A stretch of 64,000 bases of DNA. It comes from Fibrobacter sp. Its GTDB lineage: Bacteria; Fibrobacterota; Fibrobacteria; Fibrobacterales; Fibrobacteraceae. Both the position numbers and the translations under genes were made by a program. Where the stretch lies: NCBI GenBank assembly GCA_024398965.1, contig JAKSIF010000003.1, positions 62,001-126,000 on the forward strand, in the 5' to 3' direction. Shown here piece by piece: positions 1 to 64,000 of the stretch (the stretch's first letter is position 1; the number at the start of each line of letters is the position of its first letter). Below the pieces are notes generated by a model. The model saw only the letters and a program-made list of their open reading frames with translations. It was not told where the DNA came from and did no database searches.

Positions 1-46
1 GGCACCGAGTCTTTTTTTGTTTCGATTTATTTTTGTTTGAACAAAC

Positions 47-83
47 TAAAAGAGACCGCGGAATATATCCGCGGCCTCTTTAA
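47..83. terminator. bidirectional intrinsic terminator
   Basis: A GC-rich inverted repeat (arms containing CCGCGG, AT-rich loop) is flanked by A-rich sequence on the left and CTCTTT on the right. Read leftward it ends in a short T run, so it probably terminates the GH2 gene. Confidence 0.7.
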
Positions 84-108
84 CTTTTAACCTATACGCT
101 CTACGCTA

Positions 109-2955
109 TTACAGCAGTTCCACGATCTTTGCGAACAACTTGTCGGCCAGGGCGTTTGTTTCCAGTCCTTCGAAGATGTTGAACTGGTTGAACATGATCT
201 TACCCTTACCGAAGGGATAGAGTTGCAGGTCGGAGCCGGCCTTGATTTCGCCATCCTTCAGAGTGAAGTCGCGGGCGAAGACGGTTGCGCCAGGCAGTTC
301 ATTCAGGGAAAGGCTCGGTGCAACTGCAGCGGAGATGTGGTCCAGCACGGCGCTGTCGCCGAATACGCCAGAAAGGGCGGATCCCTTGGGCAGGTAATGA
401 ATGCTCATTTCGTTAGCGCCGGTGCTCCAGTGGGATTCGATATTGAAATCGAACAGATGACTCTGATTCATATAGTCAATATCGTCTTGGGTCATGTCGG
501 AAAGAAGCAGGGTCTTGCCACTGTTCTTTGTAACATCCACAATCTTGTCCAGAATTTCATCGGGCCAGGAACTGAGGTTTGCTGTGAAGATAATCTGTTC
601 GGGGCCGGTGAGAGCAGCGAGAGCATCGCTGGATTCTTCGCAGTTGTCCAGGAAGCAGACCTTCTTCATGGCGTTCTTTACATCCGCCTGTTCGATGACA
701 ACAAGGTCTTCGCTAGAACTGTGGACGGTCTTGCCGTCGGCAATCAGGGTAACCTTGATCTGGTACTTGCCAGCGCTACGGGGGGCCATCATGGTGCATA
801 CGCCCATCTGGGTAAGACTGGTCTTGCCGGCAGGTTCCTCGGGGGTCAGAGTCTGGCTGGAAATTTCCTTGCCCTTTTCGTCTTGCAGGGAGACTTCCAC
901 AGAAACATCCTCGTAACGCTTGTTGTTAAGCAGGGTTACCTGGAAGCTGACTTCACCCTGGGGAGCGACTACGTGTTCCAGTTCGCTAATGAGTGCGCGG
1001 CTGGGGGTGGTAATTTCCTTGGTGAATTCGTCGAAGCCCTTGCTTACGCGATTTTCGTCGCAAAGACCGTTGAAGTCCGTGGTGTAGTCAGCCCACTGGT
1101 CCAGGAAGAAACCGGAAACCTGAGGGTTGCTCTGGAAGGCGGTAATCTGGTCCAGCTTGCTCTTGATTGCGAGGCGGCGGGAATCCTTACAGAAGTCTTC
1201 GTAGCTCTTCCAGATGGAAAGGTCGCTTTCAACGAAGTTTTCGATGTTCTTAATGAAAGTCTTGATTGCCTTCTGGTTCTTGCCGCTACGGGGGCCTTCA
1301 ATATTGGTGGCGGTTTCGGGCAGCAAGGTGTGGTTCTTCATTGTAACCAGAATCTTGTTGCTGATATCGCTTGCAACGTTTTCTTCTTCGTCCTGGAAAT
1401 GGGCGTCACCCAGGCCGACATCGGGAACCATGAGTTCTTCGTTGTCGCGGTCGAAGCTGTGGGCCAAGTAATGGCTATAAGCTGCACTGGGGTTCATGCG
1501 GGGATTGATACGCAAGGAGGCGTAGCGGTCAATGCGGTCTACCGTTACAGGAACAACCTTGCCGGTATCCTTGCGGAAGTTGCCTTCGTTGTCCAGGTAA
1601 ATGCTGTTCAGGTTGCTGATTGCCGGGCGGGTCATGTCCACAGGGCTAATGGAGTTCAGCATCTTGTTGCCGTTCTGCAGCAGGAAGGTGCCGTTTTCGG
1701 AACCGAGGACCCATGCGCCGATACAAGGATGGTTATGCTGTTCCTTGACGATGTCGTTGATCAGCTTCTTGGCGATTTCCAGACCCTGGGGGGTGGAACG
1801 CATGGTGTGGATGGGGAATTCCTGGAACACGATGAGGCCGAGATTGTCGCAGATGTTCAAGGCTTCTTCGGTCAAAGGTGCACCGCAGGAACGGATTGCG
1901 TTGAAACCTGCGTTCTTTACGGCCTTCAAGTCTTCTTCCAGCTTTTCGTTCTTGTAGGTCCAGAGGCCGCCCTTGCTCCACTGTTGGTTGTAGCTCACGC
2001 CCTGGATCTTGAGAATCTGGTCGTTCAGGTAGTAGTCGCCCTTAAGGCAGTCGAACTTGCGGAAGCCGAAGGTACGGACAACGGGGTAGGCGTATTCAGG
2101 ACGCTTGATTTCCTTGCCTTTTTCCTTGGCGGCCTTGATTTCCATCTGGAATTCCACGGCGAACATCTTGGGGTGGTCCGGGCTCCAGGTGTACTTTTCG
2201 CGCTTCATGTCCTTGACTTCGAAAACGTAACGCTGGGTTGCGTTTTCCTTGTCCAGCTTGATGTTGTCAATGAAGTGCTCATAGACGTCGCCATCGGGAT
2301 TTCTCATGAGGACGCGCAGGCGTGTCTGGAAACCGCGGGGATTGTTGAAGCTGACTTCGCAGGCGATTCGGTCCTGGTCCATGTCCGGTTCAACATGTAC
2401 ATCGGAAATGAAGGCTGCGGTACCGACAATCAGCTTGACGTCGCCAAAGATACCGCCAAAGGGGTACTGGTTCCAGGGGAGGCCTACCGGCATTTCGTCG
2501 GGGCGAGCGTAACGGTCGTCTGCACCTTCCTTGGATTCACGGCCGAAGTCGATACGGCTGTTGGATGCGCCCATGTTGGCAACGCGGACGCAGAGGATGT
2601 TTTCTTCGCCGATCTTCAGGGCTTTCTGGGTTTCGAGAATAAACGGTGTGTAGGCGCCAAAGTGGGTGCCCAGGAACTTGCCGTTGAGCCAAACGGTTGC
2701 ATGGGTTGCGATACGATCAAACTGCAGGAAGATTCTCTTGGAAACCTGCTTTTCGTCATCGATGGTGAAACGCTTAAAATAGTAGGCGCAGTCCTGGGAC
2801 ATTAAAAGCTTGTCGAAGGAACGTTCCCAAATGTGGGGAACCTGGACAGTTTCTGTGTTTTCGGGATAAGTTGCATACCAGCGGTTAGAAATGCCCTGGT
2901 CTTCAGTGTCCCAGATCATCTGCCAATCGCCATTCAGGCTCGTAATTCTGCTCAT
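109..2955 (-). CDS. glycoside hydrolase family 2 protein (beta-galactosidase/mannosidase-like)
   Basis: The 948-residue protein has the GH2 layout: an N-terminal sugar-binding domain (residues 1-180, with GDWQMIW, VPHIWE and VWLNGKFLG), an Ig-like domain (180-300), a TIM barrel (about 310-650) and C-terminal beta domains. E420 in the stretch WVLGSENG is the likely acid/base, although the usual Asn before Glu is Ser here. The region where the nucleophile is expected (SGFFLDQWADYT, about residue 630) has Asp/Gln instead of an obvious Glu. There is no signal peptide, so it is probably cytoplasmic and acts on imported oligosaccharides from hemicellulose. Substrate cannot be assigned. It is transcribed alone and diverges from rplU. 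Confidence 0.82.
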   Translation of the reverse strand: MSRITSLNGDWQMIWDTEDQGISNRWYATYPENTETVQVPHIWERSFDKLLMSQDCAYYFKRFTIDDEKQVSKRIFLQFDRIATHATVWLNGKFLGTHFGAYTPFILETQKALKIGEENILCVRVANMGASNSRIDFGRESKEGADDRYARPDEMPVGLPWNQYPFGGIFGDVKLIVGTAAFISDVHVEPDMDQDRIACEVSFNNPRGFQTRLRVLMRNPDGDVYEHFIDNIKLDKENATQRYVFEVKDMKREKYTWSPDHPKMFAVEFQMEIKAAKEKGKEIKRPEYAYPVVRTFGFRKFDCLKGDYYLNDQILKIQGVSYNQQWSKGGLWTYKNEKLEEDLKAVKNAGFNAIRSCGAPLTEEALNICDNLGLIVFQEFPIHTMRSTPQGLEIAKKLINDIVKEQHNHPCIGAWVLGSENGTFLLQNGNKMLNSISPVDMTRPAISNLNSIYLDNEGNFRKDTGKVVPVTVDRIDRYASLRINPRMNPSAAYSHYLAHSFDRDNEELMVPDVGLGDAHFQDEEENVASDISNKILVTMKNHTLLPETATNIEGPRSGKNQKAIKTFIKNIENFVESDLSIWKSYEDFCKDSRRLAIKSKLDQITAFQSNPQVSGFFLDQWADYTTDFNGLCDENRVSKGFDEFTKEITTPSRALISELEHVVAPQGEVSFQVTLLNNKRYEDVSVEVSLQDEKGKEISSQTLTPEEPAGKTSLTQMGVCTMMAPRSAGKYQIKVTLIADGKTVHSSSEDLVVIEQADVKNAMKKVCFLDNCEESSDALAALTGPEQIIFTANLSSWPDEILDKIVDVTKNSGKTLLLSDMTQDDIDYMNQSHLFDFNIESHWSTGANEMSIHYLPKGSALSGVFGDSAVLDHISAAVAPSLSLNELPGATVFARDFTLKDGEIKAGSDLQLYPFGKGKIMFNQFNIFEGLETNALADKLFAKIVELL

Positions 2956-3171
2956 TAGAGTGTCCTTTTAAAATATACGGGGACAAAGGTAGGAAAAAAT
3001 GAACAATGAACTGTGTGCAATGAACGACTAGGGGGTAAAAATGGGGTGCTTTTTTGTTGCTTTGTTGAAAAAATGTGAAAAAGTTGAGGTTTTTTCGCTC
3101 TAACCCTTTGATAAACAACAGATTCTTACTAAATTTGGGGCTCCAATAGCAACCTAAAAAGGATTACAAAA

Positions 3172-3657
3172 ATGTATTCTATTGTTGAAACAGGTGGTTT
3201 CCAGTATAAAGTCGAACTCGGCAAGACCTACAAGGTTCCGACCATCGACGCAGCTGTTGGTTCCGAACTGGAGCTCAAGTCCGTTCTTCTTTTCGCAGGA
3301 AAAGAAGTGCAAATCGGCACCCCTGTCCTGAATGATGCTTCCGTCAAGGTTGAAGTTCTCGACCACGGCAAATACGATACCATTATCGTGTTCAAGAAGA
3401 AGCGTCGTACCCGTTACGAACGTCGTAACGGTCATCGTCAGGGCTATACCGAGGTGCTCGTAACGGAAATCCGCTCCGGCGCAGAATCCGCAACTGTTGA
3501 ACCTCAAGTTATTACCCGCAACCGCGCTCGCGTGGCTGCCCTTGCTAAGCAGAAGGCTCAGAACAAGCCGCTCACTCGCAAGGAAAAGATCGCTCAGGGT
3601 ATCGCTAAGCCTGCAAAGGTTAAGAAGAACTCTCTGCGTAAGGCTAAGGAGGCTTAA
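3172..3657 (+). CDS. rplU: 50S ribosomal protein L21 with C-terminal extension
   Basis: Residues 1-103 are typical L21 (start MYSIVETGGFQYKV, the basic KKKRRTRYERRNGHRQG stretch, then TEVLVTEI). L21 is normally about 103 residues; here a further 58 basic, Ala/Lys-rich residues follow, a lineage-specific tail likely exposed on the 50S surface. AAAGGA lies 9 bases before ATG. The gene is followed after 3 bases by rpmA, the usual pairing; obg does not follow. Confidence 0.97.
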   Translation: MYSIVETGGFQYKVELGKTYKVPTIDAAVGSELELKSVLLFAGKEVQIGTPVLNDASVKVEVLDHGKYDTIIVFKKKRRTRYERRNGHRQGYTEVLVTEIRSGAESATVEPQVITRNRARVAALAKQKAQNKPLTRKEKIAQGIAKPAKVKKNSLRKAKEA

Positions 3658-3660
3658 TCC

Positions 3661-3921
3661 ATGGCACATAAGAAAGGTCAAGGTTCTGTACGTAACGGTC
3701 GCGACTCTAACGCCAAGTATCTTGGTGTTAAGAAGTATGCTGGTGAAGTTGTCAAGGCTGGCAACATCATCGTTCGTCAGCGCGGTTCTCACTTCCACAA
3801 CGGCAAGAATGTTGGCATGGGCAAGGATTTCACCTTGTTCTCCCTCATTGATGGCGTCGTGAAGTTCGAACGTGTCGACAACAAGCGTCAGAAGGTCTCT
3901 GTTTACGCTGAAGAAAACTAA
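3661..3921 (+). CDS. rpmA: 50S ribosomal protein L27
   Basis: The 86-residue protein starts [16 protein letters not shown] and carries [21 protein letters not shown], diagnostic of L27, which lies near the peptidyl-transferase centre. It starts directly with MAHKKG, so it lacks the cleavable N-terminal extension found in Firmicutes. AAGGAGG before the rplU stop serves as ribosome binding site. It is co-transcribed with rplU; hairpins at 3931 and 4061 follow. Confidence 0.98.
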
Positions 3922-3930
3922 TTGAGACGC

Positions 3931-3954
3931 AAGGGAAACCACAAGGTTTCCCTT
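3931..3954 (+). other. hairpin after rpmA
   Basis: A perfect 10-base-pair inverted repeat (AAGGGAAACC, loop ACAA) sits 10 bases after the rpmA stop. It lacks a T tract, so it may stabilise the 3' end or act with the stronger terminator at 4061. Confidence 0.5.
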
Positions 3955-4060
3955 GGAACCTTTCCTAGAGTCTTCTAGTGAAAGTTTCAATCTCAGTAGC
4001 TAGGTATGGTGTCCTCTAGACTCCTTCCTTGAATCAGGGTAAATAAGCTCTAAAGCTTTT

Positions 4061-4098
4061 AATTAGGTCATCCGCAAGGGTGGCCTAATTTTTTTTCG
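4061..4098 (+). terminator. intrinsic terminator of rplU-rpmA
   Basis: Inverted repeat AATTAGGTCATCC / GGGTGGCCTAATT with a GCAA loop, followed by eight T. Confidence 0.9.
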
Positions 4099-4166
4099 GG
4101 TGTTTTGGTGGCTCATCTGCAATGGGCTCCTGATTTTTCCATTCTCATTTTTCTAGATTCTTGTTG

Positions 4167-6503
4167 ATGATTTTTAGTAAGCTCAAGTTTTCGCTGATTT
4201 CTTTTTTTGTAGCCCTGGTGACAGTCTTGTTCGTGGGTTGTTCCGACGATGATTCCTCTGTAGAATTTCTTTTTGACCGAGAGGTCACCGAGCTTACCGT
4301 AATTAGGAGTTGTGCAGACAAGTCTGATTCCATAAGCTATTGCTATCAGATCCGCTTCCACGCTCCTATGGATACCAGCGATCTGGAAGCCTATTACATT
4401 TGGGTGGATTCCACTGTTGTGGGGGATACTGCAAAGAAGGCCGACAAGAAGAAAATGGATCTTGCCGATACGGTTATCCACTATGATCACGCCAGGGAAG
4501 TTTATAAGACTGTCGACTTGACCTCCCTCATCCAGGATTACGTTAAGGAACGTGACAGCCTGATGGTGGGTATCTACTGCGGATACTCTGATAAGGATGA
4601 TCCTGGTTCTATCCAGCGTGTCTATCTGCACTTTGGCGACGATATGCCGCCCTCCCTGGTGGCGCTCACAGACTCCGTTTGGACGACAGGAGCCTTGTTC
4701 CGTTGGAACCGTCCTACGGATCAGACGGATTACTACGCTCCCAATGAACTTTCCGGACCGATCGTTGGCTATAACATTATCCTTTATGCGGAGGACGATA
4801 CCGAGGACATCCGCGACCTCAAGGTGACTGTATCCAATGTGGAAACCACCGACTCCACGGGCGATGAGATTTACAGACGTCATTCCCAGATTTACTCGAA
4901 TAACGATTCCATTTGGGTAGACTCCGTTAATCATGGGGACAAGAGAAAGAATTATCTGTTCCTTTCCATCCTGGACGGAAAGGGTTACGACACGGAGGAC
5001 TTTGACGCCAATGCATTCAGCTTGATCATTGAGGGCCTGAGGTCTGAAAGTCGCTATACCATTGGTATCAGGTCATTTGACTCTAGCGGAAAATCTTCCG
5101 GTAACGCAAGTACCAGCGTGGCGAAGGACAACCAGCTTATCATTACGACGGACTCTGTAGCACCGTTGATTGGAGAGAAAATCTTTACCATCAAGGATAC
5201 CCTGTATCCTGAACTGGCACGCCTTGACAGTAACAATCGTCTTCGAATTTTCTGGAGCCGGAGTATTGACCCCATGTCTGCCGAGAACGACTTCTCTGTG
5301 GATTCCGTCGTGAATGTTCCCGATACCTGTCTTAAGGGTGTTCATTACAAGCCTGTCAGGGATTACGTCATCGACTATTACGACACTCATAATAAGACTT
5401 GGGATTCCATCGCCGGCGGTACGGTTGATCGTTACAGCAAGTACTACGCAATCTCCGGTGACACCATGAAAGCGGTGACTGAGGCGGAAGGTATCTTTAT
5501 TACGGATACCGTTCGCTGGGTGGCTCCTAGCGATACCTTGATTCTCCGTATACGAGCAAGGGATTTGTCCAAGTATTATTCCAAGGCGCTGATCGACACC
5601 ATCGTTGTTTCTCCCGGAGCTCTAGCCCAGGAAGTTGAATGTCCCGAAGGCTTTGTTCCGGTATCTGCTGGCGATACGAATATCTTCTGCATGGAACGTT
5701 ATGAACATATGGATGATTCCGGAAAGTTCGTAACGAACGTTCTTCATTCGGAGGCTGTTGCTGCCTGCGAGGGTATTTCCGCCAGCGGCTTTACGGTAGG
5801 TCTTTGCAAGGAGCGCGACTGGGAACTGGTTTGCCTTTCCGGGGCTCTTTCCTATGGTGTTATCAAGGAAGATGATGTCGGAGCCATTGACTACCTGTTC
5901 TCCGACTGTAACGTGGCGACCAACGACTCCGCTTCTGCTGCCGACTTGACCAAGCGTAATAAGCGCTGCATGAATCCCATGGGCGTCCATGACCTGCCAG
6001 GGCAGTTCCAGGAATGGGTGATGGGCCGATCAGAGGATACGTCGGCTGTAGCCAAGGGTGGAAGCTTCAGGGTCTATGGTGGCATGGACCGCGAAACCCA
6101 GGCTCTTTGCACCAACCGTAGTTTCCCGTATTATACGCGTCCTGCCTATACCCAGGATCCCGTCTATCTCTATCGCGAAGGTACTCGAGTCGATACGGTT
6201 TTCCAGGCCGATACCTCCAGGACGCTGTATGCCAAGCTGACCAAGAAGGATTTCAAGGATTCTCTGCAGTTCTTCGATGTGATGGATTCCAGCGGCAACG
6301 TGGTGGGCACGGATTATGTGCTGTACTCCGAATACAAGAGGGGTGGCGATGAATGGCTTGATACCCTTGCTAACGGAATGACTTACTCTCCGACCAAGAT
6401 TGAAGTGGTGTTCCTGACAGGGGAGAAGGTTGCCTATAGGCAGGCTTCCGCATTCTACAAGTCCTACTCCATTGGCTTCCGTTGCTGTGCTTATCCGGAG
6501 TAG
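4167..6503 (+). CDS. exported lipoprotein with fibronectin-like region and C-terminal formylglycine-generating-enzyme-like domain
   Basis: About 778 residues. ATG at 4167 is preferred over TTG at 4161. The N-terminus is a hydrophobic signal ending in VLFVGC with acidic residues after the Cys, fitting an exported lipoprotein. Residues about 160-480 are beta-rich with fibronectin-III-like stretches. The last 300 residues have the FGE/sulfatase-modifying-factor fold (CPEGFVPV, GVHDLPGQFQEWVMG, AKGGSFR, SIGFRCC). In Fibrobacter such domains are common in surface proteins and need not be enzymes, so a catalytic role is not claimed. A structural or ligand-binding surface function is inferred. suhB-like follows closely. 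Confidence 0.7.
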   Translation: MIFSKLKFSLISFFVALVTVLFVGCSDDDSSVEFLFDREVTELTVIRSCADKSDSISYCYQIRFHAPMDTSDLEAYYIWVDSTVVGDTAKKADKKKMDLADTVIHYDHAREVYKTVDLTSLIQDYVKERDSLMVGIYCGYSDKDDPGSIQRVYLHFGDDMPPSLVALTDSVWTTGALFRWNRPTDQTDYYAPNELSGPIVGYNIILYAEDDTEDIRDLKVTVSNVETTDSTGDEIYRRHSQIYSNNDSIWVDSVNHGDKRKNYLFLSILDGKGYDTEDFDANAFSLIIEGLRSESRYTIGIRSFDSSGKSSGNASTSVAKDNQLIITTDSVAPLIGEKIFTIKDTLYPELARLDSNNRLRIFWSRSIDPMSAENDFSVDSVVNVPDTCLKGVHYKPVRDYVIDYYDTHNKTWDSIAGGTVDRYSKYYAISGDTMKAVTEAEGIFITDTVRWVAPSDTLILRIRARDLSKYYSKALIDTIVVSPGALAQEVECPEGFVPVSAGDTNIFCMERYEHMDDSGKFVTNVLHSEAVAACEGISASGFTVGLCKERDWELVCLSGALSYGVIKEDDVGAIDYLFSDCNVATNDSASAADLTKRNKRCMNPMGVHDLPGQFQEWVMGRSEDTSAVAKGGSFRVYGGMDRETQALCTNRSFPYYTRPAYTQDPVYLYREGTRVDTVFQADTSRTLYAKLTKKDFKDSLQFFDVMDSSGNVVGTDYVLYSEYKRGGDEWLDTLANGMTYSPTKIEVVFLTGEKVAYRQASAFYKSYSIGFRCCAYPE

Positions 6504-6548
6504 CTTTTGAAAACTTGTTTTGTTCCGCGTTATTACGAAGGGCGAAGG

Positions 6549-7343
6549 ATGAGCGAAATTAATACAGACGAGTTCTTGAAGGTTGCCGAGGAACTGGCAC
6601 GAAAGGCAGGGGAGATCTGCCTTGAGTTGCAGAGCGACCTTGGTGATGTTAAGTACAAAACAGCCAAGGATGTGGTGACCATTGCCGATGTCACCAGCGA
6701 AAAGCTGATTGTTGATGGTCTCCGTGCTGCGTTCCCCACCCATTCCATCCGTACCGAGGAAGCGGGCGTTATCGAGGGGTCCGACCCGCGTTACCGCTGG
6801 ATTATCGATCCGGTAGACGGTACCGTGAACTTCAGCCGCGGTATACCCCTGTGGGGCGTTTCCATTGCGCTGCATTTCGAGGGTAGGCCGCTGGTGGCTG
6901 TGGTGAACCTGCCGAAGCTGGGTGAAATGTTCACCGCAGCCAAAGGCCAGGGGGCCTTCATGAATGGCAAGCCCATTCATGTCAGCGGCGAAAGCAATCC
7001 TACTCATGCCATCGTAAGCAACGGCGACTTCAATGTGGGCGATGTCCCGAAGATCAATGCCCAGAATTCCAAAAACTTCGCCCGCGAAGCGGAAACTTTT
7101 GAACGCGTCAAGTGCTTCGGGTCTGCCGTTATCGAGGGCTGCTTTACCGCATGCGGCCGCCTGGACTGCTTCGTGATGACCATGAGCTATCCTTGGGATA
7201 TCGCGGCCATTGCTCTTCTGGTAGAAGAGGCTGGCGGTAAGTCTACCCATATCGACGGTTCCGAAATGCAGTTTGTGGACGCAGAGCAGGTTGTATTCAG
7301 CAATGGCCTGCTTCACGATGTCCTGGTAAAGACGGTCTCGTAA
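6549..7343 (+). CDS. inositol-monophosphatase family phosphatase
   Basis: The 264-residue protein shows the metal-binding motifs of the IMPase superfamily: EEAG, WIIDPVDGTVNFSRGIP and, near the C-terminus, YPWDIAAIALLVEEAGG. It is a Mg-dependent sugar-phosphate phosphatase, most like SuhB. ATG at 6549 (MSEINTDEF) is preferred to the upstream TTG at 6507, because the extra 14 residues are not family-like and a purine-rich site (GAAGGG) precedes 6549. Substrate could be inositol phosphate or another sugar phosphate; the sequence does not decide. Confidence 0.88.
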   Translation: MSEINTDEFLKVAEELARKAGEICLELQSDLGDVKYKTAKDVVTIADVTSEKLIVDGLRAAFPTHSIRTEEAGVIEGSDPRYRWIIDPVDGTVNFSRGIPLWGVSIALHFEGRPLVAVVNLPKLGEMFTAAKGQGAFMNGKPIHVSGESNPTHAIVSNGDFNVGDVPKINAQNSKNFAREAETFERVKCFGSAVIEGCFTACGRLDCFVMTMSYPWDIAAIALLVEEAGGKSTHIDGSEMQFVDAEQVVFSNGLLHDVLVKTVS

Positions 7344-7370
7344 AAGCCCTTATTTCAATCTGTATAAGCG

Positions 7371-7400
7371 AGGACCCTTCGGGGTCCTTTTTTATTTTTT
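7371..7400 (+). terminator. intrinsic terminator
   Basis: AGGACCC / GGGGTCCT hairpin with TTC loop, followed by a T-rich tract; ends the suhB-like transcript before the cellulase gene. Confidence 0.85.
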
Positions 7401-7441
7401 CTATCTTCATTGATGGTGTGATGGGATATTTCGGAGAACTT

Positions 7442-9250
7442 ATGACTATAAAGAAGACTTTATTGGCAGGTCTCGCCGCTTTCGGTCTGGCAGCAGTCGA
7501 TGCTAGCGCCGCCCTTAGCGAAGACGATTTTGTAGAAGCCGCCTGGATGACCACCCGTTTCTTTGGTGCTCAGCGTTCCGGCGAAGGCCCTAACTGGATG
7601 GCGGATGGTACCAACTATCCCACCAGCTTCATGAAGGACAGCTACCAGGGTAAGGACATTACCGGTGGCTGGTTCGATTGCGGTGACCATGTGATGTTTG
7701 GTCAGACCCAGGGCTTTGCAGCCTATATCTTGGCACTTTCCTATGCTGAATTTACCGAAGGTTTCTACGACCTTTATACCGGTGATTACACAGACTACAA
7801 GGCTAGCAACGATTATTCCCGTAAGGGTGGTAAGCCCAACAAGATCCGCGATCTTCTGGAAGAACTTCGCTACGAGGCTGACTTCTGGGTTAAGGCAGCA
7901 CCCGATGAGAAGACCTTCGTTGCCGTGAAGGGCGATGGTAATTACGACCACATGAAGTGGGTTACCCCTGGTAAGATGAGTACTTTGGGAACCGGTGAAG
8001 GTGGTGGAAATCGTCCTGTCCAGGCAAATACCAACGACTCCTTCTCCTCGGGCATGGTGGCTGCCATGATGGCTGTCATGGCTCGTGTGGATCCGGATGA
8101 GGCCAACCGTACCAAGTACCTCCAGGCTGCAAAGAATGCCTATGCCTACGCCAAGGCCCATAAGGGTGTGACCACCTCAGGTTCTTTCTATGCAGAAAGC
8201 TGGTGGGATGGTCGTGTTCAGGATGGCGTATTCCTGGGTGCCCTGGAACTTTACCGTACCACGAAGGATGAATCCTACAAGAGCGATGCGCAGAAGGTCT
8301 TTGCTGACTTGAAGTTTGAAAAGGGTAGCTATTCCCGCTTGAACTACGCCAATGCCGTTCCGCTGTCCGTGGTGATGGCCCAAGGTGTGTTTGACTGGAC
8401 TCCCGAGGGCGGTACCTACCGTGACATGCAGCTGTACCTTGACAATATCTACAAGGGCAACATGAAGGATGATATTTTCATGAAGGAAACCGGTGGTGGT
8501 GGCTCCTTCTCTGTTCGTACTCCGTCCGGTGGTGCTTTCCTTTATGCTCTGTATGCCAAGTTCACAGGCGATACTGACTACGATCAGTTGATCGAAAAGA
8601 ACGTGGCCTACCTGCTTGGCGATAATGGCAATAAGAAGTCCTATATCGTAGGCTTTGATCGAAACAGCGCCAAGGCTCCGACCGCACCCCATCATCGTGG
8701 CTATTATGGTAACGAAGATGAGGGCCGTGAAGTAGGTTCTTTCTCTGCAAATTCCGCTCCTGCAAAAAACAAGTACTTCGGTGCCATGATTGCTGGCTCC
8801 TTCAACAATCCTGGCCATAACACCAATGTTTCCGACTGGCAGGAAAACGAAGTTTGCGTCGATATGAACGCTCCCATGGTGGGTGCCCTGGGCTACATCC
8901 TTTCCAAGAAGGCTCCCAAGACCGATGTGGACCTGGGGATCAAGGCTCCCGAGACTCCTAAGGATACGGTGTCTTCCGTTGATCCTAACGAAGGCAACGA
9001 AGCTGGAATCCTGTCTCAGAAACTTGTAGCCTCCGGCTTCAGCCTGGTTCGCAGTGCAGGCGTTGTGTCTGTAGCCAATGCTGCCAAGTCTGCCTTTGCC
9101 GTAAGTGTCTTTGATCTTAACGGTAATATGGTTCAGCGCATTGAAAGCGATGGACAGCCGGTGTACTTTGTACCCAAGTCCAAGGGCGTGTTCCACGTTC
9201 GCGTGAGCTCCAACAGCCAGCAGAAAGTCTTTACGCTGAAGAATTTCTAA
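7442..9250 (+). CDS. secreted GH9 endoglucanase with C-terminal sorting-like domain
   Basis: A cellulase of 602 residues. ATG at 7442 has GGAGAA 4 bases upstream and gives a clean signal peptide (MTIKKTLLAG...ASAA); GTG at 7418 is rejected. The GH9 catalytic domain (about 25-490) shows GGWFDCGDH with D79/D82 as base and nucleophile-positioning Asp, PHHR at 416-419, and NEVCVDMNAP with E470 as acid. No Ig-like or CBM module precedes it. A Pro/Asp linker (about 495-525) leads to an 80-residue beta-rich C-terminal domain ending in VFTLKNF, similar in style to type IX secretion sorting domains. Beta-1,4-glucan cleavage outside the cell is expected. Confidence 0.93.
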   Translation: MTIKKTLLAGLAAFGLAAVDASAALSEDDFVEAAWMTTRFFGAQRSGEGPNWMADGTNYPTSFMKDSYQGKDITGGWFDCGDHVMFGQTQGFAAYILALSYAEFTEGFYDLYTGDYTDYKASNDYSRKGGKPNKIRDLLEELRYEADFWVKAAPDEKTFVAVKGDGNYDHMKWVTPGKMSTLGTGEGGGNRPVQANTNDSFSSGMVAAMMAVMARVDPDEANRTKYLQAAKNAYAYAKAHKGVTTSGSFYAESWWDGRVQDGVFLGALELYRTTKDESYKSDAQKVFADLKFEKGSYSRLNYANAVPLSVVMAQGVFDWTPEGGTYRDMQLYLDNIYKGNMKDDIFMKETGGGGSFSVRTPSGGAFLYALYAKFTGDTDYDQLIEKNVAYLLGDNGNKKSYIVGFDRNSAKAPTAPHHRGYYGNEDEGREVGSFSANSAPAKNKYFGAMIAGSFNNPGHNTNVSDWQENEVCVDMNAPMVGALGYILSKKAPKTDVDLGIKAPETPKDTVSSVDPNEGNEAGILSQKLVASGFSLVRSAGVVSVANAAKSAFAVSVFDLNGNMVQRIESDGQPVYFVPKSKGVFHVRVSSNSQQKVFTLKNF

Positions 9251-9269
9251 GGCTTTGAAAGGGTAAATG

Positions 9270-9303
9270 AAGACTCTCCCGGCAATCCCGGGGGAGTCTT
9301 TGT
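9270..9303 (+). terminator. intrinsic terminator of the GH9 gene
   Basis: Strong GC-rich hairpin (AAGACTCTCCCGG / CCCGGGGGAGTCTT, loop CAAT) followed by T-rich sequence. Confidence 0.88.
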
Positions 9304-10954
<1,651 letters not shown>

Positions 10955-10965
10955 TAGTGCACAAG

Positions 10966-11033
10966 CCGAGTGCAGCGAAGCCAAGTTTGCTTGGCTTCAT
11001 TGCCGAGGCGTAGCACGGACGCCGTAGGCGTCA
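10966..11033 (+). repeat. two-hairpin 3' element, copy 1 (after gdhA)
   Basis: Starting 12 bases after the gdhA stop: CGAGTGCAGCGAAG, a hairpin with arms GAAGCCAAG / CTTGGCTTC, then CATTGCCGAGGCG, and a second hairpin GACGC-CGTAG-GCGTC (11018-11032). The layout and the CGTAG loop match the elements after pckG and glgC. Confidence 0.7.
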
Positions 11034-11090
11034 ACAAGACCGCTCGCGCTAGAATCAGGTAGAAATACTCTGATAAGCGCTCGCTCTCAC

Positions 11091-11126
11091 AAGAAAGGAC
11101 TGGCTTTTGGCCAGTCCTTTCTTTTG
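11091..11126 (+). terminator. intrinsic terminator of gdhA
   Basis: Perfect 14-base-pair stem (AAGAAAGGACTGGC and its complement) with a five-base loop, followed by TTTTG. Confidence 0.88.
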
Positions 11127-11246
11127 TATACGGATTCTACAAGGAATGGCCTGGCTATGGATGATTTGTATAAGGTATTTTCATTTTCTTGTAAAAAAGA
11201 TGATACAATTAAGTTATATTCTTATGTGTATTGATTTAGGGGAATC

Positions 11247-13343
11247 ATGAATAAAATACTAAGCCTTTGTTCATTGCTTGTAGCTTGTGTTTTTTCTTCG
11301 GCTTTGGCCCATGTTGAAAGAATGCCCGACATGAAGGACAAGCGTGATGGCCGCGTCTATAAGACCGTACAGATTGGTGATCAGCGCTGGATGGCAGAAA
11401 ACCTTCGCTACGACTTGAAGGGTAGCTTTTGCTATGAAAACAAGCCTGTAAATTGTGAACGCTTCGGCCGTCTTTATAATTGGTCCATGGCTATGATGTT
11501 GGTTGACTTCTATAACAACCACACCATTGCAAAGCTTGTTCCCAAGTACAGGGAAGGTCGTATTCATGATATCTGTCCTAAGGGCTGGCATCTGCCTACC
11601 AACAAGGACTGGAAACGCATGAAGAACTTTGTGGGCAAGAAGGGTTCCAGCGATGGCGTGGGAATCAGCCTTAAGTCCGTGGATTTCTGGGAAAAGGAAA
11701 TCCGTCTGCCCGGTGGCAACGATGAATTCGGCTTTAATGCCTTGCCTTCTGGTGAAAGAGATTTTGAAGGCCGCTATTTTGATATGTTCAGGTCTGCCTT
11801 GTATTGGACTTCTACCGAGTATGACGATGGCGGCGCCTACATTTGGTGGATTTACTATGATTCAAGATCCATGGAAAAGAATTACGATACCAAGGAAACG
11901 GCAGCTTCTGTCCGTTGTGTCGAAGATGTAACCTACAAGATCAAGGAACCTCCTCCTCCGCCGCGTAAGATTATTCCCAAGGTTGTGGAAGTTCAGGGTA
12001 AGAAGCTTCAGACAATCCATATCGGTGACCAGGTATGGATGGCCAACAACGTGGATACCAAGGTCCCGGGAAGTTTCTGCTACCAGGACAAGGAAGAATA
12101 CTGCGAAAAGTACGGTCGTCTGTACACATGGTCTGCAGCACTTAAGCTTGATGAAAAGTTCCAGAAGGAAGTGGCCAGGGATTCCATTTCTAAGATTAGG
12201 CCCAAGGGTATTTGTCCCAATGGCTGGCATGTTCCTACGGCTCGTGATTACTATAGGCTGAATGTCTATTTGAAGGAAATCGATGACGCCGTAGGCGTTG
12301 GCACCAATTTGAAGTCTCGCACTGGCTGGAACGAAAGCGAAAATGCTTTGCTGGGTGAAAACGGCTTTGGGTTCAATGCAGAAGCTTTCGGTATCCGCCG
12401 TTACGCCTTGCCCAAGATGCTCTGCGAGCGTATTGTCAAGGACATCTTGAAACCAACCAAGAAGGGGATGGAACCTGATACGGTCTATGCGGATTCCTGT
12501 GTTGTTGATCCCCAGTGGCAGCCGGGCCTTGTGTACGAAGGTGACAGCCTGTTTACCGGTTTCTGGTCTGGAACGGAGTCTGATTCCCTGTCTTCTGTAG
12601 TCTGGAAACTGACCTATGACGAAGATGACTTTGTTCAGGATTCCGCAAGCAAGGATGAGGCCTACTATCTGCGCTGCATGATGGATCCGCCTGAAGAAGA
12701 TGAAATTTACGATAGTACCGCAATTCACGATAGGCGAGATGACAACAAGTATAAGACTGTAGTCATTGGTGAAGATACCTGGATGGCGGAAAACCTACGT
12801 TTTGCAGCTCCTGGCAGCTACTGCTATGAGGAAAAGGATTCTAGATGCCGTTCCTATGGACGTCTGTATCCTTGGACTGTAGCGATGCGTCTGCCGGCAG
12901 ATTATATCGATAATTCTTCTACGGGAGGTATCATGATTGAACACCAGGGCCTCTGTCCTGATGGTTGGCATGTACCTACGAACGAGGAATGGCTTGCCTT
13001 GGGTCAGAAGGCTTTGAACATGCGCCGTGGCGGTATTGGTGCCGCTATGAAGAGTAAGGAAGGCTGGGCTAGGGGTGGTGCGCCCATTTCTGCAGCCAGT
13101 GGCTTTAACGCTCTGCCATCAGGAAGCCGATTCGCTGATGGTGAATACCTTGAACTGGGTTCCAGTGCCTACTTCTGGACTGCTGCAGGTGGTGATGGCA
13201 TGGGCGGTGTGTACTGGTACCTGGTGAATAACAAGGATGAATTTACCAGTGCAGAAGACTTCGACAATGCTTCGTTCTCATTGAGATGCGTCAAGAATAA
13301 GTTGTCCAAGGATTCTGGTAGCGCGCCTGCCGCAGCTCCTTAA
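11247..13343 (+). CDS. secreted protein with three FISUMP domains
   Basis: The 698-residue protein has a signal peptide (MNKILSLCSLLVACVFSSALA) and three copies of the Fibrobacter major paralogous domain, near residues 30-225, 245-475 and 490-690. Each copy repeats D-x-R-x-YKTV-x-IG-x-WMAENL, GSFCY or GSYCY, YGRLY-WS/T, CPxGWHVPT and a C-terminal SVRC/LRC motif. Members are numerous and surface-exposed in Fibrobacter and are thought to take part in substrate contact; their molecular function is not established. A TATATT -10 lies about 30 bases upstream. It converges on ligA. Confidence 0.92.
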   Translation: MNKILSLCSLLVACVFSSALAHVERMPDMKDKRDGRVYKTVQIGDQRWMAENLRYDLKGSFCYENKPVNCERFGRLYNWSMAMMLVDFYNNHTIAKLVPKYREGRIHDICPKGWHLPTNKDWKRMKNFVGKKGSSDGVGISLKSVDFWEKEIRLPGGNDEFGFNALPSGERDFEGRYFDMFRSALYWTSTEYDDGGAYIWWIYYDSRSMEKNYDTKETAASVRCVEDVTYKIKEPPPPPRKIIPKVVEVQGKKLQTIHIGDQVWMANNVDTKVPGSFCYQDKEEYCEKYGRLYTWSAALKLDEKFQKEVARDSISKIRPKGICPNGWHVPTARDYYRLNVYLKEIDDAVGVGTNLKSRTGWNESENALLGENGFGFNAEAFGIRRYALPKMLCERIVKDILKPTKKGMEPDTVYADSCVVDPQWQPGLVYEGDSLFTGFWSGTESDSLSSVVWKLTYDEDDFVQDSASKDEAYYLRCMMDPPEEDEIYDSTAIHDRRDDNKYKTVVIGEDTWMAENLRFAAPGSYCYEEKDSRCRSYGRLYPWTVAMRLPADYIDNSSTGGIMIEHQGLCPDGWHVPTNEEWLALGQKALNMRRGGIGAAMKSKEGWARGGAPISAASGFNALPSGSRFADGEYLELGSSAYFWTAAGGDGMGGVYWYLVNNKDEFTSAEDFDNASFSLRCVKNKLSKDSGSAPAAAP

Positions 13344-13360
13344 AGCACATCAAAAAAAAC

Positions 13361-15574
<2,214 letters not shown>

Positions 15575-16132
15575 CTAAAATAATATTTTAACGCCGATTC
15601 CAATCAGGATAATTCCTGCAATAATCTCTGGAATTTTTGTCTTGAACTGCTTGGCGGCGCGATGTCCAATCTCATATCCGATAACGCCCATGACAAAGCT
15701 TGCTATAGCGATGGCAGTAGTGGCGGTTACCATGTTGGCGTTGATAAACGCAAAGGAAATGCCGACGGCAAAGGCGTCGATGCTTGTGGCAATAGACATG
15801 AGCAGAATGTTTGCTAAGCTCAGGTTCTTGGCTGCAGTTTCTGCGGCTTCATCGTCACCACCGCGGACAGCACCCCAGATCATGCGGCCACCGAGAATGC
15901 AAAGGATGGCGCAGGCGATGGGGGTTCCAATGGCATTGAACCACCGTTCAGCAAAGTTGCCCAGGAAGTAACCGAGAAGAGTCATACCACCTTGGAAAAC
16001 ACCAAAGGAGACTGACTGGATAAAAGCTCTGGAGTAGGGTATTCCAGACTTGCTTAGCCCAGTGGCAATGGCCACAGCAAAGCAGTCCATGGCTTCGACA
16101 ATTGCGATTATGATGATTTCAATGATACCCAT
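15575..16132 (-). CDS. mntP: manganese efflux pump MntP
   Basis: A 185-residue protein with six predicted membrane helices in two similar halves, each with the conserved Asp motif (EAMDCFAVAIATG and TSIDAFAVGISFA). These are diagnostic for the MntP family, which exports Mn(II). No yybP-ykoY-type leader is possible: only 36 bases separate it from the divergent cytochrome operon. Confidence 0.93.
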   Translation of the reverse strand: MGIIEIIIIAIVEAMDCFAVAIATGLSKSGIPYSRAFIQSVSFGVFQGGMTLLGYFLGNFAERWFNAIGTPIACAILCILGGRMIWGAVRGGDDEAAETAAKNLSLANILLMSIATSIDAFAVGISFAFINANMVTATTAIAIASFVMGVIGYEIGHRAAKQFKTKIPEIIAGIILIGIGVKILF

Positions 16133-16168
16133 AATTCCAAATATAGATTTTAAGGTATATTTAGGCTG

Positions 16169-16540
16169 ATGGGTACTAGGTTAAAGACTGTTATCGGAGT
16201 GTTTGTCATGGTCAGCGCCTTGTTTGCGTTGGACCTTTTTGCCTTGCCCAAGGTAACTCCGGAACTGAAGACCGAGGCCAACGAATTTTTCCAGAATGAG
16301 TGCAAGGCTTGTCACCGGTGGGCTCGTAAATTTGCTGCTCCTCCCATGCAGGAAAATGTGGCGCAGTACGAGAATTCGCCTGAAGAAATGGTCAAGTACC
16401 TGATGCATCCGACGCCGAAACATCCTGATGAATGGCCGGCGATGGACATTACTCCTTTGACAGAAGAGCAGGCCAAGATGATGACCGCCTGGCTTCTCTA
16501 TATTCTGAAGAATCCCGATGACCCGGGGAGGCCCAAGTGA
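16169..16540 (+). CDS. monohaem cytochrome c, first gene of electron-transfer operon
   Basis: The 123-residue protein has an N-terminal signal/anchor and one haem site, CKACH, with M in EWPAMDITPLT as likely sixth ligand; this is a class I fold. It would sit in the periplasm and carry electrons to or from the pentahaem protein encoded next. Its stop overlaps the next GTG start (GTGA), so translation is coupled. Role resembles ActE of alternative complex III by position only. Confidence 0.85.
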   Translation: MGTRLKTVIGVFVMVSALFALDLFALPKVTPELKTEANEFFQNECKACHRWARKFAAPPMQENVAQYENSPEEMVKYLMHPTPKHPDEWPAMDITPLTEEQAKMMTAWLLYILKNPDDPGRPK

Positions 16541-17085
16541 AGATTCTTGTGGCGTTATTTTCCCTGGTGTTCGCCTTCTTACTGGCGGATTTCATTTGGA
16601 GTCAGAAGGCTGTAAAGGTGCGCTCTGGCGTTGCGGAATTTTCATCTGCGGATAACGCAGTCGTTCCTTTCAATCATATGCTTCATGGGGATTCTATCGG
16701 CATGGATTGTGCAGCCTGCCATACGGGAGCTAGAAGTGCCGCCCTAGCCTACATGCCTTCCAAGGCGGACTGCATGGATTGCCATCGATTGCCCCTGACA
16801 GAAAATCCAGGAATTGAAAAATTGGATTCTGTCTTGAAGGCTGCTCCCGAGAATCCTTGGATGCATAGGCGGATGTTGCCGGAACATGTGGTGTTCCATC
16901 ATGGAGTTCATGCCGCTGCCGGAGTGAGTTGTGCCGACTGTCATGGGCCGGGGGCCAACCTGAAGAATATATATGGAGGCGAAAAGCTCGATATGAAGAC
17001 CTGCCTCCAATGCCATAAGGGTGAGTCCTTCAGGGATCGTAACTTTAAACCTGCGGCTACCTACTGCGCCGCCTGCCATCGTTAG
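16537..17085 (+). CDS. pentahaem cytochrome c (NrfB/QrcA/ActA-like)
   Basis: 182 residues with one N-terminal membrane anchor and five CxxCH sites starting at C58, C79, C132, C156 and C177. Several His residues between them (FNHMLH, FHHGVH) suit bis-His ligation. Size and haem number match NrfB of the periplasmic nitrite-reduction system and the small multihaem subunit of Qrc/ACIII complexes. GTG start overlaps the upstream stop. No terminal reductase is encoded alongside. Confidence 0.87.
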   Translation: MKILVALFSLVFAFLLADFIWSQKAVKVRSGVAEFSSADNAVVPFNHMLHGDSIGMDCAACHTGARSAALAYMPSKADCMDCHRLPLTENPGIEKLDSVLKAAPENPWMHRRMLPEHVVFHHGVHAAAGVSCADCHGPGANLKNIYGGEKLDMKTCLQCHKGESFRDRNFKPAATYCAACHR

Positions 17086-17093
17086 GAGGTTTC

Positions 17094-17987
17094 ATGAATC
17101 GTCGTGATTTCATAAAGTCCTGCTCCCTGATGGCTGTTGCCGGTATGCTGTTTGGCTGCCGTAAGGATGTTCTTGGTGGGAACGGTTCTTCTACAGGGAA
17201 GGCTGTGCCGACCATGAAGGAATTTGAGGGGGAGGTCCGTCGGGCGATTTCTCAGGCTAAGTCCGGCTTGGACCTGGTTCGAGTTTCCGCTCCGAAGGCC
17301 ATGAACATTCCGGAGGCGTCCCGAGTAAATCGTTTTGGCATGGCTATCGACCTGGATGCCTGTGATGGATGCGGCAAGTGTATTCTCGCCTGCAATATGG
17401 AGAGTAACATCCCGCTGGTGCCGGAAGAAGACGCTGCTCGAAACCGTTTTATGCACTGGATAGAACTTAGGGATGGAAAGCCCTTCATGTGCGCCCACTG
17501 TGGGGATGCCCCCTGCGAGAAGGTGTGCCCTACGGGAGCTGCCAATCACACTCCCGATGGCCTCAGTGCCATGATGTACAAGCGATGTGCCGGCTCCCGC
17601 TTTTGCGGGGCGAACTGTCCGGCGAAGGCTCGAAAGTTCAACTTCAACGATGCGCAGGAATTGGGGCTGGTCCGAAAGTTTAACCTGGATGTACCCCTTC
17701 GTGACAAGGGCGTCATGGAAAAATGCAGTCTTTGCCTCCATCGCCTTCAGAACGACCGTTTGCGCTTCAAGACGGAAGCGTCCATAGCCGGCGTGACTGC
17801 AGACTGGCGCGGTCGCGGGGTGGAAACCGCCTGTTCCGAATCCTGCCCGAAAAAGGCAATCGTATTCGGAAACTGGCTGGATCCAGAATCCCCTCTGGTA
17901 AAGGCAACTGCAAATCGCCAGCTTTATGCCCCTCGGGAGCTAGCCAATCTTGATCCCGCCGTAGTCTTCATGATGGGGAAGCGCTGA
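17094..17987 (+). CDS. periplasmic four-cluster ferredoxin subunit (NrfC/QrcC-like)
   Basis: 297 residues. RRDFIKSCSLMAVAGMLFGC at the N-terminus combines an RR signal with a lipobox-like Cys, so it is probably exported, perhaps folded, and lipid-anchored. Ferredoxin motifs: CDGCGKCILAC, CAHCGDAPCEKVCP, the CAGSRFCGANCP stretch and CSLCLHR with CSESCP near the end, enough Cys for four Fe-S clusters. In Nrf, Qrc and ACIII this subunit passes electrons between the membrane NrfD-type subunit and the multihaem cytochrome. GGAGG precedes ATG; the stop overlaps the next start (TGATG). Confidence 0.88.
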   Translation: MNRRDFIKSCSLMAVAGMLFGCRKDVLGGNGSSTGKAVPTMKEFEGEVRRAISQAKSGLDLVRVSAPKAMNIPEASRVNRFGMAIDLDACDGCGKCILACNMESNIPLVPEEDAARNRFMHWIELRDGKPFMCAHCGDAPCEKVCPTGAANHTPDGLSAMMYKRCAGSRFCGANCPAKARKFNFNDAQELGLVRKFNLDVPLRDKGVMEKCSLCLHRLQNDRLRFKTEASIAGVTADWRGRGVETACSESCPKKAIVFGNWLDPESPLVKATANRQLYAPRELANLDPAVVFMMGKR

Positions 17988-19717
17988 TGTTCAGGATTCT
18001 AGTATACATCGGGCTTGCGCTGTTTGTCCCCGGGCTTTGTGCGTTGGGCTATTCTCTTTACGAGGGCCCTTCCGCCTGGATGACGGATTCCGCCACCTTC
18101 TGGGGAACGCCTATCAGTCTATTCGTCTTCTGGATCGGCCTTGCTCATGCGGGAACGCTTCTTTCTGCCATATTCCTGGCGCTGGATGTGAAGCTGGATC
18201 GCCGCACCGCCATGCTGGCTGAGCTTTCGACAATCTGTTGTCTTGTCATTGCGGCCCTGTTCCCACTGATGCATTTGGGCGTTCTGGAACGTTTCTATAT
18301 GGTAGTTCCCTTTCTGGACGCTAGGGCTAACGTGGCTAATGTGAGGTCGCCTCTAGTTTGGGATTTCTGCTGTATCGCCGTTTATGGAATACTTTCCACC
18401 TTGTTCTTTGTGACCCACATTTCCGTAAAGAAGATTCCTGGCTTTGATCGGATTAGGCGTCCCATGGCCTGGCTACTGTTCCCCTTGGTTCTTTGGGTCC
18501 ATACGGTTGTGAGCCTCGATTTTGCGTCTACCTATGTGCCTCAGTGGACCGGAGCGTATTTCCCTCTCTACTTTATTATCGGAGCAATCTTCTCGGGCCT
18601 TGCCATGATGAATTGCATCCTTTGGACAGAGGGGTACCGCATGCGTTTGCTTGAAAAAATGATGCTGGTAGGTTCGTGGATTATTGCGGCCATCTGGTTC
18701 TGGGAACTTCTTCTGAAGGGATCCTTTGACACAGGAGCCTTCGTCTTTGCCGCCTTGCTTCCCCAACTTCTTCTGGTCAAGTCCATTAGGGAACTGCGAG
18801 TCAGTCGACTTCTTATTTCTATTTCCATTCTTGTCGGCCTTCTACTTGAACGATTCAACCTGGTTTCTCCCGGGCAGGATTCCGTCAATACCTATGGCCT
18901 TGTAGATTTAGGCCTTGTATCATTTTCCTTTGGTGCATTCCTTTTGTTCTTCTTTATTGTTCGTCGCCGTCTAGCATTTTTCTTTGAGGATGGTGGTTCC
19001 TACTTTGGTGAAGTGGATAGCCGAGACATGGTGCAGGAGGAACTGAAGTCGTCCGATAGTGGAATGGCAATTTTCAGGGTCTTACGTACGCCTCTACTGG
19101 CTGGTTTTGCCCTTGCAGTCTTGTATGGTTTAAGCTTCCAGGGCATGGCATCCTACGAGAATATAAGCCTGTCCTTGGTCAACTATCTCCCTATGACCTA
19201 TCCAATCATCGCCTTGGTTGCGGGGGTGTGGATCTTTGGTTGGGAAGTCCATAAGAGCGGATTGGCTTGGTCGAAAAAGAGGATTTCCTTGATTGCTGCG
19301 GTTGCGGCTTTGATGGGCTTGTCCATAGGCTTGTTCTATGGTGGAGGCTCCTCAGAATCTTTGGATACTGCAGAAGTTGGTGCCCTGTTGAATTCTGATG
19401 AAAATCCGTCGGGGGAACATTCCGCCATGGTCTGGAATGCCCGTTGCGCAACTTGCCATGGTGTCGACGGAACCTTTAATCGCAAGTTTGTAAACGAATT
19501 CTATCCGGTGCCACAGAAACTGGATGTTTCTCGTTTGGAATCATTAGGCGAAGATTCCCTGGTAAGTGTGGTTCTAAGAGGCCGAACCAACATGAATGCC
19601 TATGGTGGCCGTCTGTCAGAAGGGGAGGCCCGCGGCCTTGTTCGTTATATGAAAAGCCTGGCCGAGAAACAGAACCTTGTTGAAGAACCTGCGGAAAAAC
19701 AGGGGGGCGAACCATGA
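17987..19717 (+). CDS. NrfD-type quinol-interacting membrane subunit fused to cytochrome c
   Basis: 576 residues. The first 320 form an NrfD/PsrC/ActC-like bundle of about ten membrane helices; another three or so helices follow (380-440); the C-terminal 110 residues are a class I cytochrome c with C487-x-x-C490-H491 and a NMNAYGG Met ligand region. NrfD proteins exchange electrons with menaquinone. The direct fusion to cytochrome c provides a built-in exit or entry for electrons at the periplasmic face. Fusion of this kind in one chain is unusual. Confidence 0.85.
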   Translation: MFRILVYIGLALFVPGLCALGYSLYEGPSAWMTDSATFWGTPISLFVFWIGLAHAGTLLSAIFLALDVKLDRRTAMLAELSTICCLVIAALFPLMHLGVLERFYMVVPFLDARANVANVRSPLVWDFCCIAVYGILSTLFFVTHISVKKIPGFDRIRRPMAWLLFPLVLWVHTVVSLDFASTYVPQWTGAYFPLYFIIGAIFSGLAMMNCILWTEGYRMRLLEKMMLVGSWIIAAIWFWELLLKGSFDTGAFVFAALLPQLLLVKSIRELRVSRLLISISILVGLLLERFNLVSPGQDSVNTYGLVDLGLVSFSFGAFLLFFFIVRRRLAFFFEDGGSYFGEVDSRDMVQEELKSSDSGMAIFRVLRTPLLAGFALAVLYGLSFQGMASYENISLSLVNYLPMTYPIIALVAGVWIFGWEVHKSGLAWSKKRISLIAAVAALMGLSIGLFYGGGSSESLDTAEVGALLNSDENPSGEHSAMVWNARCATCHGVDGTFNRKFVNEFYPVPQKLDVSRLESLGEDSLVSVVLRGRTNMNAYGGRLSEGEARGLVRYMKSLAEKQNLVEEPAEKQGGEP

Positions 19718-20175
19718 TTACGCCTTTTGCCAACGCCCTTGCTTCCTTGCTTGCCCTTGGCTGTGCCATGTTCCTTTGGCGTCAGGGCTCCTCCATTTTG
19801 CGCAACGGAGCCTTGCTCGCTCTTGGACTTGTAATATTTAGTTTGTATGTATTTTGGGGAATTTTCCCAGATGGAAAGGAAATTCCCCTGGAACTGGAAC
19901 ATTATCCTTTCAAGATGCTGGCTCTTTGCCTTTGTTTCTCTACCACTGCATTGAAGGAGAATCGCAGGCGCTTCCTGGTTCTTGCGCAGTGCCTGTGGCT
20001 TTGGGTGGAACTGTTCGGTGGTATAACCCTTTATTACCGTGGGCTGGATATGGCCTGGACCCGCATCATTGCTATTTCGGGAATGGCTCTTTTGAGTACA
20101 CTCTTGCGGAATATTTCCAAGGAAATGGAATTCTGCCTGATGGTATTCTGGTTTGCAGTGTGGGTTTTCTTCTAG
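19714..20175 (+). CDS. small membrane protein of the cytochrome operon
   Basis: 153 residues, very hydrophobic, with about five membrane helices and no haem or metal motif. Start overlaps the NrfD-fusion stop (ATGA), so it belongs to the operon. It may be an accessory subunit like ActD/ActF, but no family is recognised. Confidence 0.65.
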   Translation: MITPFANALASLLALGCAMFLWRQGSSILRNGALLALGLVIFSLYVFWGIFPDGKEIPLELEHYPFKMLALCLCFSTTALKENRRRFLVLAQCLWLWVELFGGITLYYRGLDMAWTRIIAISGMALLSTLLRNISKEMEFCLMVFWFAVWVFF

Positions 20176-20178
20176 CCT

Positions 20179-20922
20179 TTACTTGATCTTGGCCGCAGAA
20201 GAAATATTCAGGAGATGCTTAGGGCTGAGCTTGGACAGGTCTGTTGCCTTGTTGCGCTTGATATCCAGTTCCTTGGTCTTGAACCAGAGGGGCACTGTAC
20301 TGGGGTGACGCATTGTGAAACCCATCAGTTCCTTAGGGAAAAGATTCTTGTAGATAATATCCCATTGATCCTTTATGGATTCCTTGCCGTCGAAAACGGG
20401 ATTGCCGGATGACCCTTCAACCTGCTCTGCAACCAGGTAGGGAACGCTGAACATCTTTCCGCCGGCGTGTGCCATGCGTAGGGCGTAATCCAGCAAGCGT
20501 AATCTTGGCGGAAGACTCTGGTCGAAGATGCCTGTACGTTGGATAATCCTTCGGGAGAAAACACCGATAAGGGGGTTGGGCCCGGCTACATAGCGCATGG
20601 GGGCGTTTTCGTCAATCTGCTTGAATCCGCGATTTCCATCAAGAATTAATCCGCCGTAGAAATGGCCGTTGGACTTGATTCGCGGTGCGAAGGCGTCGAT
20701 AAGGGTGTAACCGTCGGCTTCCTGGGCAAGTTCATTCAAGAATTCCCGATCCACTTTAACATCGGGCGTGGTAAAGATGATCCATTCCGCCTCAAGTTTT
20801 TCAAGATCGCTGTTCCAGTCCTTGCTGTGGAACCAACCTAGGGCTGGGTCTTCGAAAACGGGAGTCCACTTGTCGAAACTTGGAGAATCTTCCTCGAAAA
20901 CGAAAACGTCAAACTGTCGCAT
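20179..20922 (-). CDS. glycosyltransferase family 2-like protein
   Basis: 247 residues. EWIIFTTPDVKVDREFLNEL resembles the GT-A metal region (usually DxD, here PDVKVD), and PNPLIGVFSRRIIQRTGIFDQ with LLDYALRMAHAGGK matches the acceptor side of GT2 rhamnosyltransferase-like enzymes. The usual first beta strand is shortened. Activity is uncertain because the DxD is not clean. It follows the PorV/PorQ-like gene by 7 bases, so the two are one operon. Confidence 0.6.
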   Translation of the reverse strand: MRQFDVFVFEEDSPSFDKWTPVFEDPALGWFHSKDWNSDLEKLEAEWIIFTTPDVKVDREFLNELAQEADGYTLIDAFAPRIKSNGHFYGGLILDGNRGFKQIDENAPMRYVAGPNPLIGVFSRRIIQRTGIFDQSLPPRLRLLDYALRMAHAGGKMFSVPYLVAEQVEGSSGNPVFDGKESIKDQWDIIYKNLFPKELMGFTMRHPSTVPLWFKTKELDIKRNKATDLSKLSPKHLLNISSAAKIK

Positions 20923-20929
20923 GACTGGC

Positions 20930-21937
20930 CTAGAAGTTCAGGCGGAGGCCCAGGCGATGCTCCTGTCCTAGGCCTTCTGCAAGATAGGAGAAGCTGTAGT
21001 CAAGAGCGAAAAGACTGGAATTGTAGCCAAGACCTGCACTCAGCATGTGGGCTCGGTTGGTTTCGTCGGGCCTGCTGTTGGATGCCATCAGTTCCGCTGC
21101 ATCGCGGTACAGGTCCAGCCAGGTCCTGGAAAAGCCTACACGGACGGCAAAGCTGCTGCCAAGAGCATATTCGCCACCCAGGTTTAGGAATGCTTCCTGG
21201 TAGCGAGGAAATTCGCTGTCGGCAAACAAGGTTAGGCGTCGCAAGCCCTGCGGTCTGAAATACCCGGAAATGGCCCAAGTTTGAGACATGGGGTAGTATT
21301 CGTTTTCGTCGTCATCCACGTAGTCCTGTAGCAGATAACCGAAGTCTCGGGCCGCCAGGGCAAGTCCAACCTGCTTGCTGCTGGATTGCCATGTAATACC
21401 CCAGTCAAAGGCGGCGCCAATGGCGGTTCTATCGCCTTCTTCTTCTGCCAATCTGTCGGTTGCAACCTTCAGGACTGCACCGAAGCTGAAGTGCTTCATG
21501 GGGAATGAAACTCCAGCGGTAATCAGTTGGCTGAATGGTTCGTACTCGATATCGGTCGGGTCGCCGTATTCGTCGTAACCGTCGATACTGCCGTAGTCCA
21601 GCCAGTTGTAGGAAGCCTGCAAGATATACTTGCCTACGTGAGTTGTGTAGAAGATACTTCCCTGATTTTCGGCCATATCACCGGTCTGCCAGTGGGCGCT
21701 GACCACATGGTTTTTGCCATCGGGCATAAGGACCGATGCCGGGTTCAGCTGACTGATGGTCGGATCTGTTGAAGGAAGTGCTCCTGCAGACTTTTCAAGG
21801 GCTGCGTTACGAGGACTGTCAAAGGTATTGATAAAGGAAAAAACTTCTTGACCAGCATCACCCTGGGTAAAGTAGGCAAAAGCCCCCATAGGAGCCATAA
21901 GCCAAAGGGCAGAGGTCACGAAGTTCCTTAAAAGCAT
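20930..21937 (-). CDS. PorV/PorQ-like outer-membrane beta-barrel protein
   Basis: 335 residues with a signal peptide. The start of the mature part (SPRNAALEKSAG... LNPASVL) is the pattern seen in PorV/PorQ proteins, and the rest alternates as a 14-strand-type barrel ending in aromatic LRLNF. PorV works with type IX secretion in Bacteroidota, shuttling cargo from the translocon. The family match is by motif only; PorQ and related barrels with other roles look similar. Confidence 0.68.
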   Translation of the reverse strand: MLLRNFVTSALWLMAPMGAFAYFTQGDAGQEVFSFINTFDSPRNAALEKSAGALPSTDPTISQLNPASVLMPDGKNHVVSAHWQTGDMAENQGSIFYTTHVGKYILQASYNWLDYGSIDGYDEYGDPTDIEYEPFSQLITAGVSFPMKHFSFGAVLKVATDRLAEEEGDRTAIGAAFDWGITWQSSSKQVGLALAARDFGYLLQDYVDDDENEYYPMSQTWAISGYFRPQGLRRLTLFADSEFPRYQEAFLNLGGEYALGSSFAVRVGFSRTWLDLYRDAAELMASNSRPDETNRAHMLSAGLGYNSSLFALDYSFSYLAEGLGQEHRLGLRLNF

Positions 21938-22062
21938 ACGGTAAATCTAAAAAAATACGAGAAGGAAAAAATAGTAACCCTATTCAAAATGCCTAAAAAA
22001 GGTAAAAAGGGGGAGTCTCGCCTTTACAAATCACAAAACCTTTAATATATTTGGACTCACTC

Positions 22063-22135
22063 GGGCTATTAGCTCAGTTGGTAGAGCAACGCCCTTTTAA
22101 GGCGTGGGTCGAAGGTTCGAGTCCTTCATAGCTCA
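22063..22135 (+). tRNA. tRNA-Lys (TTT)
   Basis: Cloverleaf folds fully: acceptor GGGCTAT / ATAGCTC, D arm AGCTCAGTTGGTAGAGC, anticodon stem ACGCC / GGCGT with loop CTTTTAA (anticodon TTT), T arm GAAGGTTCGAGTCCTTC. Discriminator A; the 3' CCA is not encoded. Confidence 0.97.
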
Positions 22136-22175
22136 GGAAAGGCCGGTTCCGAGTAATCGGGATCGGCCTTTTCCT
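22136..22175 (+). terminator. hairpin between the two tRNA genes
   Basis: Long imperfect stem (GGAAAGGCCG ... CGGCCTTTTCC) followed by TTTT; a terminator or a processing hairpin of the tRNA transcript. Confidence 0.65.
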
Positions 22176-22193
22176 TTTAAATTACGAGTAAAT

Positions 22194-22267
22194 CGGGGTG
22201 TAGCTCAGCCTGGTAGAGCGTCTGCTTTGGGAGCAGAATGTCGTCAGTTCGAATCTGGCTACCCCGA
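22194..22267 (+). tRNA. tRNA-Pro (TGG)
   Basis: Acceptor CGGGGTG / TACCCCG (one G-T pair), D arm AGCTCAGCCTGGTAGAGC, anticodon stem TCTGC / GCAGA with loop TTTGGGA (anticodon TGG), T arm with GTTCGAATC. CCA not encoded. Confidence 0.97.
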
Positions 22268-22268
22268 T

Positions 22269-22310
22269 AAAATGAGGCCACCCCCTTGTGGGGTGGTCTC
22301 ATTTTATATT
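22269..22310 (+). terminator. intrinsic terminator of tRNA-Pro
   Basis: 16-base-pair stem with one G-T pair (AAAATGAGGCCACCCC and partner), five-base loop, T-rich end. Confidence 0.9.
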
Positions 22311-22620
22311 GGGGGTAGCAGATCGAACTGCGAAGTCAGTTCGACAAAAATTTCCAATGCACGAAACGAAGTGAGTGCGTATGGGAATTTTTGAGCTTAG
22401 GCCCATAGGCCTAAGCCCGTAGGGTTCGAGTTGCTCGTCGAAGACGAGAAGCAACGAGAACAATCTGGCTACCCCGAGCCTTCATTCTGCAATCTGGCTA
22501 CCCCACGATTCGAAGAATCGTTAGTCAGATTGTAGGGCGAGTGAGTCACGGCGAAGCCGTACTGGCACACGAGTAATCTGGCTACCTCGAGTACGAAAGT
22601 GCGGTAGAGGGTTGCCCGTA
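22311..22620 (+). repeat. array of tRNA-Pro 3'-end fragments and GAA-loop hairpins
   Basis: After the tRNA-Pro terminator the sequence holds: an inverted degenerate T-arm/acceptor copy (GGGGTAGCAGATCGAACTG, about 22314), a direct T-arm start (GTCAGTTCGA, 22335), then three copies of the tRNA 3' end AATCTGGCTACC at 22462, 22491 and 22574, the first as AATCTGGCTACCCCGA. Between them are perfect hairpins with GAA loops: CTCGTC/GACGAG, ACGATTC/GAATCGT, ACGGC/GCCGT, plus a GCTTAGGCC hairpin at 22395-22416. No protein is encoded. Best read as scars of repeated insertions at the tRNA end or a repeat built from tRNA pieces. Confidence 0.6.
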
Positions 22621-22983
22621 GGTAATTTCGTCGTTTCTGAAATGGCTTTTTTTCAAAAATGTGTCACTAAACATTGCTAATGTAAATTTTAGTGACAAAA
22701 ATTTTGAATAAATTAACGAAAATTTGGTTCCAAAGTGTTCGAAATCGGGTGTTTTGTTGAATTCTGTTGATAAAAATATCTTAAAATGAATGTTTTTAGC
22801 TTATTATCCTACAAACAAACTAAAAATTATGCCACTAAATGAGAAAGTATATGAATATAGTGACACAAAAACCAAATTTTCCCTGTTTCTACATTCGTCA
22901 GTACCCTCTATGTATATTTTCGAAGCTGGTTTGAATCTTTGTGTTGGGAGGCTTTTTATATATATTTCCCTTCGAGGTATCAA
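22621..22983 (+). promoter_or_regulatory. AT-rich promoter region before the FMN dehydrogenase
   Basis: No convincing gene. It contains a perfect 10-base inverted repeat TGTCACTAAA / TTTAGTGACA (22662-22671 and 22688-22697), a related ATAGTGACAC at 22857, a GTTCGAAATCGGG block near 22737 like those before gdhA and pckG, and GAGG before the ATG at 22984. The inverted repeat is a candidate operator. Confidence 0.4.
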
Positions 22984-24030
22984 ATGACTTATCAAGAAGT
23001 TTTGGAAAACGCTAAGAAGAACATTGGCCCAAACTGCAAAGTTTGCCCCGTTTGTAACGGCTTGGCTTGCGGCAATACCATGCCGGGCCCTGGCTCCAAG
23101 GCTCCAGGCAACGGTGCCAATGACAACTTCAAGGCTTGGCGCAACATCAAGCTGAATGCGGATACCTTCGTGCCCAACACGCCTATCACCACGGACATTG
23201 AACTTCTGGGAATGAAACTTGCCATGCCGTTGATTACGGCTCCCATCGGCTCCATCGCCATGCAGTTTAATCCTACCGACGACGTGGCGGACTTTAACGA
23301 AAAGTGCATGGCCGCCTGCGAAACCCGCGGAATTTTCCACGCCTATGGCAATGGCCGCGACCAGCGTGTCTGGGATCGCGCCATCGAATCGGGCAAGGCT
23401 CACGGCAACTGCGGCATTCCCGTTTTCAATCCCGGCACCAACGAAGGTATCGAGAAGCTGATGGACCTGTACAAGGATTGCCTCCCGCAGGCTATGTGCG
23501 TTGTCGTAGATAGCGCAGGCCTTCCGCACTTAAAGACTTTCAACGGCAAGGGTGGCGGCACCAAGACCGTCGAAGACCTGCGCGAACTGAAGGCTTACGC
23601 AAAAGTGCCGTTTATTGTGAAGGGCATCATGAGCGCCCGCACCGCCCTGAAGGCTGTTGAAGCCGGTGCCGACGCCATCATCGTTTCCAATCACGGTGGC
23701 CGCGTTCTGTCTGATACTCCCGCCACTGCAGAAGTCCTGCCGGAAATCGTTGCTGCCGTCAAGGCTGCCAACGCCGCTGCCGGTGCAGTTCACCAGACCA
23801 AAATCCTCGTGGATGGCGGCATCCGCTCCGGCCTAGACGTATTCAAGGCTCTGGCTATGGGCGCTGACGCCTGCCTCATTTGCCGCCCTGTGCTGATTTC
23901 CTATTACGGCGGCGGTCAGGAAGGCATCGAAATTTACCTGGATAAAATCAAGGCGGAACTTGAAGATACCATGTACATGTGCGGTGCCCGCAAGATTGCT
24001 GATATTAACGAGACCATGATCCGTATGTAG
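22984..24030 (+). CDS. FMN-dependent alpha-hydroxy-acid dehydrogenase family protein
   Basis: 348 residues of the glycolate oxidase/lactate dehydrogenase TIM-barrel family. ATG at 22984 has GAGG 7 bases before it; the longer frame from 22939 adds non-family residues. FMN and substrate motifs: TAPIGS, VKGIMSARTALKAVEAGADAI, VSNHGGRVLSDTPA (catalytic His in SNHGGR) and LVDGGIRSGLDVFKALAMGAD. A Cys-rich N-terminus (CKVCPVCNGLAC) is seen in anaerobe members and may hold a metal or cluster. It probably oxidises a 2-hydroxy acid such as lactate; the substrate is not fixed by sequence. Confidence 0.87.
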   Translation: MTYQEVLENAKKNIGPNCKVCPVCNGLACGNTMPGPGSKAPGNGANDNFKAWRNIKLNADTFVPNTPITTDIELLGMKLAMPLITAPIGSIAMQFNPTDDVADFNEKCMAACETRGIFHAYGNGRDQRVWDRAIESGKAHGNCGIPVFNPGTNEGIEKLMDLYKDCLPQAMCVVVDSAGLPHLKTFNGKGGGTKTVEDLRELKAYAKVPFIVKGIMSARTALKAVEAGADAIIVSNHGGRVLSDTPATAEVLPEIVAAVKAANAAAGAVHQTKILVDGGIRSGLDVFKALAMGADACLICRPVLISYYGGGQEGIEIYLDKIKAELEDTMYMCGARKIADINETMIRM

Positions 24031-24087
24031 CTCGTCGCGGTTAATGTCGCGCGAAACCAGTCGCGAAATAATTAGATTGCTTAAAAT

Positions 24088-24114
24088 GAAAGCTCCCCAT
24101 AAGGGAGCTTTTTG
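24088..24114. terminator. intrinsic terminator
   Basis: AAAGCTCCC / GGGAGCTTTTT hairpin between the convergent dehydrogenase and TfoX-like genes. Confidence 0.85.
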
Positions 24115-24447
24115 CTATTTGCGATTGGCGGAAGCTTTCGTTTTCTTCTTGGGTTTCGGCAAGACTTCCACAAGCTTTCGCACGACGTCCTTGGCGTGGG
24201 ACTGATGTTCCATTTCGAGGATGTAATGTTCCTTGGCTCCCTCGTAAGGAAATCCGCATTCGGCCTCTTCCATCAAGTCTTCTAGTTCAGGCAATTTTTT
24301 TACGTAGGCCATGTCGTCGCAGGCGATGATGACGGGCTTTTCGTCCACGTAAATCATCCAGTCGCCAAACATCTTCTTGGCGCGCACGTTGCCAACGTCA
24401 TTCAGGACATCTTTGATAAAGTCTATGAATTCGGAACTGCAGGACAT
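24115..24447 (-). CDS. TfoX N-terminal-domain protein
   Basis: 110 residues matching the TfoX_N fold (RAKKMFGDWMIYVDEKPVIIACDD, FPYEGAKEHYILEME). In Proteobacteria TfoX regulates competence, but stand-alone N-domains like this are widespread and of unknown role. A Lys-rich tail (PKPKKKTKA) suggests nucleic-acid contact. Confidence 0.8.
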   Translation of the reverse strand: MSCSSEFIDFIKDVLNDVGNVRAKKMFGDWMIYVDEKPVIIACDDMAYVKKLPELEDLMEEAECGFPYEGAKEHYILEMEHQSHAKDVVRKLVEVLPKPKKKTKASANRK

Positions 24448-24506
24448 TTGAACAAGTCAGGTTGTGGTCGTTAAATCGGCGTGGAACTTAAATGCATCGG
24501 ATTGCC

Positions 24507-25898
24507 TTACCCTTCGCATTCCGCATCTGCCTGCGGATTAACGAAGCGGGCGTTCCCGATGGTTCGTTCTGCGATCCACTGGCGGACGGCCCGTTCTGCT
24601 GCGGCGCCAAGAATTTCCTTCTTGTTTTTCTTCTTCAGGCCTTCGTGATGGGGGAGGAGGCCAAAGTTGAAATTCATGGGCTGGAAGTCTTCGTTTTCTT
24701 CCACCAGGCGGTTCATCAGGGCGCCGATGCAGCTTTCGTCGGGCAGCGGATCTGCGTGACCGTGCAACAGCGTTTGGGCCATGTTCCATGCGGAATACCA
24801 GCCGGTGGCCACCGCTTCGGTGTAGCCTTCGGAACCGGTAATCTGGCCTGCGAACCAGATGGGCGGCAAGTCCTTGGCGCATTCCAGATCCGGGCGCAGG
24901 CGCAAAGTTTTGTCCAGGAACTTGGGGGAATCGATGAAGGTGTTGCGGTGCATGCAGCCCAGGCGCGCAAAGTTTGCGTTCTTCAGGGCCGGCACCATGG
25001 TGAAGATTTCCTTCTGGGTTCCCCACTTGAGGCGTGTCTGGAAACCAACCATGTTGTACAAAGTCTTCTGCTTGTTTTCGGCGCGAAGCTGAATTACGGC
25101 GTACCAAAGCTTACCGTTATTGCCAAGACCCAGACCGATGGGGCGCATGGGGCCGTGACGCAAAGTTTCGTAACCGCGACGGGCCAGTTCTTCGACAGGC
25201 AGGCAGCCTTCGAACAGTTCGTGCTTTTCGTAGGGGCGGGGCTCCACGGATTCTGCGTCCACCAGGGCGGCCACGAACTTCTCGTAGGTTTCGCGGTCCA
25301 GGGGGCAGTTGATAAAGTCTGCGGTTTCGCCCTTTTCCCAACGGTTCATATAGAAGGCGTGGTCAAAGTCGATGGAGTCCGTTTCCACCACAGGAGCGAT
25401 GGCGTCGTAAAAATGCAGGCGGTCGCTGCCCAGTCGCTTGAAGATGTCGTCGGCCAGAGTGTCGCTGGCTAAGGGACCTGCGGCCACCAGCGTGGGGCAG
25501 TCTCCGGCGAGACTGGTCACTTCTTCGCGATGTAGCGTAATGTTGGGGCAGGCGTTAATGCGGGCCTCTACCAGGTCGCTGAAAATATCGCGGTTCACCG
25601 TCAGGGAATCCCCAGCGGGCACGGCGGCTTCTGCGGCACATTCCATGAGGAAACTTCCAAGCATTCTCAGTTCCTGCTTCAAGAGTCCGTGTGCGCTTGT
25701 AACCCCAAGAGCCTTGAAGCTATTGGAGCAGACCAGCTGAGCCAAGTGGCCGTCACGATGGGCGGGGGTAGGCTTTACCGGGCGCATTTCATAAAGGTGA
25801 ACGTCAAAACCGCGGCTTGCCAACTGCAATGCTGCTTCACAACCGGCGAGACCGCCACCAATCACACGAACTTTCTGTGCAGAAACATTTTGAGTCAT
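24507..25898 (-). CDS. trmFO: folate-dependent tRNA (uracil-5-)-methyltransferase
   Basis: 463 residues. FAD motif VRVIGGGLAGCEAALQLA at the N-terminus, YEMRP, LAQLVCSNSFK and MGFQT-type substrate segments identify TrmFO (GidA-like), which makes m5U54 in the tRNA T loop using methylene-THF and FADH2. Length is typical. It is separated from the next upstream gene by a hairpin at 25922. Confidence 0.96.
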   Translation of the reverse strand: MTQNVSAQKVRVIGGGLAGCEAALQLASRGFDVHLYEMRPVKPTPAHRDGHLAQLVCSNSFKALGVTSAHGLLKQELRMLGSFLMECAAEAAVPAGDSLTVNRDIFSDLVEARINACPNITLHREEVTSLAGDCPTLVAAGPLASDTLADDIFKRLGSDRLHFYDAIAPVVETDSIDFDHAFYMNRWEKGETADFINCPLDRETYEKFVAALVDAESVEPRPYEKHELFEGCLPVEELARRGYETLRHGPMRPIGLGLGNNGKLWYAVIQLRAENKQKTLYNMVGFQTRLKWGTQKEIFTMVPALKNANFARLGCMHRNTFIDSPKFLDKTLRLRPDLECAKDLPPIWFAGQITGSEGYTEAVATGWYSAWNMAQTLLHGHADPLPDESCIGALMNRLVEENEDFQPMNFNFGLLPHHEGLKKKNKKEILGAAAERAVRQWIAERTIGNARFVNPQADAECEG

Positions 25899-25921
25899 GT
25901 ACGCAAATTTAGAAAAACGAA

Positions 25922-25947
25922 AAATCGCGACCGGAGGGCCGCGACTT
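25922..25947 (-). terminator. hairpin terminator
   Basis: AAATCGCGACC / GGCCGCGACTTT inverted repeat after the 151-residue hypothetical gene; read leftward it ends in T-rich sequence. Confidence 0.7.
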
Positions 25948-25975
25948 TCTAAACCTTTATCCTTTAGGCTTTAAC

Positions 25976-26431
25976 CTAGTTAACAATCATTTTCTTGTAG
26001 GTCTTTGCGTTTCCGATCCAGAGCTTTACAAGAAGTTCTTCCAAGGATGCGGACGTTACACAGTCCGGATCTGCATCCTGGATTTCGTCGGAAATCATGT
26101 TGGCCTGAGTCAGGTTCAGCATGCCGTAGTAAAGGGCTTCCAGCAACTGAGACAGAAATTCCGGAGAAACCCTGGCTACAGACTCCATGTCGTTCAAGGG
26201 AGGAAGCTGGGTCACATCGGGCTGGAACTGGTCAAGGTTATCCATGGTCCACATGTCTGCAGCCTTACCCATGTCGGGGGTGAGGGCAATGCCCTTGAGG
26301 TTGGAGCGGTATTCGTTCCATTCCTGGGCTGTCGTCTTGCCGGCCTTACGGATCTTCTTCAAGAAAGAGAGGACTGCGTAGTACAATTCCTTTTCTTTCT
26401 GGTTGATTTCCTTTTGGGAAGCTTGAATCAT
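25976..26431 (-). CDS. hypothetical protein
   Basis: 151 residues, mostly helical, acidic in the C-terminal half, with no signal peptide or membrane helix. N-terminal segment QKEKELYYAVLSFLKKIRKAG and the run SPEFLSQLLEALYYGMLNLTQ are amphipathic. No family is recognised. It is real by codon use and by a GATTCATGATT start without overlap to neighbours. Confidence 0.65.
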   Translation of the reverse strand: MIQASQKEINQKEKELYYAVLSFLKKIRKAGKTTAQEWNEYRSNLKGIALTPDMGKAADMWTMDNLDQFQPDVTQLPPLNDMESVARVSPEFLSQLLEALYYGMLNLTQANMISDEIQDADPDCVTSASLEELLVKLWIGNAKTYKKMIVN

Positions 26432-26545
26432 GGATACCTATAAAAAACTCGAAAGAGCCGCGACTGCCTTTCCGTGAAGGTTAGGACAGCCGCAGCTGTT
26501 TATGGTTGTCGCCTAGGCGACATTTTTCTTAGTGGCGGAACGGTA

Positions 26546-27607
26546 TTAGTGACGGAAGTGACGCATACCGGTGAAGACCATTGCCACGCCAAGCTTGTTG
26601 CAAGCTTCGATGGAAAGGTCGTCCTTCTTGGAGCCACCCGGCTGCACGATGTACTGGACGCCGGCTGCTGCTGCAGCTTCGACGTTATCCGGGAACGGGA
26701 AGAATGCGTCGGAACCCATAACGACTTCGCTGAACACCTTGGCTTCGAGAGCCTTGAGGCCAGCCTTGTCGATGCACTTGCCCTTTTCGTTGAAGAACTT
26801 CTGGGCAGCCTTCATGCGGGCGACGTTGTCGCGAACGCGGGGCTGGCAGAGGCGGAGGTTAGAGTCGATGCGGTTGGGCTGGCCGGGGCCAAGACCCAGA
26901 ACCTGGAAGTAGCCGCGGGCATATTCGTAACCCATGACGATGGCGTTGGACTTGGTGTGCTTGGTAACGATCCAGGTGAAGCGGGCCAGGGCTTCCTTGT
27001 TCTTTGCGAACTTCTTCTTGGTGACGCATTCGAACTTTTCGTAAACGTCAACGTCGCGGTCCTGAACCAGCATACCGCCGATCACGTGCTTGTAGACCTT
27101 CATCTTGGTGGCCTTCTTGATTTCGCCAACTTCAAGGAGACGAATGTCCTTGGACTTGTTCTTGAGGAATTCAAGAGCGTCGGCTTCGAAAGCCGGAGCA
27201 AGGAGGATTTCAACGAACTTGCCCTTCAGGAATTCTGCAGTCTTCAGGTCGACCTTCTTGGTCACTGCGATAACAGAACCGAAAGCGGACACCGGGTCAC
27301 CTTCCCATGCTGCTTCCATGGCAGTGCGGAGGGTCTTACCAGTTGCGAGACCACAGGGGTTCATGTGCTTCACGATGACAACTGCATTTTCACCAGCGAA
27401 TTCGCGAGCCATTTCGAGAGCTGCGTCGGCGTCAACAATGTTGTTGTAGGAGAGTTCCTTGCCGTGGAGCTGCTTTGCGGTAGCGAGGCTTGCTTCAGTG
27501 CAAGTGGGATCGCGGTAGAAAACAGCTGCCTGGTGAGAGTTTTCACCGTAGCGCATGGGCTGCGGGTCAACGAACTTAAGCTTCAATTCTTTAGGTTCTT
27601 TAGCCAT
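26546..27607 (-). CDS. AICAR transformylase (PurH C-terminal domain only)
   Basis: 353 residues corresponding to the formyltransferase half of PurH, which formylates AICAR with 10-formyl-THF in purine synthesis. The catalytic Lys-His lies in VKHMNPCGLATG; RYGENSHQAA, DPVSAFGSVIA and FPDNVEAAAAAGVQYIVQPGGS are diagnostic. The N-terminal IMP cyclohydrolase (MGS-like) domain of the usual 520-residue PurH is absent and no frame for it lies upstream, so cyclisation must be done by another protein. GAGGATAAT precedes ATG. Confidence 0.93.
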   Translation of the reverse strand: MAKEPKELKLKFVDPQPMRYGENSHQAAVFYRDPTCTEASLATAKQLHGKELSYNNIVDADAALEMAREFAGENAVVIVKHMNPCGLATGKTLRTAMEAAWEGDPVSAFGSVIAVTKKVDLKTAEFLKGKFVEILLAPAFEADALEFLKNKSKDIRLLEVGEIKKATKMKVYKHVIGGMLVQDRDVDVYEKFECVTKKKFAKNKEALARFTWIVTKHTKSNAIVMGYEYARGYFQVLGLGPGQPNRIDSNLRLCQPRVRDNVARMKAAQKFFNEKGKCIDKAGLKALEAKVFSEVVMGSDAFFPFPDNVEAAAAAGVQYIVQPGGSKKDDLSIEACNKLGVAMVFTGMRHFRH

Positions 27608-27673
27608 ATTATCCTCTTTGGGTTTATGTTATAAATCTAGTTAAAAAATCAGCCTTGTTATGGAGAATTTCTT

Positions 27674-28327
27674 TTAAACACCACGTTCATTTGGATCCCA
27701 GATGACCTTGTGGAGCTGGACCTGGAATCGAACCTGGTTCTTTCGCATGACCTGGTTAGAAAGAATCCAGTTCACCATGTCCTGGTAGGGAAGTGTTCCG
27801 AATACAGGGGAGACGTAGAATGTTGGATGGCAAATGTTTTCCAAAGACTCCACGATTCTTGCCGCATCCTCGAGATCCTTGACGGAACCTACTACGAACT
27901 TGACCACGTCCCGGCTATCCAGGTTGCGGAAGTTGTCCAGCTTCATCTTGCCTTGCATGTTGCTGCTGGAACATTTCCAGTCCATGGTCACAAAGACATT
28001 CTTGAAACCAAGAGGCTTCGGCATGGTCCCGTTGGTCTCGATGTTGATATCGAAACCGTTGTCATCCAGAACCTGAAGCAGAGTCTGCACGTCCTGATGA
28101 ATCAAGGGCTCGCCACCGGTCAGAGTGACATTCTTGCAGTCAAATGATTTTACTTTGTCTACAATCTGGCCGACATTCATTTCCGTAAAGTCGGAACCTT
28201 CCACGGCGTACATGGAGTCGCAGTAACTGCATCGCAGGTTGCAGCCGTGGAGACGGATAAAGACCGCGGGGGCTCCAGTACGGATGCCTTCGCCATCGAT
28301 GCTGAAAAATATTTCGGAAACTTTCAT
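27674..28327 (-). CDS. queE: host 7-carboxy-7-deazaguanine synthase
   Basis: 217 residues, radical SAM protein of queuosine synthesis, making 7-carboxy-7-deazaguanine from CPH4. The cluster motif C29-x3-C33-x2-C36 (CNLRCSYC) follows the short QueE N-terminus (IFFSIDGEGIRTGAP), and TLTGGEPL is present. ATG at 28327 fits the family; the longer frame to 28420 runs into queD. It starts 8 bases after queD ends. It differs strongly from the phage QueE at 52861. Confidence 0.93.
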   Translation of the reverse strand: MKVSEIFFSIDGEGIRTGAPAVFIRLHGCNLRCSYCDSMYAVEGSDFTEMNVGQIVDKVKSFDCKNVTLTGGEPLIHQDVQTLLQVLDDNGFDINIETNGTMPKPLGFKNVFVTMDWKCSSSNMQGKMKLDNFRNLDSRDVVKFVVGSVKDLEDAARIVESLENICHPTFYVSPVFGTLPYQDMVNWILSNQVMRKNQVRFQVQLHKVIWDPNERGV

Positions 28328-28335
28328 GAGCTGGC

Positions 28336-28668
28336 CTAGTCTGCTTCGTATTCCGCGATATTGCCTTCGCTTTCCTGGACCACTACCCGGTAGCAGTTCG
28401 GAATCTGGTCGCAAATCCACTTGGCCATGTTCTCGGCGGTAGGATTGAAATCCACAATGTCGTTAAGCAGCTTGTGGTCCAGCTTGTCCTTGATTGTTTT
28501 CTTTACGTGGGAAAAGTCGATGACCATTCCCTGGGCGTTCAGCTCCTTGGACTTGCAATGGACCGTGATGATCCAGTTGTGCCCGTGGATTCCTGTGCAC
28601 TTGCTGTCATAGGGGAGGTCCAGACGGTGTGCCCCGGAGATTTCGAATCGCTTAGATATCTTGTACAT
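28336..28668 (-). CDS. queD: host 6-carboxytetrahydropterin synthase
   Basis: 110 residues, converts dihydroneopterin triphosphate to CPH4. Zinc ligands H14, H28, H30 (GIHGHNW) and nucleophile C24 are visible, as are LDHKLLND and the Glu in QESEGN. It is followed by queE in one operon. The phage QueD at 52520 is about three-quarters identical by eye. Confidence 0.95.
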   Translation of the reverse strand: MYKISKRFEISGAHRLDLPYDSKCTGIHGHNWIITVHCKSKELNAQGMVIDFSHVKKTIKDKLDHKLLNDIVDFNPTAENMAKWICDQIPNCYRVVVQESEGNIAEYEAD

Positions 28669-28729
28669 GTCTACCTAGTTTTGTTTTACGACAGGATGGC
28701 ATTGCGAACTGTCGCGGCTCTACGCCTTG

Positions 28730-29536
28730 TTAAGTTTCAGAAGGAGCGTCGTTGAATTCCTGTACCTGTGGAGGCAAGTTGTCCAGCGGGTCTTCCGGGT
28801 CTACAACCAGGTTGTAGTAAACGTTGTTCTGCAGCTCGTCTTCGATGTAGAAGAGCGTTCCGCCCATGGCGCTGCCACAGCCGGCGCATGCTCCCTGGAA
28901 GCGAATCTTCAGGTGGTTGTCTTCTGTCAGGTCCAGGATTTCCAGGTCTCCGCCGTCGCCCTGCAGGGTTCCGCGGACAGACTTGTGGAGCCATTCCTCG
29001 ATCTTCTCGATCTTCTGCACCTTGGTGAGTGCGTTCCATTCAGCGTCAGCCTCGGCTCGGCCTTCTGCAGTCTGGGTGCGGTACTTGATGCGTTCCATCT
29101 TCTCGCGGACGATGATTGCGGTTGCCTTCTTCTCGGGATATTCCTCCAGGACCTTGGCAATGAGCTTGTTCATCTGGCCGATTTCTGCGGCGTCTGCGGG
29201 AATGGCACGAACCTCGGGAATATCTCGCAGTTCTTCTTCAATGGATTCTGCCGTAATCTTGCAGGCTTCGTCCACAGTTACCATCTGGATCTTCTTGCAG
29301 AAGGTATCGGCGAGGGCGGTAAACACCGGGCCGCCGTAGGTAAAGAAACGGGTTTCCAGAATCTTGTCGCAGTCCGGGTCGATCATCAGGTAGACTTTGA
29401 GACTAGCTTCCTTCACATCCACCAGGGCGAGGCCCTTTTCATCTGCTTCAATCTGGAAAATTGCCCCACGATACTTGGGGGACTTAGCAATATCTTGCAC
29501 CTTCTGGGAAAGTGTGCTTGTTACATCTTCACTCAT
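28730..29536 (-). CDS. NifU-like Fe-S assembly protein
   Basis: 268 residues from ATG at 29536 (MSEDVTST); the longer frame adds a basic stretch without homology. The N-terminal part resembles IscU (YRGAIFQIEADEKG ... FFTYGGPVFTALADTFC), but two scaffold Cys positions are Gly or absent. The middle is helical. The C-terminal NifU domain is intact with GACAGCG (CxxC) after GGDLEILDL. It probably carries or transfers Fe-S clusters rather than building them with IscS. It lies upstream of queD, whose partner QueE needs an Fe-S cluster. Confidence 0.75.
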   Translation of the reverse strand: MSEDVTSTLSQKVQDIAKSPKYRGAIFQIEADEKGLALVDVKEASLKVYLMIDPDCDKILETRFFTYGGPVFTALADTFCKKIQMVTVDEACKITAESIEEELRDIPEVRAIPADAAEIGQMNKLIAKVLEEYPEKKATAIIVREKMERIKYRTQTAEGRAEADAEWNALTKVQKIEKIEEWLHKSVRGTLQGDGGDLEILDLTEDNHLKIRFQGACAGCGSAMGGTLFYIEDELQNNVYYNLVVDPEDPLDNLPPQVQEFNDAPSET

Positions 29537-29672
29537 ACGCTGAAAAGTTAGAAATTTTTCTTTAGAGAAATCCTTTCGCCTCTTGTCTGTAGGCTCGAAG
29601 AACCGTTCTTTTTTCTTTTTATGGAGCCCACGCGGGGGTAGCTCTCGCAGCTCCGGCTGCAGCAATTAAACG

Positions 29673-29704
29673 AATAAAGCCCCGCTTTCGCGAGGCTTTA
29701 TTTA
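29673..29704. terminator. bidirectional intrinsic terminator
   Basis: AATAAAGCC-CGC / GCG-GGCTTTATT hairpin with TTTC loop, between glgC and the NifU-like gene. Confidence 0.85.
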
Positions 29705-29721
29705 ATCTTTAACTTAGGCGC

Positions 29722-29804
29722 TTTAGGCCTGGCGTTCTACGAACGCAGGCCTCTGCGGCTCGGAAATGAGAGCAAATAAATTTGCTCTCGCTTCACTCGC
29801 CTTG
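29722..29804 (-). repeat. two-hairpin 3' element, copy 3 (after glgC)
   Basis: Read on the minus strand directly after the glgC stop: AAGGCGAGTGAAGCGA, hairpin GAGAGCAAAT / ATTTGCTCTC, then ATTTCCGAGCCG, hairpin GCGTT-CGTAG-AACGC (29732-29746), then CCAGGCCTAAA. It aligns over its whole length with the element after pckG. Confidence 0.75.
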
Positions 29805-31055
29805 TTAGGCCTTGATAATTGTGTCCTTAGCCAGCACGACGATGCCGGATTCGGTAACATGGAACAGCTTCTTGTCGCGTTCCAGGTCGTAACCGATTTC
29901 GAAGCCGGCCGGAATATGCAGGCCCTTTTCGATGATGGCTCTACGGACCTTGGCGCCCGGGCCGATAGTCACGTTGGGGAAAAGGATAGATTCTTCAACC
30001 ATGGCGTCCTTCTGGATGGTAACACCCGGAGAAAGGATGCTCTTGACTACGGTACCGCCACCGATAACGCAACCAGCGGACACGATGGAGTCGATAGCTG
30101 CACCCTGATGGGCTTCATTGTCTCCGGCAAAGAAACGTGCAGGAGGCTGGTTCCAGTTGAAGGTGCGGATGGGCCAGTAATTGTTGTAAAGGTCGAAGGG
30201 CGGATTTTCGGAGCAAAGGTCCATGTTTGCTTCGTAGAAGGCGTCGAGGGTACCTACGTCGCGCCAGTAGCCCTTGGTGCTAGCCTGTTCGCCACGGACG
30301 ATGTTGGTGTTAAAGTCGTAGACGTACACCGGATAGTCGTGGTACAGTGCCGGAATAATATGCTTACCGAAGTCGGTTGCGCCGCTTTCTGCGCCCTTCA
30401 TCAGTTCGCGAACCAGGAACTTGCTGGTAAAGAGGTAGTTGCCCATGGAGGCGAGGCACCAGCCCGGACGACCCGGCATTTCCTTCGGGTTCTTGGGCTT
30501 TTCTTCGAAGCCGATCATGCGGTTGTCCTGGTCCACTTCGATAATGCCGAATTCGCTTGCTTCCTTTACCGGCACGGGGATTGCTGCAATGGTGAGCAAT
30601 GCGGCGCGGGAGAGGTGGAAGTCGATCATCTGGTTGATGTCCATCTTGTAGATATGGTCACCACCGAAGATTGCCACCAGGTCCGGACGTTCGTCGGTAA
30701 TCAGGTTGATGTTCTGGAAAATGGCGTCGGCAGTACCGCGATACCATTCGTCGCCAGTACGCATCTGTGCGGGAACCAGGTCAACATACTGGTCCAGGCT
30801 TGCGTTAAGGTTCCAGGCTGCGGAAATATGCTTGTTTAGGGAATCGGACTTGAACTGGGTCAACACCTTGATCTTGAAGATGCCGGAGTTGATGAAATTG
30901 TTCAGAACAAAGTCAATGATGCGGTAAGTGCCGCCAAAATGGACTGCGGGCTTTGCACGGTCGCGGGTGAGGGGCTGCAGACGGCTGCCCTGGCCACCGG
31001 CCATGATCATGCACAAAATGTTTTTCTGGTGCTCTCTGGAGTAGGACCAACTCAT
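29805..31055 (-). CDS. glgC: glucose-1-phosphate adenylyltransferase
   Basis: 416 residues. Nucleotide-binding GGQGSRLQPLT with AKPAVHFGGTYRIIDF near the N-terminus, GDHIYKMD in the catalytic domain, and a left-handed beta-helix C-terminus (repeats such as GCVIGGGTVVKSILSPGVTI). It makes ADP-glucose for glycogen, which Fibrobacter stores heavily. No other glg genes adjoin it. A repeat element sits at its 3' end. Confidence 0.97.
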   Translation of the reverse strand: MSWSYSREHQKNILCMIMAGGQGSRLQPLTRDRAKPAVHFGGTYRIIDFVLNNFINSGIFKIKVLTQFKSDSLNKHISAAWNLNASLDQYVDLVPAQMRTGDEWYRGTADAIFQNINLITDERPDLVAIFGGDHIYKMDINQMIDFHLSRAALLTIAAIPVPVKEASEFGIIEVDQDNRMIGFEEKPKNPKEMPGRPGWCLASMGNYLFTSKFLVRELMKGAESGATDFGKHIIPALYHDYPVYVYDFNTNIVRGEQASTKGYWRDVGTLDAFYEANMDLCSENPPFDLYNNYWPIRTFNWNQPPARFFAGDNEAHQGAAIDSIVSAGCVIGGGTVVKSILSPGVTIQKDAMVEESILFPNVTIGPGAKVRRAIIEKGLHIPAGFEIGYDLERDKKLFHVTESGIVVLAKDTIIKA

Positions 31056-31457
31056 ATACCATACCTCATGGTAACGTGAATAAAAAATTTACATGCCTAA
31101 TCTATGAAATTTTTTACAAAAAGGTTGATTTTTTTCAAAAAAAACGAAAATGTTGTTAAATATTGTTTAAAAACCTATTTGTTTGGTAGGAATTGTATGC
31201 CGGAGAACAGGACGTCCTTTGTCCAAGAATTGTTACCAGTGGAAAATTCTTTGTTCGGAGGGTTGGGGCGTTGACCAAAAGGGAACCATACTGCACGGGG
31301 TGGTTTGACCTGTTGAATTATCACATTCTCAAAAAAAATTCCTAACGATGCCTTTAAAATTTTATACATTTTCATCGTTCGAAATTCTCGAAAGGGCGAG
31401 TTGTGCGCGAACCTCGTGTTCAGGTCGCCTTAACATTAACCAAATAGGAGCTAAATA
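31056..31457 (+). promoter_or_regulatory. divergent glgC/pckG promoter region and pckG leader
   Basis: No gene is supported in these 402 bases. The left half is A/T-tract rich (glgC promoter side). A likely -10 for pckG is TATACAT near 31361, followed by CGTTCGAAATTCTCGAAAG (31376-31394), similar to the block before gdhA, a GC-rich leader with GGGCGAG and CGAACCTCG, and AGGAG before ATG. Confidence 0.4.
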
Positions 31458-33320
31458 ATGTCTCTTACTCTGAACGACATCAAGCACCCGAAGATCAAGG
31501 CTTGGGTTGAAGAAGTTATCGCAATGTGCGAACCGGACAACGTTGTTGTTGCTGACGGTTCCGTTGAAGAATACAACACTCTTATGCAGAAGTGCGTTGA
31601 CGCAGGTCTCGCTACTAAGCTCGCTAAGAAGGAAAACTGCTACCTGTTCCGTTCTCTCCCGTCTGACGTGGCTCGTGTTGAATCCCGTACCTTCATCTCC
31701 TCCGTTAAGGAAGAAGACGCAGGTCCGACCAACCACTGGATTGACCCGGTTGAACTGAAGAAGACCATGTCCGGTCTCTACAAGGGTTGTATGCACGGCC
31801 GTACCATGTACGTGATTCCGTTCTGCATGGGCCCCCTCGGTTCTGCAATCTCCAAGAACGGTATCGAAATCACTGACTCCGAATACGTCGTTCTCAACAT
31901 GGACATCATGACCCGCGCTGGCAAGAAGGTTCTCGATATCTTCAATGCTGACCCGAACGCTGACTTCGTTCCGTGCCTCCACTCCGTTGGTAAGCCGCTC
32001 AACAACGGCGAAAAGGACAACGGTGTCTGGCCCTGCGCTGACGTTGAATTCAAGTACATCTCCCAGTTCCCGGAAGAACACCTCGTGTGGTCCTACGGTT
32101 CTGGCTACGGTGGAAACGCTCTCCTCGGCAAGAAGTGCTTCGCTCTCCGTATCGCTACCGTTCTCGCTCGCGACGAAGGCTGGCTCGCTGAACACATGCT
32201 CATCCTCAAGCTCACCAACCCGAAGGGCGAAGTTAAGTACGTAACTGGCGCATTCCCGTCTGCTTGCGGTAAGACCAACCTCGCTATGCTCATCCCGACT
32301 ATCCCGGGCTGGAAGGTCGAAACCATCGGTGACGATATTGCATGGATGAAGTTTGGTGCTGATGGCCGTCTCTACGCTATCAACCCTGAAGCTGGCTTCT
32401 TCGGCGTTGCTCCGGGCACCTCCGCAGAATCCAACAAGAACGCTCTTATCTCTGCTGAAAAGAACACCATCTACACCAACTGCGCTCTCACTGAAGATGG
32501 CGACGTATGGTGGGAAGGCATTGGCTATCCTGCAACTGGCAAGCTGGTTGACTGGAAGGGCAATACCCGTGACGCTCTCCCCAAGGACAAGGCTCCTAAG
32601 GGCGAAGAAATGGCTCACCCCAATGCTCGCTTCACTGCTCCGGCATATCAGTGCCCCTGCATTGCTGCTGAATGGGAAGATCCTGCAGGCGTTCCTATCT
32701 CCGCAATCCTCTTCGGTGGCCGTCGTCCGTCCACCATTCCTCTGGTTCACCAGTCCCTGAGCTGGAACCACGGCGTGTTCCTCGGCTCCATCGTTGGTTC
32801 CGAAATCACCGCTGCTTCCACCATTAACGCTGCTGAAGTCGGTAAGATCCGTCGCGACCCGTTCGCAATCCTCCCGTTCTGCGGCTACAACATGGGTGAC
32901 TACTTCAAGCACTGGATCGAAATCGGTAAGAAGTCTACCGAAGACAAGCTCCCGAAGATCTTCTACGTCAACTGGTTCCGTAAGGACGCTGACAACGCTG
33001 AACTCCCGGGTGGCTTCATGTGGCCGGGTTACGGCGACAACAGCCGCGTCCTCGCTTGGATCTTCGACCGTTGCAACGGCGTTGACAATGCTAAGGAAAC
33101 CCCGATTGGTCTCATGCCGGCAGACGGCGCCCTCAATACTGAAGGCCTCGCTGAATGCTACAAGAAGACCCTCCCGGCTATCACTTCCGTTGATGTTGAA
33201 GGCTGGAAGAAGGAACTCGCTGACGTTAAGGAAAATCACTATCCGAAGTTCGGCGCTCACCTTCCGAAGGAACTGAACGACATCATCGACATGATTCAGG
33301 ATCGTCTGAACAAAGCTTAA
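31458..33320 (+). CDS. pckG: phosphoenolpyruvate carboxykinase (GTP)
   Basis: 620 residues of the GTP-dependent class. The P-loop FPSACGKTN, the reactive-Cys site within it, and FWPGYGDN-like [11 protein letters not shown] with NWFRK are clear. In Fibrobacter PEPCK runs toward oxaloacetate, fixing CO2 on the way to succinate while saving GTP. Codon use is among the most biased in the window, so expression is high. AGGAG lies before the ATG. A repeat element and terminator follow. Confidence 0.97.
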
Positions 33321-33321
33321 T

Positions 33322-33405
33322 AAGGCGAGCGAAGCGAAAACAAACTAGTTTGTTTTCATTTCCGAGCCGACAAGCTTGCGCTGCGTAGCAGCGCCAGGCA
33401 TAAAA
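33322..33405 (+). repeat. two-hairpin 3' element, copy 2 (after pckG)
   Basis: Directly after the pckG stop: AAGGCGAGCGAAGCGA, hairpin GAAAACAAAC / GTTTGTTTTC (33335-33356), ATTTCCGAGCCG, hairpin GCGCTG-CGTAG-CAGCGC (33378-33394; 'CGTAG' loop shared by all copies), then CCAGGCATAAA. Confidence 0.75.
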
Positions 33406-33412
33406 GCTTAAA

Positions 33413-33448
33413 GGAACCTCTGCGGACCTCCGCAGGGGTTTCTTTTTA
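33413..33448 (+). terminator. intrinsic terminator of pckG
   Basis: AACCTCTGCGG / CCGCAGGGGTT hairpin with ACCT loop, followed by TCTTTTT. Confidence 0.88.
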
Positions 33449-33477
33449 TCTTGAATTTTTTGCCAAAATTTCTATCT

Positions 33478-33606
33478 ATGGTGCCGAAAACAACGCGTTT
33501 CCTTGTTGGAGTAAGTCCAGTTGTCCACAATCCGCAATAGCGGGGAAGGCTAGAACGCGCATTCGAGTGAAGCGCGCGGCTGGACCGGGCGCTTGTTGTT
33601 TTTTAA
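33478..33606 (+). ncRNA. structured RNA leader, cobalamin-riboswitch-like
   Basis: Between the pckG terminator and the MFS gene. Outer arms AAAACAAC-GCG (33487) and CGC-TTGTTGTTTT (33591) enclose a second helix GTCCAG / CTGGAC (33515, 33580) and two local hairpins, CCGC-AATA-GCGG (33532-33543) and GCGC...GCGC (33557-33577). GGTGCC at 33480, GGAGTAAGTCC, CCGCAATAG, GGGGAAGGC and GGACCGGGC recall the order of conserved pieces in cobalamin riboswitches, but the GCCACTG box is not seen. The outer helix ends in a T run next to the ribosome site AAGG. It is probably a cis-regulatory RNA; the ligand is not settled. Confidence 0.45.
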
Positions 33607-33618
33607 GGTGTATACATC

Positions 33619-34794
33619 GTGAGTTCCAAGTCCAAATTCACGTTCTTGATGTTCCTTCTGGGAATGCTTTCTGCCTTCGGGCCCTTCGTTACAGACCTCT
33701 ACCTGCCGGCTCTGCCTAACTTGGCGGAATATTTTATGGCGACGCCCTCGGCATCCCAGCTGAGTTTAACCATGAGTATGCTGGGCTTGAGTATTGGCCA
33801 GCTGTTCATCGGCCCGCTGAGCGACAAGTACGGCCGTAAGCGCCTGCTGGTGATTTGCCTTGTGCTGTTTGTAATAAGCACCATGGCCTGCATAGTTTCT
33901 CCGGACATGGCTGTCTTTAATGCTTGCCGATTGATTCAAGGTCTTGCTGCTTCCGGCGGTATTGTGATTGCTCGTTCCGTTTCTGCGGATTCTTATCGTG
34001 GCCCGGTGCTCACTAAGTTCCTGGCCATGGTTAGTGCCGTGAATGGGGTAGCCCCTATTGCGGCTCCCGTGCTGGGAGGTTTCTTGTTGAATTTCATGAG
34101 CTGGAAGGGAACCTTTGCGGTCTTGCTCCTCTATGGCTTTGTTCTGCTGTTCATGGCGGGCAAGTTCCAGGAATCTCTGCCCAAACATCGCCGCAGCGAC
34201 AAGTCAATTCTTGCGAACTTTAGCTTGTATGTAAAGGTGTTCCGCAACGGCGAATTCGTTCGCTTCTTTGCAGTATGTACCGCTTCCATGATTGTGCTGT
34301 TCGGCTACATTGCCGCATCGCCTTTTATTTTCCAGAAACTGTATGGCCTGAGTCCCATGGGCTTTAGCTTCTGCTTCGCGATGATTGCCTTCTGTACTGC
34401 CGTAGGCTGCGCAACTTCTGGTAAAATCGGAAACGATCGAAAGGCTATCAAGATTGCGGGCATTGGCGTTTTCATTGCTTCTCTTGCAGTAGCGGCTTGC
34501 CTTTTGACTCACGCACCGCTGCCCTTGCTCCAGCTTAGCTTTATGGCGACCACATTCATGTTCGGCTTGATGCAGCCCCCGGCCAGCGCATTGGCCTTGA
34601 ATGCCGAACGCAAGAATGCAGGCACGGCTTCTGCTGCCATGGGTGCCGCAGGTTTTCTGATGGGCGGTATTGCTTCGCCTATTGTTGGTGTTGGAGACAT
34701 TGCTGTAAGCGCTTCCATCATGCTGGTTACGGGTGGATTCCTGACCATGGTCTTTATGATCATCGCCAAGGCAAAGATGCCCAAGGCCCGATAG
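33619..34794 (+). CDS. Bcr/CflA-type MFS drug/proton antiporter
   Basis: 391 residues with 12 membrane helices. The loop motif GPLSDKYGRKRLL and TDLYLPALPNLA, typical of DHA1 Bcr/CflA exporters, are present. GTG start at 33619 with AAGGTG upstream. A structured RNA leader precedes it, which suggests that expression responds to a small molecule that the pump may carry or that relates to it. Confidence 0.87.
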   Translation: MSSKSKFTFLMFLLGMLSAFGPFVTDLYLPALPNLAEYFMATPSASQLSLTMSMLGLSIGQLFIGPLSDKYGRKRLLVICLVLFVISTMACIVSPDMAVFNACRLIQGLAASGGIVIARSVSADSYRGPVLTKFLAMVSAVNGVAPIAAPVLGGFLLNFMSWKGTFAVLLLYGFVLLFMAGKFQESLPKHRRSDKSILANFSLYVKVFRNGEFVRFFAVCTASMIVLFGYIAASPFIFQKLYGLSPMGFSFCFAMIAFCTAVGCATSGKIGNDRKAIKIAGIGVFIASLAVAACLLTHAPLPLLQLSFMATTFMFGLMQPPASALALNAERKNAGTASAAMGAAGFLMGGIASPIVGVGDIAVSASIMLVTGGFLTMVFMIIAKAKMPKAR

Positions 34795-34830
34795 ATGGTT
34801 TTAAATCTGTAAAATTTGAATGCTTATGTA

Positions 34831-34862
34831 AAGCGCTCGGAAAAGATCCGGGCGTTTTTTAA
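34831..34862 (+). terminator. intrinsic terminator of the MFS gene
   Basis: CGCTCGG / CCGGGCG hairpin with following six T. Confidence 0.8.
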
Positions 34863-34913
34863 TCTAGTGGAAGTTCAAGAATACAACGTGTTCTTTGTGT
34901 GCTTTTATCCATC

Positions 34914-34948
34914 AAAAAAGAGCCTGGTATGAACCAGACTCTTTTTAA
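34914..34948. terminator. bidirectional terminator
   Basis: AAAAAGAGCCTGGT / ACCAGACTCTTTTT hairpin between the convergent MFS and outer-membrane protein genes. Confidence 0.85.
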
Positions 34949-34998
34949 AGTAGATGTATGTAACCGTTGTTTTTTAAGCCAAGCGGTTTATACGTCTA

Positions 34999-36441
34999 TT
35001 AGTTGATGCGTCCAACCAGGTTGCCAGACAGCATGTAGTCCTTGGTAGAACCGTAGCTGTGGAAGCCAGCAGACAGGCTGAAGCGGTCGGTGAAGGACTT
35101 TTCGATGTAGAATGCACCGAGAACGTCCTTGACGTGCTTCTGGTTAGCGGAAACGCCGAATTCCTTGTGGTCGGCACGATCACCAACGTATTCAGCTTCG
35201 AGGATGATACGGTCTACAACTGGAGTGTAGAAGGCGATACCACCAGTCAGAGGAATAACCAGGTCGTCGGCCAGGTCCATGAGGGCTGCTTCTGCGAAGA
35301 TGTCGAACTTGCTGTCGATTACCGGCAGGTTAGCCTTCAAGGAAGCGTTGTGCTTGATGTCTGCGTCGGAGTCGTAGATGACATCGAACAGGTTGCTGCG
35401 GTAAGCAAGCTGGACCTTCAGCTTGGAGAGGCCTTCGAGACCGTGGAAGTTGAAGGCGGCGCGGATGTCGCCCTTGTCCAGGTTCTGGGAACCGCTAATG
35501 AGAGACAGGTAGAAATCCATGTTGTCGGTCGGAGTGAAACCGAACTGCAACTGGTTTTCCGGAGCCTGGGTAGAGAGGAAGCCGTTCAGGTAACCGTCGA
35601 TGTAGCCACCGAAGTAGTCACCGCTCTTGTCGGTATTGTCCCAACGACCCACCTTGAAGGTGAAGTAGTCGGTGCCCTGCATTGCCCATGCTTCGTCCAG
35701 AGAGAAGTAATCGGCTGCAGACTTGTCTGCATCGTTACGGATAGCTTCCTTCTTGACCTTCTTGTTTTCGTAGTCGCCGGTCTGGAGGTCGCCGGGGTAG
35801 AAGGCTACGCCAATCTTACCCTTGAAGTCGTCGGTTTCGGCGAGAACTGCGAAGTTTGCTTCGCCGTTCCAGGTTTCGAAGTTGTCGCCAAGTTCGTCGT
35901 CTTCGCTGGTCCAGAATACCTTGCCTGCTTCAAGTTCGAAGTCGGCGTTGATGTCGAAGTTGATCTGGTTGACAGTCATCACTGCGTTTTCGATCATCTT
36001 CTTTTTCTTGCGCTTCTTCTTGGGCTTTGCAACCGGTTCTGCTGCTGCTTCAGCAGCGGGAACGGGCTCTTCTGCAGCTGCAACTTCTGTTGCTGCAGGT
36101 TCGGCAGCGGGTGCTGCTTCGGCAGGAGCTTCTGCAGCCTGTGCAGGGGCGGCCTGTTCAGCAGCGGGTGCTGCTTCGGCAGGAGCTTCTGCAGCCTGTG
36201 CAGGAGCGGCCTGTTCTGCGACAGGAGCGGCTTCTGCTGCGGGAGCTTCTGCAGCCTGTGCGGGAGCAGCCTGTTCGGCAGCGGGAGCGGCTTCGGTTGC
36301 CGGTGCGGCAGCGGGGGCCTGTGCGGCTTCTGCTGCGGGAGCGGGAGCAGCGGCCTGTGCGGGGGCTGCTGCGGGGGCTGCTTCAGGTGCAGCGTAAACT
36401 GCTGCAGCCATGATGCAGGAGGCAAGGAACATTTTCTTCAT
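34999..36441 (-). CDS. outer-membrane beta-barrel protein with long Ala/Pro repeat region
   Basis: 480 residues. Signal peptide (MKKMFLASCIMAAAVYA), then about 120 residues of Ala/Pro/Glu/Gln repeats built on a 19-residue unit (AAPAAEQAAPAQAAEAPAE), a basic patch (KPKKKRKKKK) and a 310-residue domain of amphipathic beta strands that reads as a porin-like barrel. The repeat may span the periplasm and the basic patch may touch peptidoglycan or the membrane. No named family is recognised. Confidence 0.7.
   Translation of the reverse strand: MKKMFLASCIMAAAVYAAPEAAPAAAPAQAAAPAPAAEAAQAPAAAPATEAAPAAEQAAPAQAAEAPAAEAAPVAEQAAPAQAAEAPAEAAPAAEQAAPAQAAEAPAEAAPAAEPAATEVAAAEEPVPAAEAAAEPVAKPKKKRKKKKMIENAVMTVNQINFDINADFELEAGKVFWTSEDDELGDNFETWNGEANFAVLAETDDFKGKIGVAFYPGDLQTGDYENKKVKKEAIRNDADKSAADYFSLDEAWAMQGTDYFTFKVGRWDNTDKSGDYFGGYIDGYLNGFLSTQAPENQLQFGFTPTDNMDFYLSLISGSQNLDKGDIRAAFNFHGLEGLSKLKVQLAYRSNLFDVIYDSDADIKHNASLKANLPVIDSKFDIFAEAALMDLADDLVIPLTGGIAFYTPVVDRIILEAEYVGDRADHKEFGVSANQKHVKDVLGAFYIEKSFTDRFSLSAGFHSYGSTKDYMLSGNLVGRIN
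36090..36290 (-). repeat. coding tandem repeat, 57-base unit
   Basis: Two near-identical 57-base units with flanking partial units encode the 19-residue Ala/Pro repeat of the outer-membrane protein; copy number could change by slippage or recombination. Confidence 0.7.
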
Positions 36442-36561
36442 ATTAGGGAACTCCTTTCACTAATTCCACGGTATAAGTTTAGTAAAAAAATCTTTCATCT
36501 AGTGTTTTTACTTTTGTTTTCCATATAAAAAGCTAACTTTAGGGGCCAGAGAGGTTTTATT

Positions 36562-37638
36562 TTGAAGAAAATTCTGTTTTTTGCGCTTTTTGTCTTGGTT
36601 AGTATCGCCCTTGCACAGGATAATCTTTACGTTTACAAGAAGAATGGTTCCAAGGTCGACGAATCTGCTCCTGCAGGAGCCTTGACCATGACAGACTGGA
36701 TCAAGGAACTGCCCATTCCCAAGGACTCCGTAGAAAAGGTTACCTACGTCAAGGAACGCGTCGAGGTTAAGGATAAAAAGGGTAGGGTGATCAAGGACAA
36801 GAAGGGCAAGCCCAAGACTAAGCTTCAGAAGAAAAAGAAGGTTATCTGGGAAGTTTCTGAACCTAAGGAACCACCCAGGTTTGTTCCCATTGATTGTAAG
36901 TACGGAAACATGTGGGTTAAGCGTGCCGACCTGGCCCGTTTCCAGCAGGCTTCTGCTGATATTAGCGGCGAATATGCCTCCGCCTCTGGAAGTGTGTTCC
37001 TCAAGAAGTCTCCCACCAATCCCCGATTGTTTACTGTTATCATTCAGAACGGTCCCTTTGGAAACCGTGCGGAACTCGAAGCAAGTAATATCGAGCTCCG
37101 TGAGGCTAACGGTCATGGCCGCATGACCTATACCGAGGATGGTTGTACTGTCGATATCGCCGTGGCCAACCGCCGTGTTCAGGTTGCTCAGCGTGGTTGC
37201 TCCGAATACAATTCGGGCAGCTTCAAGCTTGAAGGCGAATACAGCAATTTCAAGGGAAATCGTCGCGTTGTTGAAAACTTCAACCTGCCGGAACAGTCCT
37301 TCACCTACAAAAAGTTCAAGTGGTGCGACAGCGGCTTTGACTCCTGTAAGGAGGAAAAGGACGAAAATGGCAAGGTAACCATCACTTGGAGTAAGGGTGG
37401 AAACGGTTTTATCGAACGTAAGGCCGGCGATGAGGTTCACACCTACCGTCCCTTTGAACATGTGATTCCCCATAAGCGAGACTTCTACAAGGGTGAAAAG
37501 CCCATGGCCATCAAGACCAAGCGCACCGATATCAGTGGTGAATGGTGGATCTGGTATTTCTATCCGCAGGCTGAACGATTCAGGATGGTTCGCGCAGGCA
37601 TGCGTGAAGACATTGCCCAGATGGAAATCTACGAGTAA
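36562..37638 (+). CDS. exported protein of unknown function
   Basis: 358 residues. TTG start (TTGAAGAAAATT) with GAGAGG 7 bases upstream gives a signal peptide (MKKILFFALFVLVSIALAQ). Then a Lys-rich segment (about 65-95: DKKGRVIKDKKGKPKTK) and a beta-rich region with paired Cys (DGCTVDIAV, QRGCSEY, WCDSGFDSC). It is probably a periplasmic or surface protein. No family recognised. A PIN-domain gene follows after 17 bases. Confidence 0.7.
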   Translation: MKKILFFALFVLVSIALAQDNLYVYKKNGSKVDESAPAGALTMTDWIKELPIPKDSVEKVTYVKERVEVKDKKGRVIKDKKGKPKTKLQKKKKVIWEVSEPKEPPRFVPIDCKYGNMWVKRADLARFQQASADISGEYASASGSVFLKKSPTNPRLFTVIIQNGPFGNRAELEASNIELREANGHGRMTYTEDGCTVDIAVANRRVQVAQRGCSEYNSGSFKLEGEYSNFKGNRRVVENFNLPEQSFTYKKFKWCDSGFDSCKEEKDENGKVTITWSKGGNGFIERKAGDEVHTYRPFEHVIPHKRDFYKGEKPMAIKTKRTDISGEWWIWYFYPQAERFRMVRAGMREDIAQMEIYE

Positions 37639-37655
37639 CTCTTTTACTGCAGTTT

Positions 37656-38108
37656 ATGAACAAGTCCGTTGAACAGTCCCGCATTTTATTCCTGGATACA
37701 GGTGCTATTGTGCGTCTCTTGCAGATGAACCCGGACTACTATCCGGTGGTTTCCTCTGTGTTGGACTACGCCTACGAAAAAAACATTACGGTTCTTACAT
37801 CTGCTGTTACTTTGTTTGAAATCTCCCGCAGGGCCTGTGTGGCGGGGGAGGGGGTTCTCGCTCGCCAGTACCGTGAGTTTTTTGAGAATTCCAGAAACGT
37901 AAAGCTTTGTGAGGTTAACGGAGAAATTGCGGTGAAGGCTGCTGAACTTTTCGCCGCCGCCGCCCGTACCAATCATAAACTGACTGAAGCCGAAGCCCAG
38001 CGCCTGGCTACCGCCTATGTGAATGGCGCTGATTGTATCCTAACGGAAAATGCGAACTTTGCAAATGCAACGGACATACCTGTGGTAACCTTGGACGAAG
38101 TCCTTTAA
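37656..38108 (+). CDS. PIN-domain protein (VapC-like), no antitoxin seen
   Basis: 150 residues with the PIN acidic residues: LFLDTGAI (first Asp), TLFEISRRA (Glu) and ADCILTENANF (later Asp/Glu). PIN proteins are Mg-dependent RNases, usually toxins paired with a small upstream antitoxin. Here the upstream gene is a large exported protein and no antitoxin frame is visible, so it is an orphan or a housekeeping PIN nuclease. Confidence 0.82.
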   Translation: MNKSVEQSRILFLDTGAIVRLLQMNPDYYPVVSSVLDYAYEKNITVLTSAVTLFEISRRACVAGEGVLARQYREFFENSRNVKLCEVNGEIAVKAAELFAAAARTNHKLTEAEAQRLATAYVNGADCILTENANFANATDIPVVTLDEVL

Positions 38109-38133
38109 AGTTTCGTTTATAGACGTAAATTTA

Positions 38134-38167
38134 GTGAGCCCGAACCCATCTAGGTTTGGGCTTTTTC
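38134..38167 (+). terminator. intrinsic terminator before gatB
   Basis: AGCCCGAACC / GGTTTGGGCT hairpin followed by TTTTCT. Confidence 0.82.
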
Positions 38168-38201
38168 TATCTTTGGATTGTATAAATTTATTGGAGCTAA
38201 T

Positions 38202-39656
38202 ATGCCTAATTACTCTACCGTTATCGGTCTCGAAATCCATTGCCAGCTCGCTACCAAGACTAAGATGTTCTGCGGTTGCGAAATTGAAGTGAACACCAGC
38301 CCCAACAAGCACGTTTGCCCGGTTTGCCTCGGTATGCCCGGTGCCATGCCTGTTCCCAACAAGAAGGCTGTGGAATATGCAATCCGCCTGGGTCTCGCTC
38401 TCAACTGCGAAATCGACCTGAACGCCATGTGGACCCGTAAGAACTATTTCTACCCGGACCTTCCCAAGGGTTATCAGATTACCCAGACTGGCGGTCTTCC
38501 GGTTTATGACCACCCGATCTGCAAGAACGGCTGGCTTGAAATCATCAAGGCCGACGGTACCAAGAAGCGCGTGGGCATTACCCGTATCCACATGGAAGAA
38601 GACGCCGGTAAGCTGATCCACGACATGAGCCCCACCGACTCTCACTTCGACGCAAACCGTTGCGGCACCCCGCTTTGCGAAATCGTCACGGAACCGGACA
38701 TCCGTAGCCCGGAAGAAGCCGTTCTGGTTCTCAAGAAGATCAAGCAGACTCTTGAATACACCCGCGTCTCCAACGCCAACATGGAAAACGGCAACATGCG
38801 CTGCGACGGTAACATTTCCCTGCGCGCTTCCGAAGACGCTCCTTTCGGCACCCGTGCAGAAATCAAGAACCTGAACAGCTTCACCAACCTTGAAAAGGCT
38901 TTGAACGCCGAATACTACCTGCAGTCCGCTACTCTGGACGCTGGCAAGGAAGTGGAACAGTGTACCAAGCGTTACGACCCCAACGCCGACAAGACTATCG
39001 TCATCCGCAGTAAGGAAGACGCTCACGACTATAAGTACTTCCCGGAACCGGACATGGTACGTCTTGTTACCGATCCTGCCTTCGTGGAAGAAATCCGCCG
39101 CACCCTTCCGGAACTGCCGGATGCCCGTCGCGCCCGCTTCATGAACGACCTCGGCGTGTCCGAATACGACGCCCAGGTGCTTACCGACGACCGCGACATC
39201 AGCGACTGGTTCGATACCGCTTCCAAGAACTGCAAGAACGGCAAGGTCCTGGCCAACTGGGTCATCACCGAACTCCTCGCTAAGATGAAGGACCTGGAAG
39301 GCGGCCTCGCCGACTTGAAGATCAAGCCGGAACAGCTCTGCGCCCTGGTGAACCTCATCGAAGACAAGACCATCAACGGTAAGATTGCAAAGACCGTGTT
39401 TGCCGACATGTTCGAAACCGGCAAGGATCCTGCAGATATCGTTAAGGAAAAGGGCCTGGTCCAGGTGGCTGACACTGGCGCTATCGAAGCTATCGTTCGC
39501 GAAGTCTGTGCCGCAAACGCTGCCCAGTTCGCAGAATTCAAGGCCGGTAAGGTTGCTCTGAAGGGCTTCCTTGTGGGTATGACCATGCGCAAGTCCGGTG
39601 GCAAGGCTAACCCGGCTATGGTCAACGAAATTCTCGACAAGCTGGCTCAGGAATAA
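38202..39656 (+). CDS. gatB: Asp/Glu-tRNA amidotransferase subunit B
   Basis: 484 residues. VIGLEIHCQLATKTKMFCGC, CPVCLGMPGAMPVPN and RIHMEEDAGKL are GatB signatures; the C-terminal half has the tRNA-binding helical and YqeY-like tail domains. With GatA and GatC (not in the window) it amidates Glu-tRNA(Gln) or Asp-tRNA(Asn). ATG at 38202 follows GGAG; the upstream in-frame start at 38178 lies before the ribosome site. Confidence 0.97.
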   Translation: MPNYSTVIGLEIHCQLATKTKMFCGCEIEVNTSPNKHVCPVCLGMPGAMPVPNKKAVEYAIRLGLALNCEIDLNAMWTRKNYFYPDLPKGYQITQTGGLPVYDHPICKNGWLEIIKADGTKKRVGITRIHMEEDAGKLIHDMSPTDSHFDANRCGTPLCEIVTEPDIRSPEEAVLVLKKIKQTLEYTRVSNANMENGNMRCDGNISLRASEDAPFGTRAEIKNLNSFTNLEKALNAEYYLQSATLDAGKEVEQCTKRYDPNADKTIVIRSKEDAHDYKYFPEPDMVRLVTDPAFVEEIRRTLPELPDARRARFMNDLGVSEYDAQVLTDDRDISDWFDTASKNCKNGKVLANWVITELLAKMKDLEGGLADLKIKPEQLCALVNLIEDKTINGKIAKTVFADMFETGKDPADIVKEKGLVQVADTGAIEAIVREVCAANAAQFAEFKAGKVALKGFLVGMTMRKSGGKANPAMVNEILDKLAQE

Positions 39657-39659
39657 ACG

Positions 39660-39718
39660 CGGTTAGATTGCCATCCCGGATCTAGTCCGGGACAGGCGTC
39701 GCTCTTCGCAATGACACG
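39660..39718. repeat. REP-like palindromic element
   Basis: The segment runs AGATTGCCATCCCGGA, a loop, TCCGGGACAGGCGTCG, CTCTTCGCAATGACA. Its reverse complement begins TGTCATTGCGAAGAGCGACG and ends GGCAATCT, a dispersed-repeat type found in many bacterial genomes. It overlaps the start codon of the following small gene. Confidence 0.65.
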
Positions 39719-40043
39719 GAATCATGCTCTCGGTATTTTCGTTTTTGCAATCGTCTGCGTCGTACTGACGCCGGCGGTTTCAAGTGCCGCGGACAAGCTG
39801 GACCAGTATGATTCCGCTTATGTCAGTACGTTGAACATGAGTGACGAGGAAATTGCAGAACTTTACGGCATTGATTCCACCAAGCTTAACGCGGGCCCCA
39901 CGCTCCAGGAATTGAACGAAGAAAACCCCAGCTATATCAAGCGCGAGTACAATCATCGTCAGCAGGTTATAGTAGGTGGTGTGGTGATGCTCTGTGTTGC
40001 GCTTGCAATGGTGTTGATGAACAATTATAACCCTTCGCGCTGA
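39711..40043 (+). CDS. small membrane-anchored protein of unknown function
   Basis: 110 residues with an N-terminal signal (LGIFVFAIVCVVLTPAVSSAA), a polar acidic middle and one C-terminal membrane helix (QVIVGGVVMLCVALAMVLM). The predicted ATG lies inside a REP-like repeat and lacks a clear ribosome site, so the true start may differ. It is the last host gene before the integrase. Confidence 0.55.
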   Translation: MTRNHALGIFVFAIVCVVLTPAVSSAADKLDQYDSAYVSTLNMSDEEIAELYGIDSTKLNAGPTLQELNEENPSYIKREYNHRQQVIVGGVVMLCVALAMVLMNNYNPSR

Positions 40044-40201
40044 CAGAAACCTACATAAACTCAAAAACGCCTAAATTGAACGAAAAACGGCGATTTTTAA
40101 AAAATCGCCTCTTTCAATTTTGCTTTTGTAGTGTTACTTTTGGACTGAAACCGTCACTCGAGCGTCACTTGACTGGCACCCGAGGATCGCCGGGGAGGTC
40201 T
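40044..40201. other. putative left prophage junction
   Basis: The region between the last host gene and the integrase. It holds a hairpin GGCGATTTTT / AAAAATCGCC (40090-40111) and no tRNA. The attachment core cannot be defined because the right end lies beyond the window. GGGGAGG before 40202 serves the integrase. Confidence 0.4.
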
Positions 40202-41290
40202 ATGAGTAAGGTTCGTGAAACAGTCAATTTGAGAAAGCGTACCATGAAAAATGGAGGCCAGTCCCTATATCTGGATTGGTTCTTTCATGGCAAAAGGGAA
40301 CGCGAATTTTTAGGACTCTATCTTGGAAAAGATAAAGTTCAAAATGCAACTACAATGCGTTTGGCCCAACAGCTCAAGGCAAAGAAGATGGAAGAGCTGA
40401 TCGCCATTGAAGCTGGAATCGCTGTCAAGAAATTTGAAGCAACCAGCATCTCATTTAGAGATTATGCTTTGGAAGTTGCAAGTCGATATAAAGTGAAAAA
40501 TACCGTTCGATCTTTTACGTCGGCTGCGAAACGTATTCCGAATAAGATAATGCTCGCTTCTGTTGATAGGGCCTGCCTTTCAAAGATCATTCGAGATGCT
40601 TGGGGAGACTGTTCTCAAAACGCACAAAACTCAAACGGTGCGTTTCTTAAGTTGGCCATGCGACAAGCTTTCAAGGAAGGTCTTATTCCTCAGCTCCCGG
40701 ATTTTTCCGGTGTTGTTCCTTCACCAAAGCCTGGCAATAAGGTTTTCTTGACGCTGGATGAAATAAAGCAATTCATGGTTGTAGAACCTCCTGTTGAGAA
40801 ATGTGGCGCTTCTGCAGCAAGGCGCTGGTTCATGATAAAGGGCGCTTTTCTTTTCGGTTGTTTTACGGGACTTCGTTATAGCGATATTTATAAGGCAAAA
40901 TGGGGCGACATTCAAGACGGTATTTTGATTACGGAACAGATGAAAACGAAGGAGGAAGTTCGTATTCCTCTTTCGCAAAACGCCTTGCAATTTATTCCGC
41001 AAAGAAACGAAAACGTTCGAGACGAAGATCGAATTTTTGACGCCATTCCTGGTAGATCATGTCATGCAGATATAAAACTTGCTAAGCTGGTGGAACTTTC
41101 CGGGATAAAGAAGCACATTACGTTTCACTGTTCCCGTCATACCTGTGCGACCTTGATGCTTTCCTATGGGGCGGACCTTTATACCGTCAGCAAGATTTTG
41201 GGCCACACCAACGTCAAGACTACCCAAATCTACACAAAGGTGCTGGATGAGGGCAAGCGCAAGGCTGTCGAACTGGTTCCCAAGATTTAG
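40202..41290 (+). CDS. int: phage tyrosine integrase
   Basis: 362 residues. N-terminal arm-binding part (KRTMKNGGQSLYLDWFFHGKRERE), core-binding SAM-like middle, and catalytic domain with Arg in FTGLRYSD, HCSRHT box, LGHTNVKTTQIY carrying the nucleophile Tyr. ATG at 40202 is chosen for its AGG site; the frame extends 42 codons further without support. It integrates and excises the phage, which starts here. Confidence 0.95.
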   Translation: MSKVRETVNLRKRTMKNGGQSLYLDWFFHGKREREFLGLYLGKDKVQNATTMRLAQQLKAKKMEELIAIEAGIAVKKFEATSISFRDYALEVASRYKVKNTVRSFTSAAKRIPNKIMLASVDRACLSKIIRDAWGDCSQNAQNSNGAFLKLAMRQAFKEGLIPQLPDFSGVVPSPKPGNKVFLTLDEIKQFMVVEPPVEKCGASAARRWFMIKGAFLFGCFTGLRYSDIYKAKWGDIQDGILITEQMKTKEEVRIPLSQNALQFIPQRNENVRDEDRIFDAIPGRSCHADIKLAKLVELSGIKKHITFHCSRHTCATLMLSYGADLYTVSKILGHTNVKTTQIYTKVLDEGKRKAVELVPKI

Positions 41291-41308
41291 AACCTTGCGG
41301 AAATCGTG

Positions 41309-41348
41309 AAAGGGCTATAGACTATCCGTCTATGGCTCTTTTTTTGTC
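41309..41348 (+). terminator. intrinsic terminator of int
   Basis: AGGGCTATAGAC / GTCTATGGCTCTTTTTTT hairpin. Confidence 0.85.
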
Positions 41349-41408
41349 TATTGAACAATAAAAATTGAAAGAAAATGAAAAATATTTGAATTTTTCTTGA
41401 TTTACGTC

Positions 41409-41436
41409 TTGACACAGCTGTGCGGTTATGTAGATT
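41409..41436 (+). promoter_or_regulatory. sigma70-type promoter of the early phage operon
   Basis: Perfect TTGACA, 16-base spacer, TAGATT, about 35 bases before the first small gene of the rightward operon. Confidence 0.6.
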
Positions 41437-41471
41437 TGTAGTGTACAAATGAGCAAACAAGGCTGATTCAA

Positions 41472-41657
41472 ATGAATACAAGAAAGACAAATAAGGGCGA
41501 GTTTAGGTACTATAACGTCGCCTACAAGTTTAACGGGGAACCCAGAACCTGGAGCGTGACTGTTGATGTAGCCAGCAGCAAGAAGGCTGCTATTGAATGG
41601 GTCAAACGCTACCTTGGCGGAACCGACCACAAGGCTCACCCGGCCTACCTCATTTAG
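41472..41657 (+). CDS. small phage protein
   Basis: 61 residues, basic; RYYNVAYKFNGEPRTWSVTVDVASSKKAAIEWVKRYL reads as a small alpha/beta domain. Function unknown. First gene of the rightward operon behind a strong promoter, followed by a GC-rich stretch with T run (41660-41685). Confidence 0.6.
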   Translation: MNTRKTNKGEFRYYNVAYKFNGEPRTWSVTVDVASSKKAAIEWVKRYLGGTDHKAHPAYLI

Positions 41658-41714
41658 GACCTGCTGATCGGCAGGCCTTTCTTTTAACCATAAACCCTAA
41701 AAAAGGAACAAATC

Positions 41715-42137
41715 ATGAATAATGAACAGAAACAGATTGAAACCCTCAAGGAAGACATCAAGGGTGCAAATCGAACCATCGAAGAACTGGAACATGAAGT
41801 TGAGATGCTTCGCGCGAAGGTTCACGAACAGTCCAAAAAGGGAAATGCAGAAAACGTCTTTGACTGTTTGGCAATCACGAACGTGCAGGTTTTCCCCTTC
41901 AAGGAAGGTGCAAGCCTGGGTCACATGAAGGGTCTTGCAAGCGTTGTTTTCAACGACCAGCTCATGCTTCGCGGCTTGCGCATTATGGACGGTGAAAACG
42001 GTCTTTTTGTTGGCTATCCGAACGATCCATTCTACAAGGGCGAGGATTTCCGCTGTATCGCCCAGCCCATTACCCGCCAGCTTCGTGAACACATCGAAAA
42101 TTGCATCCTGGAAAAATACCAGGCCGCAATCGCTTAA
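41715..42137 (+). CDS. phage SpoVG-like protein with coiled-coil N-terminus
   Basis: 140 residues. A heptad-type coiled coil (residues 1-45) leads into a SpoVG-like domain (AITNVQVFPF, GHMKGLASVVFNDQLMLRGLRIMDG, FVGYPNDPF). SpoVG is a small nucleic-acid-binding regulator; copies in phages are common but not understood. AAGGA precedes ATG. Confidence 0.8.
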   Translation: MNNEQKQIETLKEDIKGANRTIEELEHEVEMLRAKVHEQSKKGNAENVFDCLAITNVQVFPFKEGASLGHMKGLASVVFNDQLMLRGLRIMDGENGLFVGYPNDPFYKGEDFRCIAQPITRQLREHIENCILEKYQAAIA

Positions 42138-42169
42138 AAATCACCATTGAAAATAAAGGACACCGAACC

Positions 42170-42592
42170 ATGAGCTACAATTACCGCGATGCCATCAAAG
42201 AAGATTGTGAAACCGCTATCAAGGAATACCTGGAATACCATAAGGATGAAGTGAAGGGAATGTCGAAGGAAACGCTGACTGAAAAGTTCCATGACGCGTT
42301 CTGGATTGACGATTCCGTCACAGGCAATGCTTCCGGTTCCTATACCTTTTCCTCCTATGAAGCGGAACAGAATCTTGCTGGTAACTGGGACCTGCTTGGC
42401 GAAGCCATGAGCGAGTTCTGTTGCGAGTGTGACGCCATCGCGAAGGGCGCCGAATGGGCTGACGTGACGATCCGTTGCTATTTGCTGGACGAGGGAATTG
42501 AAAAGGCCATGGAGGAACTGGAGGAATTGATCGACAGCGCGATTGAAGAATCCGAGGAATCCGAAGAAGAACTGGAGGAATCGGAGGCCTAG
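42170..42592 (+). CDS. acidic phage protein
   Basis: 140 residues, strongly acidic at the C-terminus (Glu-rich tail after residue 115). The N-terminal part (YRDAIKEDCETAIKEYLEYHKDEV) is helical. Acidic mimic-like small proteins can be anti-restriction factors, but no family is recognised. Start at 42170 follows GGACACCGAACC. Confidence 0.6.
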   Translation: MSYNYRDAIKEDCETAIKEYLEYHKDEVKGMSKETLTEKFHDAFWIDDSVTGNASGSYTFSSYEAEQNLAGNWDLLGEAMSEFCCECDAIAKGAEWADVTIRCYLLDEGIEKAMEELEELIDSAIEESEESEEELEESEA

Positions 42593-42671
42593 TTTAAGGC
42601 TGTTTCGATTCCTCCTTTTTTATTACTTGAAAAACCTAATCAAGTTAGGTATTTTTAAACAGGGAATGAAA

Positions 42672-42905
42672 ATGGAAATTGAAGAAGTCAAGAAGGTGCT
42701 GCTCAAGGCGCTCTGGGGTTATGAGCAAAAATCGGTGGAACTTCGCAAGACCGCCGAGAACAGCTCCAGCGCGGAGTATCGCAAGTACCAGCGTGAGCTT
42801 TTGAGTGCCGTAGCGGTCCAGAAACAGACTGTAATCGAAATCGCGGCCGCGTTTGGACTCAAGGCGGAATGGCAGGCGCGAGAATCCTGCTGGACCATCA
42901 AATAA
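42672..42905 (+). CDS. small helical phage protein
   Basis: 77 residues (ATG at 42672, AGGGA upstream; ATG at 42666 is an alternative). Two helices, basic and acidic residues mixed, IEIAAAFGLKAEWQ near the end. Function unknown. A CCTAAT/GTTAGG hairpin at 42632-42647 precedes it. Confidence 0.6.
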   Translation: MEIEEVKKVLLKALWGYEQKSVELRKTAENSSSAEYRKYQRELLSAVAVQKQTVIEIAAAFGLKAEWQARESCWTIK

Positions 42906-42935
42906 TCACCACCAAAATTTAAGGGACACCGAATT

Positions 42936-43313
42936 ATGAAAATCAAGGCATTTCTTATTGACGTGATTGGCGGAAACAGCCGCGTCGTTGAAATCGAAAA
43001 CAAGCTGGAGGACTATTATCGCGAGCTTCACTGTGAACTGATTGACATCCAGTCGCGCAAGGTCGGCAAGAAGGTATTCGACATTATCTGTGATGATGAG
43101 GGGCTGATGAAGGAAGATAACAAGATCAGCGCCATCGACAACCTGGGCGCGCCTATGTTTGTGGGCAACCTTCTTGTGGTGAACTGCAAGGATGGCGTGG
43201 AAACCGGACTTGAGGACGATGAAATCGAATACGTTCGCGAGCGAGTCCAGAAGCTCTGTACCCGTAATTTTCCGGAAGGCTATGAAATGCTGACCCAGGT
43301 GGAATACTGCTAG
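42936..43313 (+). CDS. DUF3846-like phage protein
   Basis: 125 residues. Pattern KVFDIICDDEGLMKEDNKISA ... PMFVGNLLVVN matches the DUF3846 style found in phages and plasmids. Function unknown. Confidence 0.65.
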   Translation: MKIKAFLIDVIGGNSRVVEIENKLEDYYRELHCELIDIQSRKVGKKVFDIICDDEGLMKEDNKISAIDNLGAPMFVGNLLVVNCKDGVETGLEDDEIEYVRERVQKLCTRNFPEGYEMLTQVEYC

Positions 43314-43322
43314 GAGGCGACC

Positions 43323-43496
43323 ATGGTAAAAGTTGGAGACATTATCAAGATCATTGAAATGCTTGGCGAACCGCGTTATACGGGAAAGACTGGCGTCGTG
43401 GAACACATCGACAGCCTGGGCCAGCTGCATGGAAGCTGGGGTGGGCTGGCTGTTCAGCCCGAGAACGATCGCTTCGAGGTTATAGGCCACAAATGA
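43323..43496 (+). CDS. DUF4314-like small protein
   Basis: 57 residues: MVKVGDIIKIIEMLGEPRY, GKTGVVEHIDSLGQLHGSWGGLAVQPENDRFEVI. The order (G-D-x-I, GEPxYxGxxGxV, WGGLxxxPxxDxFxVI) fits DUF4314, a phage/plasmid family. GGAGG before ATG; the stop overlaps the next ATG. Confidence 0.72.
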   Translation: MVKVGDIIKIIEMLGEPRYTGKTGVVEHIDSLGQLHGSWGGLAVQPENDRFEVIGHK

Positions 43497-43906
43497 CAGA
43501 CCAGCTGGATTTCTTTTCGATACTTGACCGCGTAGAAATCCCCAACAGTGCAAAGCCATGGTGTAAATCGTGGCTTTGCGCCCTTACGAACGATGTGGGC
43601 GTCTATGTGACGAATGTTCACACCTATACGAAGGGCGAGGGCTACATGGCCTATTTGGAGCTTAAATGCGCGCTTCTCTATCCTTATGTCTATTACGCCT
43701 GCAGCTTGCAGAACCGCATGGCTGGGCGTGGCTCGCTATTGACCCAGGACCCGGAATGCTGCTTTACGGTATTCGACAATCTGGATCAGATTGAGGCCAA
43801 GGTGACAGACTATTTGGAAAAATGTTCATCCGGGTATGAGCTGAAACCTGGCTGGATAAAGTCTGTGGTTGCCGATATGTTGAAGGACATTCAGCAACAG
43901 TCTTAA
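43493..43906 (+). CDS. hypothetical phage protein
   Basis: 137 residues, with ATGA overlap to the preceding gene. Cys- and Trp-containing N-terminus (SAKPWCKSWLCALTNDVG). No family recognised. Confidence 0.6.
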   Translation: MTDQLDFFSILDRVEIPNSAKPWCKSWLCALTNDVGVYVTNVHTYTKGEGYMAYLELKCALLYPYVYYACSLQNRMAGRGSLLTQDPECCFTVFDNLDQIEAKVTDYLEKCSSGYELKPGWIKSVVADMLKDIQQQS

Positions 43907-43936
43907 AATGCTATCTTATCACAAGAGGAAAAATCA

Positions 43937-44215
43937 ATGTTTGAAGATTTCTGTACCTATTACAAGGGCGAGGAAAACTGTCCCTTCGAGGCGGGGAAAG
44001 GTTATGCGGGCAAGTTCTGGGTGGCTGAAAATTTCGTCTGCAAGGAGTATGCGCGGACTGTTGAAAAACAGACGGAGCTGGACTTCTTTAGGATGGTCTG
44101 CGCCTATATCGCGAAATGGGCGCCCTATCAGTTTGTGGAACTGATTCGGGAGTACCTCAAGAACTCCAAGGCAAGCGAAGAAATTCGCATGAACGTCAGC
44201 AAGCTCTATTTCTAA
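43937..44215 (+). CDS. hypothetical phage protein
   Basis: 92 residues; FEDFCTYYKGEENCPFEAGKG then helical segments. No family recognised. AAGAGGAAA upstream of ATG. Confidence 0.6.
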   Translation: MFEDFCTYYKGEENCPFEAGKGYAGKFWVAENFVCKEYARTVEKQTELDFFRMVCAYIAKWAPYQFVELIREYLKNSKASEEIRMNVSKLYF

Positions 44216-44228
44216 CGGTGAGGCCCAA

Positions 44229-44384
44229 ATGACAGCTGGAGAACTTATCAAGGAACTGCAGAAGTTTCCGTCGGACTGGGTTGTTCTTTCACAGAATGGA
44301 AATGGCGATTATCGCCAGGTCGAAAAACTGGAAAAGGACGACAATTATGACGATCTGCTGATTGTCGCTGGCGGTCAGGAATAG
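44229..44384 (+). CDS. very small phage protein
   Basis: 51 residues (MTAGELIKELQKFPSDWVV ... LIVAGG). The pattern resembles small proteins often annotated as hypothetical in early phage operons. It starts 13 bases after the preceding gene. Confidence 0.6.
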   Translation: MTAGELIKELQKFPSDWVVLSQNGNGDYRQVEKLEKDDNYDDLLIVAGGQE

Positions 44385-44503
44385 TCGTTTATATCGGATA
44401 AATAATGTTTCTTGAAGTCAAGGCTTTTACCAGCTTTGGCTTTTTTTTATCTTGCGATTGAATCCAGATGGATGCTGACTAGGAATGAAATAACGAGTTG
44501 ACG

Positions 44504-44764
44504 ATGAACTTCAAAGATCTTGCTGCTACAGTTGAGCTGACAGAATACTGCATGACCCATGGCTATTCTATTGTGTGGTGTCGCTGGCTTGACAGCATTC
44601 TCTTTACCAGGGAATCCGATGAGGCGGAATTGACGCCTAAACCGCGCGTATCGGCATCCAAGATTTTCAAGGCTGTTGCGGAAGCTAGGTATGACGAAAG
44701 TCTTGATCCGCTGATGGACTATCTGGAACCAGTGAAGCATCCGTTGCAGGATTCTTTTATTTAA
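44504..44764 (+). CDS. hypothetical phage protein
   Basis: 86 residues (ATG at 44504). SKIFKAVAEARYDESLDPLMDYLEP is helical. Function unknown. Last gene of the early operon before the AT-rich GIY-YIG gene. Confidence 0.55.
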   Translation: MNFKDLAATVELTEYCMTHGYSIVWCRWLDSILFTRESDEAELTPKPRVSASKIFKAVAEARYDESLDPLMDYLEPVKHPLQDSFI

Positions 44765-44793
44765 AGGTGAAACCTGATTTACAGAGGGATAAA

Positions 44794-45477
44794 ATGCATC
44801 AACCATATACGTTTAAACTTGACCCAAACGTATGGAATAACGCTATTGCAGAAATAGAATTGGTTTTAATTGGAAAGCGTAAAAATAAAATTGCTATAGA
44901 TTCGAATGTGATTGGAGTAAAGGGCGCAAAGCTCCCTCAAGATATCCCTGTTTTTCCAGGAATTTATGCGATTTGGTCGAATAACTCTCTAAAATATATT
45001 GGTGAAACCACAAATTTGAAAGGAAGATTGAAAGAACATTTTATCTCTACTTCGAGAGACTCTAAATTGAATGAAATAAAAAAGGAGGTTTTAAAAAATA
45101 GAAAGATGTATGTTTCGTTTGTCTGCGTTTCCCCTGCATCATTTAGGTTGGCAGTTGAAGATAGATTGATTGGAAAAGTAAAAGAAGATAAGCCTGCATC
45201 TTTACCATGGAATGATAAAAGTAAAAATGTTGCTGATTGTACTAATTGGCTGCTTGATACGCTTAAAGAAGCTGGTAATGGTGGGCTAAATAGTATCTAT
45301 TTGATTAACAAGTATGTTCTTGAGTGTGATTTTTCTGTTAAAGTGAAAAAACTTTTAAAAAGATTGGTCAAAGAAAAAAAGATAGAATACACAAATGAAC
45401 CTGGCTGTGAGGGCTATCGCTTGCTGAAGAGAAAAGTAAAAAAGAAAAAAAGAAGAATAATAACGAAAAAAAATTAA
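44794..45477 (+). CDS. GIY-YIG nuclease-domain protein, AT-rich cargo
   Basis: 227 residues. Residues about 50-115 form a GIY-YIG domain: PGIYAIWSNNSLKYIGETTNLKGRLKEHF, with the two Tyr motifs, Arg and later Glu (AVEDRLIG). C-terminal part looks like a winged helix (GLNSIYLINKYVLECDFSVKVKKLL) and ends in a run of Lys/Arg. ATG at 44794 has AGAGGG upstream. Base composition is much richer in A+T than the flanking phage genes, suggesting later acquisition; a nuclease in defence or homing is possible. It converges on the MuF-like gene with a 4-base overlap. Confidence 0.78.
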   Translation: MHQPYTFKLDPNVWNNAIAEIELVLIGKRKNKIAIDSNVIGVKGAKLPQDIPVFPGIYAIWSNNSLKYIGETTNLKGRLKEHFISTSRDSKLNEIKKEVLKNRKMYVSFVCVSPASFRLAVEDRLIGKVKEDKPASLPWNDKSKNVADCTNWLLDTLKEAGNGGLNSIYLINKYVLECDFSVKVKKLLKRLVKEKKIEYTNEPGCEGYRLLKRKVKKKKRRIITKKN

Positions 45478-48128
45478 AGTTTTTCCAGCTTTCCGTTCTT
45501 GATGTAATAAACCTCTGCTCCGATGCTCTGCCATTTTTTTGCCACCTGTAAATGGGTGGCTTTACTTTTATCCATCAAGTCGTAGGGATAGGTAAGTGAT
45601 TCCACGCAATCAATCGTGACGTCGCCATGGAACTGTAGTTCCAGGTAGCTTCGGATGTTGTTGTCGCGGAAATTCGCCATGTTGGAAGTGTCCGTTCCAA
45701 GTTTTGGCAATTTCCTTTCACTCATGTCGTCATAGGAAACAGCCTTGGGATCGGTGACGAGGCTGGGCTGGTAAGTTTCGCCGAGGCTGTCGCCAGCAGT
45801 CCAGGTGCAGACGACCTTATCCTTCTTGAAACGAACTGTGACATTTCCGTACTGCGTGGCCGGATTGTGGGACTTGAACTCGCGAAGTTTGTCGTGGTCC
45901 AACAGGTTTCCGTATTTTTCGTACTGGCCAATCTTGAGCTGATTTGCCCTGTCGGTGGAACCAAGGCCAAAAAGGTTATGGGCGGCGCCCAAACGCGCGT
46001 GAGACTGTTTGATTGAACCGTCTGCGTTTAGACTTGGACCACAATAACCGCCGGAGCTTCCTGTTTCGAAAGTGTTCTTGAAATGGCTAGTGAAAACCTT
46101 TTCGAGAATATCGTCGTCAATGTGCATTCCCAGGTCATGCTGCTGGAAAAGCATCTTCATGTTGGCTTCGATTTCCTTGGCGTACTTCTTCGTGTCCGAA
46201 CCGTACTTTCTGGATTTTTCATACTTGGCGATGGCGTCGTCCAGATGCTCAAGGGTCTTGGGCAATTTTGAACCCATGGTGGCTTTGAGTTCTGGGAGAG
46301 TGACTGTTCCGAAGGGGATTCCACCAGCCGTTCCGCTTTTGATCTTCTTCAAGCGTTCGCGAAGTTCCTTGGCTTCGATTTCAGCCTTTCTTGTTTCGGC
46401 CTTTTTCAACAGCTGTTGAAGCTCCGTTCTTGCCGCGGCGTCACCCTTTGCAATCGCGGCGTCCATATCTTCCGCCAGCTTCTTGATGATCCCGGATTTC
46501 GGATGCTTGGCAAGAAAGTCCTTGATTTCGTCCACGCGTTGAATGTCGGATTCCCATAGGATTTTCTGTTCCACCTCGCGAAGCGCCTTCTTATAGGCGT
46601 CCTGCGCGACCTTCCAGCTGGAATACTTCTTATGGTCCTCCACCCACTTGATTTCAAATTCAAGGTCATGCTTTCGGCTGGAAAGGGAACGGGGCATCCC
46701 GTCGAGTTTCTTCTTGACGGAATCATTGACGAGAATGGCTGTGTCATAGTCGAAATCCCTGGCGACCTGGATCGGGTCCTCAAGGTAGGTACAGGCCTTG
46801 AGCTTCTTGAGGGATTCCTCCAGCTTGGCGCTCTGGGCTTCCATTTCGCTGTAGGCGCTTTTGCCACCCTTCTGCAGGGCTTTTTCCAGTTCGTCCTTAC
46901 CGGACAATCCATGAAGCCCGTTTGCTTCCTGTAACAGCTTGTGCGCCTCTGTACGGATGGCTGTTCTGCGTTCCAGCTCCTTCCTGATGGCGTTTTCCTG
47001 TGAAATAGTCCTTTTTTCATGCCTTTTCTGGGCAATTTCGGCAATTCTGCGCCTGCGGAGTCTTTCTTCCCAGCGATTTTGGATATCCGCGATCTGCTGG
47101 GGTGTCCTTTGGTGGCGTTTTTCTGCCGCCTGGATGAGCCTTTGCCTGGATAACAGCGATTCCTGCTCCATTTTGAGCGCCTGCAGCTGTTTTTCCTGCT
47201 GGGCGATAGTCTGTTCCATCTTTTCCAGCTGGGCGCTCGTAGCCTCGTTTGCGCCCTGCTGCGGAGTCTCTGGCTGTTCCGCCTGTCTGACCTGGTATTT
47301 TCCGTCGATTTCCGGCTCCCAAGCGACCATGCTGCAACGGCATTGGAAGTCCTCTCCTGGGGTTCCATGGTACATTTCCGAGGTTCTTGGATGCTCCACA
47401 AGTCCTTCGGGAGTTTCCTCATAATAGACGTCCGGATTTTCGACGCTGCAGATCAAGCCGTTCATGAGGGCGTGGGAATCACGCTCGCGCCCGTCCAGCG
47501 TTGTCATCCACATATAGTAGCGGATGCCCAGCTTCTTGTAGGTGGAAAGGTTGGCTGCTGAATTGAGCTTTCCCATTTCCGTTCTGGCGATCAGCTCCGC
47601 GCGATGCTTTGTCTCCATCGGCAATTCCCTGCGAATTGCAGATTCAAGTTGCGATTTGCTCCAGCCCTTCATCCTCGCGTCGGTGGCGAGCCTGGATATC
47701 TTTGCCTTGGCGTCGGTTTCGGCACTTATGCAGAGCTGTTGGAAATTTGCCTTCCATGCGTCAAAGATGGACTTTTCCGCTTCCGGGGGGAAGTAGGGCT
47801 GGCCCACAAGCATTTTGGAATATTCGCTGAAATTCCAGCCCGTCTTTACTCCGACGGCATCGGCTAGGCTTGACACCTTCTTTACAAATTCCGGGGACAG
47901 TTCAGCTTTCGCTTTCGCAAGATCGTCAAGGTCGTCAACGAAGCCCATGAGGGCGAGCTGGATATTCTGTTCCAGCGCCCTTGCAAATTCCTCGCGGGTA
48001 GCCTTTTGAAGGTCCGCCTCGATGGCGCTGGGATAGAACTGGTGGGCGCTAAAGACGGGCCTGCGTCCACGCTTCTTCTGTCCGATGCGTTCCACGTTCC
48101 TTACGAAATTGAGAAAGCTGTTTGCCAT
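45474..48128 (-). CDS. MuF-like phage head protein with long coiled coil and probable C-terminal toxin domain
   Basis: 884 residues. Residues about 160-275 carry the head-morphogenesis domain (AELIARTEMGKLNSA, MTTLDGRERDSHALMNG, DFQCRCSMVAW), placed with the portal and terminase as in SPP1/Mu phages. A charged coiled coil spans about 300-640. The last 230 residues are globular: GNVTVRFK, CTWTAGDSLG and YLELQFHGDV (E830, Q832) stand in the order of the R / S-T-S / E signatures of ADP-ribosyltransferases of the type found in phage MuF toxins. The effector call is inference. A neighbouring immunity gene is not seen. Confidence 0.75.
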   Translation of the reverse strand: MANSFLNFVRNVERIGQKKRGRRPVFSAHQFYPSAIEADLQKATREEFARALEQNIQLALMGFVDDLDDLAKAKAELSPEFVKKVSSLADAVGVKTGWNFSEYSKMLVGQPYFPPEAEKSIFDAWKANFQQLCISAETDAKAKISRLATDARMKGWSKSQLESAIRRELPMETKHRAELIARTEMGKLNSAANLSTYKKLGIRYYMWMTTLDGRERDSHALMNGLICSVENPDVYYEETPEGLVEHPRTSEMYHGTPGEDFQCRCSMVAWEPEIDGKYQVRQAEQPETPQQGANEATSAQLEKMEQTIAQQEKQLQALKMEQESLLSRQRLIQAAEKRHQRTPQQIADIQNRWEERLRRRRIAEIAQKRHEKRTISQENAIRKELERRTAIRTEAHKLLQEANGLHGLSGKDELEKALQKGGKSAYSEMEAQSAKLEESLKKLKACTYLEDPIQVARDFDYDTAILVNDSVKKKLDGMPRSLSSRKHDLEFEIKWVEDHKKYSSWKVAQDAYKKALREVEQKILWESDIQRVDEIKDFLAKHPKSGIIKKLAEDMDAAIAKGDAAARTELQQLLKKAETRKAEIEAKELRERLKKIKSGTAGGIPFGTVTLPELKATMGSKLPKTLEHLDDAIAKYEKSRKYGSDTKKYAKEIEANMKMLFQQHDLGMHIDDDILEKVFTSHFKNTFETGSSGGYCGPSLNADGSIKQSHARLGAAHNLFGLGSTDRANQLKIGQYEKYGNLLDHDKLREFKSHNPATQYGNVTVRFKKDKVVCTWTAGDSLGETYQPSLVTDPKAVSYDDMSERKLPKLGTDTSNMANFRDNNIRSYLELQFHGDVTIDCVESLTYPYDLMDKSKATHLQVAKKWQSIGAEVYYIKNGKLEKL

Positions 48129-48132
48129 TCTG

Positions 48133-49371
48133 CTAGTCCTCTACGGTTACTTCCCAGGAGTGACCGTTGTGAAAGACGCTCTCATGGATGCTGTCGGCGT
48201 CTATGGCTCCCATCTGGTAATAGATGTTGAGGGTTTCCGCCTGGAGCTTCTTTGCCTCCAGCTGTTCCTTTAGGCTCATGACAGAAACTGGTCCCCATTC
48301 GAACTCGCTACAGCTTGCGTTGCAGTTCCTGTGGGCAAGTTCGGAAATGAGCCTTGCTGACGGACGGTAGATATAGCGGGAACGCCAGCTTTCCACCAGT
48401 TCGCCATAGGCCTTTGTGTCGCCCTCGTTAGTCTGGGCGAGACCAGTGGCGCTCTGTCCGAAAAGGATGCTGACGGGGATTCTTGAATCCGCGCTGACCA
48501 TGTTCATCGCCTTCTGCAGGACTTCGGGCAAACCTGTGAAGTTGTGGCTTAAAATCTCGAATTTGTCATTTGCGCCGCTGAAAACGCCCCGGAACGAACT
48601 CATGGATAGCTTGACGAGGCTTATAAGCTCCTGTGCGTCGCGGATGCCGCAGTCCGGCTTGGAGAGCATTTCGTTGAAGTTCTCCAGGCTGAAAAGCATG
48701 ACGCCCGTTTCCGTCGCCATGTTGACGATGCTTGCCATGACGTTGGCGAGGTTCTTTAGGCTCTGTTCGCTGGCCTTCAAGGCGGGTGTTCCGAAGAACC
48801 GTTCTCGCAGGGAAACTCCACGAAGGACGTCCGGGGCCTTCTTGCCATAAATGACAGTGCATCTTTGGGGGTGGATTTCGCGCCTTTCACCGTCCAGAAG
48901 GGTGACTCGGAAAACTTTCGGGGAATCACCCTCGAAGTCGCTGGATTGAAGATCGACTGTCCCTGCGCTATAGACGCGGTACTGTCTCACCTTGGCGCTG
49001 GACGTTGGGGGTGCAGCCAGGGACTGCAAATCGTCATTCTCATATTCCGTGACGATGATTGCGCCTCCAGTCAAACGCTGATATTCGCCAGCGACCTGCA
49101 GGGCTTCGATGAGGCCAAGGGAGAAACATTCCTTGAGGACTGTTCCATCTTCGTCTCCGATGATGGAAATGTCATGCTTGAAGGCTGTTTCCGGAACACA
49201 TTCCACGATTCGGGCTGCAATTCCGTCCTGCACCTTCATTTTCGCCAGTTCGTAGAGGTCGCTTCCTCCGTAGGGCTTTGCGAAGGTACTTTCTCCCTTA
49301 TCCATCTGGGCGTGACCCATTCCTGTGACGAAATTGCCGTAGGCTCCGTCCTGAATCTTGCTTTTTTCCAT
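48133..49371 (-). CDS. phage portal protein (DUF1073 type)
   Basis: 412 residues. Signature pieces: YELAKMKVQDGIAARIVECVP, the A-x-x-x-G-x-x-RLTGGAII segment, LREPRTVI-like QRCTVIYGKKAPD, and RIPVSILFGQSATGLAQTNEGD, all typical of DUF1073/Mu-gp29-like portals. It forms the dodecameric ring for DNA entry. Four bases separate it from the MuF-like gene. Confidence 0.88.
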   Translation of the reverse strand: MEKSKIQDGAYGNFVTGMGHAQMDKGESTFAKPYGGSDLYELAKMKVQDGIAARIVECVPETAFKHDISIIGDEDGTVLKECFSLGLIEALQVAGEYQRLTGGAIIVTEYENDDLQSLAAPPTSSAKVRQYRVYSAGTVDLQSSDFEGDSPKVFRVTLLDGERREIHPQRCTVIYGKKAPDVLRGVSLRERFFGTPALKASEQSLKNLANVMASIVNMATETGVMLFSLENFNEMLSKPDCGIRDAQELISLVKLSMSSFRGVFSGANDKFEILSHNFTGLPEVLQKAMNMVSADSRIPVSILFGQSATGLAQTNEGDTKAYGELVESWRSRYIYRPSARLISELAHRNCNASCSEFEWGPVSVMSLKEQLEAKKLQAETLNIYYQMGAIDADSIHESVFHNGHSWEVTVED

Positions 49372-49386
49372 GAGTTGATTTCCTTT

Positions 49387-50862
49387 TTAGATGAAGCTGA
49401 CCATGCCGGAGCCTGTCCCGGTCGATAGGTAGTTGAGGGCTTGCGTGGTAGAGTCCACGCGGTCGTCATGCGGGGCTGTGGGGAAGGAGACCAGTTCCTC
49501 GACGTAGTCGCGAACCCAGGGGTGTTCCGCATCCTGTTTGGGGATGAAAACGTTCCCAGCCTCGAAAAGGGGGCTGACAGCGAAGGCTCGCGCCTCCTTT
49601 GACCCCTGCGGCGTATAGGGGACGATTCCGCTGATCTGGTTTTTCAATGCGCTTATGATTGCGGGGCCGTTGGCCTTGTCCTCTATGATTTTCTTCAATG
49701 CCTTGGGATGCTTGACTGTGATTCTTTGCAGGGCGCGGATGCTGGAGACGAAATCCATCTTCTCGCAGACGCAGTCGATGAGGTAGAAGCGGGAGCCGAC
49801 CTTTCCCCAGACGGTTCCTGCTACATTGTCGCTTGAGGCGCTGTCCGTGAACGTGAAATCCCAGCTCTGGATAATCTTGTCGAATACCTTCGGCAGAATT
49901 TCGTATTCCTGCAGCCATTCGCGCTTGATGATGCTTCCGCCGACGGGTGCGGGGTGCTGCTGGTAAAGGGCGTTCCAGTCATAGCTTCCCACGTTCGCCT
50001 TGATCTTCTCAAGCATTTCGACCGGATATCTTTCCGGATGGAGGGCTTCTCCGATTCTACGATGAGGCTCGTCAATTTCCGCGATTGCGGGATAGTTTAT
50101 TATGGTCCACTGGTCTCCATCGCCCCGCTTCATGGCGTTGAGCAGGCGTCCAGCCAAGTCGTCCTCATGCCATCTGGTAAGCGTCACAAGAACGCCACCG
50201 CCTGGGGAAAGGCGTGTGTAGGCCGTAGATGTGTACCAGTCCCAGACCCTGTCGCGGATTGTGATGCTGTTCGCTTCCTGTCTGTCCTTCAACGGGTCGT
50301 CAATGCCGAGAATGTCACAGCCCATGCCCGTGATGCCGCCACCGATACCAGTGCTTCGGAAACTTCCGATATGGTTCGGTATTTCCAGCAGGTTTGCGGA
50401 ACGGGTGAACCTGCTTCCGCGCGGGGGGAGGGAAACGTTTGGGAAGATTCTATGGAACTCGCTTGAGTCCATGATCCTTTGGACGTCCTTATTGACTCGC
50501 TTTGAAAGGCTGTCGCTATAGCTGCAGGCGATGAAGGAAATGTTCGGATTTACGCCAAAGCACCAGGCTGGAAAGTGTTTGGAGACAAGCTGGCTCTTGC
50601 CATGTCGCGGAGGCATGGTTAGAATGAGTCGAGGACTCTTGCGTTCCATGACGTCCACGAAGAACCCCATGAGACGGGCGCAGATTTCCCTATGTACCCA
50701 GCCGATGCTGTACGTCGGCATGGTCGCTTTCACGAAGGCGAGAAGATTGCTCCTTGCAAGTCTTTCAATCTGTGGAGTCGTTTTCGTAGATGCCCAGTTC
50801 CCTGGCCTGCCTTCTGATTTCTCCCAGTTCCTCCGGCGTGGGGATTTCCCCGTTGGAGTCAA
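49387..50862 (-). CDS. phage terminase large subunit
   Basis: 491 residues. ATPase: Walker A MPPRHGKSQ (83-91), Walker B DILGIDDP, coupling TLTRWHEDDLAGRLL. Nuclease: WDFTF and a C-terminal DDRVDSTTQAL. It packages DNA and cuts concatemers. The annotated ATG overlaps terS by 98 bases; a start nearer the terS stop is possible, but no good alternative ATG exists before residue 48. Confidence 0.95.
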   Translation of the reverse strand: MTPTGKSPRRRNWEKSEGRPGNWASTKTTPQIERLARSNLLAFVKATMPTYSIGWVHREICARLMGFFVDVMERKSPRLILTMPPRHGKSQLVSKHFPAWCFGVNPNISFIACSYSDSLSKRVNKDVQRIMDSSEFHRIFPNVSLPPRGSRFTRSANLLEIPNHIGSFRSTGIGGGITGMGCDILGIDDPLKDRQEANSITIRDRVWDWYTSTAYTRLSPGGGVLVTLTRWHEDDLAGRLLNAMKRGDGDQWTIINYPAIAEIDEPHRRIGEALHPERYPVEMLEKIKANVGSYDWNALYQQHPAPVGGSIIKREWLQEYEILPKVFDKIIQSWDFTFTDSASSDNVAGTVWGKVGSRFYLIDCVCEKMDFVSSIRALQRITVKHPKALKKIIEDKANGPAIISALKNQISGIVPYTPQGSKEARAFAVSPLFEAGNVFIPKQDAEHPWVRDYVEELVSFPTAPHDDRVDSTTQALNYLSTGTGSGMVSFI

Positions 50863-51217
50863 TCGTTATTGCGTCGGGACAGTCAACCATCCTGTCGAGC
50901 ATTTTTCGCTTTGCGCGGGTGAGCTTGGTTTCCTCCGTCTCCTCGGCTATGTCAAAGACAAAACGAGCCGCCTTGATGTTTCCGGAAAGGGCCATGCCGC
51001 TCATGACGGAAAGAATAGCGGCGCGTATCTGGATTGGCTTGTCAACCTGGATTCCGATGTTCCGCAGCGATTCCTTGAGCTTCCCTTCACCCAGCGTAAA
51101 CTTTGTGCCAAGGACATTCCTCGCGACGTCGCGAGCCTCCTTGGCCTTCTGCTTGCTCCTGGACGCGGCAAGGCCTCCCAGCTTGCCGAGCTGTCTCATA
51201 TCTACTGGCTCGTTCAT
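50765..51217 (-). CDS. putative terminase small subunit
   Basis: 150 residues just upstream of the large subunit. An Arg/Lys/Ala-rich N-terminus (GLAASRSKQKAKEARDVARN) and a helical middle suit the DNA-recognition subunit; the assignment rests on position more than on sequence. Overlaps the large-subunit frame. Confidence 0.6.
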   Translation of the reverse strand: MNEPVDMRQLGKLGGLAASRSKQKAKEARDVARNVLGTKFTLGEGKLKESLRNIGIQVDKPIQIRAAILSVMSGMALSGNIKAARFVFDIAEETEETKLTRAKRKMLDRMVDCPDAITIDSNGEIPTPEELGEIRRQARELGIYENDSTD

Positions 51218-51220
51218 ACA

Positions 51221-51424
51221 TTAGTCGTTCCTCAAGTCCTTCCACCAGCGCAGAAAATCGGGCCAGTAGATTGTAATGCGTCCACGCTTGCAGCTGCGGC
51301 GTACGGGCATCCCGCGCGTCTTTATCCAGTCATAGACGGTGAAAGGGTTGAAGCCGATCTTCTTTGCGACCTCCTTGACTGTGAGGTAGTCGTTTTTTTG
51401 TTTTGTTTGGTCTATGTTAGCCAT
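51221..51424 (-). CDS. excisionase/MerR-type DNA-binding protein
   Basis: 67 residues: YLTVKEVAKKIGFNPFTVYDWIKTRGMPVRRSCKRGRITIYWPDFLRWWK is the winged-helix pattern of small DNA-binding proteins (HTH_17). It may act as excisionase or regulator, and it is 3 bases upstream of terS, which is unusual for an excisionase; a DNA-site helper for packaging is an alternative. Confidence 0.75.
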   Translation of the reverse strand: MANIDQTKQKNDYLTVKEVAKKIGFNPFTVYDWIKTRGMPVRRSCKRGRITIYWPDFLRWWKDLRND

Positions 51425-51463
51425 CGGCTCCCCGGAAGAAAAGATTTTTTATATACGGTTTCC

Positions 51464-52015
51464 ATGGCTATTACCACATTTGAAGATTTGAAGAAAAGGT
51501 TCGACACTCTCAAGGCGCTGAACGAGAGGAAGGTTGTTGCCGGATGGCTGGATTCCAATGGAACGGCAAGAAAGGCGAAGCAGAACCTGGACTACCGCAA
51601 GAAAACGGGCAAGAGGACTGCTGCACTTCGCGAGCCACCCTCCAATGCGCTTATCGCAAGAACGCTCAACTACGGAAGAAAGGCCGGGACGACCCTTGAG
51701 GGCGTCCATTACAGCGCCATTCCCGCGCGTCCGTTCCTGCGCTTCGCCATGGAGAGGTACAGGGCCTTGATGCCAAAGATCGAACAGAAGTATATCCCCC
51801 TTGTGATTGCTGGAAAGTTCGATGTTGATGCCCTATGCCTTGAGCTGGGCGTAAGATTGAAGGACTGCATCACGCTCGCCATGCGCGACAGCGCAAGATA
51901 CGAGGCGCTGCATGAAGCTACGCTTATCGCGCGACGCAGGGAGAAGAACGACAGTCCGACGCCCCTCATCGACACTCATCAGCTGATTGACTCGGTGACG
52001 TTCGAGGTCAAGTGA
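51464..52015 (+). CDS. phage tail-completion/morphogenesis-like protein (HK97 gp10 or Mu gpG type)
   Basis: 183 residues. The order ALIARTLNYGRKAGTT..., IPARPFLRFAMER, then TPLIDTHQLIDSVTFEVK is the pattern of tail-completion proteins of this type (NPxRPF ... Kxxx.PLIDTGxL..SI). It is alone on the plus strand between leftward modules, 39 bases from the divergent excisionase-like gene, and overlaps the 3' end of folE by 37 bases. Confidence 0.7.
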   Translation: MAITTFEDLKKRFDTLKALNERKVVAGWLDSNGTARKAKQNLDYRKKTGKRTAALREPPSNALIARTLNYGRKAGTTLEGVHYSAIPARPFLRFAMERYRALMPKIEQKYIPLVIAGKFDVDALCLELGVRLKDCITLAMRDSARYEALHEATLIARRREKNDSPTPLIDTHQLIDSVTFEVK

Positions 52016-52542
52016 TTGCGGAACGCTCCGCTGGAATGAACAGTCCGAGTCACCATGGAGACGTTCTTTGCGCCTCTTGCTGTGACACAGGCGTGCTTTC
52101 CTTCGATGCTCACTTCGACGTCCTCTGAACCAGTCGCGAGGTGAATGACCTCGGCAATGTCGCTTCCTATCTTTTCCTGGAGCTGGAGACGCTTTCCCAC
52201 CATTTCCGCGATACGGGCGAACTTGGAAAGTCCGAGAACCTTGCCATGGGGAATGTAGCGGATGGAAACCTTCATGTCGTACATGAGCGCCAGATGATGC
52301 TCACAGTGGCTGAAAATCGTTATGTCGTCAACCTTGACAATCTGCCCATCCGTCTTTTGCTTGAAGCACTTGCCGAACTTCCTTGCAATCTGTTCGTTGG
52401 TGTAGTTCTGGCCTTCGAACATTTCCGCATAATAGTCCGCAACGCGGCGGGGCGTCTCCCGAAGCCCCTCGCGATTCGGATTGTCATTGAGCGCCTGGAG
52501 AAGCTGTCTTACCAGGCTCTCAATTTTCTTCTTCTCGATCAT
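51979..52542 (-). CDS. folE: phage GTP cyclohydrolase I
   Basis: 187 residues. Zinc and catalytic residues: C80, H82, H83 in SHCEHH and C152 in KHACVTARG; GLSKFARI and the QEK substrate motifs are present. It converts GTP to dihydroneopterin triphosphate, the first step toward preQ0. It is the last gene of the operon and overlaps queD by 23 bases, so co-translation is expected. Bringing its own FolE lets the phage avoid host folate-pathway limits. Confidence 0.96.
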   Translation of the reverse strand: MIEKKKIESLVRQLLQALNDNPNREGLRETPRRVADYYAEMFEGQNYTNEQIARKFGKCFKQKTDGQIVKVDDITIFSHCEHHLALMYDMKVSIRYIPHGKVLGLSKFARIAEMVGKRLQLQEKIGSDIAEVIHLATGSEDVEVSIEGKHACVTARGAKNVSMVTRTVHSSGAFRNHLTSNVTESIS

Positions 52543-52861
52543 ATTCCGCGATGTTTCCTTCGCTTTCCTGTACGACGACGCGATAGCAGAACGGCACCTG
52601 TTCGCAAATCCACCTTGCGATGTTTTCCGCAGTCGGATTGAACGGGACTACGTCATTGATGTAGGCGTGGTCCAGCTTCTCGGAAATGCTCTGCTTGATC
52701 TGCTTGAAATCCACGACCATTCCCTGGGCGTTCAGGGTCTTGCTCTTGCAGCAGACCGTAATAATCCAGTTGTGTCCGTGGAGGCCGTTGCACTTGCTTT
52801 CGTAGGGTAATTCCAGACGGTGCGCGCCTGCGATTTCAAAACGCTTGCTTACCTTGAACAT
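52520..52861 (-). CDS. queD: phage 6-carboxytetrahydropterin synthase
   Basis: 113 residues from ATG at 52861 (the frame opens at 52888). Zinc His ligands and nucleophile Cys as in QueD: GAHRLELPY, KCNGLHGHNW, LDHAYIND, QESEGN. About 74 percent identical by eye to the host QueD at 28336, so it was probably taken from a Fibrobacter chromosome. Its start overlaps the queE stop (TAATG). Confidence 0.96.
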   Translation of the reverse strand: MFKVSKRFEIAGAHRLELPYESKCNGLHGHNWIITVCCKSKTLNAQGMVVDFKQIKQSISEKLDHAYINDVVPFNPTAENIARWICEQVPFCYRVVVQESEGNIAEYDREEEN

Positions 52862-53430
52862 TATTCGATTCCTATGAACTTGTGCCATTGAAGTGAAAGA
52901 ATCCAGCCCGGATTCTGCTTGACCAGCTCAATACAGTGGTCAAGATTCTCGCGAACAAGATTGTCTCCATCAAAACAGGGGGAAAGGCACATTCTTCTCG
53001 CTGTCTTGCATGGGGTAGGTAACGGTTCGCCAGCCTTTATGACGAAACGAAGCTCGTCGATATTGTCCGGCTCGATCCTGCTTGTCTTGGGGCTGCAAAC
53101 GATGTAGTCAATCCCTGCGGGAACTGGCTTTGTGCCGTTCGTCTCGATGGACTTGTACCAGCCTTTGAAGGCCTTGATAAGTTCCGCGTCAAGCTGGAGC
53201 GTCGGCTCGCCACCGCAGAAGGAGACGCTACGGCAATTTCCGCCAACTTCCTTCGCCTTTGCGATAATCTGTTCCGCGGTCATTTCCGTGAACGGTTCAT
53301 GATCCGTATCGCAGAAGGGACATTTCATGTTGCATCCGCTGAAACGCACAAAGACCTGTGGCGTTCCTACGCGCTTGCCTTCGCCCTGGATGCTGAAAAA
53401 GATTGTGTTTATCCTGTAGGTCCTAGCCAT
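52861..53430 (-). CDS. queE: phage 7-carboxy-7-deazaguanine synthase
   Basis: 189 residues (MARTYR start; ATG at 53436 also possible). Radical SAM cluster C33-x3-C37-x2-C40 (CNMKCPFC), preceded by IFFSIQGEGKRVGTPQVF and followed by FCGGEPTLQ. Makes CDG from CPH4. It belongs to a different QueE subgroup from the host copy at 27674 (host has a longer C-terminus and other central motifs). Confidence 0.94.
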   Translation of the reverse strand: MARTYRINTIFFSIQGEGKRVGTPQVFVRFSGCNMKCPFCDTDHEPFTEMTAEQIIAKAKEVGGNCRSVSFCGGEPTLQLDAELIKAFKGWYKSIETNGTKPVPAGIDYIVCSPKTSRIEPDNIDELRFVIKAGEPLPTPCKTARRMCLSPCFDGDNLVRENLDHCIELVKQNPGWILSLQWHKFIGIE

Positions 53431-54091
53431 TTTCACAGCCTCCCAGTTTCAAGGCGCGTTCGCGCTGTTTGCAGCTGTCGCACTTTCCACAATGGCGGTC
53501 TCCATTGTTGTAACAGCTCCAGGTGTTCTTTTCATAGTCGATTCCGATCTTGCGCCCGGCCTTGACGATTTCAGCCTTTTCCATCATGGAGAAGGGGGCG
53601 CGGATTCGGACGTTGAAGGCTGGGCTTGTGCCAAGGTTTGCTGCCTTCTCGAAAGCCTTGATGAAGGGAAGGGTGTCGTCATAGTATTGACCGCTTGCAA
53701 GCCCGTTGAAGCCTCCGTAGATTTCGCCTATGCCGTTCACTTCCGCGAACATGACCGCGTAAGAGAGCAGGATTCCGTTCCTGAACTCCACATAGCTTGT
53801 GGGTATGGAGGAATCTATCTGCTTGAAGTCCCTGTTTACGCTGATCTTCGTCTTGGAAATCAGAGAACACTTGCTTCCGGCAAACCCCAGGTCGATGGAG
53901 ATAATCTTGTAGGGCTGTTTCAGTCGCTTCGCGTTCTGCGCGGCATAGGCGATTTCCTTGGATAATGTCTGCTTGTAGTCGAAAATGAGGCAGAAAACCT
54001 TCTTGCCCTGTTTCGTAAGCTGTTCCAGAACAGTCGTGCTGTCAATCCCGCCGGATAGCAGCAACACCGCATCACATTTTGATTTTTGCAT
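53423..54091 (-). CDS. queC: phage preQ0 synthase QueC
   Basis: 222 residues. PP-loop SGGIDSTT at 13-20; C-terminal zinc site NTWSCYNN ... HCGKCDSCKQR. Converts CDG to 7-cyano-7-deazaguanine (preQ0) with ATP and ammonia. The ATG at 54091 lies inside the end of the dpdA-like gene, and its 3' end overlaps queE. Confidence 0.96.
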   Translation of the reverse strand: MQKSKCDAVLLLSGGIDSTTVLEQLTKQGKKVFCLIFDYKQTLSKEIAYAAQNAKRLKQPYKIISIDLGFAGSKCSLISKTKISVNRDFKQIDSSIPTSYVEFRNGILLSYAVMFAEVNGIGEIYGGFNGLASGQYYDDTLPFIKAFEKAANLGTSPAFNVRIRAPFSMMEKAEIVKAGRKIGIDYEKNTWSCYNNGDRHCGKCDSCKQRERALKLGGCENG

Positions 54092-54812
54092 ATTGCATTG
54101 CCTTGAACCATTGTTGTTTGTTGTGGAATCCAAGAGTTTTCTTGTCCTTCTTGAATTTCTTTGGCAGATGGATGTTCTTCATGACTCCATCCTGAAAGAG
54201 GAAGCAGTTTCCGTACCTTTCGCCGAGGCTCCAGGTGCTTGAATCGCTGCTGAAAAAGTGGAACTTGCGCAAAAGGGGCCAGTTCGTACAGCCCAGCGCG
54301 TGAACCTTCGTGTTGTACTTCGCAGCCGTTTCCAGGAAGAAGTAGAGTGGCTTCCAGTCATTGGCCTTTAGCCATTTGCTAGAATCCGTGAATCCGGAGA
54401 GCGAGAGCGCGACGTAGGAAAAGTTCTGGACCATATCAAGCCAGCCTTCCTTCTTGCGTCCAAGATGCCAGACGGGGATGCTCTGCTTGCCTGTGGCCCG
54501 TTCTATGCGGTTGCGGATTTCCTTGACCTTCTCGTAGCCCACAATCTCGTCAATATCCATTTCGATATAGTTGTCGATATGCTCGCACTTGATCCAGTCG
54601 ATATAGGCGTCGATGTACTTGTCGTCAATCTTCTTTCCGCTCGCCATGGCTGTGAAGGCGCCACTATCCGCGATGAAGTGGTTAAATTCACGAACGTCGT
54701 TGCCCATGAGCGACGACTTGTATTCAAAGGACGTAAGGATATTGAGTTCCTTCTTTGGGAACTTTGTGTAGAAATCGCCTACGAGTCCATCTGTTGCCAT
54801 GTGGAGAAGCAT
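54072..54812 (-). CDS. dpdA: DpdA-like DNA-guanine transglycosylase
   Basis: 246 residues. TGT-fold features: IADSGAFTA (D49; TGT has DSGGFQ with the active Asp), YIEMDIDEIVG (86-91), PVWHLGR, VALSLSG, HALGCTNW and FFSSDSSTW (D190), the last two being features of phage DpdA proteins rather than of tRNA-guanine transglycosylases. It lacks the TGT zinc-binding CxCxxC region. It would exchange guanine for preQ0 in phage DNA. The gene starts inside the parB-like stop (TAATG) and is followed by queC/E/D and folE, as in known deazaguanine phages. Confidence 0.82.
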   Translation of the reverse strand: MLLHMATDGLVGDFYTKFPKKELNILTSFEYKSSLMGNDVREFNHFIADSGAFTAMASGKKIDDKYIDAYIDWIKCEHIDNYIEMDIDEIVGYEKVKEIRNRIERATGKQSIPVWHLGRKKEGWLDMVQNFSYVALSLSGFTDSSKWLKANDWKPLYFFLETAAKYNTKVHALGCTNWPLLRKFHFFSSDSSTWSLGERYGNCFLFQDGVMKNIHLPKKFKKDKKTLGFHNKQQWFKAMQYAKIKM

Positions 54813-55282
54813 TATTTCTCGAAACTCTTTCCACAGTGGGGGCAGGTGATAGTCTTGGGTTTCTTTTCCGGGTTTTCCTCGTTGGTGAGGAAACTGTCGA
54901 AGTCCACGTCCTCGCTGGGGTTGAAGCCGAACTGTTCGACGTCAAAGGCGATTTCATTGAGGAAGGACAGTTCCTCGTTGAGCTTCGTAAAATCCCAGCC
55001 ACTAGCTTCCGCCACCTTATTGTCGGCAAGTCGGAAGGCCTTGACCTGGTTTGGGGTGAGATCGTCCGCCATGATGCAGGGGATTTTCTCCATTTCCAGC
55101 TGCTGGGCCGCGAGGTAGCGGGTATGACCGCAGACGATTACATTTTCGCGGTCGATGATGATGGGAACCTTGAAACCGAAATTCTTGATGCTGGCGACAA
55201 CCTTGTCAATCGCCATCTCATTGTTGCGGGGGTTATTCTCGTATGGCTTTATGTCCGAAATTGGAACTTCTTTTATATCCAT
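54812..55282 (-). CDS. ParB-like nuclease-domain protein, first gene of the deazaguanine operon
   Basis: 156 residues. N-terminal ParB/Srx fold: IKPYENNPRNNEMAIDKVVASIKNFGFKVPIIID, VCGHTRYLAAQQL (GHxR active motif), then LTPNQVKAFRLADNKVAE. Phage ParB-like proteins often sit next to DNA-modification enzymes. The last residues TCPHCGKSF form half a zinc ribbon. Function in modification (site choice, partner of DpdA) is inferred from gene order only. Confidence 0.85.
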   Translation of the reverse strand: MDIKEVPISDIKPYENNPRNNEMAIDKVVASIKNFGFKVPIIIDRENVIVCGHTRYLAAQQLEMEKIPCIMADDLTPNQVKAFRLADNKVAEASGWDFTKLNEELSFLNEIAFDVEQFGFNPSEDVDFDSFLTNEENPEKKPKTITCPHCGKSFEK

Positions 55283-55420
55283 AAAAATTGAATCCTATGC
55301 AATTTGAATTAAATATAATGCAATAATAATTGTTTGTAAATGAAATTATTTGCATAGAAGTCAAATTTTTGTGGGTTTACACTCAAAAAAAGAAAACCTA
55401 ACTTTAGTTAGGTTTTTGAA
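55283..55420 (-). promoter_or_regulatory. promoter region of the deazaguanine operon with inverted repeat
   Basis: AT-rich. On the minus strand a TTGACT -35 (near 55366) is followed by ATTTAC or TATATT-like -10 choices. CTATGCAA / TTGCATAG (55295-55302, 55350-55357) is a perfect inverted repeat that could be an operator. A terminator-like hairpin AAACCTAAC / GTTAGGTTT at 55394-55415 closes the upstream side. Confidence 0.45.
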
Positions 55421-55493
55421 TGGGGCAGAACTCATTTATAAATCAAATGACTATTGACTATCCTTTGACTATCGAAAAATATCGGAGAAACAG

Positions 55494-55658
55494 ATGCCTG
55501 CTAAATGTCCCTGCTGTGGAGCGATCTTGACGGATGCCCAGGTGCGATCCATTCATTCACAGATGATCGGAAGCCGACCCAAGCCCACCTCCGCTGAAAA
55601 CGGAAAGAAGGGAGGCAGGCCGAAAGGGTCAAAGAACAAGCCCAAGGAAAATGCATAA
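55494..55658 (+). CDS. small zinc-ribbon phage protein
   Basis: 54 residues: MPAKCPCCGAILTDAQVRSI with one CxCC motif and a basic C-terminus (KKGGRPKGSKNKPK, an AT-hook-like GRPKG). GGAG before ATG. It may bind DNA. A strong terminator follows. Confidence 0.65.
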   Translation: MPAKCPCCGAILTDAQVRSIHSQMIGSRPKPTSAENGKKGGRPKGSKNKPKENA

Positions 55659-55694
55659 AAAATCCTCGTTCCAAGTGGAGCGAGGATTTTTTTG
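55658..55694 (+). terminator. intrinsic terminator
   Basis: AAATCCTCG-TTCC / GGAG-CGAGGATTT hairpin followed by seven or more T. Confidence 0.88.
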
Positions 55695-55802
55695 TCAATT
55701 TTTAGTTTTTCCTTAAAAAATTCAAAAAAAACTTGACTTTGTTTTTTTTGTTTATATTACTCCTAGTTAGATATAGTTATCTTCAATGCAAGAGGAGTAA
55801 AT

Positions 55803-55904
55803 ATGAGTTTTATTTGTAAGAAATGTGGACAGGGCGGATATCCCACTCTTAGAAGCCTGCTGGATACTCCCTGCGCCAGGGGTGATTATCACGAGCCTGT
55901 TTAG
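55803..55904 (+). CDS. 33-residue small protein with CxxC
   Basis: MSFICKKCGQGGYPTLRSLLD..., with one CxxC and a later Cys. AGAGGAG lies 6 bases before ATG and a TTGACT/TATATT promoter lies further up, so it is probably translated. It precedes the nuclease gene by 12 bases and may be coupled to it. Confidence 0.5.
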   Translation: MSFICKKCGQGGYPTLRSLLDTPCARGDYHEPV

Positions 55905-55916
55905 TTTGAGTTTTTT

Positions 55917-56894
55917 ATGACAAATTACTATGGATATAGAATCAATACTTCAAGACGTGACTTTTTTAAGAAAGAGTTAATTGAGCATAAACGCCTTCGT
56001 CAAGGTTGGGGTTATGATCCTGGCCAAGATTTAAGAAGTATGACTGTAAACGAGGGGGCAGCTCGTAATAAAAGCATGTTTAAGGTTAAACAAGGCGATG
56101 TTCTGTTGGTTCCAGGCCTTTGCTCTCCAGATACTGTGGCGATTGTTCGGGCGACTGAGGATTTTGCTAAGGGATATCGTTTTGAAATTGACCCTAAAGA
56201 GGGGGACTATGGTCATATTTTTCCTGCGGAGTTTGTCACAGAATTTCGACGTCATAATCCTCTTGTAGGTTCACTCAAGGCTTCTTTACGAACTCCCATG
56301 CGTTTTTGGGGACTCAATGATTTTGCGGACGTCATAGAAAGAATGATCGAAGCGCCCAAAGAATCTTTATTGAGCGTAAAAGATTATTACGACCGTTATG
56401 ATGATGTTGAAGAATCTGTTTTTGACGCTTTTTCTGAAGAAATAAAGGATAAACTGTATGTTAATATGAACTCCCAGTTTTCTGAATCAGAATGGGAATT
56501 TGCATTGGTTCGTGGATTGCAGAAGTTATACCCTCATTACAAGGTACTTCGTGTTGGTGGTAAGGCGGAAAAAGAGCATGGCGCTGACATAATTATTAAA
56601 ATTCCATCACCACTCACTTATGATGAATCTTATTATATCATAGCAATTCAAGTCAAGGATTACAGCAATTCTGTAGGTTTCGGTCCTATTGATCAAGTTT
56701 TAAAAGCAGATAACTATCAAGAATGGCATAACGAGCAAAACAAATTGTTGGAGAAGTGGGTAATCCTTACCAAATGTCAGAAAAATCTGAACCTAGAATT
56801 TGTGCAGTATGCAGCGTCTAAAAATGTAAAAGTCATATGGGGTGAAGACTTAAAAGAGTTGCTTTATATAATTGCAATGAAGGGTAGTTTATAG
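55917..56894 (+). CDS. Mrr-like PD-(D/E)XK nuclease, phage-borne restriction candidate
   Basis: 325 residues. The C-terminal half has the nuclease motif: WEFALVRGLQ (E194/E196 region), KEHGADIIIKIP with D224, then IAIQVKDYS with Q245-x-K247, the Mrr-type QxK variant. The N-terminal 110 residues (YYGYRINTSRR, MFKVKQGDVLLVPG, AIVRATEDF) resemble an EVE/PUA-like base-reading fold. A reader plus nuclease is the plan of modification-dependent restriction enzymes. AT-rich, on the plus strand between leftward phage modules, so cargo. Likely used against other phages. Confidence 0.72.
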   Translation: MTNYYGYRINTSRRDFFKKELIEHKRLRQGWGYDPGQDLRSMTVNEGAARNKSMFKVKQGDVLLVPGLCSPDTVAIVRATEDFAKGYRFEIDPKEGDYGHIFPAEFVTEFRRHNPLVGSLKASLRTPMRFWGLNDFADVIERMIEAPKESLLSVKDYYDRYDDVEESVFDAFSEEIKDKLYVNMNSQFSESEWEFALVRGLQKLYPHYKVLRVGGKAEKEHGADIIIKIPSPLTYDESYYIIAIQVKDYSNSVGFGPIDQVLKADNYQEWHNEQNKLLEKWVILTKCQKNLNLEFVQYAASKNVKVIWGEDLKELLYIIAMKGSL

Positions 56895-56909
56895 TTTTTT
56901 GAAAAAAAT

Positions 56910-56938
56910 GAAAAATCCGCCATTTCTGGTGGATTTTC
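56910..56938. terminator. bidirectional hairpin
   Basis: AAAATCCGCC / GGTGGATTTT hairpin between the convergent nuclease and peptidase genes. Confidence 0.75.
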
Positions 56939-56942
56939 TATA

Positions 56943-57380
56943 TCACTTAAACAGTTTCTGTCCCCTGGGCGTCCCATCCGTCCAGCCGACATGAATGAAC
57001 CTAATGGTCGAGGATTTGTCCCCGGCCTTTTTGTTATACATAATCAACTGGTCAATCTGCATTTCCTTCATCTTGCCTTCCAGAAGTGAATAAAGATTGC
57101 GATTGTCGCCCTCGTTTCCGGAATAGGCGCTAATATCCGCTGCAAGCGCCTGCAAGTGCATCGAAGTCTTTGATCCGTCCACAGCTTCATTTACCAGCCT
57201 GGAACGGTACACGCTGTTTACGCGGATAGCACGCCCAAACAGGTTTCTTACAGTTTGAAGTCTCTTGGCTGTTTCCAGAACATTTTCCAGCTGCTCAAGG
57301 GTTGAGGGAAAGTTTGGGAGACCTGTGTTCGTCACCAGCATTTCAGCCAGCGTGAAGTTCTTTATTTCCTTGGCGATCAT
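56943..57380 (-). CDS. phage endolysin, peptidase M15 type
   Basis: 145 residues from ATG at 57380. M15-type metal site: NSVYRSRLVN, SMHLQALAADI (H75, D82) and FIHVGW (H130). It cleaves peptide cross-links in peptidoglycan at lysis. The ATG overlaps the preceding stop (ATGA). Confidence 0.87.
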   Translation of the reverse strand: MIAKEIKNFTLAEMLVTNTGLPNFPSTLEQLENVLETAKRLQTVRNLFGRAIRVNSVYRSRLVNEAVDGSKTSMHLQALAADISAYSGNEGDNRNLYSLLEGKMKEMQIDQLIMYNKKAGDKSSTIRFIHVGWTDGTPRGQKLFK

Positions 57381-57832
57381 ACTTTCTCCATCGTGACAAG
57401 TTTTGAACATTTGAGGTTATCGTCACCCCAATGCAGACAGGCGAACCATTCCAGCGCCTTATCGGCACAGCCAGCCTTGAAACGGCTTATTCCGGAAATA
57501 CGGAGGATGCCTCGGAAGATGCTGTCGCATTGCTCCCGCGTGAAAACGCCAAAGCCTTTGTTTCCGTAAAGTGCATCGTGAATGATGCCTGCCCAGTTGT
57601 AGATTCTGTTGTTATCGTCCCAGCTAGGCAAGAACCATTGGAAAATCTTGGGAACACTTAAACCGTCGCATTTATAGTCTGGCTTGAACTTGAATATGAC
57701 CTTGTATTCCTTTCCGTCCAGCGTGTACGAAACGCAGACTTTCGTTGCGATTTGCAGCAAATAGCAATCACGTTTCTTTAGCCAGCAGGTCGGAGGGGCC
57801 TCGATTGCCGTTACATGGAGTTCCTGTTTCAC
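57377..57832 (-). CDS. DUF1353 phage protein
   Basis: 151 residues. KCDGLSVPKIFQWFLP and WAGIIHDALYG with FTREQCDSIF follow the DUF1353 pattern (H-D in xxHDxLY), seen in phage lysis cassettes and tail regions; function not established. Overlaps the next gene. Confidence 0.8.
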   Translation of the reverse strand: MKQELHVTAIEAPPTCWLKKRDCYLLQIATKVCVSYTLDGKEYKVIFKFKPDYKCDGLSVPKIFQWFLPSWDDNNRIYNWAGIIHDALYGNKGFGVFTREQCDSIFRGILRISGISRFKAGCADKALEWFACLHWGDDNLKCSKLVTMEKV

Positions 57833-58089
57833 TTGTGACCCGCCCTTATTTCTCCGATAAGCTGGTTCAATGATTCGTTCATCCTGTCAATCTTGCTGTC
57901 GAGACTCTTGAAATTGGAATCCCCATCATCAAGACGTTTGTCATTATGCTTCATGCGTTCCTCAAGAACTGCAAATCTTTCGTCGATGCTTTTCTTTGCC
58001 GAGGCAACTTTGCTGTCGGAGTGAAGTGCTTTCACGACAGCGCCTATGGCGGTGGCTACCGCGCCTACGTCAAGTCCTGTAATTTCCAT
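57829..58089 (-). CDS. small phage lysis-cassette protein
   Basis: 86 residues with a weakly hydrophobic N-terminus (DVGAVATAIGAVVKAL) and a coiled coil (ERMKHNDKRLDDGDSNFKSLDSKIDRMNESL). Resembles XhlA/holin-accessory proteins in layout. It overlaps DUF1353 by 4 bases. Confidence 0.6.
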   Translation of the reverse strand: MEITGLDVGAVATAIGAVVKALHSDSKVASAKKSIDERFAVLEERMKHNDKRLDDGDSNFKSLDSKIDRMNESLNQLIGEIRAGHK

Positions 58090-58098
58090 GGTTGCTCC

Positions 58099-58878
58099 TT
58101 ACGGAATGACATATCCCCGCCAGCTTACCTGGGGACTTCTGGAACCGCTGAAATTGGTGTCGCCTTCCAGCTTGAGATAGAGATTTGAATGGTCCTCGCT
58201 ACCTCCGAAAGCGTATCTTCCGACGATTCGTCCGTAGTGCCATTCCTGATCCGTGTAGCCGGAAAAGTCGAAGGAGTCCACAAGATTATTGTTCCTGTCG
58301 AACAGCTTCACGACTGCATGGGAAAGCGGATAGGTAGTGATGTTCTTGAATCCAATGGTAAAGTCATAGAAGCCTCTGTAATACACTGGATTGAACAAGG
58401 TAACGTCCGCCAGAACGGTACTTGCGGAACCGCCGCCTGTGATGGTGACGCCCTTGCTTCCCTTGCTTACGGAAAAGTCGATGTTGTCTCCGCTGACGTT
58501 CCAAATCTTGTCAGAAGTGATTGCGCTATTTGCAATCTTGTCTCCCGTGACAGCGTTGTCCTTTAGCATTGCCGTGGTGATTCGATTGTCGCGAATTGTT
58601 GTGGAAAGCTGTTTGCCTCCTCGCGTATCAATGACAGAAAACCAGATATCGCCATGACGATGCTCCGGGCTGTCCGACAGGGAAAATTTCTGTTCAAGGG
58701 GGGCTGGGTATTCATCCTCGGAATTGACGATTACCTTGGCACAATGCAGCTGCAGTCTGGAAAGTTTCAGCTTGCGGTCGCGATCGCTTCCGCTTCCATG
58801 GACGATGTAGATGAGGTCGTTTTCGGAAAGCTCGCCAGCGTCCAACAGTTCCAAAAGGGTTGTAATATTTTCTGCCAT
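58099..58878 (-). CDS. phage tail fibre protein
   Basis: 259 residues. N-terminal part (TTLLELLDAGELSENDLIYIVHGSG) then beta-rich, Gly/Asn-rich sequence typical of fibre or receptor-binding tips (LPNxxxNSAITSDKIWNV). Adjacent to the longer tail-fibre gene. Confidence 0.65.
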   Translation of the reverse strand: MAENITTLLELLDAGELSENDLIYIVHGSGSDRDRKLKLSRLQLHCAKVIVNSEDEYPAPLEQKFSLSDSPEHRHGDIWFSVIDTRGGKQLSTTIRDNRITTAMLKDNAVTGDKIANSAITSDKIWNVSGDNIDFSVSKGSKGVTITGGGSASTVLADVTLFNPVYYRGFYDFTIGFKNITTYPLSHAVVKLFDRNNNLVDSFDFSGYTDQEWHYGRIVGRYAFGGSEDHSNLYLKLEGDTNFSGSRSPQVSWRGYVIP

Positions 58879-58893
58879 TATGAAGTCTCCTTG

Positions 58894-59961
58894 CTACACG
58901 TCGGAAGCGCCGAAGGAAATGAATGGAATCTTTGCGGCTGTGTTGAAAGAACCGTTGATGGGGTCCATGAAGTCAACGCTGTTGCCGAGGGTTGATTCCA
59001 GGTTCTGACGGAGGTCAAAATCGTAGAGGTAGTTCGCGTTCTCGCGATCCTTTGCCGCGAGCTGTACGCCGACAGACCAGACTTGGACTATGTAGCGGGT
59101 GTTTCGCTTGATCTTGAGCGTTCCCTGCGATGTTTCTTTCATGTCAAAAGAACAGAGCTGCGTCCCGCTGGTAAAATCCTTGCCGACGTGGCGCAGACCT
59201 GTATGGCCCAGCAGATTACCCCTTGTGTCAAAGACCCCGATGCAGAGGCAGGCCCAGTCAAGGACGCTTCCAGCAAGAGCGATGGTGCATTTGGTGATGG
59301 AACCCTGGGCGTCCGAAATTCTCATACATTGGTAAATCTTCGCGTTGCAATAGCTGTAGGAACGGAACTCGTTATCGCCCCATTCCAGTTCCTCGAAGCC
59401 ATCTTGAAGCCCGTAGGCGCCATAGTTGTTTGTGTTGCTGTCAATCTCGCTTTCCGGCATTGTGGTGAGCTTCGGGTCACTTTCTCCCGTCAAGTTCAGC
59501 CCGATGCGTAAAGTGCCGTTCATGGGCGTAAGCGTGATTTCGTCCGCGTCAGAAACGAGAATGTCTTTCAGGAAGCCAGCGGCAGAATCTTCGTCGATGG
59601 AAACCTTATGGTCGCCGGAAGTAGAAACATCATCTTCCCAATGGATGCCGTTTGGTCCGCCAATCTTGAGAACCTTCATGTCCTGGATTCCGGGAACGTC
59701 AATTTTGGGTACTAGGTAGCCAGCGACAACTCCGCCGACATTCAGCTGGATAACGGTAGGTGTTCGGACAGTATTCACGCTTACGTCCCCATGGACGGTG
59801 GGGGCGTAGGTGCTGGAGGAATAAGTCGCCAGCGAGGCGAACTGTGCGACCGGAACCTTGAAAGTCTTTCCGTCAATGCTTACGGGAACGTAGCCCTGCG
59901 CCTTGATCTCCGCGAGGGTGCTTTCTTCCAGCTCTAAAATCTTGACATTTTCTTCCGTCAT
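58894..59961 (-). CDS. phage tail fibre/baseplate wedge-associated protein
   Basis: 355 residues. Begins with VKILELEESTLAEIKAQGYVPVSIDGKTFKVPVAQFASL, then beta-rich repeats with NxYGAYGLQ. No conserved enzyme motif. Position after DUF2612 and before the short fibre gene supports a receptor-binding role. Confidence 0.6.
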   Translation of the reverse strand: MTEENVKILELEESTLAEIKAQGYVPVSIDGKTFKVPVAQFASLATYSSSTYAPTVHGDVSVNTVRTPTVIQLNVGGVVAGYLVPKIDVPGIQDMKVLKIGGPNGIHWEDDVSTSGDHKVSIDEDSAAGFLKDILVSDADEITLTPMNGTLRIGLNLTGESDPKLTTMPESEIDSNTNNYGAYGLQDGFEELEWGDNEFRSYSYCNAKIYQCMRISDAQGSITKCTIALAGSVLDWACLCIGVFDTRGNLLGHTGLRHVGKDFTSGTQLCSFDMKETSQGTLKIKRNTRYIVQVWSVGVQLAAKDRENANYLYDFDLRQNLESTLGNSVDFMDPINGSFNTAAKIPFISFGASDV

Positions 59962-59970
59962 TTTCTGTTC

Positions 59971-60591
59971 CTATAGGATGATGTGCCTGCCGTCTTCCGT
60001 TAGCAGGGGCAATCCCTGTTCGCTTGAGAGGTATCCGTTGTCGATGATGTTCTTGTCCTGTGCGACAGCGAGAATGAGCTTGTGTGGCTGTTCCACCGTT
60101 GCGAGCGCCTTTCCGGAAGTCAGTTTGAATGAAGCTCCGGGTAAGCCAAGGACGCCTGCAGGCGCCAACGAGGCGACAGTCTTGCGACTTAACTGTTTTC
60201 CCTTGGGTGTATAGACGAAAAAGACGCCATCAACCTCGTCAAGGTATTGCGGGTTTCTGTCCTTTGATAGGTCTGCCGCATTCTGGATGATGTTCTGGGG
60301 TGTTCCCGCGGTACTCTGCTTGAAAAGAATTTTCAGCCTGTCGCGGTAGCTTTTGTCACTTTCGCCATCATCGCGCGGCAGGTTTCGCAGTTTTCCGATA
60401 ATATCAAGCCAGTTCCCGTCCGCTTCTTCGATATTCGCGAAGTTCGCAAGTCTGTAGGAACTGTCCTCAATGTCCTGAAAACAGCCTGTCACCTTCTCAA
60501 TCAAGGCGAGAAGGTTGGTGGATTCCTTGTACTGGGTGATTACAAGGCTTTGCAGCTTTTTCCAGAGATTGTCTATATGTTGGAGAGCCAT
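59971..60591 (-). CDS. DUF2612-type baseplate protein
   Basis: 206 residues from ATG at 60591 (the frame is open to 60750). FQDIEDSSYRLANFANIEEADGNWLDIIGKLRNLPRDDGESDKSYRDRLK is typical of DUF2612, and it follows baseplate J as in Mu-like phages. Start overlaps the upstream stop. Confidence 0.78.
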   Translation of the reverse strand: MALQHIDNLWKKLQSLVITQYKESTNLLALIEKVTGCFQDIEDSSYRLANFANIEEADGNWLDIIGKLRNLPRDDGESDKSYRDRLKILFKQSTAGTPQNIIQNAADLSKDRNPQYLDEVDGVFFVYTPKGKQLSRKTVASLAPAGVLGLPGASFKLTSGKALATVEQPHKLILAVAQDKNIIDNGYLSSEQGLPLLTEDGRHIIL

Positions 60592-61571
60592 TATCCCTCC
60601 AGCGTTACGGAAACGTCCTCTGCAGCGATTGTAACCGTCGTGTCGTCGCTGACGGGGATTCTGCTGCTGGACCAGTTCTCGGAATAGACTTGTGCGACCT
60701 GGACCGTGATTGCATCCACGCCTGTGATTCCGCTGTAGATCGGAACGCACATTCTCTGCGGGATGATATCCTTTCCGCTGGTAAATTCACTTGAAGCCCA
60801 GTCTGAAATGAGCTGCTGGATTTTTTCAGCATAGTCTGTAGGTAGGGCTTCCTCATCATATTGCGTGATGGAGACCTTGACTTTGTAGGCGATGCCCTTG
60901 ATGAACTGGAAACAGACCTTGTGAAGGAAACCTGCCGCATCCTTGGCAATGCCGAGGCTGTCTCCTGTTCCCTTGATTCCCGCAGGCTTGCAGTTCCAAA
61001 TCTTCTGGGCTATATAGCTTTCAACGGTGTTTTCGCGCGTGGCATCCTCAAGAATGGAAATCCAGTCCTTATCGGTCTGGTCAATCATGTCGGTGGAGAA
61101 GCTGGAAGGGACATAGATGGCGAAATGGTGGGGAGGAATACCTTCGGTTTCCACGTCCTCGCAGTTTTCCTTGAGGGAGACGCTGGCTGTGATGTTTTCG
61201 CGAAGGTAGGTCAGCATCCCGTTTGGAGTAGCCAAGCCCTCAAAGGTTGCCTGTTCAATTCTTTCACGCAGCGATTCGTCGCTTTCGCCCTCGTTTCGCG
61301 TAAGTCCTGCAATGGAGGCGAGCATATCCAGGAACGCGCCTGTTGCTGTGGAAACGTCGATGTTTGCGCCTACAGTCTGGATCGCCTGGGCAAGTTCCGT
61401 GTACATATAGGCGAGAAGGTCCACCAGCATCCCATCGGGTGCGCTGGGGTCAAGGTTAATGCCTGTGCCAAAGACTTCCATGAACGCCTTGGCTATGGCC
61501 TGGCGGATTTCACGAAAGCTCTTGATGGAAATTCCGGAATTGCTGTCGATTGCGACTGCGCCTATTGCCAT
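60591..61571 (-). CDS. baseplate J family protein
   Basis: 326 residues. SISIKSFREIRQAIAKAF-like N-terminus, DGMLVDLLAYMYTELAQAI, TATGAFLDMLASIAGLTRNEGESDESLRERI: the baseplate J/gp47 pattern. It forms the baseplate wedge of contractile tails. Confidence 0.9.
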   Translation of the reverse strand: MAIGAVAIDSNSGISIKSFREIRQAIAKAFMEVFGTGINLDPSAPDGMLVDLLAYMYTELAQAIQTVGANIDVSTATGAFLDMLASIAGLTRNEGESDESLRERIEQATFEGLATPNGMLTYLRENITASVSLKENCEDVETEGIPPHHFAIYVPSSFSTDMIDQTDKDWISILEDATRENTVESYIAQKIWNCKPAGIKGTGDSLGIAKDAAGFLHKVCFQFIKGIAYKVKVSITQYDEEALPTDYAEKIQQLISDWASSEFTSGKDIIPQRMCVPIYSGITGVDAITVQVAQVYSENWSSSRIPVSDDTTVTIAAEDVSVTLEG

Positions 61572-61573
61572 AT

Positions 61574-61924
61574 CTAAAACGCTCCGATGATATTTTCATC
61601 GTCCTTGCTTCGGACGCTGAACTTTCCGGAAATGTTTCTTCCGTCTGCCTTGATTTCTATGGAGACCACCTCCTTGACGCCATCGACTTTTTCGATCTTC
61701 TCGCGGAGTATTTTCTGGGCGACGTCAAGATGGTTCATGGGAAGCCCCGCGACCTTTTCAAGCCAGGGGACGCCATGCTCTCGGTTCGTGAATGCTTCGC
61801 CTTCTTCTGTCCTTAAAAGACAGTGAACCGCCTGCTGGACGCGCTTCTGCATACGCGAAATGCGGCAGATATGGTCTCCTTGCAGGAAAATGTCGTGGGA
61901 ACTGTTGAGGGCCAATTCATTCAT
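61574..61924 (-). CDS. gp25-like baseplate wedge protein
   Basis: 116 residues. QKRVQQAVHCLLRTEEGEAFTNREHGVPW is the gp25/Mu gp46 pattern. It lies directly upstream of baseplate J. Its first codons and upstream 70 bases recur at 63349-63472. Confidence 0.8.
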   Translation of the reverse strand: MNELALNSSHDIFLQGDHICRISRMQKRVQQAVHCLLRTEEGEAFTNREHGVPWLEKVAGLPMNHLDVAQKILREKIEKVDGVKEVVSIEIKADGRNISGKFSVRSKDDENIIGAF

Positions 61925-61997
61925 GGTCCTTAAATTAGGTCAAAGGGATTTAATAGCGAGAATCACGCCAAATTAAGGCAAAAGAGACCAAAAAAAC
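61874..61997. repeat. direct repeat A: start of gp25-like gene and its leader
   Basis: This 124-base segment contains the first 17 codons and the upstream leader of the gp25-like gene. Repeat B (63349-63472) matches it with about ten differences. The pair flanks the DUF2971 gene. Confidence 0.88.
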
Positions 61998-62042
61998 GAT
62001 TATATTTTTTTTTTGTGTTAAACTTTTTTAGGGTAAAAGAAA

Positions 62043-63269
62043 ATGAAGAATAATGACACAAATAATTCCCTACAAATCCTTGAAGACTTTAATAAAACTT
62101 ATTTTGATAGAAAAACAACAAATAGTTCGGAAACTCAAATAGCTCAGTTGTTTGAAAATAATTGTTCAAATTGGGAAAAAAATATACACCTTCTTTACCA
62201 TGGTAATTCTGTTGATGGAATGTATGGTTCCGCGCTACTTACATATTCTGCTATTATTGATCATATTGAAGTGTTTAGTCTCGATCGTTTAGAAAAATTA
62301 CGAAAAAGGATTGACAATTACGAAAAAAAAGTAAAATTCCATTTAAAACGAAAAGCAGAATTGTATAGCAATCTTGCAAATGTGTACGCGAAAAAGAATC
62401 TTGATAATGATTCTGTAGAATGTTTCAAAAAATATTTTTTCTATTTATTTAGTGAAGCGAATAAAGAAATTCATGAAGAAATAATTTGTTTTGCATTTCA
62501 TAGTCTTTCAAAACACATGTTTTACAATTTAAGTGAAGAAACGTTGAATGTTTCATCTCCATTAATGTTTAATGATGTTTTTGATTGTCCTTTAATTAAG
62601 TTGCTTGACAATGATGATGGCCCTTCAAAGTTAAAAAAGAGAGCCTTGTGTGACTGTGTAAAAATAGCATGTTTTGATAAGAACGAATTCTTGCCAACAG
62701 TTGAAGATTTGCTCTTGCAAAAGAGACGTAAAAAAAATGAAGAAAATAATGAAGATGAATATTGCAATGAACTTTTATGGAGTCATTATGCAGATTATCA
62801 CAAAGGCATTTGCATTGAATATGTTTTTAATTCTTCTTTATTTAATTCCGCACAAACCGATTCCACGATAGTGTCTTTCTTTAAAGATGTTAACTATCTT
62901 GATAATATTGATTCAATAAAGAATGGGACATACATAAATTTACTTGATGGATTTTTTGTAAAATCAAGAGCTTGGCGGTATGAAAATGAACTAAGATTCT
63001 TCCATTTTGATTTGAACGGTTCTGGTGATTATAGTTCCGTAAAAATTCCAAATTGTGTGAAGTCTATAACATTTGGTGCTCAATGCCCTGAAAAGGATAA
63101 GATTCTCGTCATGAAACTCATGCATAATAGGAATTATTCCTTTAATGGTCGAAGTGATAATAAAATCGAATTTTATCAAATGAAACCTGACGATAAGATT
63201 TTTGGAAAAGTAAAAAGAGAATTGATTACGCTTAAAAAAGATAAAGTACATGTAAAAGGATTAATTTAG
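62043..63269 (+). CDS. DUF2971-domain protein, AT-rich phage cargo
   Basis: 408 residues. N-terminal half is helical, perhaps TPR-like (YSNLANVYAKKNLDNDSVECFKKYFFYL). The C-terminal half fits DUF2971: PLMFNDVFDCPL, LLWSHYADYHKGICIEY, WRYENELRFF. DUF2971 proteins are of unknown biochemistry and often found among anti-phage genes. Very low GC, opposite strand to the tail genes, flanked by direct repeats. A defence or superinfection-exclusion role is inferred. Confidence 0.75.
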   Translation: MKNNDTNNSLQILEDFNKTYFDRKTTNSSETQIAQLFENNCSNWEKNIHLLYHGNSVDGMYGSALLTYSAIIDHIEVFSLDRLEKLRKRIDNYEKKVKFHLKRKAELYSNLANVYAKKNLDNDSVECFKKYFFYLFSEANKEIHEEIICFAFHSLSKHMFYNLSEETLNVSSPLMFNDVFDCPLIKLLDNDDGPSKLKKRALCDCVKIACFDKNEFLPTVEDLLLQKRRKKNEENNEDEYCNELLWSHYADYHKGICIEYVFNSSLFNSAQTDSTIVSFFKDVNYLDNIDSIKNGTYINLLDGFFVKSRAWRYENELRFFHFDLNGSGDYSSVKIPNCVKSITFGAQCPEKDKILVMKLMHNRNYSFNGRSDNKIEFYQMKPDDKIFGKVKRELITLKKDKVHVKGLI

Positions 63270-63287
63270 TGGAGGGTAAATCAGTTT

Positions 63288-63399
63288 TTGGGAGGTAAAT
63301 AAACGCATGGTGAACCTTTTTCGCTATGCGATGAACGCGAGCGATGCTGTCTCTTTGCAGGAAAATGTCGTGGGAACTGTTGAGGGCCAATTCATTCAT
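63288..63399 (-). pseudogene. truncated gp25-like gene start
   Basis: Translating leftward from ATG at 63399 gives MNELALNSSHDIFLQRD, then SIARVHRIAKKVHHA, which matches the intact gp25-like protein for about 33 residues (identical for the first 15), after which similarity stops. It is a remnant of a second allele, left when cargo inserted. Confidence 0.75.
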
Positions 63400-63472
63400 G
63401 AACATTAAATTAGGTCAAAGGGATTTAATAGCGAGAATTACGCCAAATAAAAGCAAAAGAGACCAAAAAAAC
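63349..63472. repeat. direct repeat B
   Basis: Partner of the segment at 61874-61997; about 92 percent identical over 124 bases. Confidence 0.88.
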
Positions 63473-63579
63473 ATTTGAAAAATATAAATTGTCGTTTTGA
63501 TTTTGGAGATTACGATTGTGAGAAAATTTAGTGAATTAGAAAAAAAATAATAAAGTCTTTAGTAGAGGGGGCAAATGAT

Positions 63580-64000
63580 GTGAAAAGCAATTTCCCCATC
63601 AATATTCTTGATAAATGGTTCTGCACTTATAAATTTGATTTTTATGGAAACAATCCTGAAAAGCCGATCCTGATTTTTAGAGTTCCCAAGGGAAGTGTCG
63701 TAAAAGTGGATGATGTTATTTCAATAAGCATGAAGCTGTTTGAAATATCAATGCTTCTGAATTTTTTGGAGGAAAATGGTTTAATTCAACTAATAAATTA
63801 TAATGGTATTGTTCTTCGTGAATGGACGCCTAATGGGAACATTACAAATTATGACGATCTAACTTATGTTATTGATAAAAAAGTTGCAGATGCTCTGGTA
63901 AAATGCATCAACAATTCAGTATTTGTTGGTCAGACTTTAAAGGACATGGTTGATAATGATTTTAAATCCATTGAAGAACAGGCATTAGACGAAGCAAAGA
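63580..64000 (+). CDS. partial AT-rich cargo gene running off the window
   Basis: An open frame continues from 63547 to the end of the window (about 140 residues from GTG 63580, with GAGGGG 9 bases before it). It contains KPILIFRVPKGSVVKVDDVISISMKLFEISMLLNFLEENG. A second possible start, GTG at 63518 with GGAG upstream, is separated from this frame by one missing A in an eight-A run (63540-63547). Either 63580 is the true start or the gene is frameshifted. No family recognised. Confidence 0.5.
   Translation, partial: MKSNFPINILDKWFCTYKFDFYGNNPEKPILIFRVPKGSVVKVDDVISISMKLFEISMLLNFLEENGLIQLINYNGIVLREWTPNGNITNYDDLTYVIDKKVADALVKCINNSVFVGQTLKDMVDNDFKSIEEQALDEAK

Follow-up and report, generated by a model that had tools for sequence, protein, structure and literature searches.

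What a compact set of cytochrome and membrane-subunit genes does in Fibrobacter, cellulose-digesting gut bacteria regarded as pure fermenters, is the question raised by the locus analysed here. The window is a 64,000-nucleotide stretch of contig JAKSIF010000003.1, from a Fibrobacter sp. genome of 3.59 Mb that is 99.9% complete. A first, sequence-only reading had seen in it a tight operon for mono- and pentahaem cytochromes, an NrfC-like protein and an NrfD protein fused to cytochrome c, which resembled Nrf, Qrc and alternative complex III (ACIII) and could serve as a conduit for menaquinol electrons. ACIII replaces bc1 in many bacteria and is known mainly from oxygen-breathing ones; its B1 part is a cofactor-free molybdopterin-like domain, and it has a second NrfD subunit (ActF). 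As a whole, the present operon is best read as a reduced ACIII, derived from ACIII and not from Nrf or Qrc, and we estimate at roughly 70% the probability that its product is a menaquinol:cytochrome c oxidoreductase of a reduced ACIII type.

Layout and distribution of the operon

The five genes were recovered as co-directional open reading frames on the forward strand, from position 16169 to 20175, with a 4-base overlap between genes 1 and 2, an 8-base gap between genes 2 and 3, a 1-base overlap between genes 3 and 4 and a 4-base overlap between genes 4 and 5. Both types of cytochrome are present as first described. Gene 1 (16169..16540, 123 aa) encodes a small periplasmic class I monohaem cytochrome c with one CXXCH motif (CKACH; Pfam Cytochrom_C, 9e-6) and a signal sequence or N-terminal anchor. 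The single motif is found in 43 out of 43 relatives and, in some genomes, the gene is located apart from the other operon genes, there adjoining mntP. Gene 2 (16537..17085, 182 aa, GTG start) encodes a c7-type pentahaem cytochrome with an N-terminal membrane anchor (Pfam Cytochrome_C7, 3.2e-13), whose five CXXCH motifs are present in all 52 relatives analysed.

The operon is near-universal in Fibrobacter and three sister genera. Genes 2 to 5 keep the same order in essentially all the complete Fibrobacteraceae loci examined: they occur together in all 29 first-fetched loci of the genus (L003-L031) and in 49 of the 53 Fibrobacteraceae-type loci of the genome collection, the remaining four being cut at a contig end. 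The relatives are mostly metagenome assemblies, F. intestinalis ATCC 43854 being among the operon-positive loci, and both the locus sets and the trees include two Kiritimatiellae-labelled contigs, which are probably misbinned Fibrobacter. Chance co-occurrence of the reading frames is ruled out by this recurrent gene order, together with the conserved haem and cluster motifs. No description of the operon in Fibrobacter was found in the open-access literature, where absence is weak evidence.

Relation of the subunits to ACIII

Genes 2, 3 and 4 each match ACIII subunits first among solved structures. For gene 2, the ActA-like cytochrome, the best match is ActA chain 8k9e_A (phmmer, 1.7e-22). Gene 3 (17094..17987, 297 aa) encodes a stand-alone iron-sulfur subunit with four ferredoxin-type cluster motifs (Fer4 domains in Pfam), an RR motif and an invariant lipobox Cys22, and its first match is the C-terminal domain of ActB 6f0k_B (4.1e-46). 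With 160.7 bits to this chain vs. 73.4 bits to 2vpw_B, the product initially called NrfC-like is more exactly ActB2-like. Fifteen of the usual 16 cluster cysteines are present, and they are conserved across 54 sequences; at the remaining position, in the third motif, the residue is Ser/Thr, the same as in R. marinus ActB, and three [4Fe-4S] clusters and one [3Fe-4S] cluster are therefore predicted for gene 3.

Gene 4 (17987..19717, 576 aa) combines in one frame the Pfam domains NrfD (1.6e-9) and Cytochrome_CBB3 (1.6e-8), with a CXXCH motif near the C-terminus. The fusion noted at first sight is thus real, and it is more exactly that of an ActC to an ActE-like cytochrome. Concerning the N-terminal NrfD part (17987..19021), gene 4 matches ActC 6btm_C at 1.7e-28, and a Foldseek search with its model returned four ActC chains at the top (E 1e-11 to 5e-9), followed by four ActF chains. 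The C-terminal class I cytochrome c domain (19418..19717, CATCH motif) matches the ActE of L044, an ACIII locus from the same class, at 5.8e-8 (phmmer), with ActE queries matching back; one CXXCH is present in 50 out of 50 full-length relatives of gene 4. Between the two domains, the linker (19022..19417) contains three further predicted membrane helices, at residues 345-387, 397-423 and 430-452 of the AlphaFold2 model. These extra helices have no similarity to the two-helix subunit ActD, which they could replace.

In ActC, the quinol-site residues are His139, Ser164, Asp169 and Asp253 (PMC8076601, PMC5928083). They correspond in gene 4 to H96, S121, D126 and D178, which are invariant in 29 sequences, and the mapped channel residues are likewise invariant (H54, T57, S60, E79, T82, Y133, S137, H172, Y195, E288 and R289). 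The proton-handling position at the quinone site is an Asp in QrcD and DsrP (PMC8076601), whereas in gene 4 it is the invariant His96, as in ActC.

Gene 5 (19714..20175, 153 aa) is always found downstream of gene 4 and encodes a membrane protein with six helices (AlphaFold2 pLDDT 91). This protein matches neither a Pfam family over cut-off nor any NCBIfam model, a profile search of the PDB gave no sequence match, and Foldseek gave none at E <0.001; the VIA-align Z is <8, a measure that is uninformative for helical bundles. Gene 5 occupies the position of ActF, to which it has no relation by sequence.

Compared with the ACIII of Rhodothermus marinus (6f0k) and Flavobacterium johnsoniae (6btm), the operon shares the pentahaem ActA, an ActB2 domain with a predicted [3Fe-4S] cluster, an ActC with identical quinol-site residues, an ActE-like monohaem cytochrome and the gene order, A-B2-(C+E)-gene 5 being collinear with A-B-C-D-E-F of true ACIII loci. 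It differs by the ActC-ActE fusion, the lipid anchor and stand-alone state of ActB2, the novel gene 5, the absence of an adjacent oxygen reductase and the absence of ActB1, ActD and ActF homologues. Queries with the latter three match every true ACIII locus, used as positive controls, but gave no match across 1.54 Mb of Fibrobacteraceae loci, the window among them. The lack of a molybdopterin-like subunit, already remarked for the operon, thus extends by ActB1 queries to these 1.54 Mb; as the PF00384 model misses true ActB1, an unlinked ActB1 could lie elsewhere in the genome. As for a second NrfD, none is present in the genome, which has one NrfD match, one gene 3 match and no NrfA; hence it has no complete nrf or ACIII operon with close paralogues elsewhere, of the kind that would make the present copy redundant.

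ActA-F have been treated as the conserved ACIII set, with ActD and ActF implicated in proton movement (PMC5928083). Since three features that define ACIII (ActB1, ActD and ActF) are missing, the operon is not classed as a member, and a complex without them may assemble or pump differently. Of the likeness to Nrf, Qrc and ACIII first proposed, that to ACIII holds at the levels of sequence and structure, in the quinol-site residues and in the order of the genes; an equal likeness to all three does not. The likeness to DsrMKJOP is that of gene 3 to DsrO (136 bits), whereas DsrM, DsrK and the triheme DsrJ are missing from the operon and the similarity to DsrP is weak (20 bits).

Co-inherited genes and a clade without the redox parts

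Two further genes follow the distribution of the operon. A ResB-CcsA fusion gene, which serves the maturation of c-type cytochromes, was found in 12 of the 12 operon-positive genomes tested and in none of 10 others (Fisher 1.5e-6). A fourth cytochrome, unlinked, anchored and monohaem (C4:104283-104774 in the source genome), occurs in 70 of the 71 genomes that have the operon vs. 3 of 97 others (Fisher 2e-42); the genomes being related, both p-values overstate independence. The single operon-positive genome without it is 71% complete, and the three operon-less carriers are two Fibrobacter genomes, 62-65% complete, and one with a distant homologue. The neighbours of the maturation gene and of the fourth cytochrome look like housekeeping genes, none of which points to an acceptor. 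A relative of the fourth cytochrome in one operon-less genome adjoins aroC.

In one Fibrobacter clade, genes 1 to 3 and the cytochrome domain of gene 4 have been lost. A shortened NrfD alone remains in 17 of 80 genomes of the genus; seven loci were read, in which it has 414-419 aa and is accompanied each time by gene 5. The seven genomes tested have neither gene 3 nor the maturation gene, and none of the 17 has the fourth cytochrome. In the loci examined, NrfD and gene 5 lie close to ligA and, in several cases, also to mntP, as in the window. Gene 5 is therefore retained in relatives that have no cytochromes. In the NrfD of this clade, helices 3 and 4 are joined by a shorter loop and the quinol histidine has disappeared; the one such protein that was scanned has no Pfam match.

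In the gene 5 and NrfD trees, the seven sampled members form one clade with a long stem inside operon-positive Fibrobacter, and the loss is derived because of this nested position. Pairwise dN/dS ranges from 0.06 to 0.13 for NrfD and from 0.04 to 0.11 for gene 5, rough values, as many pairs are close to saturation at synonymous sites. Both genes are under strong purifying selection, and the NrfD-gene 5 pair therefore has a function without haem or iron-sulfur clusters, which apparently is also independent of quinol.

Electron path, acceptor and competing explanations

The compact conduit from menaquinol to the periplasm that was first proposed is supported by the ACIII homology and the quinol-site residues, and we infer a direction of flow, an order of carriers, a proton coupling and a terminal acceptor. 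Menaquinol would be oxidised in a periplasm-facing pocket of the ActC-like domain of gene 4, and its electrons would pass from the quinol site to gene 3, the lipid-anchored ActB2-like protein, entering at the [3Fe-4S] cluster; gene 2, the ActA-like cytochrome, would take them up on its five haems and hand them on to the fused ActE-like haem of gene 4 and/or the gene 1 cytochrome. The co-inherited, unlinked and anchored cytochrome c would then carry them towards a presumed terminal acceptor. Quinol oxidation on the periplasmic side would release its protons there, and the conservation of half-channel residues suggests that the complex still translocates charge. ACIII electron paths tolerate variation at the cytochrome end of the chain, as described for F. 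johnsoniae (PMC8552683).

Profile searches for an acceptor gave no NrfA over cut-off in 22 genomes, and no MauG-type cytochrome c peroxidase or haem-copper oxidase/NO reductase over cut-off; the early remark that no nitrite reductase accompanies the operon therefore applies to the genome as well. No Mo-bisPGD enzyme was found over cut-off, a result that covers catalytic Mo enzymes only, given that PF00384 does not detect true ActB1, and no c7-type multihaem cytochrome over cut-off was found beyond the operon's own. A genome scan for CXXCH was too noisy: the motif gave 302 matches and its reversed form 245. Describing the organism as a fermentative anaerobe agrees with the lack of genes for a terminal oxidase or reductase. 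That these searches found no terminal acceptor speaks against the main reading, in which a net electron flow is presumed. The acceptor may belong to a class outside the searched set, such as flavin reductases or copper enzymes, and a periplasmic hydrogenase may act as donor.

The lack of a detected acceptor speaks for a chain running in the Qrc direction, from a periplasmic donor through the cytochromes to menaquinone, for instance in support of fumarate reduction. Like the present operon, Qrc (QrcABCD of sulfate reducers) has a multihaem c7-type cytochrome, an NrfD-like membrane subunit, a periplasmic quinone site and an iron-sulfur subunit with a [3Fe-4S] cluster (PMC8076601), the last being a prediction in our case, and the best NCBIfam models are QrcA for gene 2 (62.8 bits, cut-off 180) and DsrO/QrcC for gene 3 (136/134 bits, below cut-off). 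These matches were discounted as support for Qrc, being non-specific: true ActA and ActB proteins, some of the same phylum and some of Kapabacteria, score higher on the same models. Moreover, the operon has five haems vs. six in Qrc, extra monohaem cytochromes, and a His as in ActC rather than the Asp of QrcD at the proton-handling position. It contains no QrcB, nor do the other loci; true ActB1 matches the QrcB model, and ActB1 queries were empty across the Fibrobacteraceae loci. Also, no Mo-bisPGD formate dehydrogenase was found. We consider flow in this direction unlikely.

A role in defence against oxygen or peroxide was given a similarly low probability. The low-potential cytochromes would here react with oxygen or pass electrons to a peroxidase that has gone unrecognised, protecting a gut anaerobe, which is compatible with all the data and with the keeping of the chain although the searches gave no dedicated oxidase or reductase; the lack of any detected MauG-type peroxidase or haem-copper oxidase argues against it. 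In content, this explanation equals the main reading, to which it adds a specific acceptor.

That the operon is a relic nearing loss, with no present function, is very improbable. The missing ActB1, ActD and ActF, and the clade without genes 1 to 3 and the cytochrome domain, could be taken in this sense, but the operon is not decayed, as the haem motifs, cluster ligands and quinol-site residues are all invariant in 29-54 relatives, and the joint absence of the operon, the extra cytochrome and the maturation gene from one clade points to a single loss event, not to gradual decay. Least probable of all is an Nrf-like system (NrfABCD) delivering electrons to a terminal reductase, be it nitrite reductase or another multihaem enzyme; such a system would share a multihaem cytochrome and ferredoxin-like and NrfD-like parts with the operon (gene 4 matching Pfam NrfD and gene 3 the NrfC model at a sub-threshold 71.5 bits vs. 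a cut-off of 377.6), whereas NrfA and any further c7-type cytochrome are missing, the NrfB model reaches 14.4 bits vs. a cut-off of 166.6, and the similarity to ActC and ActB is far stronger.

The reduced ACIII-type oxidoreductase thus remains the preferred reading. A broader proposal is put forward tentatively, as possible but rather doubtful: that this streamlined ACIII, with gene 5 standing in for ActF, is a complete menaquinol:cytochrome c oxidoreductase feeding an acceptor of an unrecognised kind in gut anaerobes and, in addition, that NrfD and gene 5, once the quinol site had been lost, have been kept for a non-redox role in the sister clade.

A complex without B1 and ActF, yet with all redox and quinol-site residues, would represent a natural deletion experiment for the mechanism of ACIII. 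The clade retaining only NrfD and gene 5 offers a paired comparison for the role of NrfD without electrons and, if the redox-less pair is what it appears to be, would mean that proteins of the NrfD type are able to work outside redox chemistry. For the genus itself, most Fibrobacter would thus retain a cytochrome c chain.

Other genes of the window

Positions 45474-54812 of the window hold prophage genes (terminase, portal and head morphogenesis) and, after them, genes for FolE, QueD, QueE and QueC together with one for a queuine tRNA-ribosyltransferase-like protein. This second set is likely to be a phage 7-deazaguanine DNA-modification cassette. A QueE/QueD-like pair, separate from the prophage, is found at 27674-28668. 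As for the large secreted protein encoded at 11247-13343, it contains three similar repeats, presumably of the kind called Fibrobacter major paralogous domains.

Neighbourhoods of the cytochrome genes

The manganese efflux pump gene mntP lies near the gene for the monohaem cytochrome c (gene 1) in several Fibrobacteraceae genera (window 15575-16169; L082:7640-9448; L083:5728-7590; L084:7670-9592; L087:573-2386), and this proximity persists even where genes 2-5 have been relocated. Concerning the fourth cytochrome, the unlinked anchored monohaem protein co-occurring with the operon, aroC is nearby at L080 and L081; a distant lipoprotein-like relative is likewise encoded near aroC in a Fibrobacteraceae genome devoid of the operon (L142:7356-7769).

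Operon copies and remnants among relatives

Two short contigs (L116 and L125) of RGIG6720, a MAG labelled 'Kiritimatiellae', carry operons near-identical to those of Fibrobacter MAGs, which is probably due to misbinning.

At the operon-lost Fibrobacter loci (L032-L038), NrfD has neither Fe-S nor haem partners and has lost its quinol site, while a homologue of the six-helix membrane protein (gene 5) is encoded alongside (e.g. the two genes at L037:6680-7924 and 7921-8364). Both are under strong purifying selection, and this partner-less protein is a candidate non-redox NrfD.

Follow-up and report, generated by a model that had tools for sequence, protein, structure and literature searches.

Why should the start of one baseplate gene occur twice in a Fibrobacter prophage, each time followed by a divergent cargo gene? 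The question is raised by a stretch of 64,000 nucleotides, called the window here (G000:C3:62001-126000), from a 3.59 Mb genome of the genus Fibrobacter. The original prediction held that a 124-base block is present twice, first in an intact gp25-like gene and then in a truncated remnant, and that the cargo genes next to the blocks reflect repeated acquisition by recombination at one site. The relevant features of the window are the following.

60591 to 61571, minus strand: J-like baseplate wedge gene, 326 aa, directly after W (PHROG 6, 9e-24)
61574 to 61924, minus strand: intact gp25-like or W baseplate wedge gene, 116 aa (PHROG 120, 4.7e-19)
61874 to 61997, minus strand: block copy 1, first 17 codons of W plus a 73-nt leader (94.4% identical to 63349-63472)
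61979 to 61993, minus strand: leader box TTTTGGTCTCTTTTG, at the cargo edge of the W leader (three exact matches in the 3.6 Mb genome)
62043 to 63269, plus strand: cargo gene 1, 408 aa, DUF2971, phage-defence candidate PDC-S31 (Pfam, PADLOC, PHROG)
63280 to 63399, minus strand: remnant of a second W allele, about 40 codons, of an L135-like phage lineage (comparison of nt 49-117)
63349 to 63472, minus strand: block copy 2, start of the W remnant plus leader (block alignment)
63518 to 64000, plus strand: cargo gene 2, 270 aa from the GTG at 63580, running on to 64392 (open reading frame list)

The descriptive part of the prediction is borne out. The two blocks align without gaps at 94.4% identity (E ~1e-50), and each is made up of 51 nt of W coding sequence and 73 nt of leader; the first lies in the intact gene, the second in the remnant, and a divergent cargo gene follows each of them. 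The intact gene belongs by its PHROG match to the baseplate wedge family. Its protein is found at 99–100% identity in G031 and G037, and all named relatives of W come from Fibrobacter or Fibrobacterales. Past position 64000, the contig continues with gpV (64394-65098), then D, U, the tape measure, tube, sheath and head genes, and the cargo is thus located exactly between V and W. As for a third copy of the block, to be looked for beyond 64000, none is present in the next 13 kb; a partial one is found instead on contig C11 of the same genome, outside the prophage (W start and leader, 66 nt at 92%). This C11 piece, of 120 bp, is 99% identical to phage G031.

The prediction also spoke of duplicated gene starts. 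Two W starts are indeed present, but they come from two phage lineages and not from a duplication. Past codon 16, the nucleotide identity of the remnant is 80% to the W of another lineage versus 52% to the intact copy; over W nt 49-117, 55 of 69 positions agree with the W of the IMG/VR phage contig L135, versus 36 of 69 with the intact window copy. Since the remnant follows the W of another lineage past codon 16, it is best read as a recombination footprint, left by the joining of two phage segments, and not as a copy of the intact gene. A simple tandem duplication confined to the W start of this phage, followed later by the insertion of cargo, would be in line with the 94% identity over 124 bp and with the two window leaders, which are 89% alike and closer to each other than either is to any other leader found. 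The lineage of remnant codons 17 to 40 led us to reject this alternative, which appears very improbable.

Cargo gene 1 matches DUF2971 in Pfam (1.6e-6), PDC-S31 in PADLOC (1.2e-26) and PHROG 1762 (2e-22); the literature searched, which covers few subscription papers or preprints, holds no matching account of DUF2971 in defence. Cargo gene 2, which ends at 64392 and converges on gpV, has no match in Pfam or PADLOC. Its frame is broken by an A8 tract between the likely start at 63518 and the GTG at 63580, and chromosomal homologues elsewhere in the genus have a longer N-terminus; decay, slippage or a sequencing error are possible causes of this break. No close homologue of either gene was found in another V–W site, and Rfam gave no credible RNA element in the cargo region of the window.

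The V–W interval was compared in about a dozen related phages, many of these relatives being MAG contigs truncated at the contig end. The gap measures 0.6–4.3 kb and holds at least nine different cargo sets:

G031: a 459-aa gene
G012: 505-aa and 100-aa genes
G004: three small genes
G062 and G069: HTH, M78 peptidase, DUF4417 and 127-aa genes
G014 and phage L136: DUF6088-AbiEii and a GNAT gene
L135: 495-aa and 199-aa genes
L137: PDC-M09B/A
L138: a 342-aa gene and smaller genes
L134: a 272-aa gene and two transposase-like genes

Recognised defence families are detected by PADLOC among this cargo, namely AbiEii (1.9e-103), PDC-M09A/B (1.8e-97 and 3.7e-151) and HNH, in addition to the PDC-S31 of the window. 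The clearest case of presence and absence is given by the G042/G069 pair, where the flanks are 99% identical and exactly 1,803 bp of G069 cargo are missing from G042. In the distant relatives G038, G022 and G067, V and W are about 0.4–0.5 kb apart, with at most one small co-directional gene inside. No W gene was found on plasmids. The V–W gap is short, varies in content and is bounded by two conserved phage genes; it is a cargo hotspot with turnover in a Fibrobacter contractile-tail prophage family, whose cargo may defend lysogens. The variable cargo, the G069/G042 pair and the defence-family matches together support the predicted repeated acquisition at one site, and an arrangement fixed in all relatives, which would have spoken against it, is not what is observed. 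Another V–W cargo gene, truncated, is followed in IMG/VR contig 2849557182 (L167:6947-10218) by genes that look, by eye, beta-lactamase-like and tetracycline ribosomal-protection-like.

How cargo could be added at this place is suggested by the W leader. Its body of evidence is an incongruence: the intact W body is 98–99% identical to those of phages G031 and L134, yet the leader is only 52–55% identical to theirs, and a comparison of G042 with L136 likewise gives 63% for the leader and 95% for the W body. Because the W body reaches 98% and the leader only 55% to G031, the window leader is recombinant relative to W, the two having had different histories. Crossovers at the conserved W start would be expected to leave such a pattern. 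The leader box is kept in most phage lineages examined, and its exact matches in the genome are confined to both window leaders and contig C11. The conserved leader presumably carries the W promoter; consensus sigma-70 promoters showed no excess over shuffles. Some W leaders (L027:7025-7110, L037:6870-6955, L094:18635-18715) contain a hairpin resembling a terminator, with a run of T, about 20 nt ahead of the W start, a feature absent from the W leader of the window and from some others.

The leader (box TTTTGGTSTCTTTTG plus the first W codons) might alternatively be a dedicated recombination or integration site of an unknown recombinase. In most of the phage lineages compared, the box does stand at the edge of the cargo; it is almost unique in the genome, and the high identity of C11 and both window copies stops near W codon 17. 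However, truncation points differ at other loci (W codon 30, W codon 66, J codon 55, J codon 190), the V side has no matching box, and a promoter is the simpler account of box conservation. A dedicated site is thus quite improbable, and ordinary crossovers within conserved sequence remain the preferred reading.

The following history may be proposed. V and W are read one way, and cargo would lodge between the V stop and the conserved W leader. Phages recombining at the conserved 3' end of V and at the W leader or start would gain and swap cargo, which could be lost again by deletion. In the window, a segment comprising V, cargo 2, a leader and W of lineage B would have been joined, in one event, to a segment comprising cargo 1, a leader, W of lineage A and J. 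This join would have stranded 40 codons of W-B between the two cargoes, the complete W-A serving the phage. Cargo would also be exchanged between the phage hotspot and the host chromosome. The account as a whole (V–W cargo swap by phage recombination, a two-segment join in the window, phage–host cargo exchange) is considered likely; it rests throughout on the comparison of genomes, recombination itself being read from sequence. Directly visible in the sequences are the hotspot, the turnover of its cargo, the foreign W remnant and the incongruence of leader and W; we infer the succession of events, homologous recombination as the process, and the defence of lysogens.

Exchange with the host is suggested by V'-cargo-W' segments that are also present in host chromosomes, three of them in the repeat arrays described below. 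They were sought genus-wide in 80 Fibrobacter genomes, most of them drafts. V fragments away from V–W phage loci occur in six genomes, and all of them are the 3' terminal 34–52 codons. Almost all isolated pieces of W and J are 5' ends; the exception is on G071 C53, a contig that begins inside W. No isolated short fragments of D or sheath were found, D occurring only in prophage-type loci and sheath only as full or contig-edge matches. With V 3' ends and W or J 5' ends isolated and no such pieces of D and sheath, the remnants are therefore centred on cargo. One piece, on G071 C64, begins at V codon 175, includes PDC-M09 cargo and stops at W codon 66; over 2.85 kb it is 97.7% identical to phage L137. 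Another, on G037 C5, runs from V' as far as J codon 55, and its cargo is that of phage L134, which it matches at about 95%. At a LysR-side host locus, the stretch from V' through cargo to leader is 98–100% identical between G066 and G075, although the flanks are only about 80–88% identical. G022 has other cargo between the same V'/W' ends, though its flanks are nearer to those of G075, and in G042 the site is empty, the flanks lying 19 bp apart. A tRNA attachment site was considered for the chromosomal pieces and dismissed, there being no tRNA at those loci. In three genomes the LysR-side site (L119, L124, L126) holds V'/W' cassettes; in others it is occupied by different insertions, ATPase-like genes among them.

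These pieces could also be ordinary decayed prophages in which selection has kept the useful cargo, with no capture involved. Grounded prophages are known gene reservoirs (PMC6379469), selection alone would likewise centre remnants on cargo, and the LysR-side locus, C11 and G028 fragments are without array repeat on both sides. Yet the G071 C64 and G037 C5 fragments stop exactly at array repeats on both sides, the distal copy being truncated in G071, and the third fragment (W-J, G071 C53) ends exactly at the repeat on its one visible side, the other being off the contig. The G071 piece is moreover still nearly identical to its phage with everything else gone. Decay and selection are thus an unlikely explanation, and we retain the exchange of cargo between phage and chromosome.

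The array repeat has a 35-nt consensus, RTCTTATAGGGGCTCTTTATGAGCCGAGGTAAAAC, which forms a hairpin and is found in 55 of the 80 genomes with at most three mismatches; a reversed control pattern matched none of the 80. Its copies are mostly arranged in same-strand runs (examples are L217, L219, L222, L225, L229, L242, L246 and others). Two stems and symmetric internal loops make up the fold, in which the inner stem shows covariation between clades, from GGCTC/GAGCC to GGTTC/GAACC. By length and hairpin the repeat is of the direct palindromic type of 21–48 nt seen in CRISPR. The short uniform spacers of CRISPR are not seen: 33 array loci have 107 intervals of 157–5145 bp, most with a small ORF, the only shorter ones being intervals of 56–57 bp, found five times next to a degenerate repeat at one array end (L233, L236, L240, L246, L248). 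A classical CRISPR array around the G037 and G071 fragments was accordingly ruled out, the intervals there being 0.16–3.9 kb. The strict repeat is absent from the window's own genome, and the arrays therefore bear on the wider fate of the cargo and not on the window. A weak array-like repeat, with five mismatches, lies in that genome about 1.1 kb from the C11 W-start fragment (L094:17567-17601). In IMG/VR the strict repeat has no match, and a divergent repeat type matched only the contig of phage L134. There (L134:3760-4000), the V–W cargo carries the divergent repeat after a leader-like sequence, as if at an array start of its own.

Whole inserts recur with the same ends across different species and array positions. 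A 1.72-kb HipA insert is whole in G010, G047, G044 and G002, and nearly whole in G023, at 95–98% identity; other arrays share a 381-bp insert at 98% and a 237-bp insert at 99.6%. Conversely, different inserts occupy orthologous host sites whose two flanks are conserved (e.g., G002, G043, G044). An assembly artefact of draft genomes might be suspected, many loci being on MAG contigs and repeats often breaking contigs. Several independent assemblies agree, however, high-completeness genomes included, and full-length inserts recur as just described, so that such an artefact is hardly credible.

The machinery that builds the arrays may be indicated by their upstream side. At least 20 loci share a conserved leader ahead of the first repeat. 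Complete and adjacent cas1 and cas2 genes lie directly upstream of the first repeat in G047, G007, G028, G029 and G038, and 3' remnants of cas2 are upstream in seven more arrays. The profiles matched are Cas1 TIGR03639 (7.8e-82, type II) and Cas2 TIGR01573 (9e-10). The active-site residues of Cas1, E, H and E, are kept in an alignment with S. pyogenes Cas1 (4zkj). In the flanks of these loci, no cas9-sized ORF is present beside cas1 in four of the five; the sequence of the fifth (G047) stops about 1 kb past cas1. Inspection by eye of the ORFs near eight arrays revealed no integron integrase, and the repeat, which ends in RTCTTAT and GTAAAAC, lacks the attC core GTTRRRY/RYYYAAC.

Cas1–Cas2 would be the enzyme making the array insertions, and acquisition would take place at the leader-proximal end. 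The G071 fragment sits directly at the array leader; the G037 fragment comes first among the inserts of its cluster, at a place where the orthologous G011 array carries another insert; the first G047 insert is a DUF2213 phage-gene fragment cut at the repeat. No PAM-like motif was evident at the fragment ends, with only two well-defined source phages for the comparison. We lean, with some reserve, towards an integron-like system made from CRISPR adaptation parts, in which a stand-alone type II Cas1–Cas2 would insert kilobase pieces, V–W defence cargo included, beside the leader, duplicating the 35-nt repeat and building mobile gene-cassette arrays. Such Cas1 gene-cassette arrays have no precedent in the literature searched, which covers few subscription papers or preprints, and the chances seem slightly in favour of the linked arrays being categorically new.

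Compared with type II CRISPR arrays, these arrays have in common a 35-nt hairpin repeat, a conserved leader, adjacent cas1-cas2 and the Cas1 active-site residues, but their intervals are of 157–5145 bp and carry genes, versus about 30 bp, and no cas9-sized ORF lies beside cas1 in the four loci with enough flank. With integrons they share mostly single-gene cassettes, parted by a folded repeat resembling a recombination site, and the presence of the same cassette in different arrays and positions; they differ in that no integrase gene was recognised beside the arrays read and in that the repeat has no RYYYAAC/GTTRRRY boxes. If built by Cas1–Cas2, the arrays would represent a second natural way of gene-cassette capture besides integrons, with gene-sized DNA handled by Cas1–Cas2, and would bear on the first formation of gene cassettes, because phage fragments in them are cut at the repeat. 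They also suggest where new defence genes may be sought in rumen bacteria.

The V–W hotspot itself appears to belong with the known phage defence hotspots, at a new site. The antiviral hotspots of P2/P4 prophages are small high-turnover loci beside cos with diverse defence genes (PMC9122126); like V–W, they span about 1–5 kb between two conserved phage genes and sometimes hold several defence genes at once. V–W differs by its phage family, by its position inside the baseplate operon, where the P2/P4 loci lie beside cos, by the footprints of a second W allele, and by copies in host chromosomes and Cas1–Cas2 arrays. Grounded prophages acting as recombination buffers (PMC6379469) are similar in that host-resident phage fragments exchange genes with incoming DNA, but only cargo with short V'/W' ends is seen here, three times between array repeats. 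Lateral transduction of defence genes (PMC12829572) likewise moves such genes between phage and chromosome, whereas for the Fibrobacter cargo no att-site adjacency or packaging in series is seen. V–W would thus add a baseplate-operon site to the known phage defence hotspots, from a little-studied phylum and with a legible footprint of cargo addition.

Two further observations concern the window. At 55917-56894, another lone divergent gene stands among the late genes (325 aa, of restriction-endonuclease type by eye), possibly marking a second cargo site. At 51979-54812, a run of genes identified by eye as folE, queD, queE and queC, with a queuine tRNA-ribosyltransferase-like gene (PHROG 887, 1.5e-39), suggests a 7-deazaguanine modification of the phage DNA.
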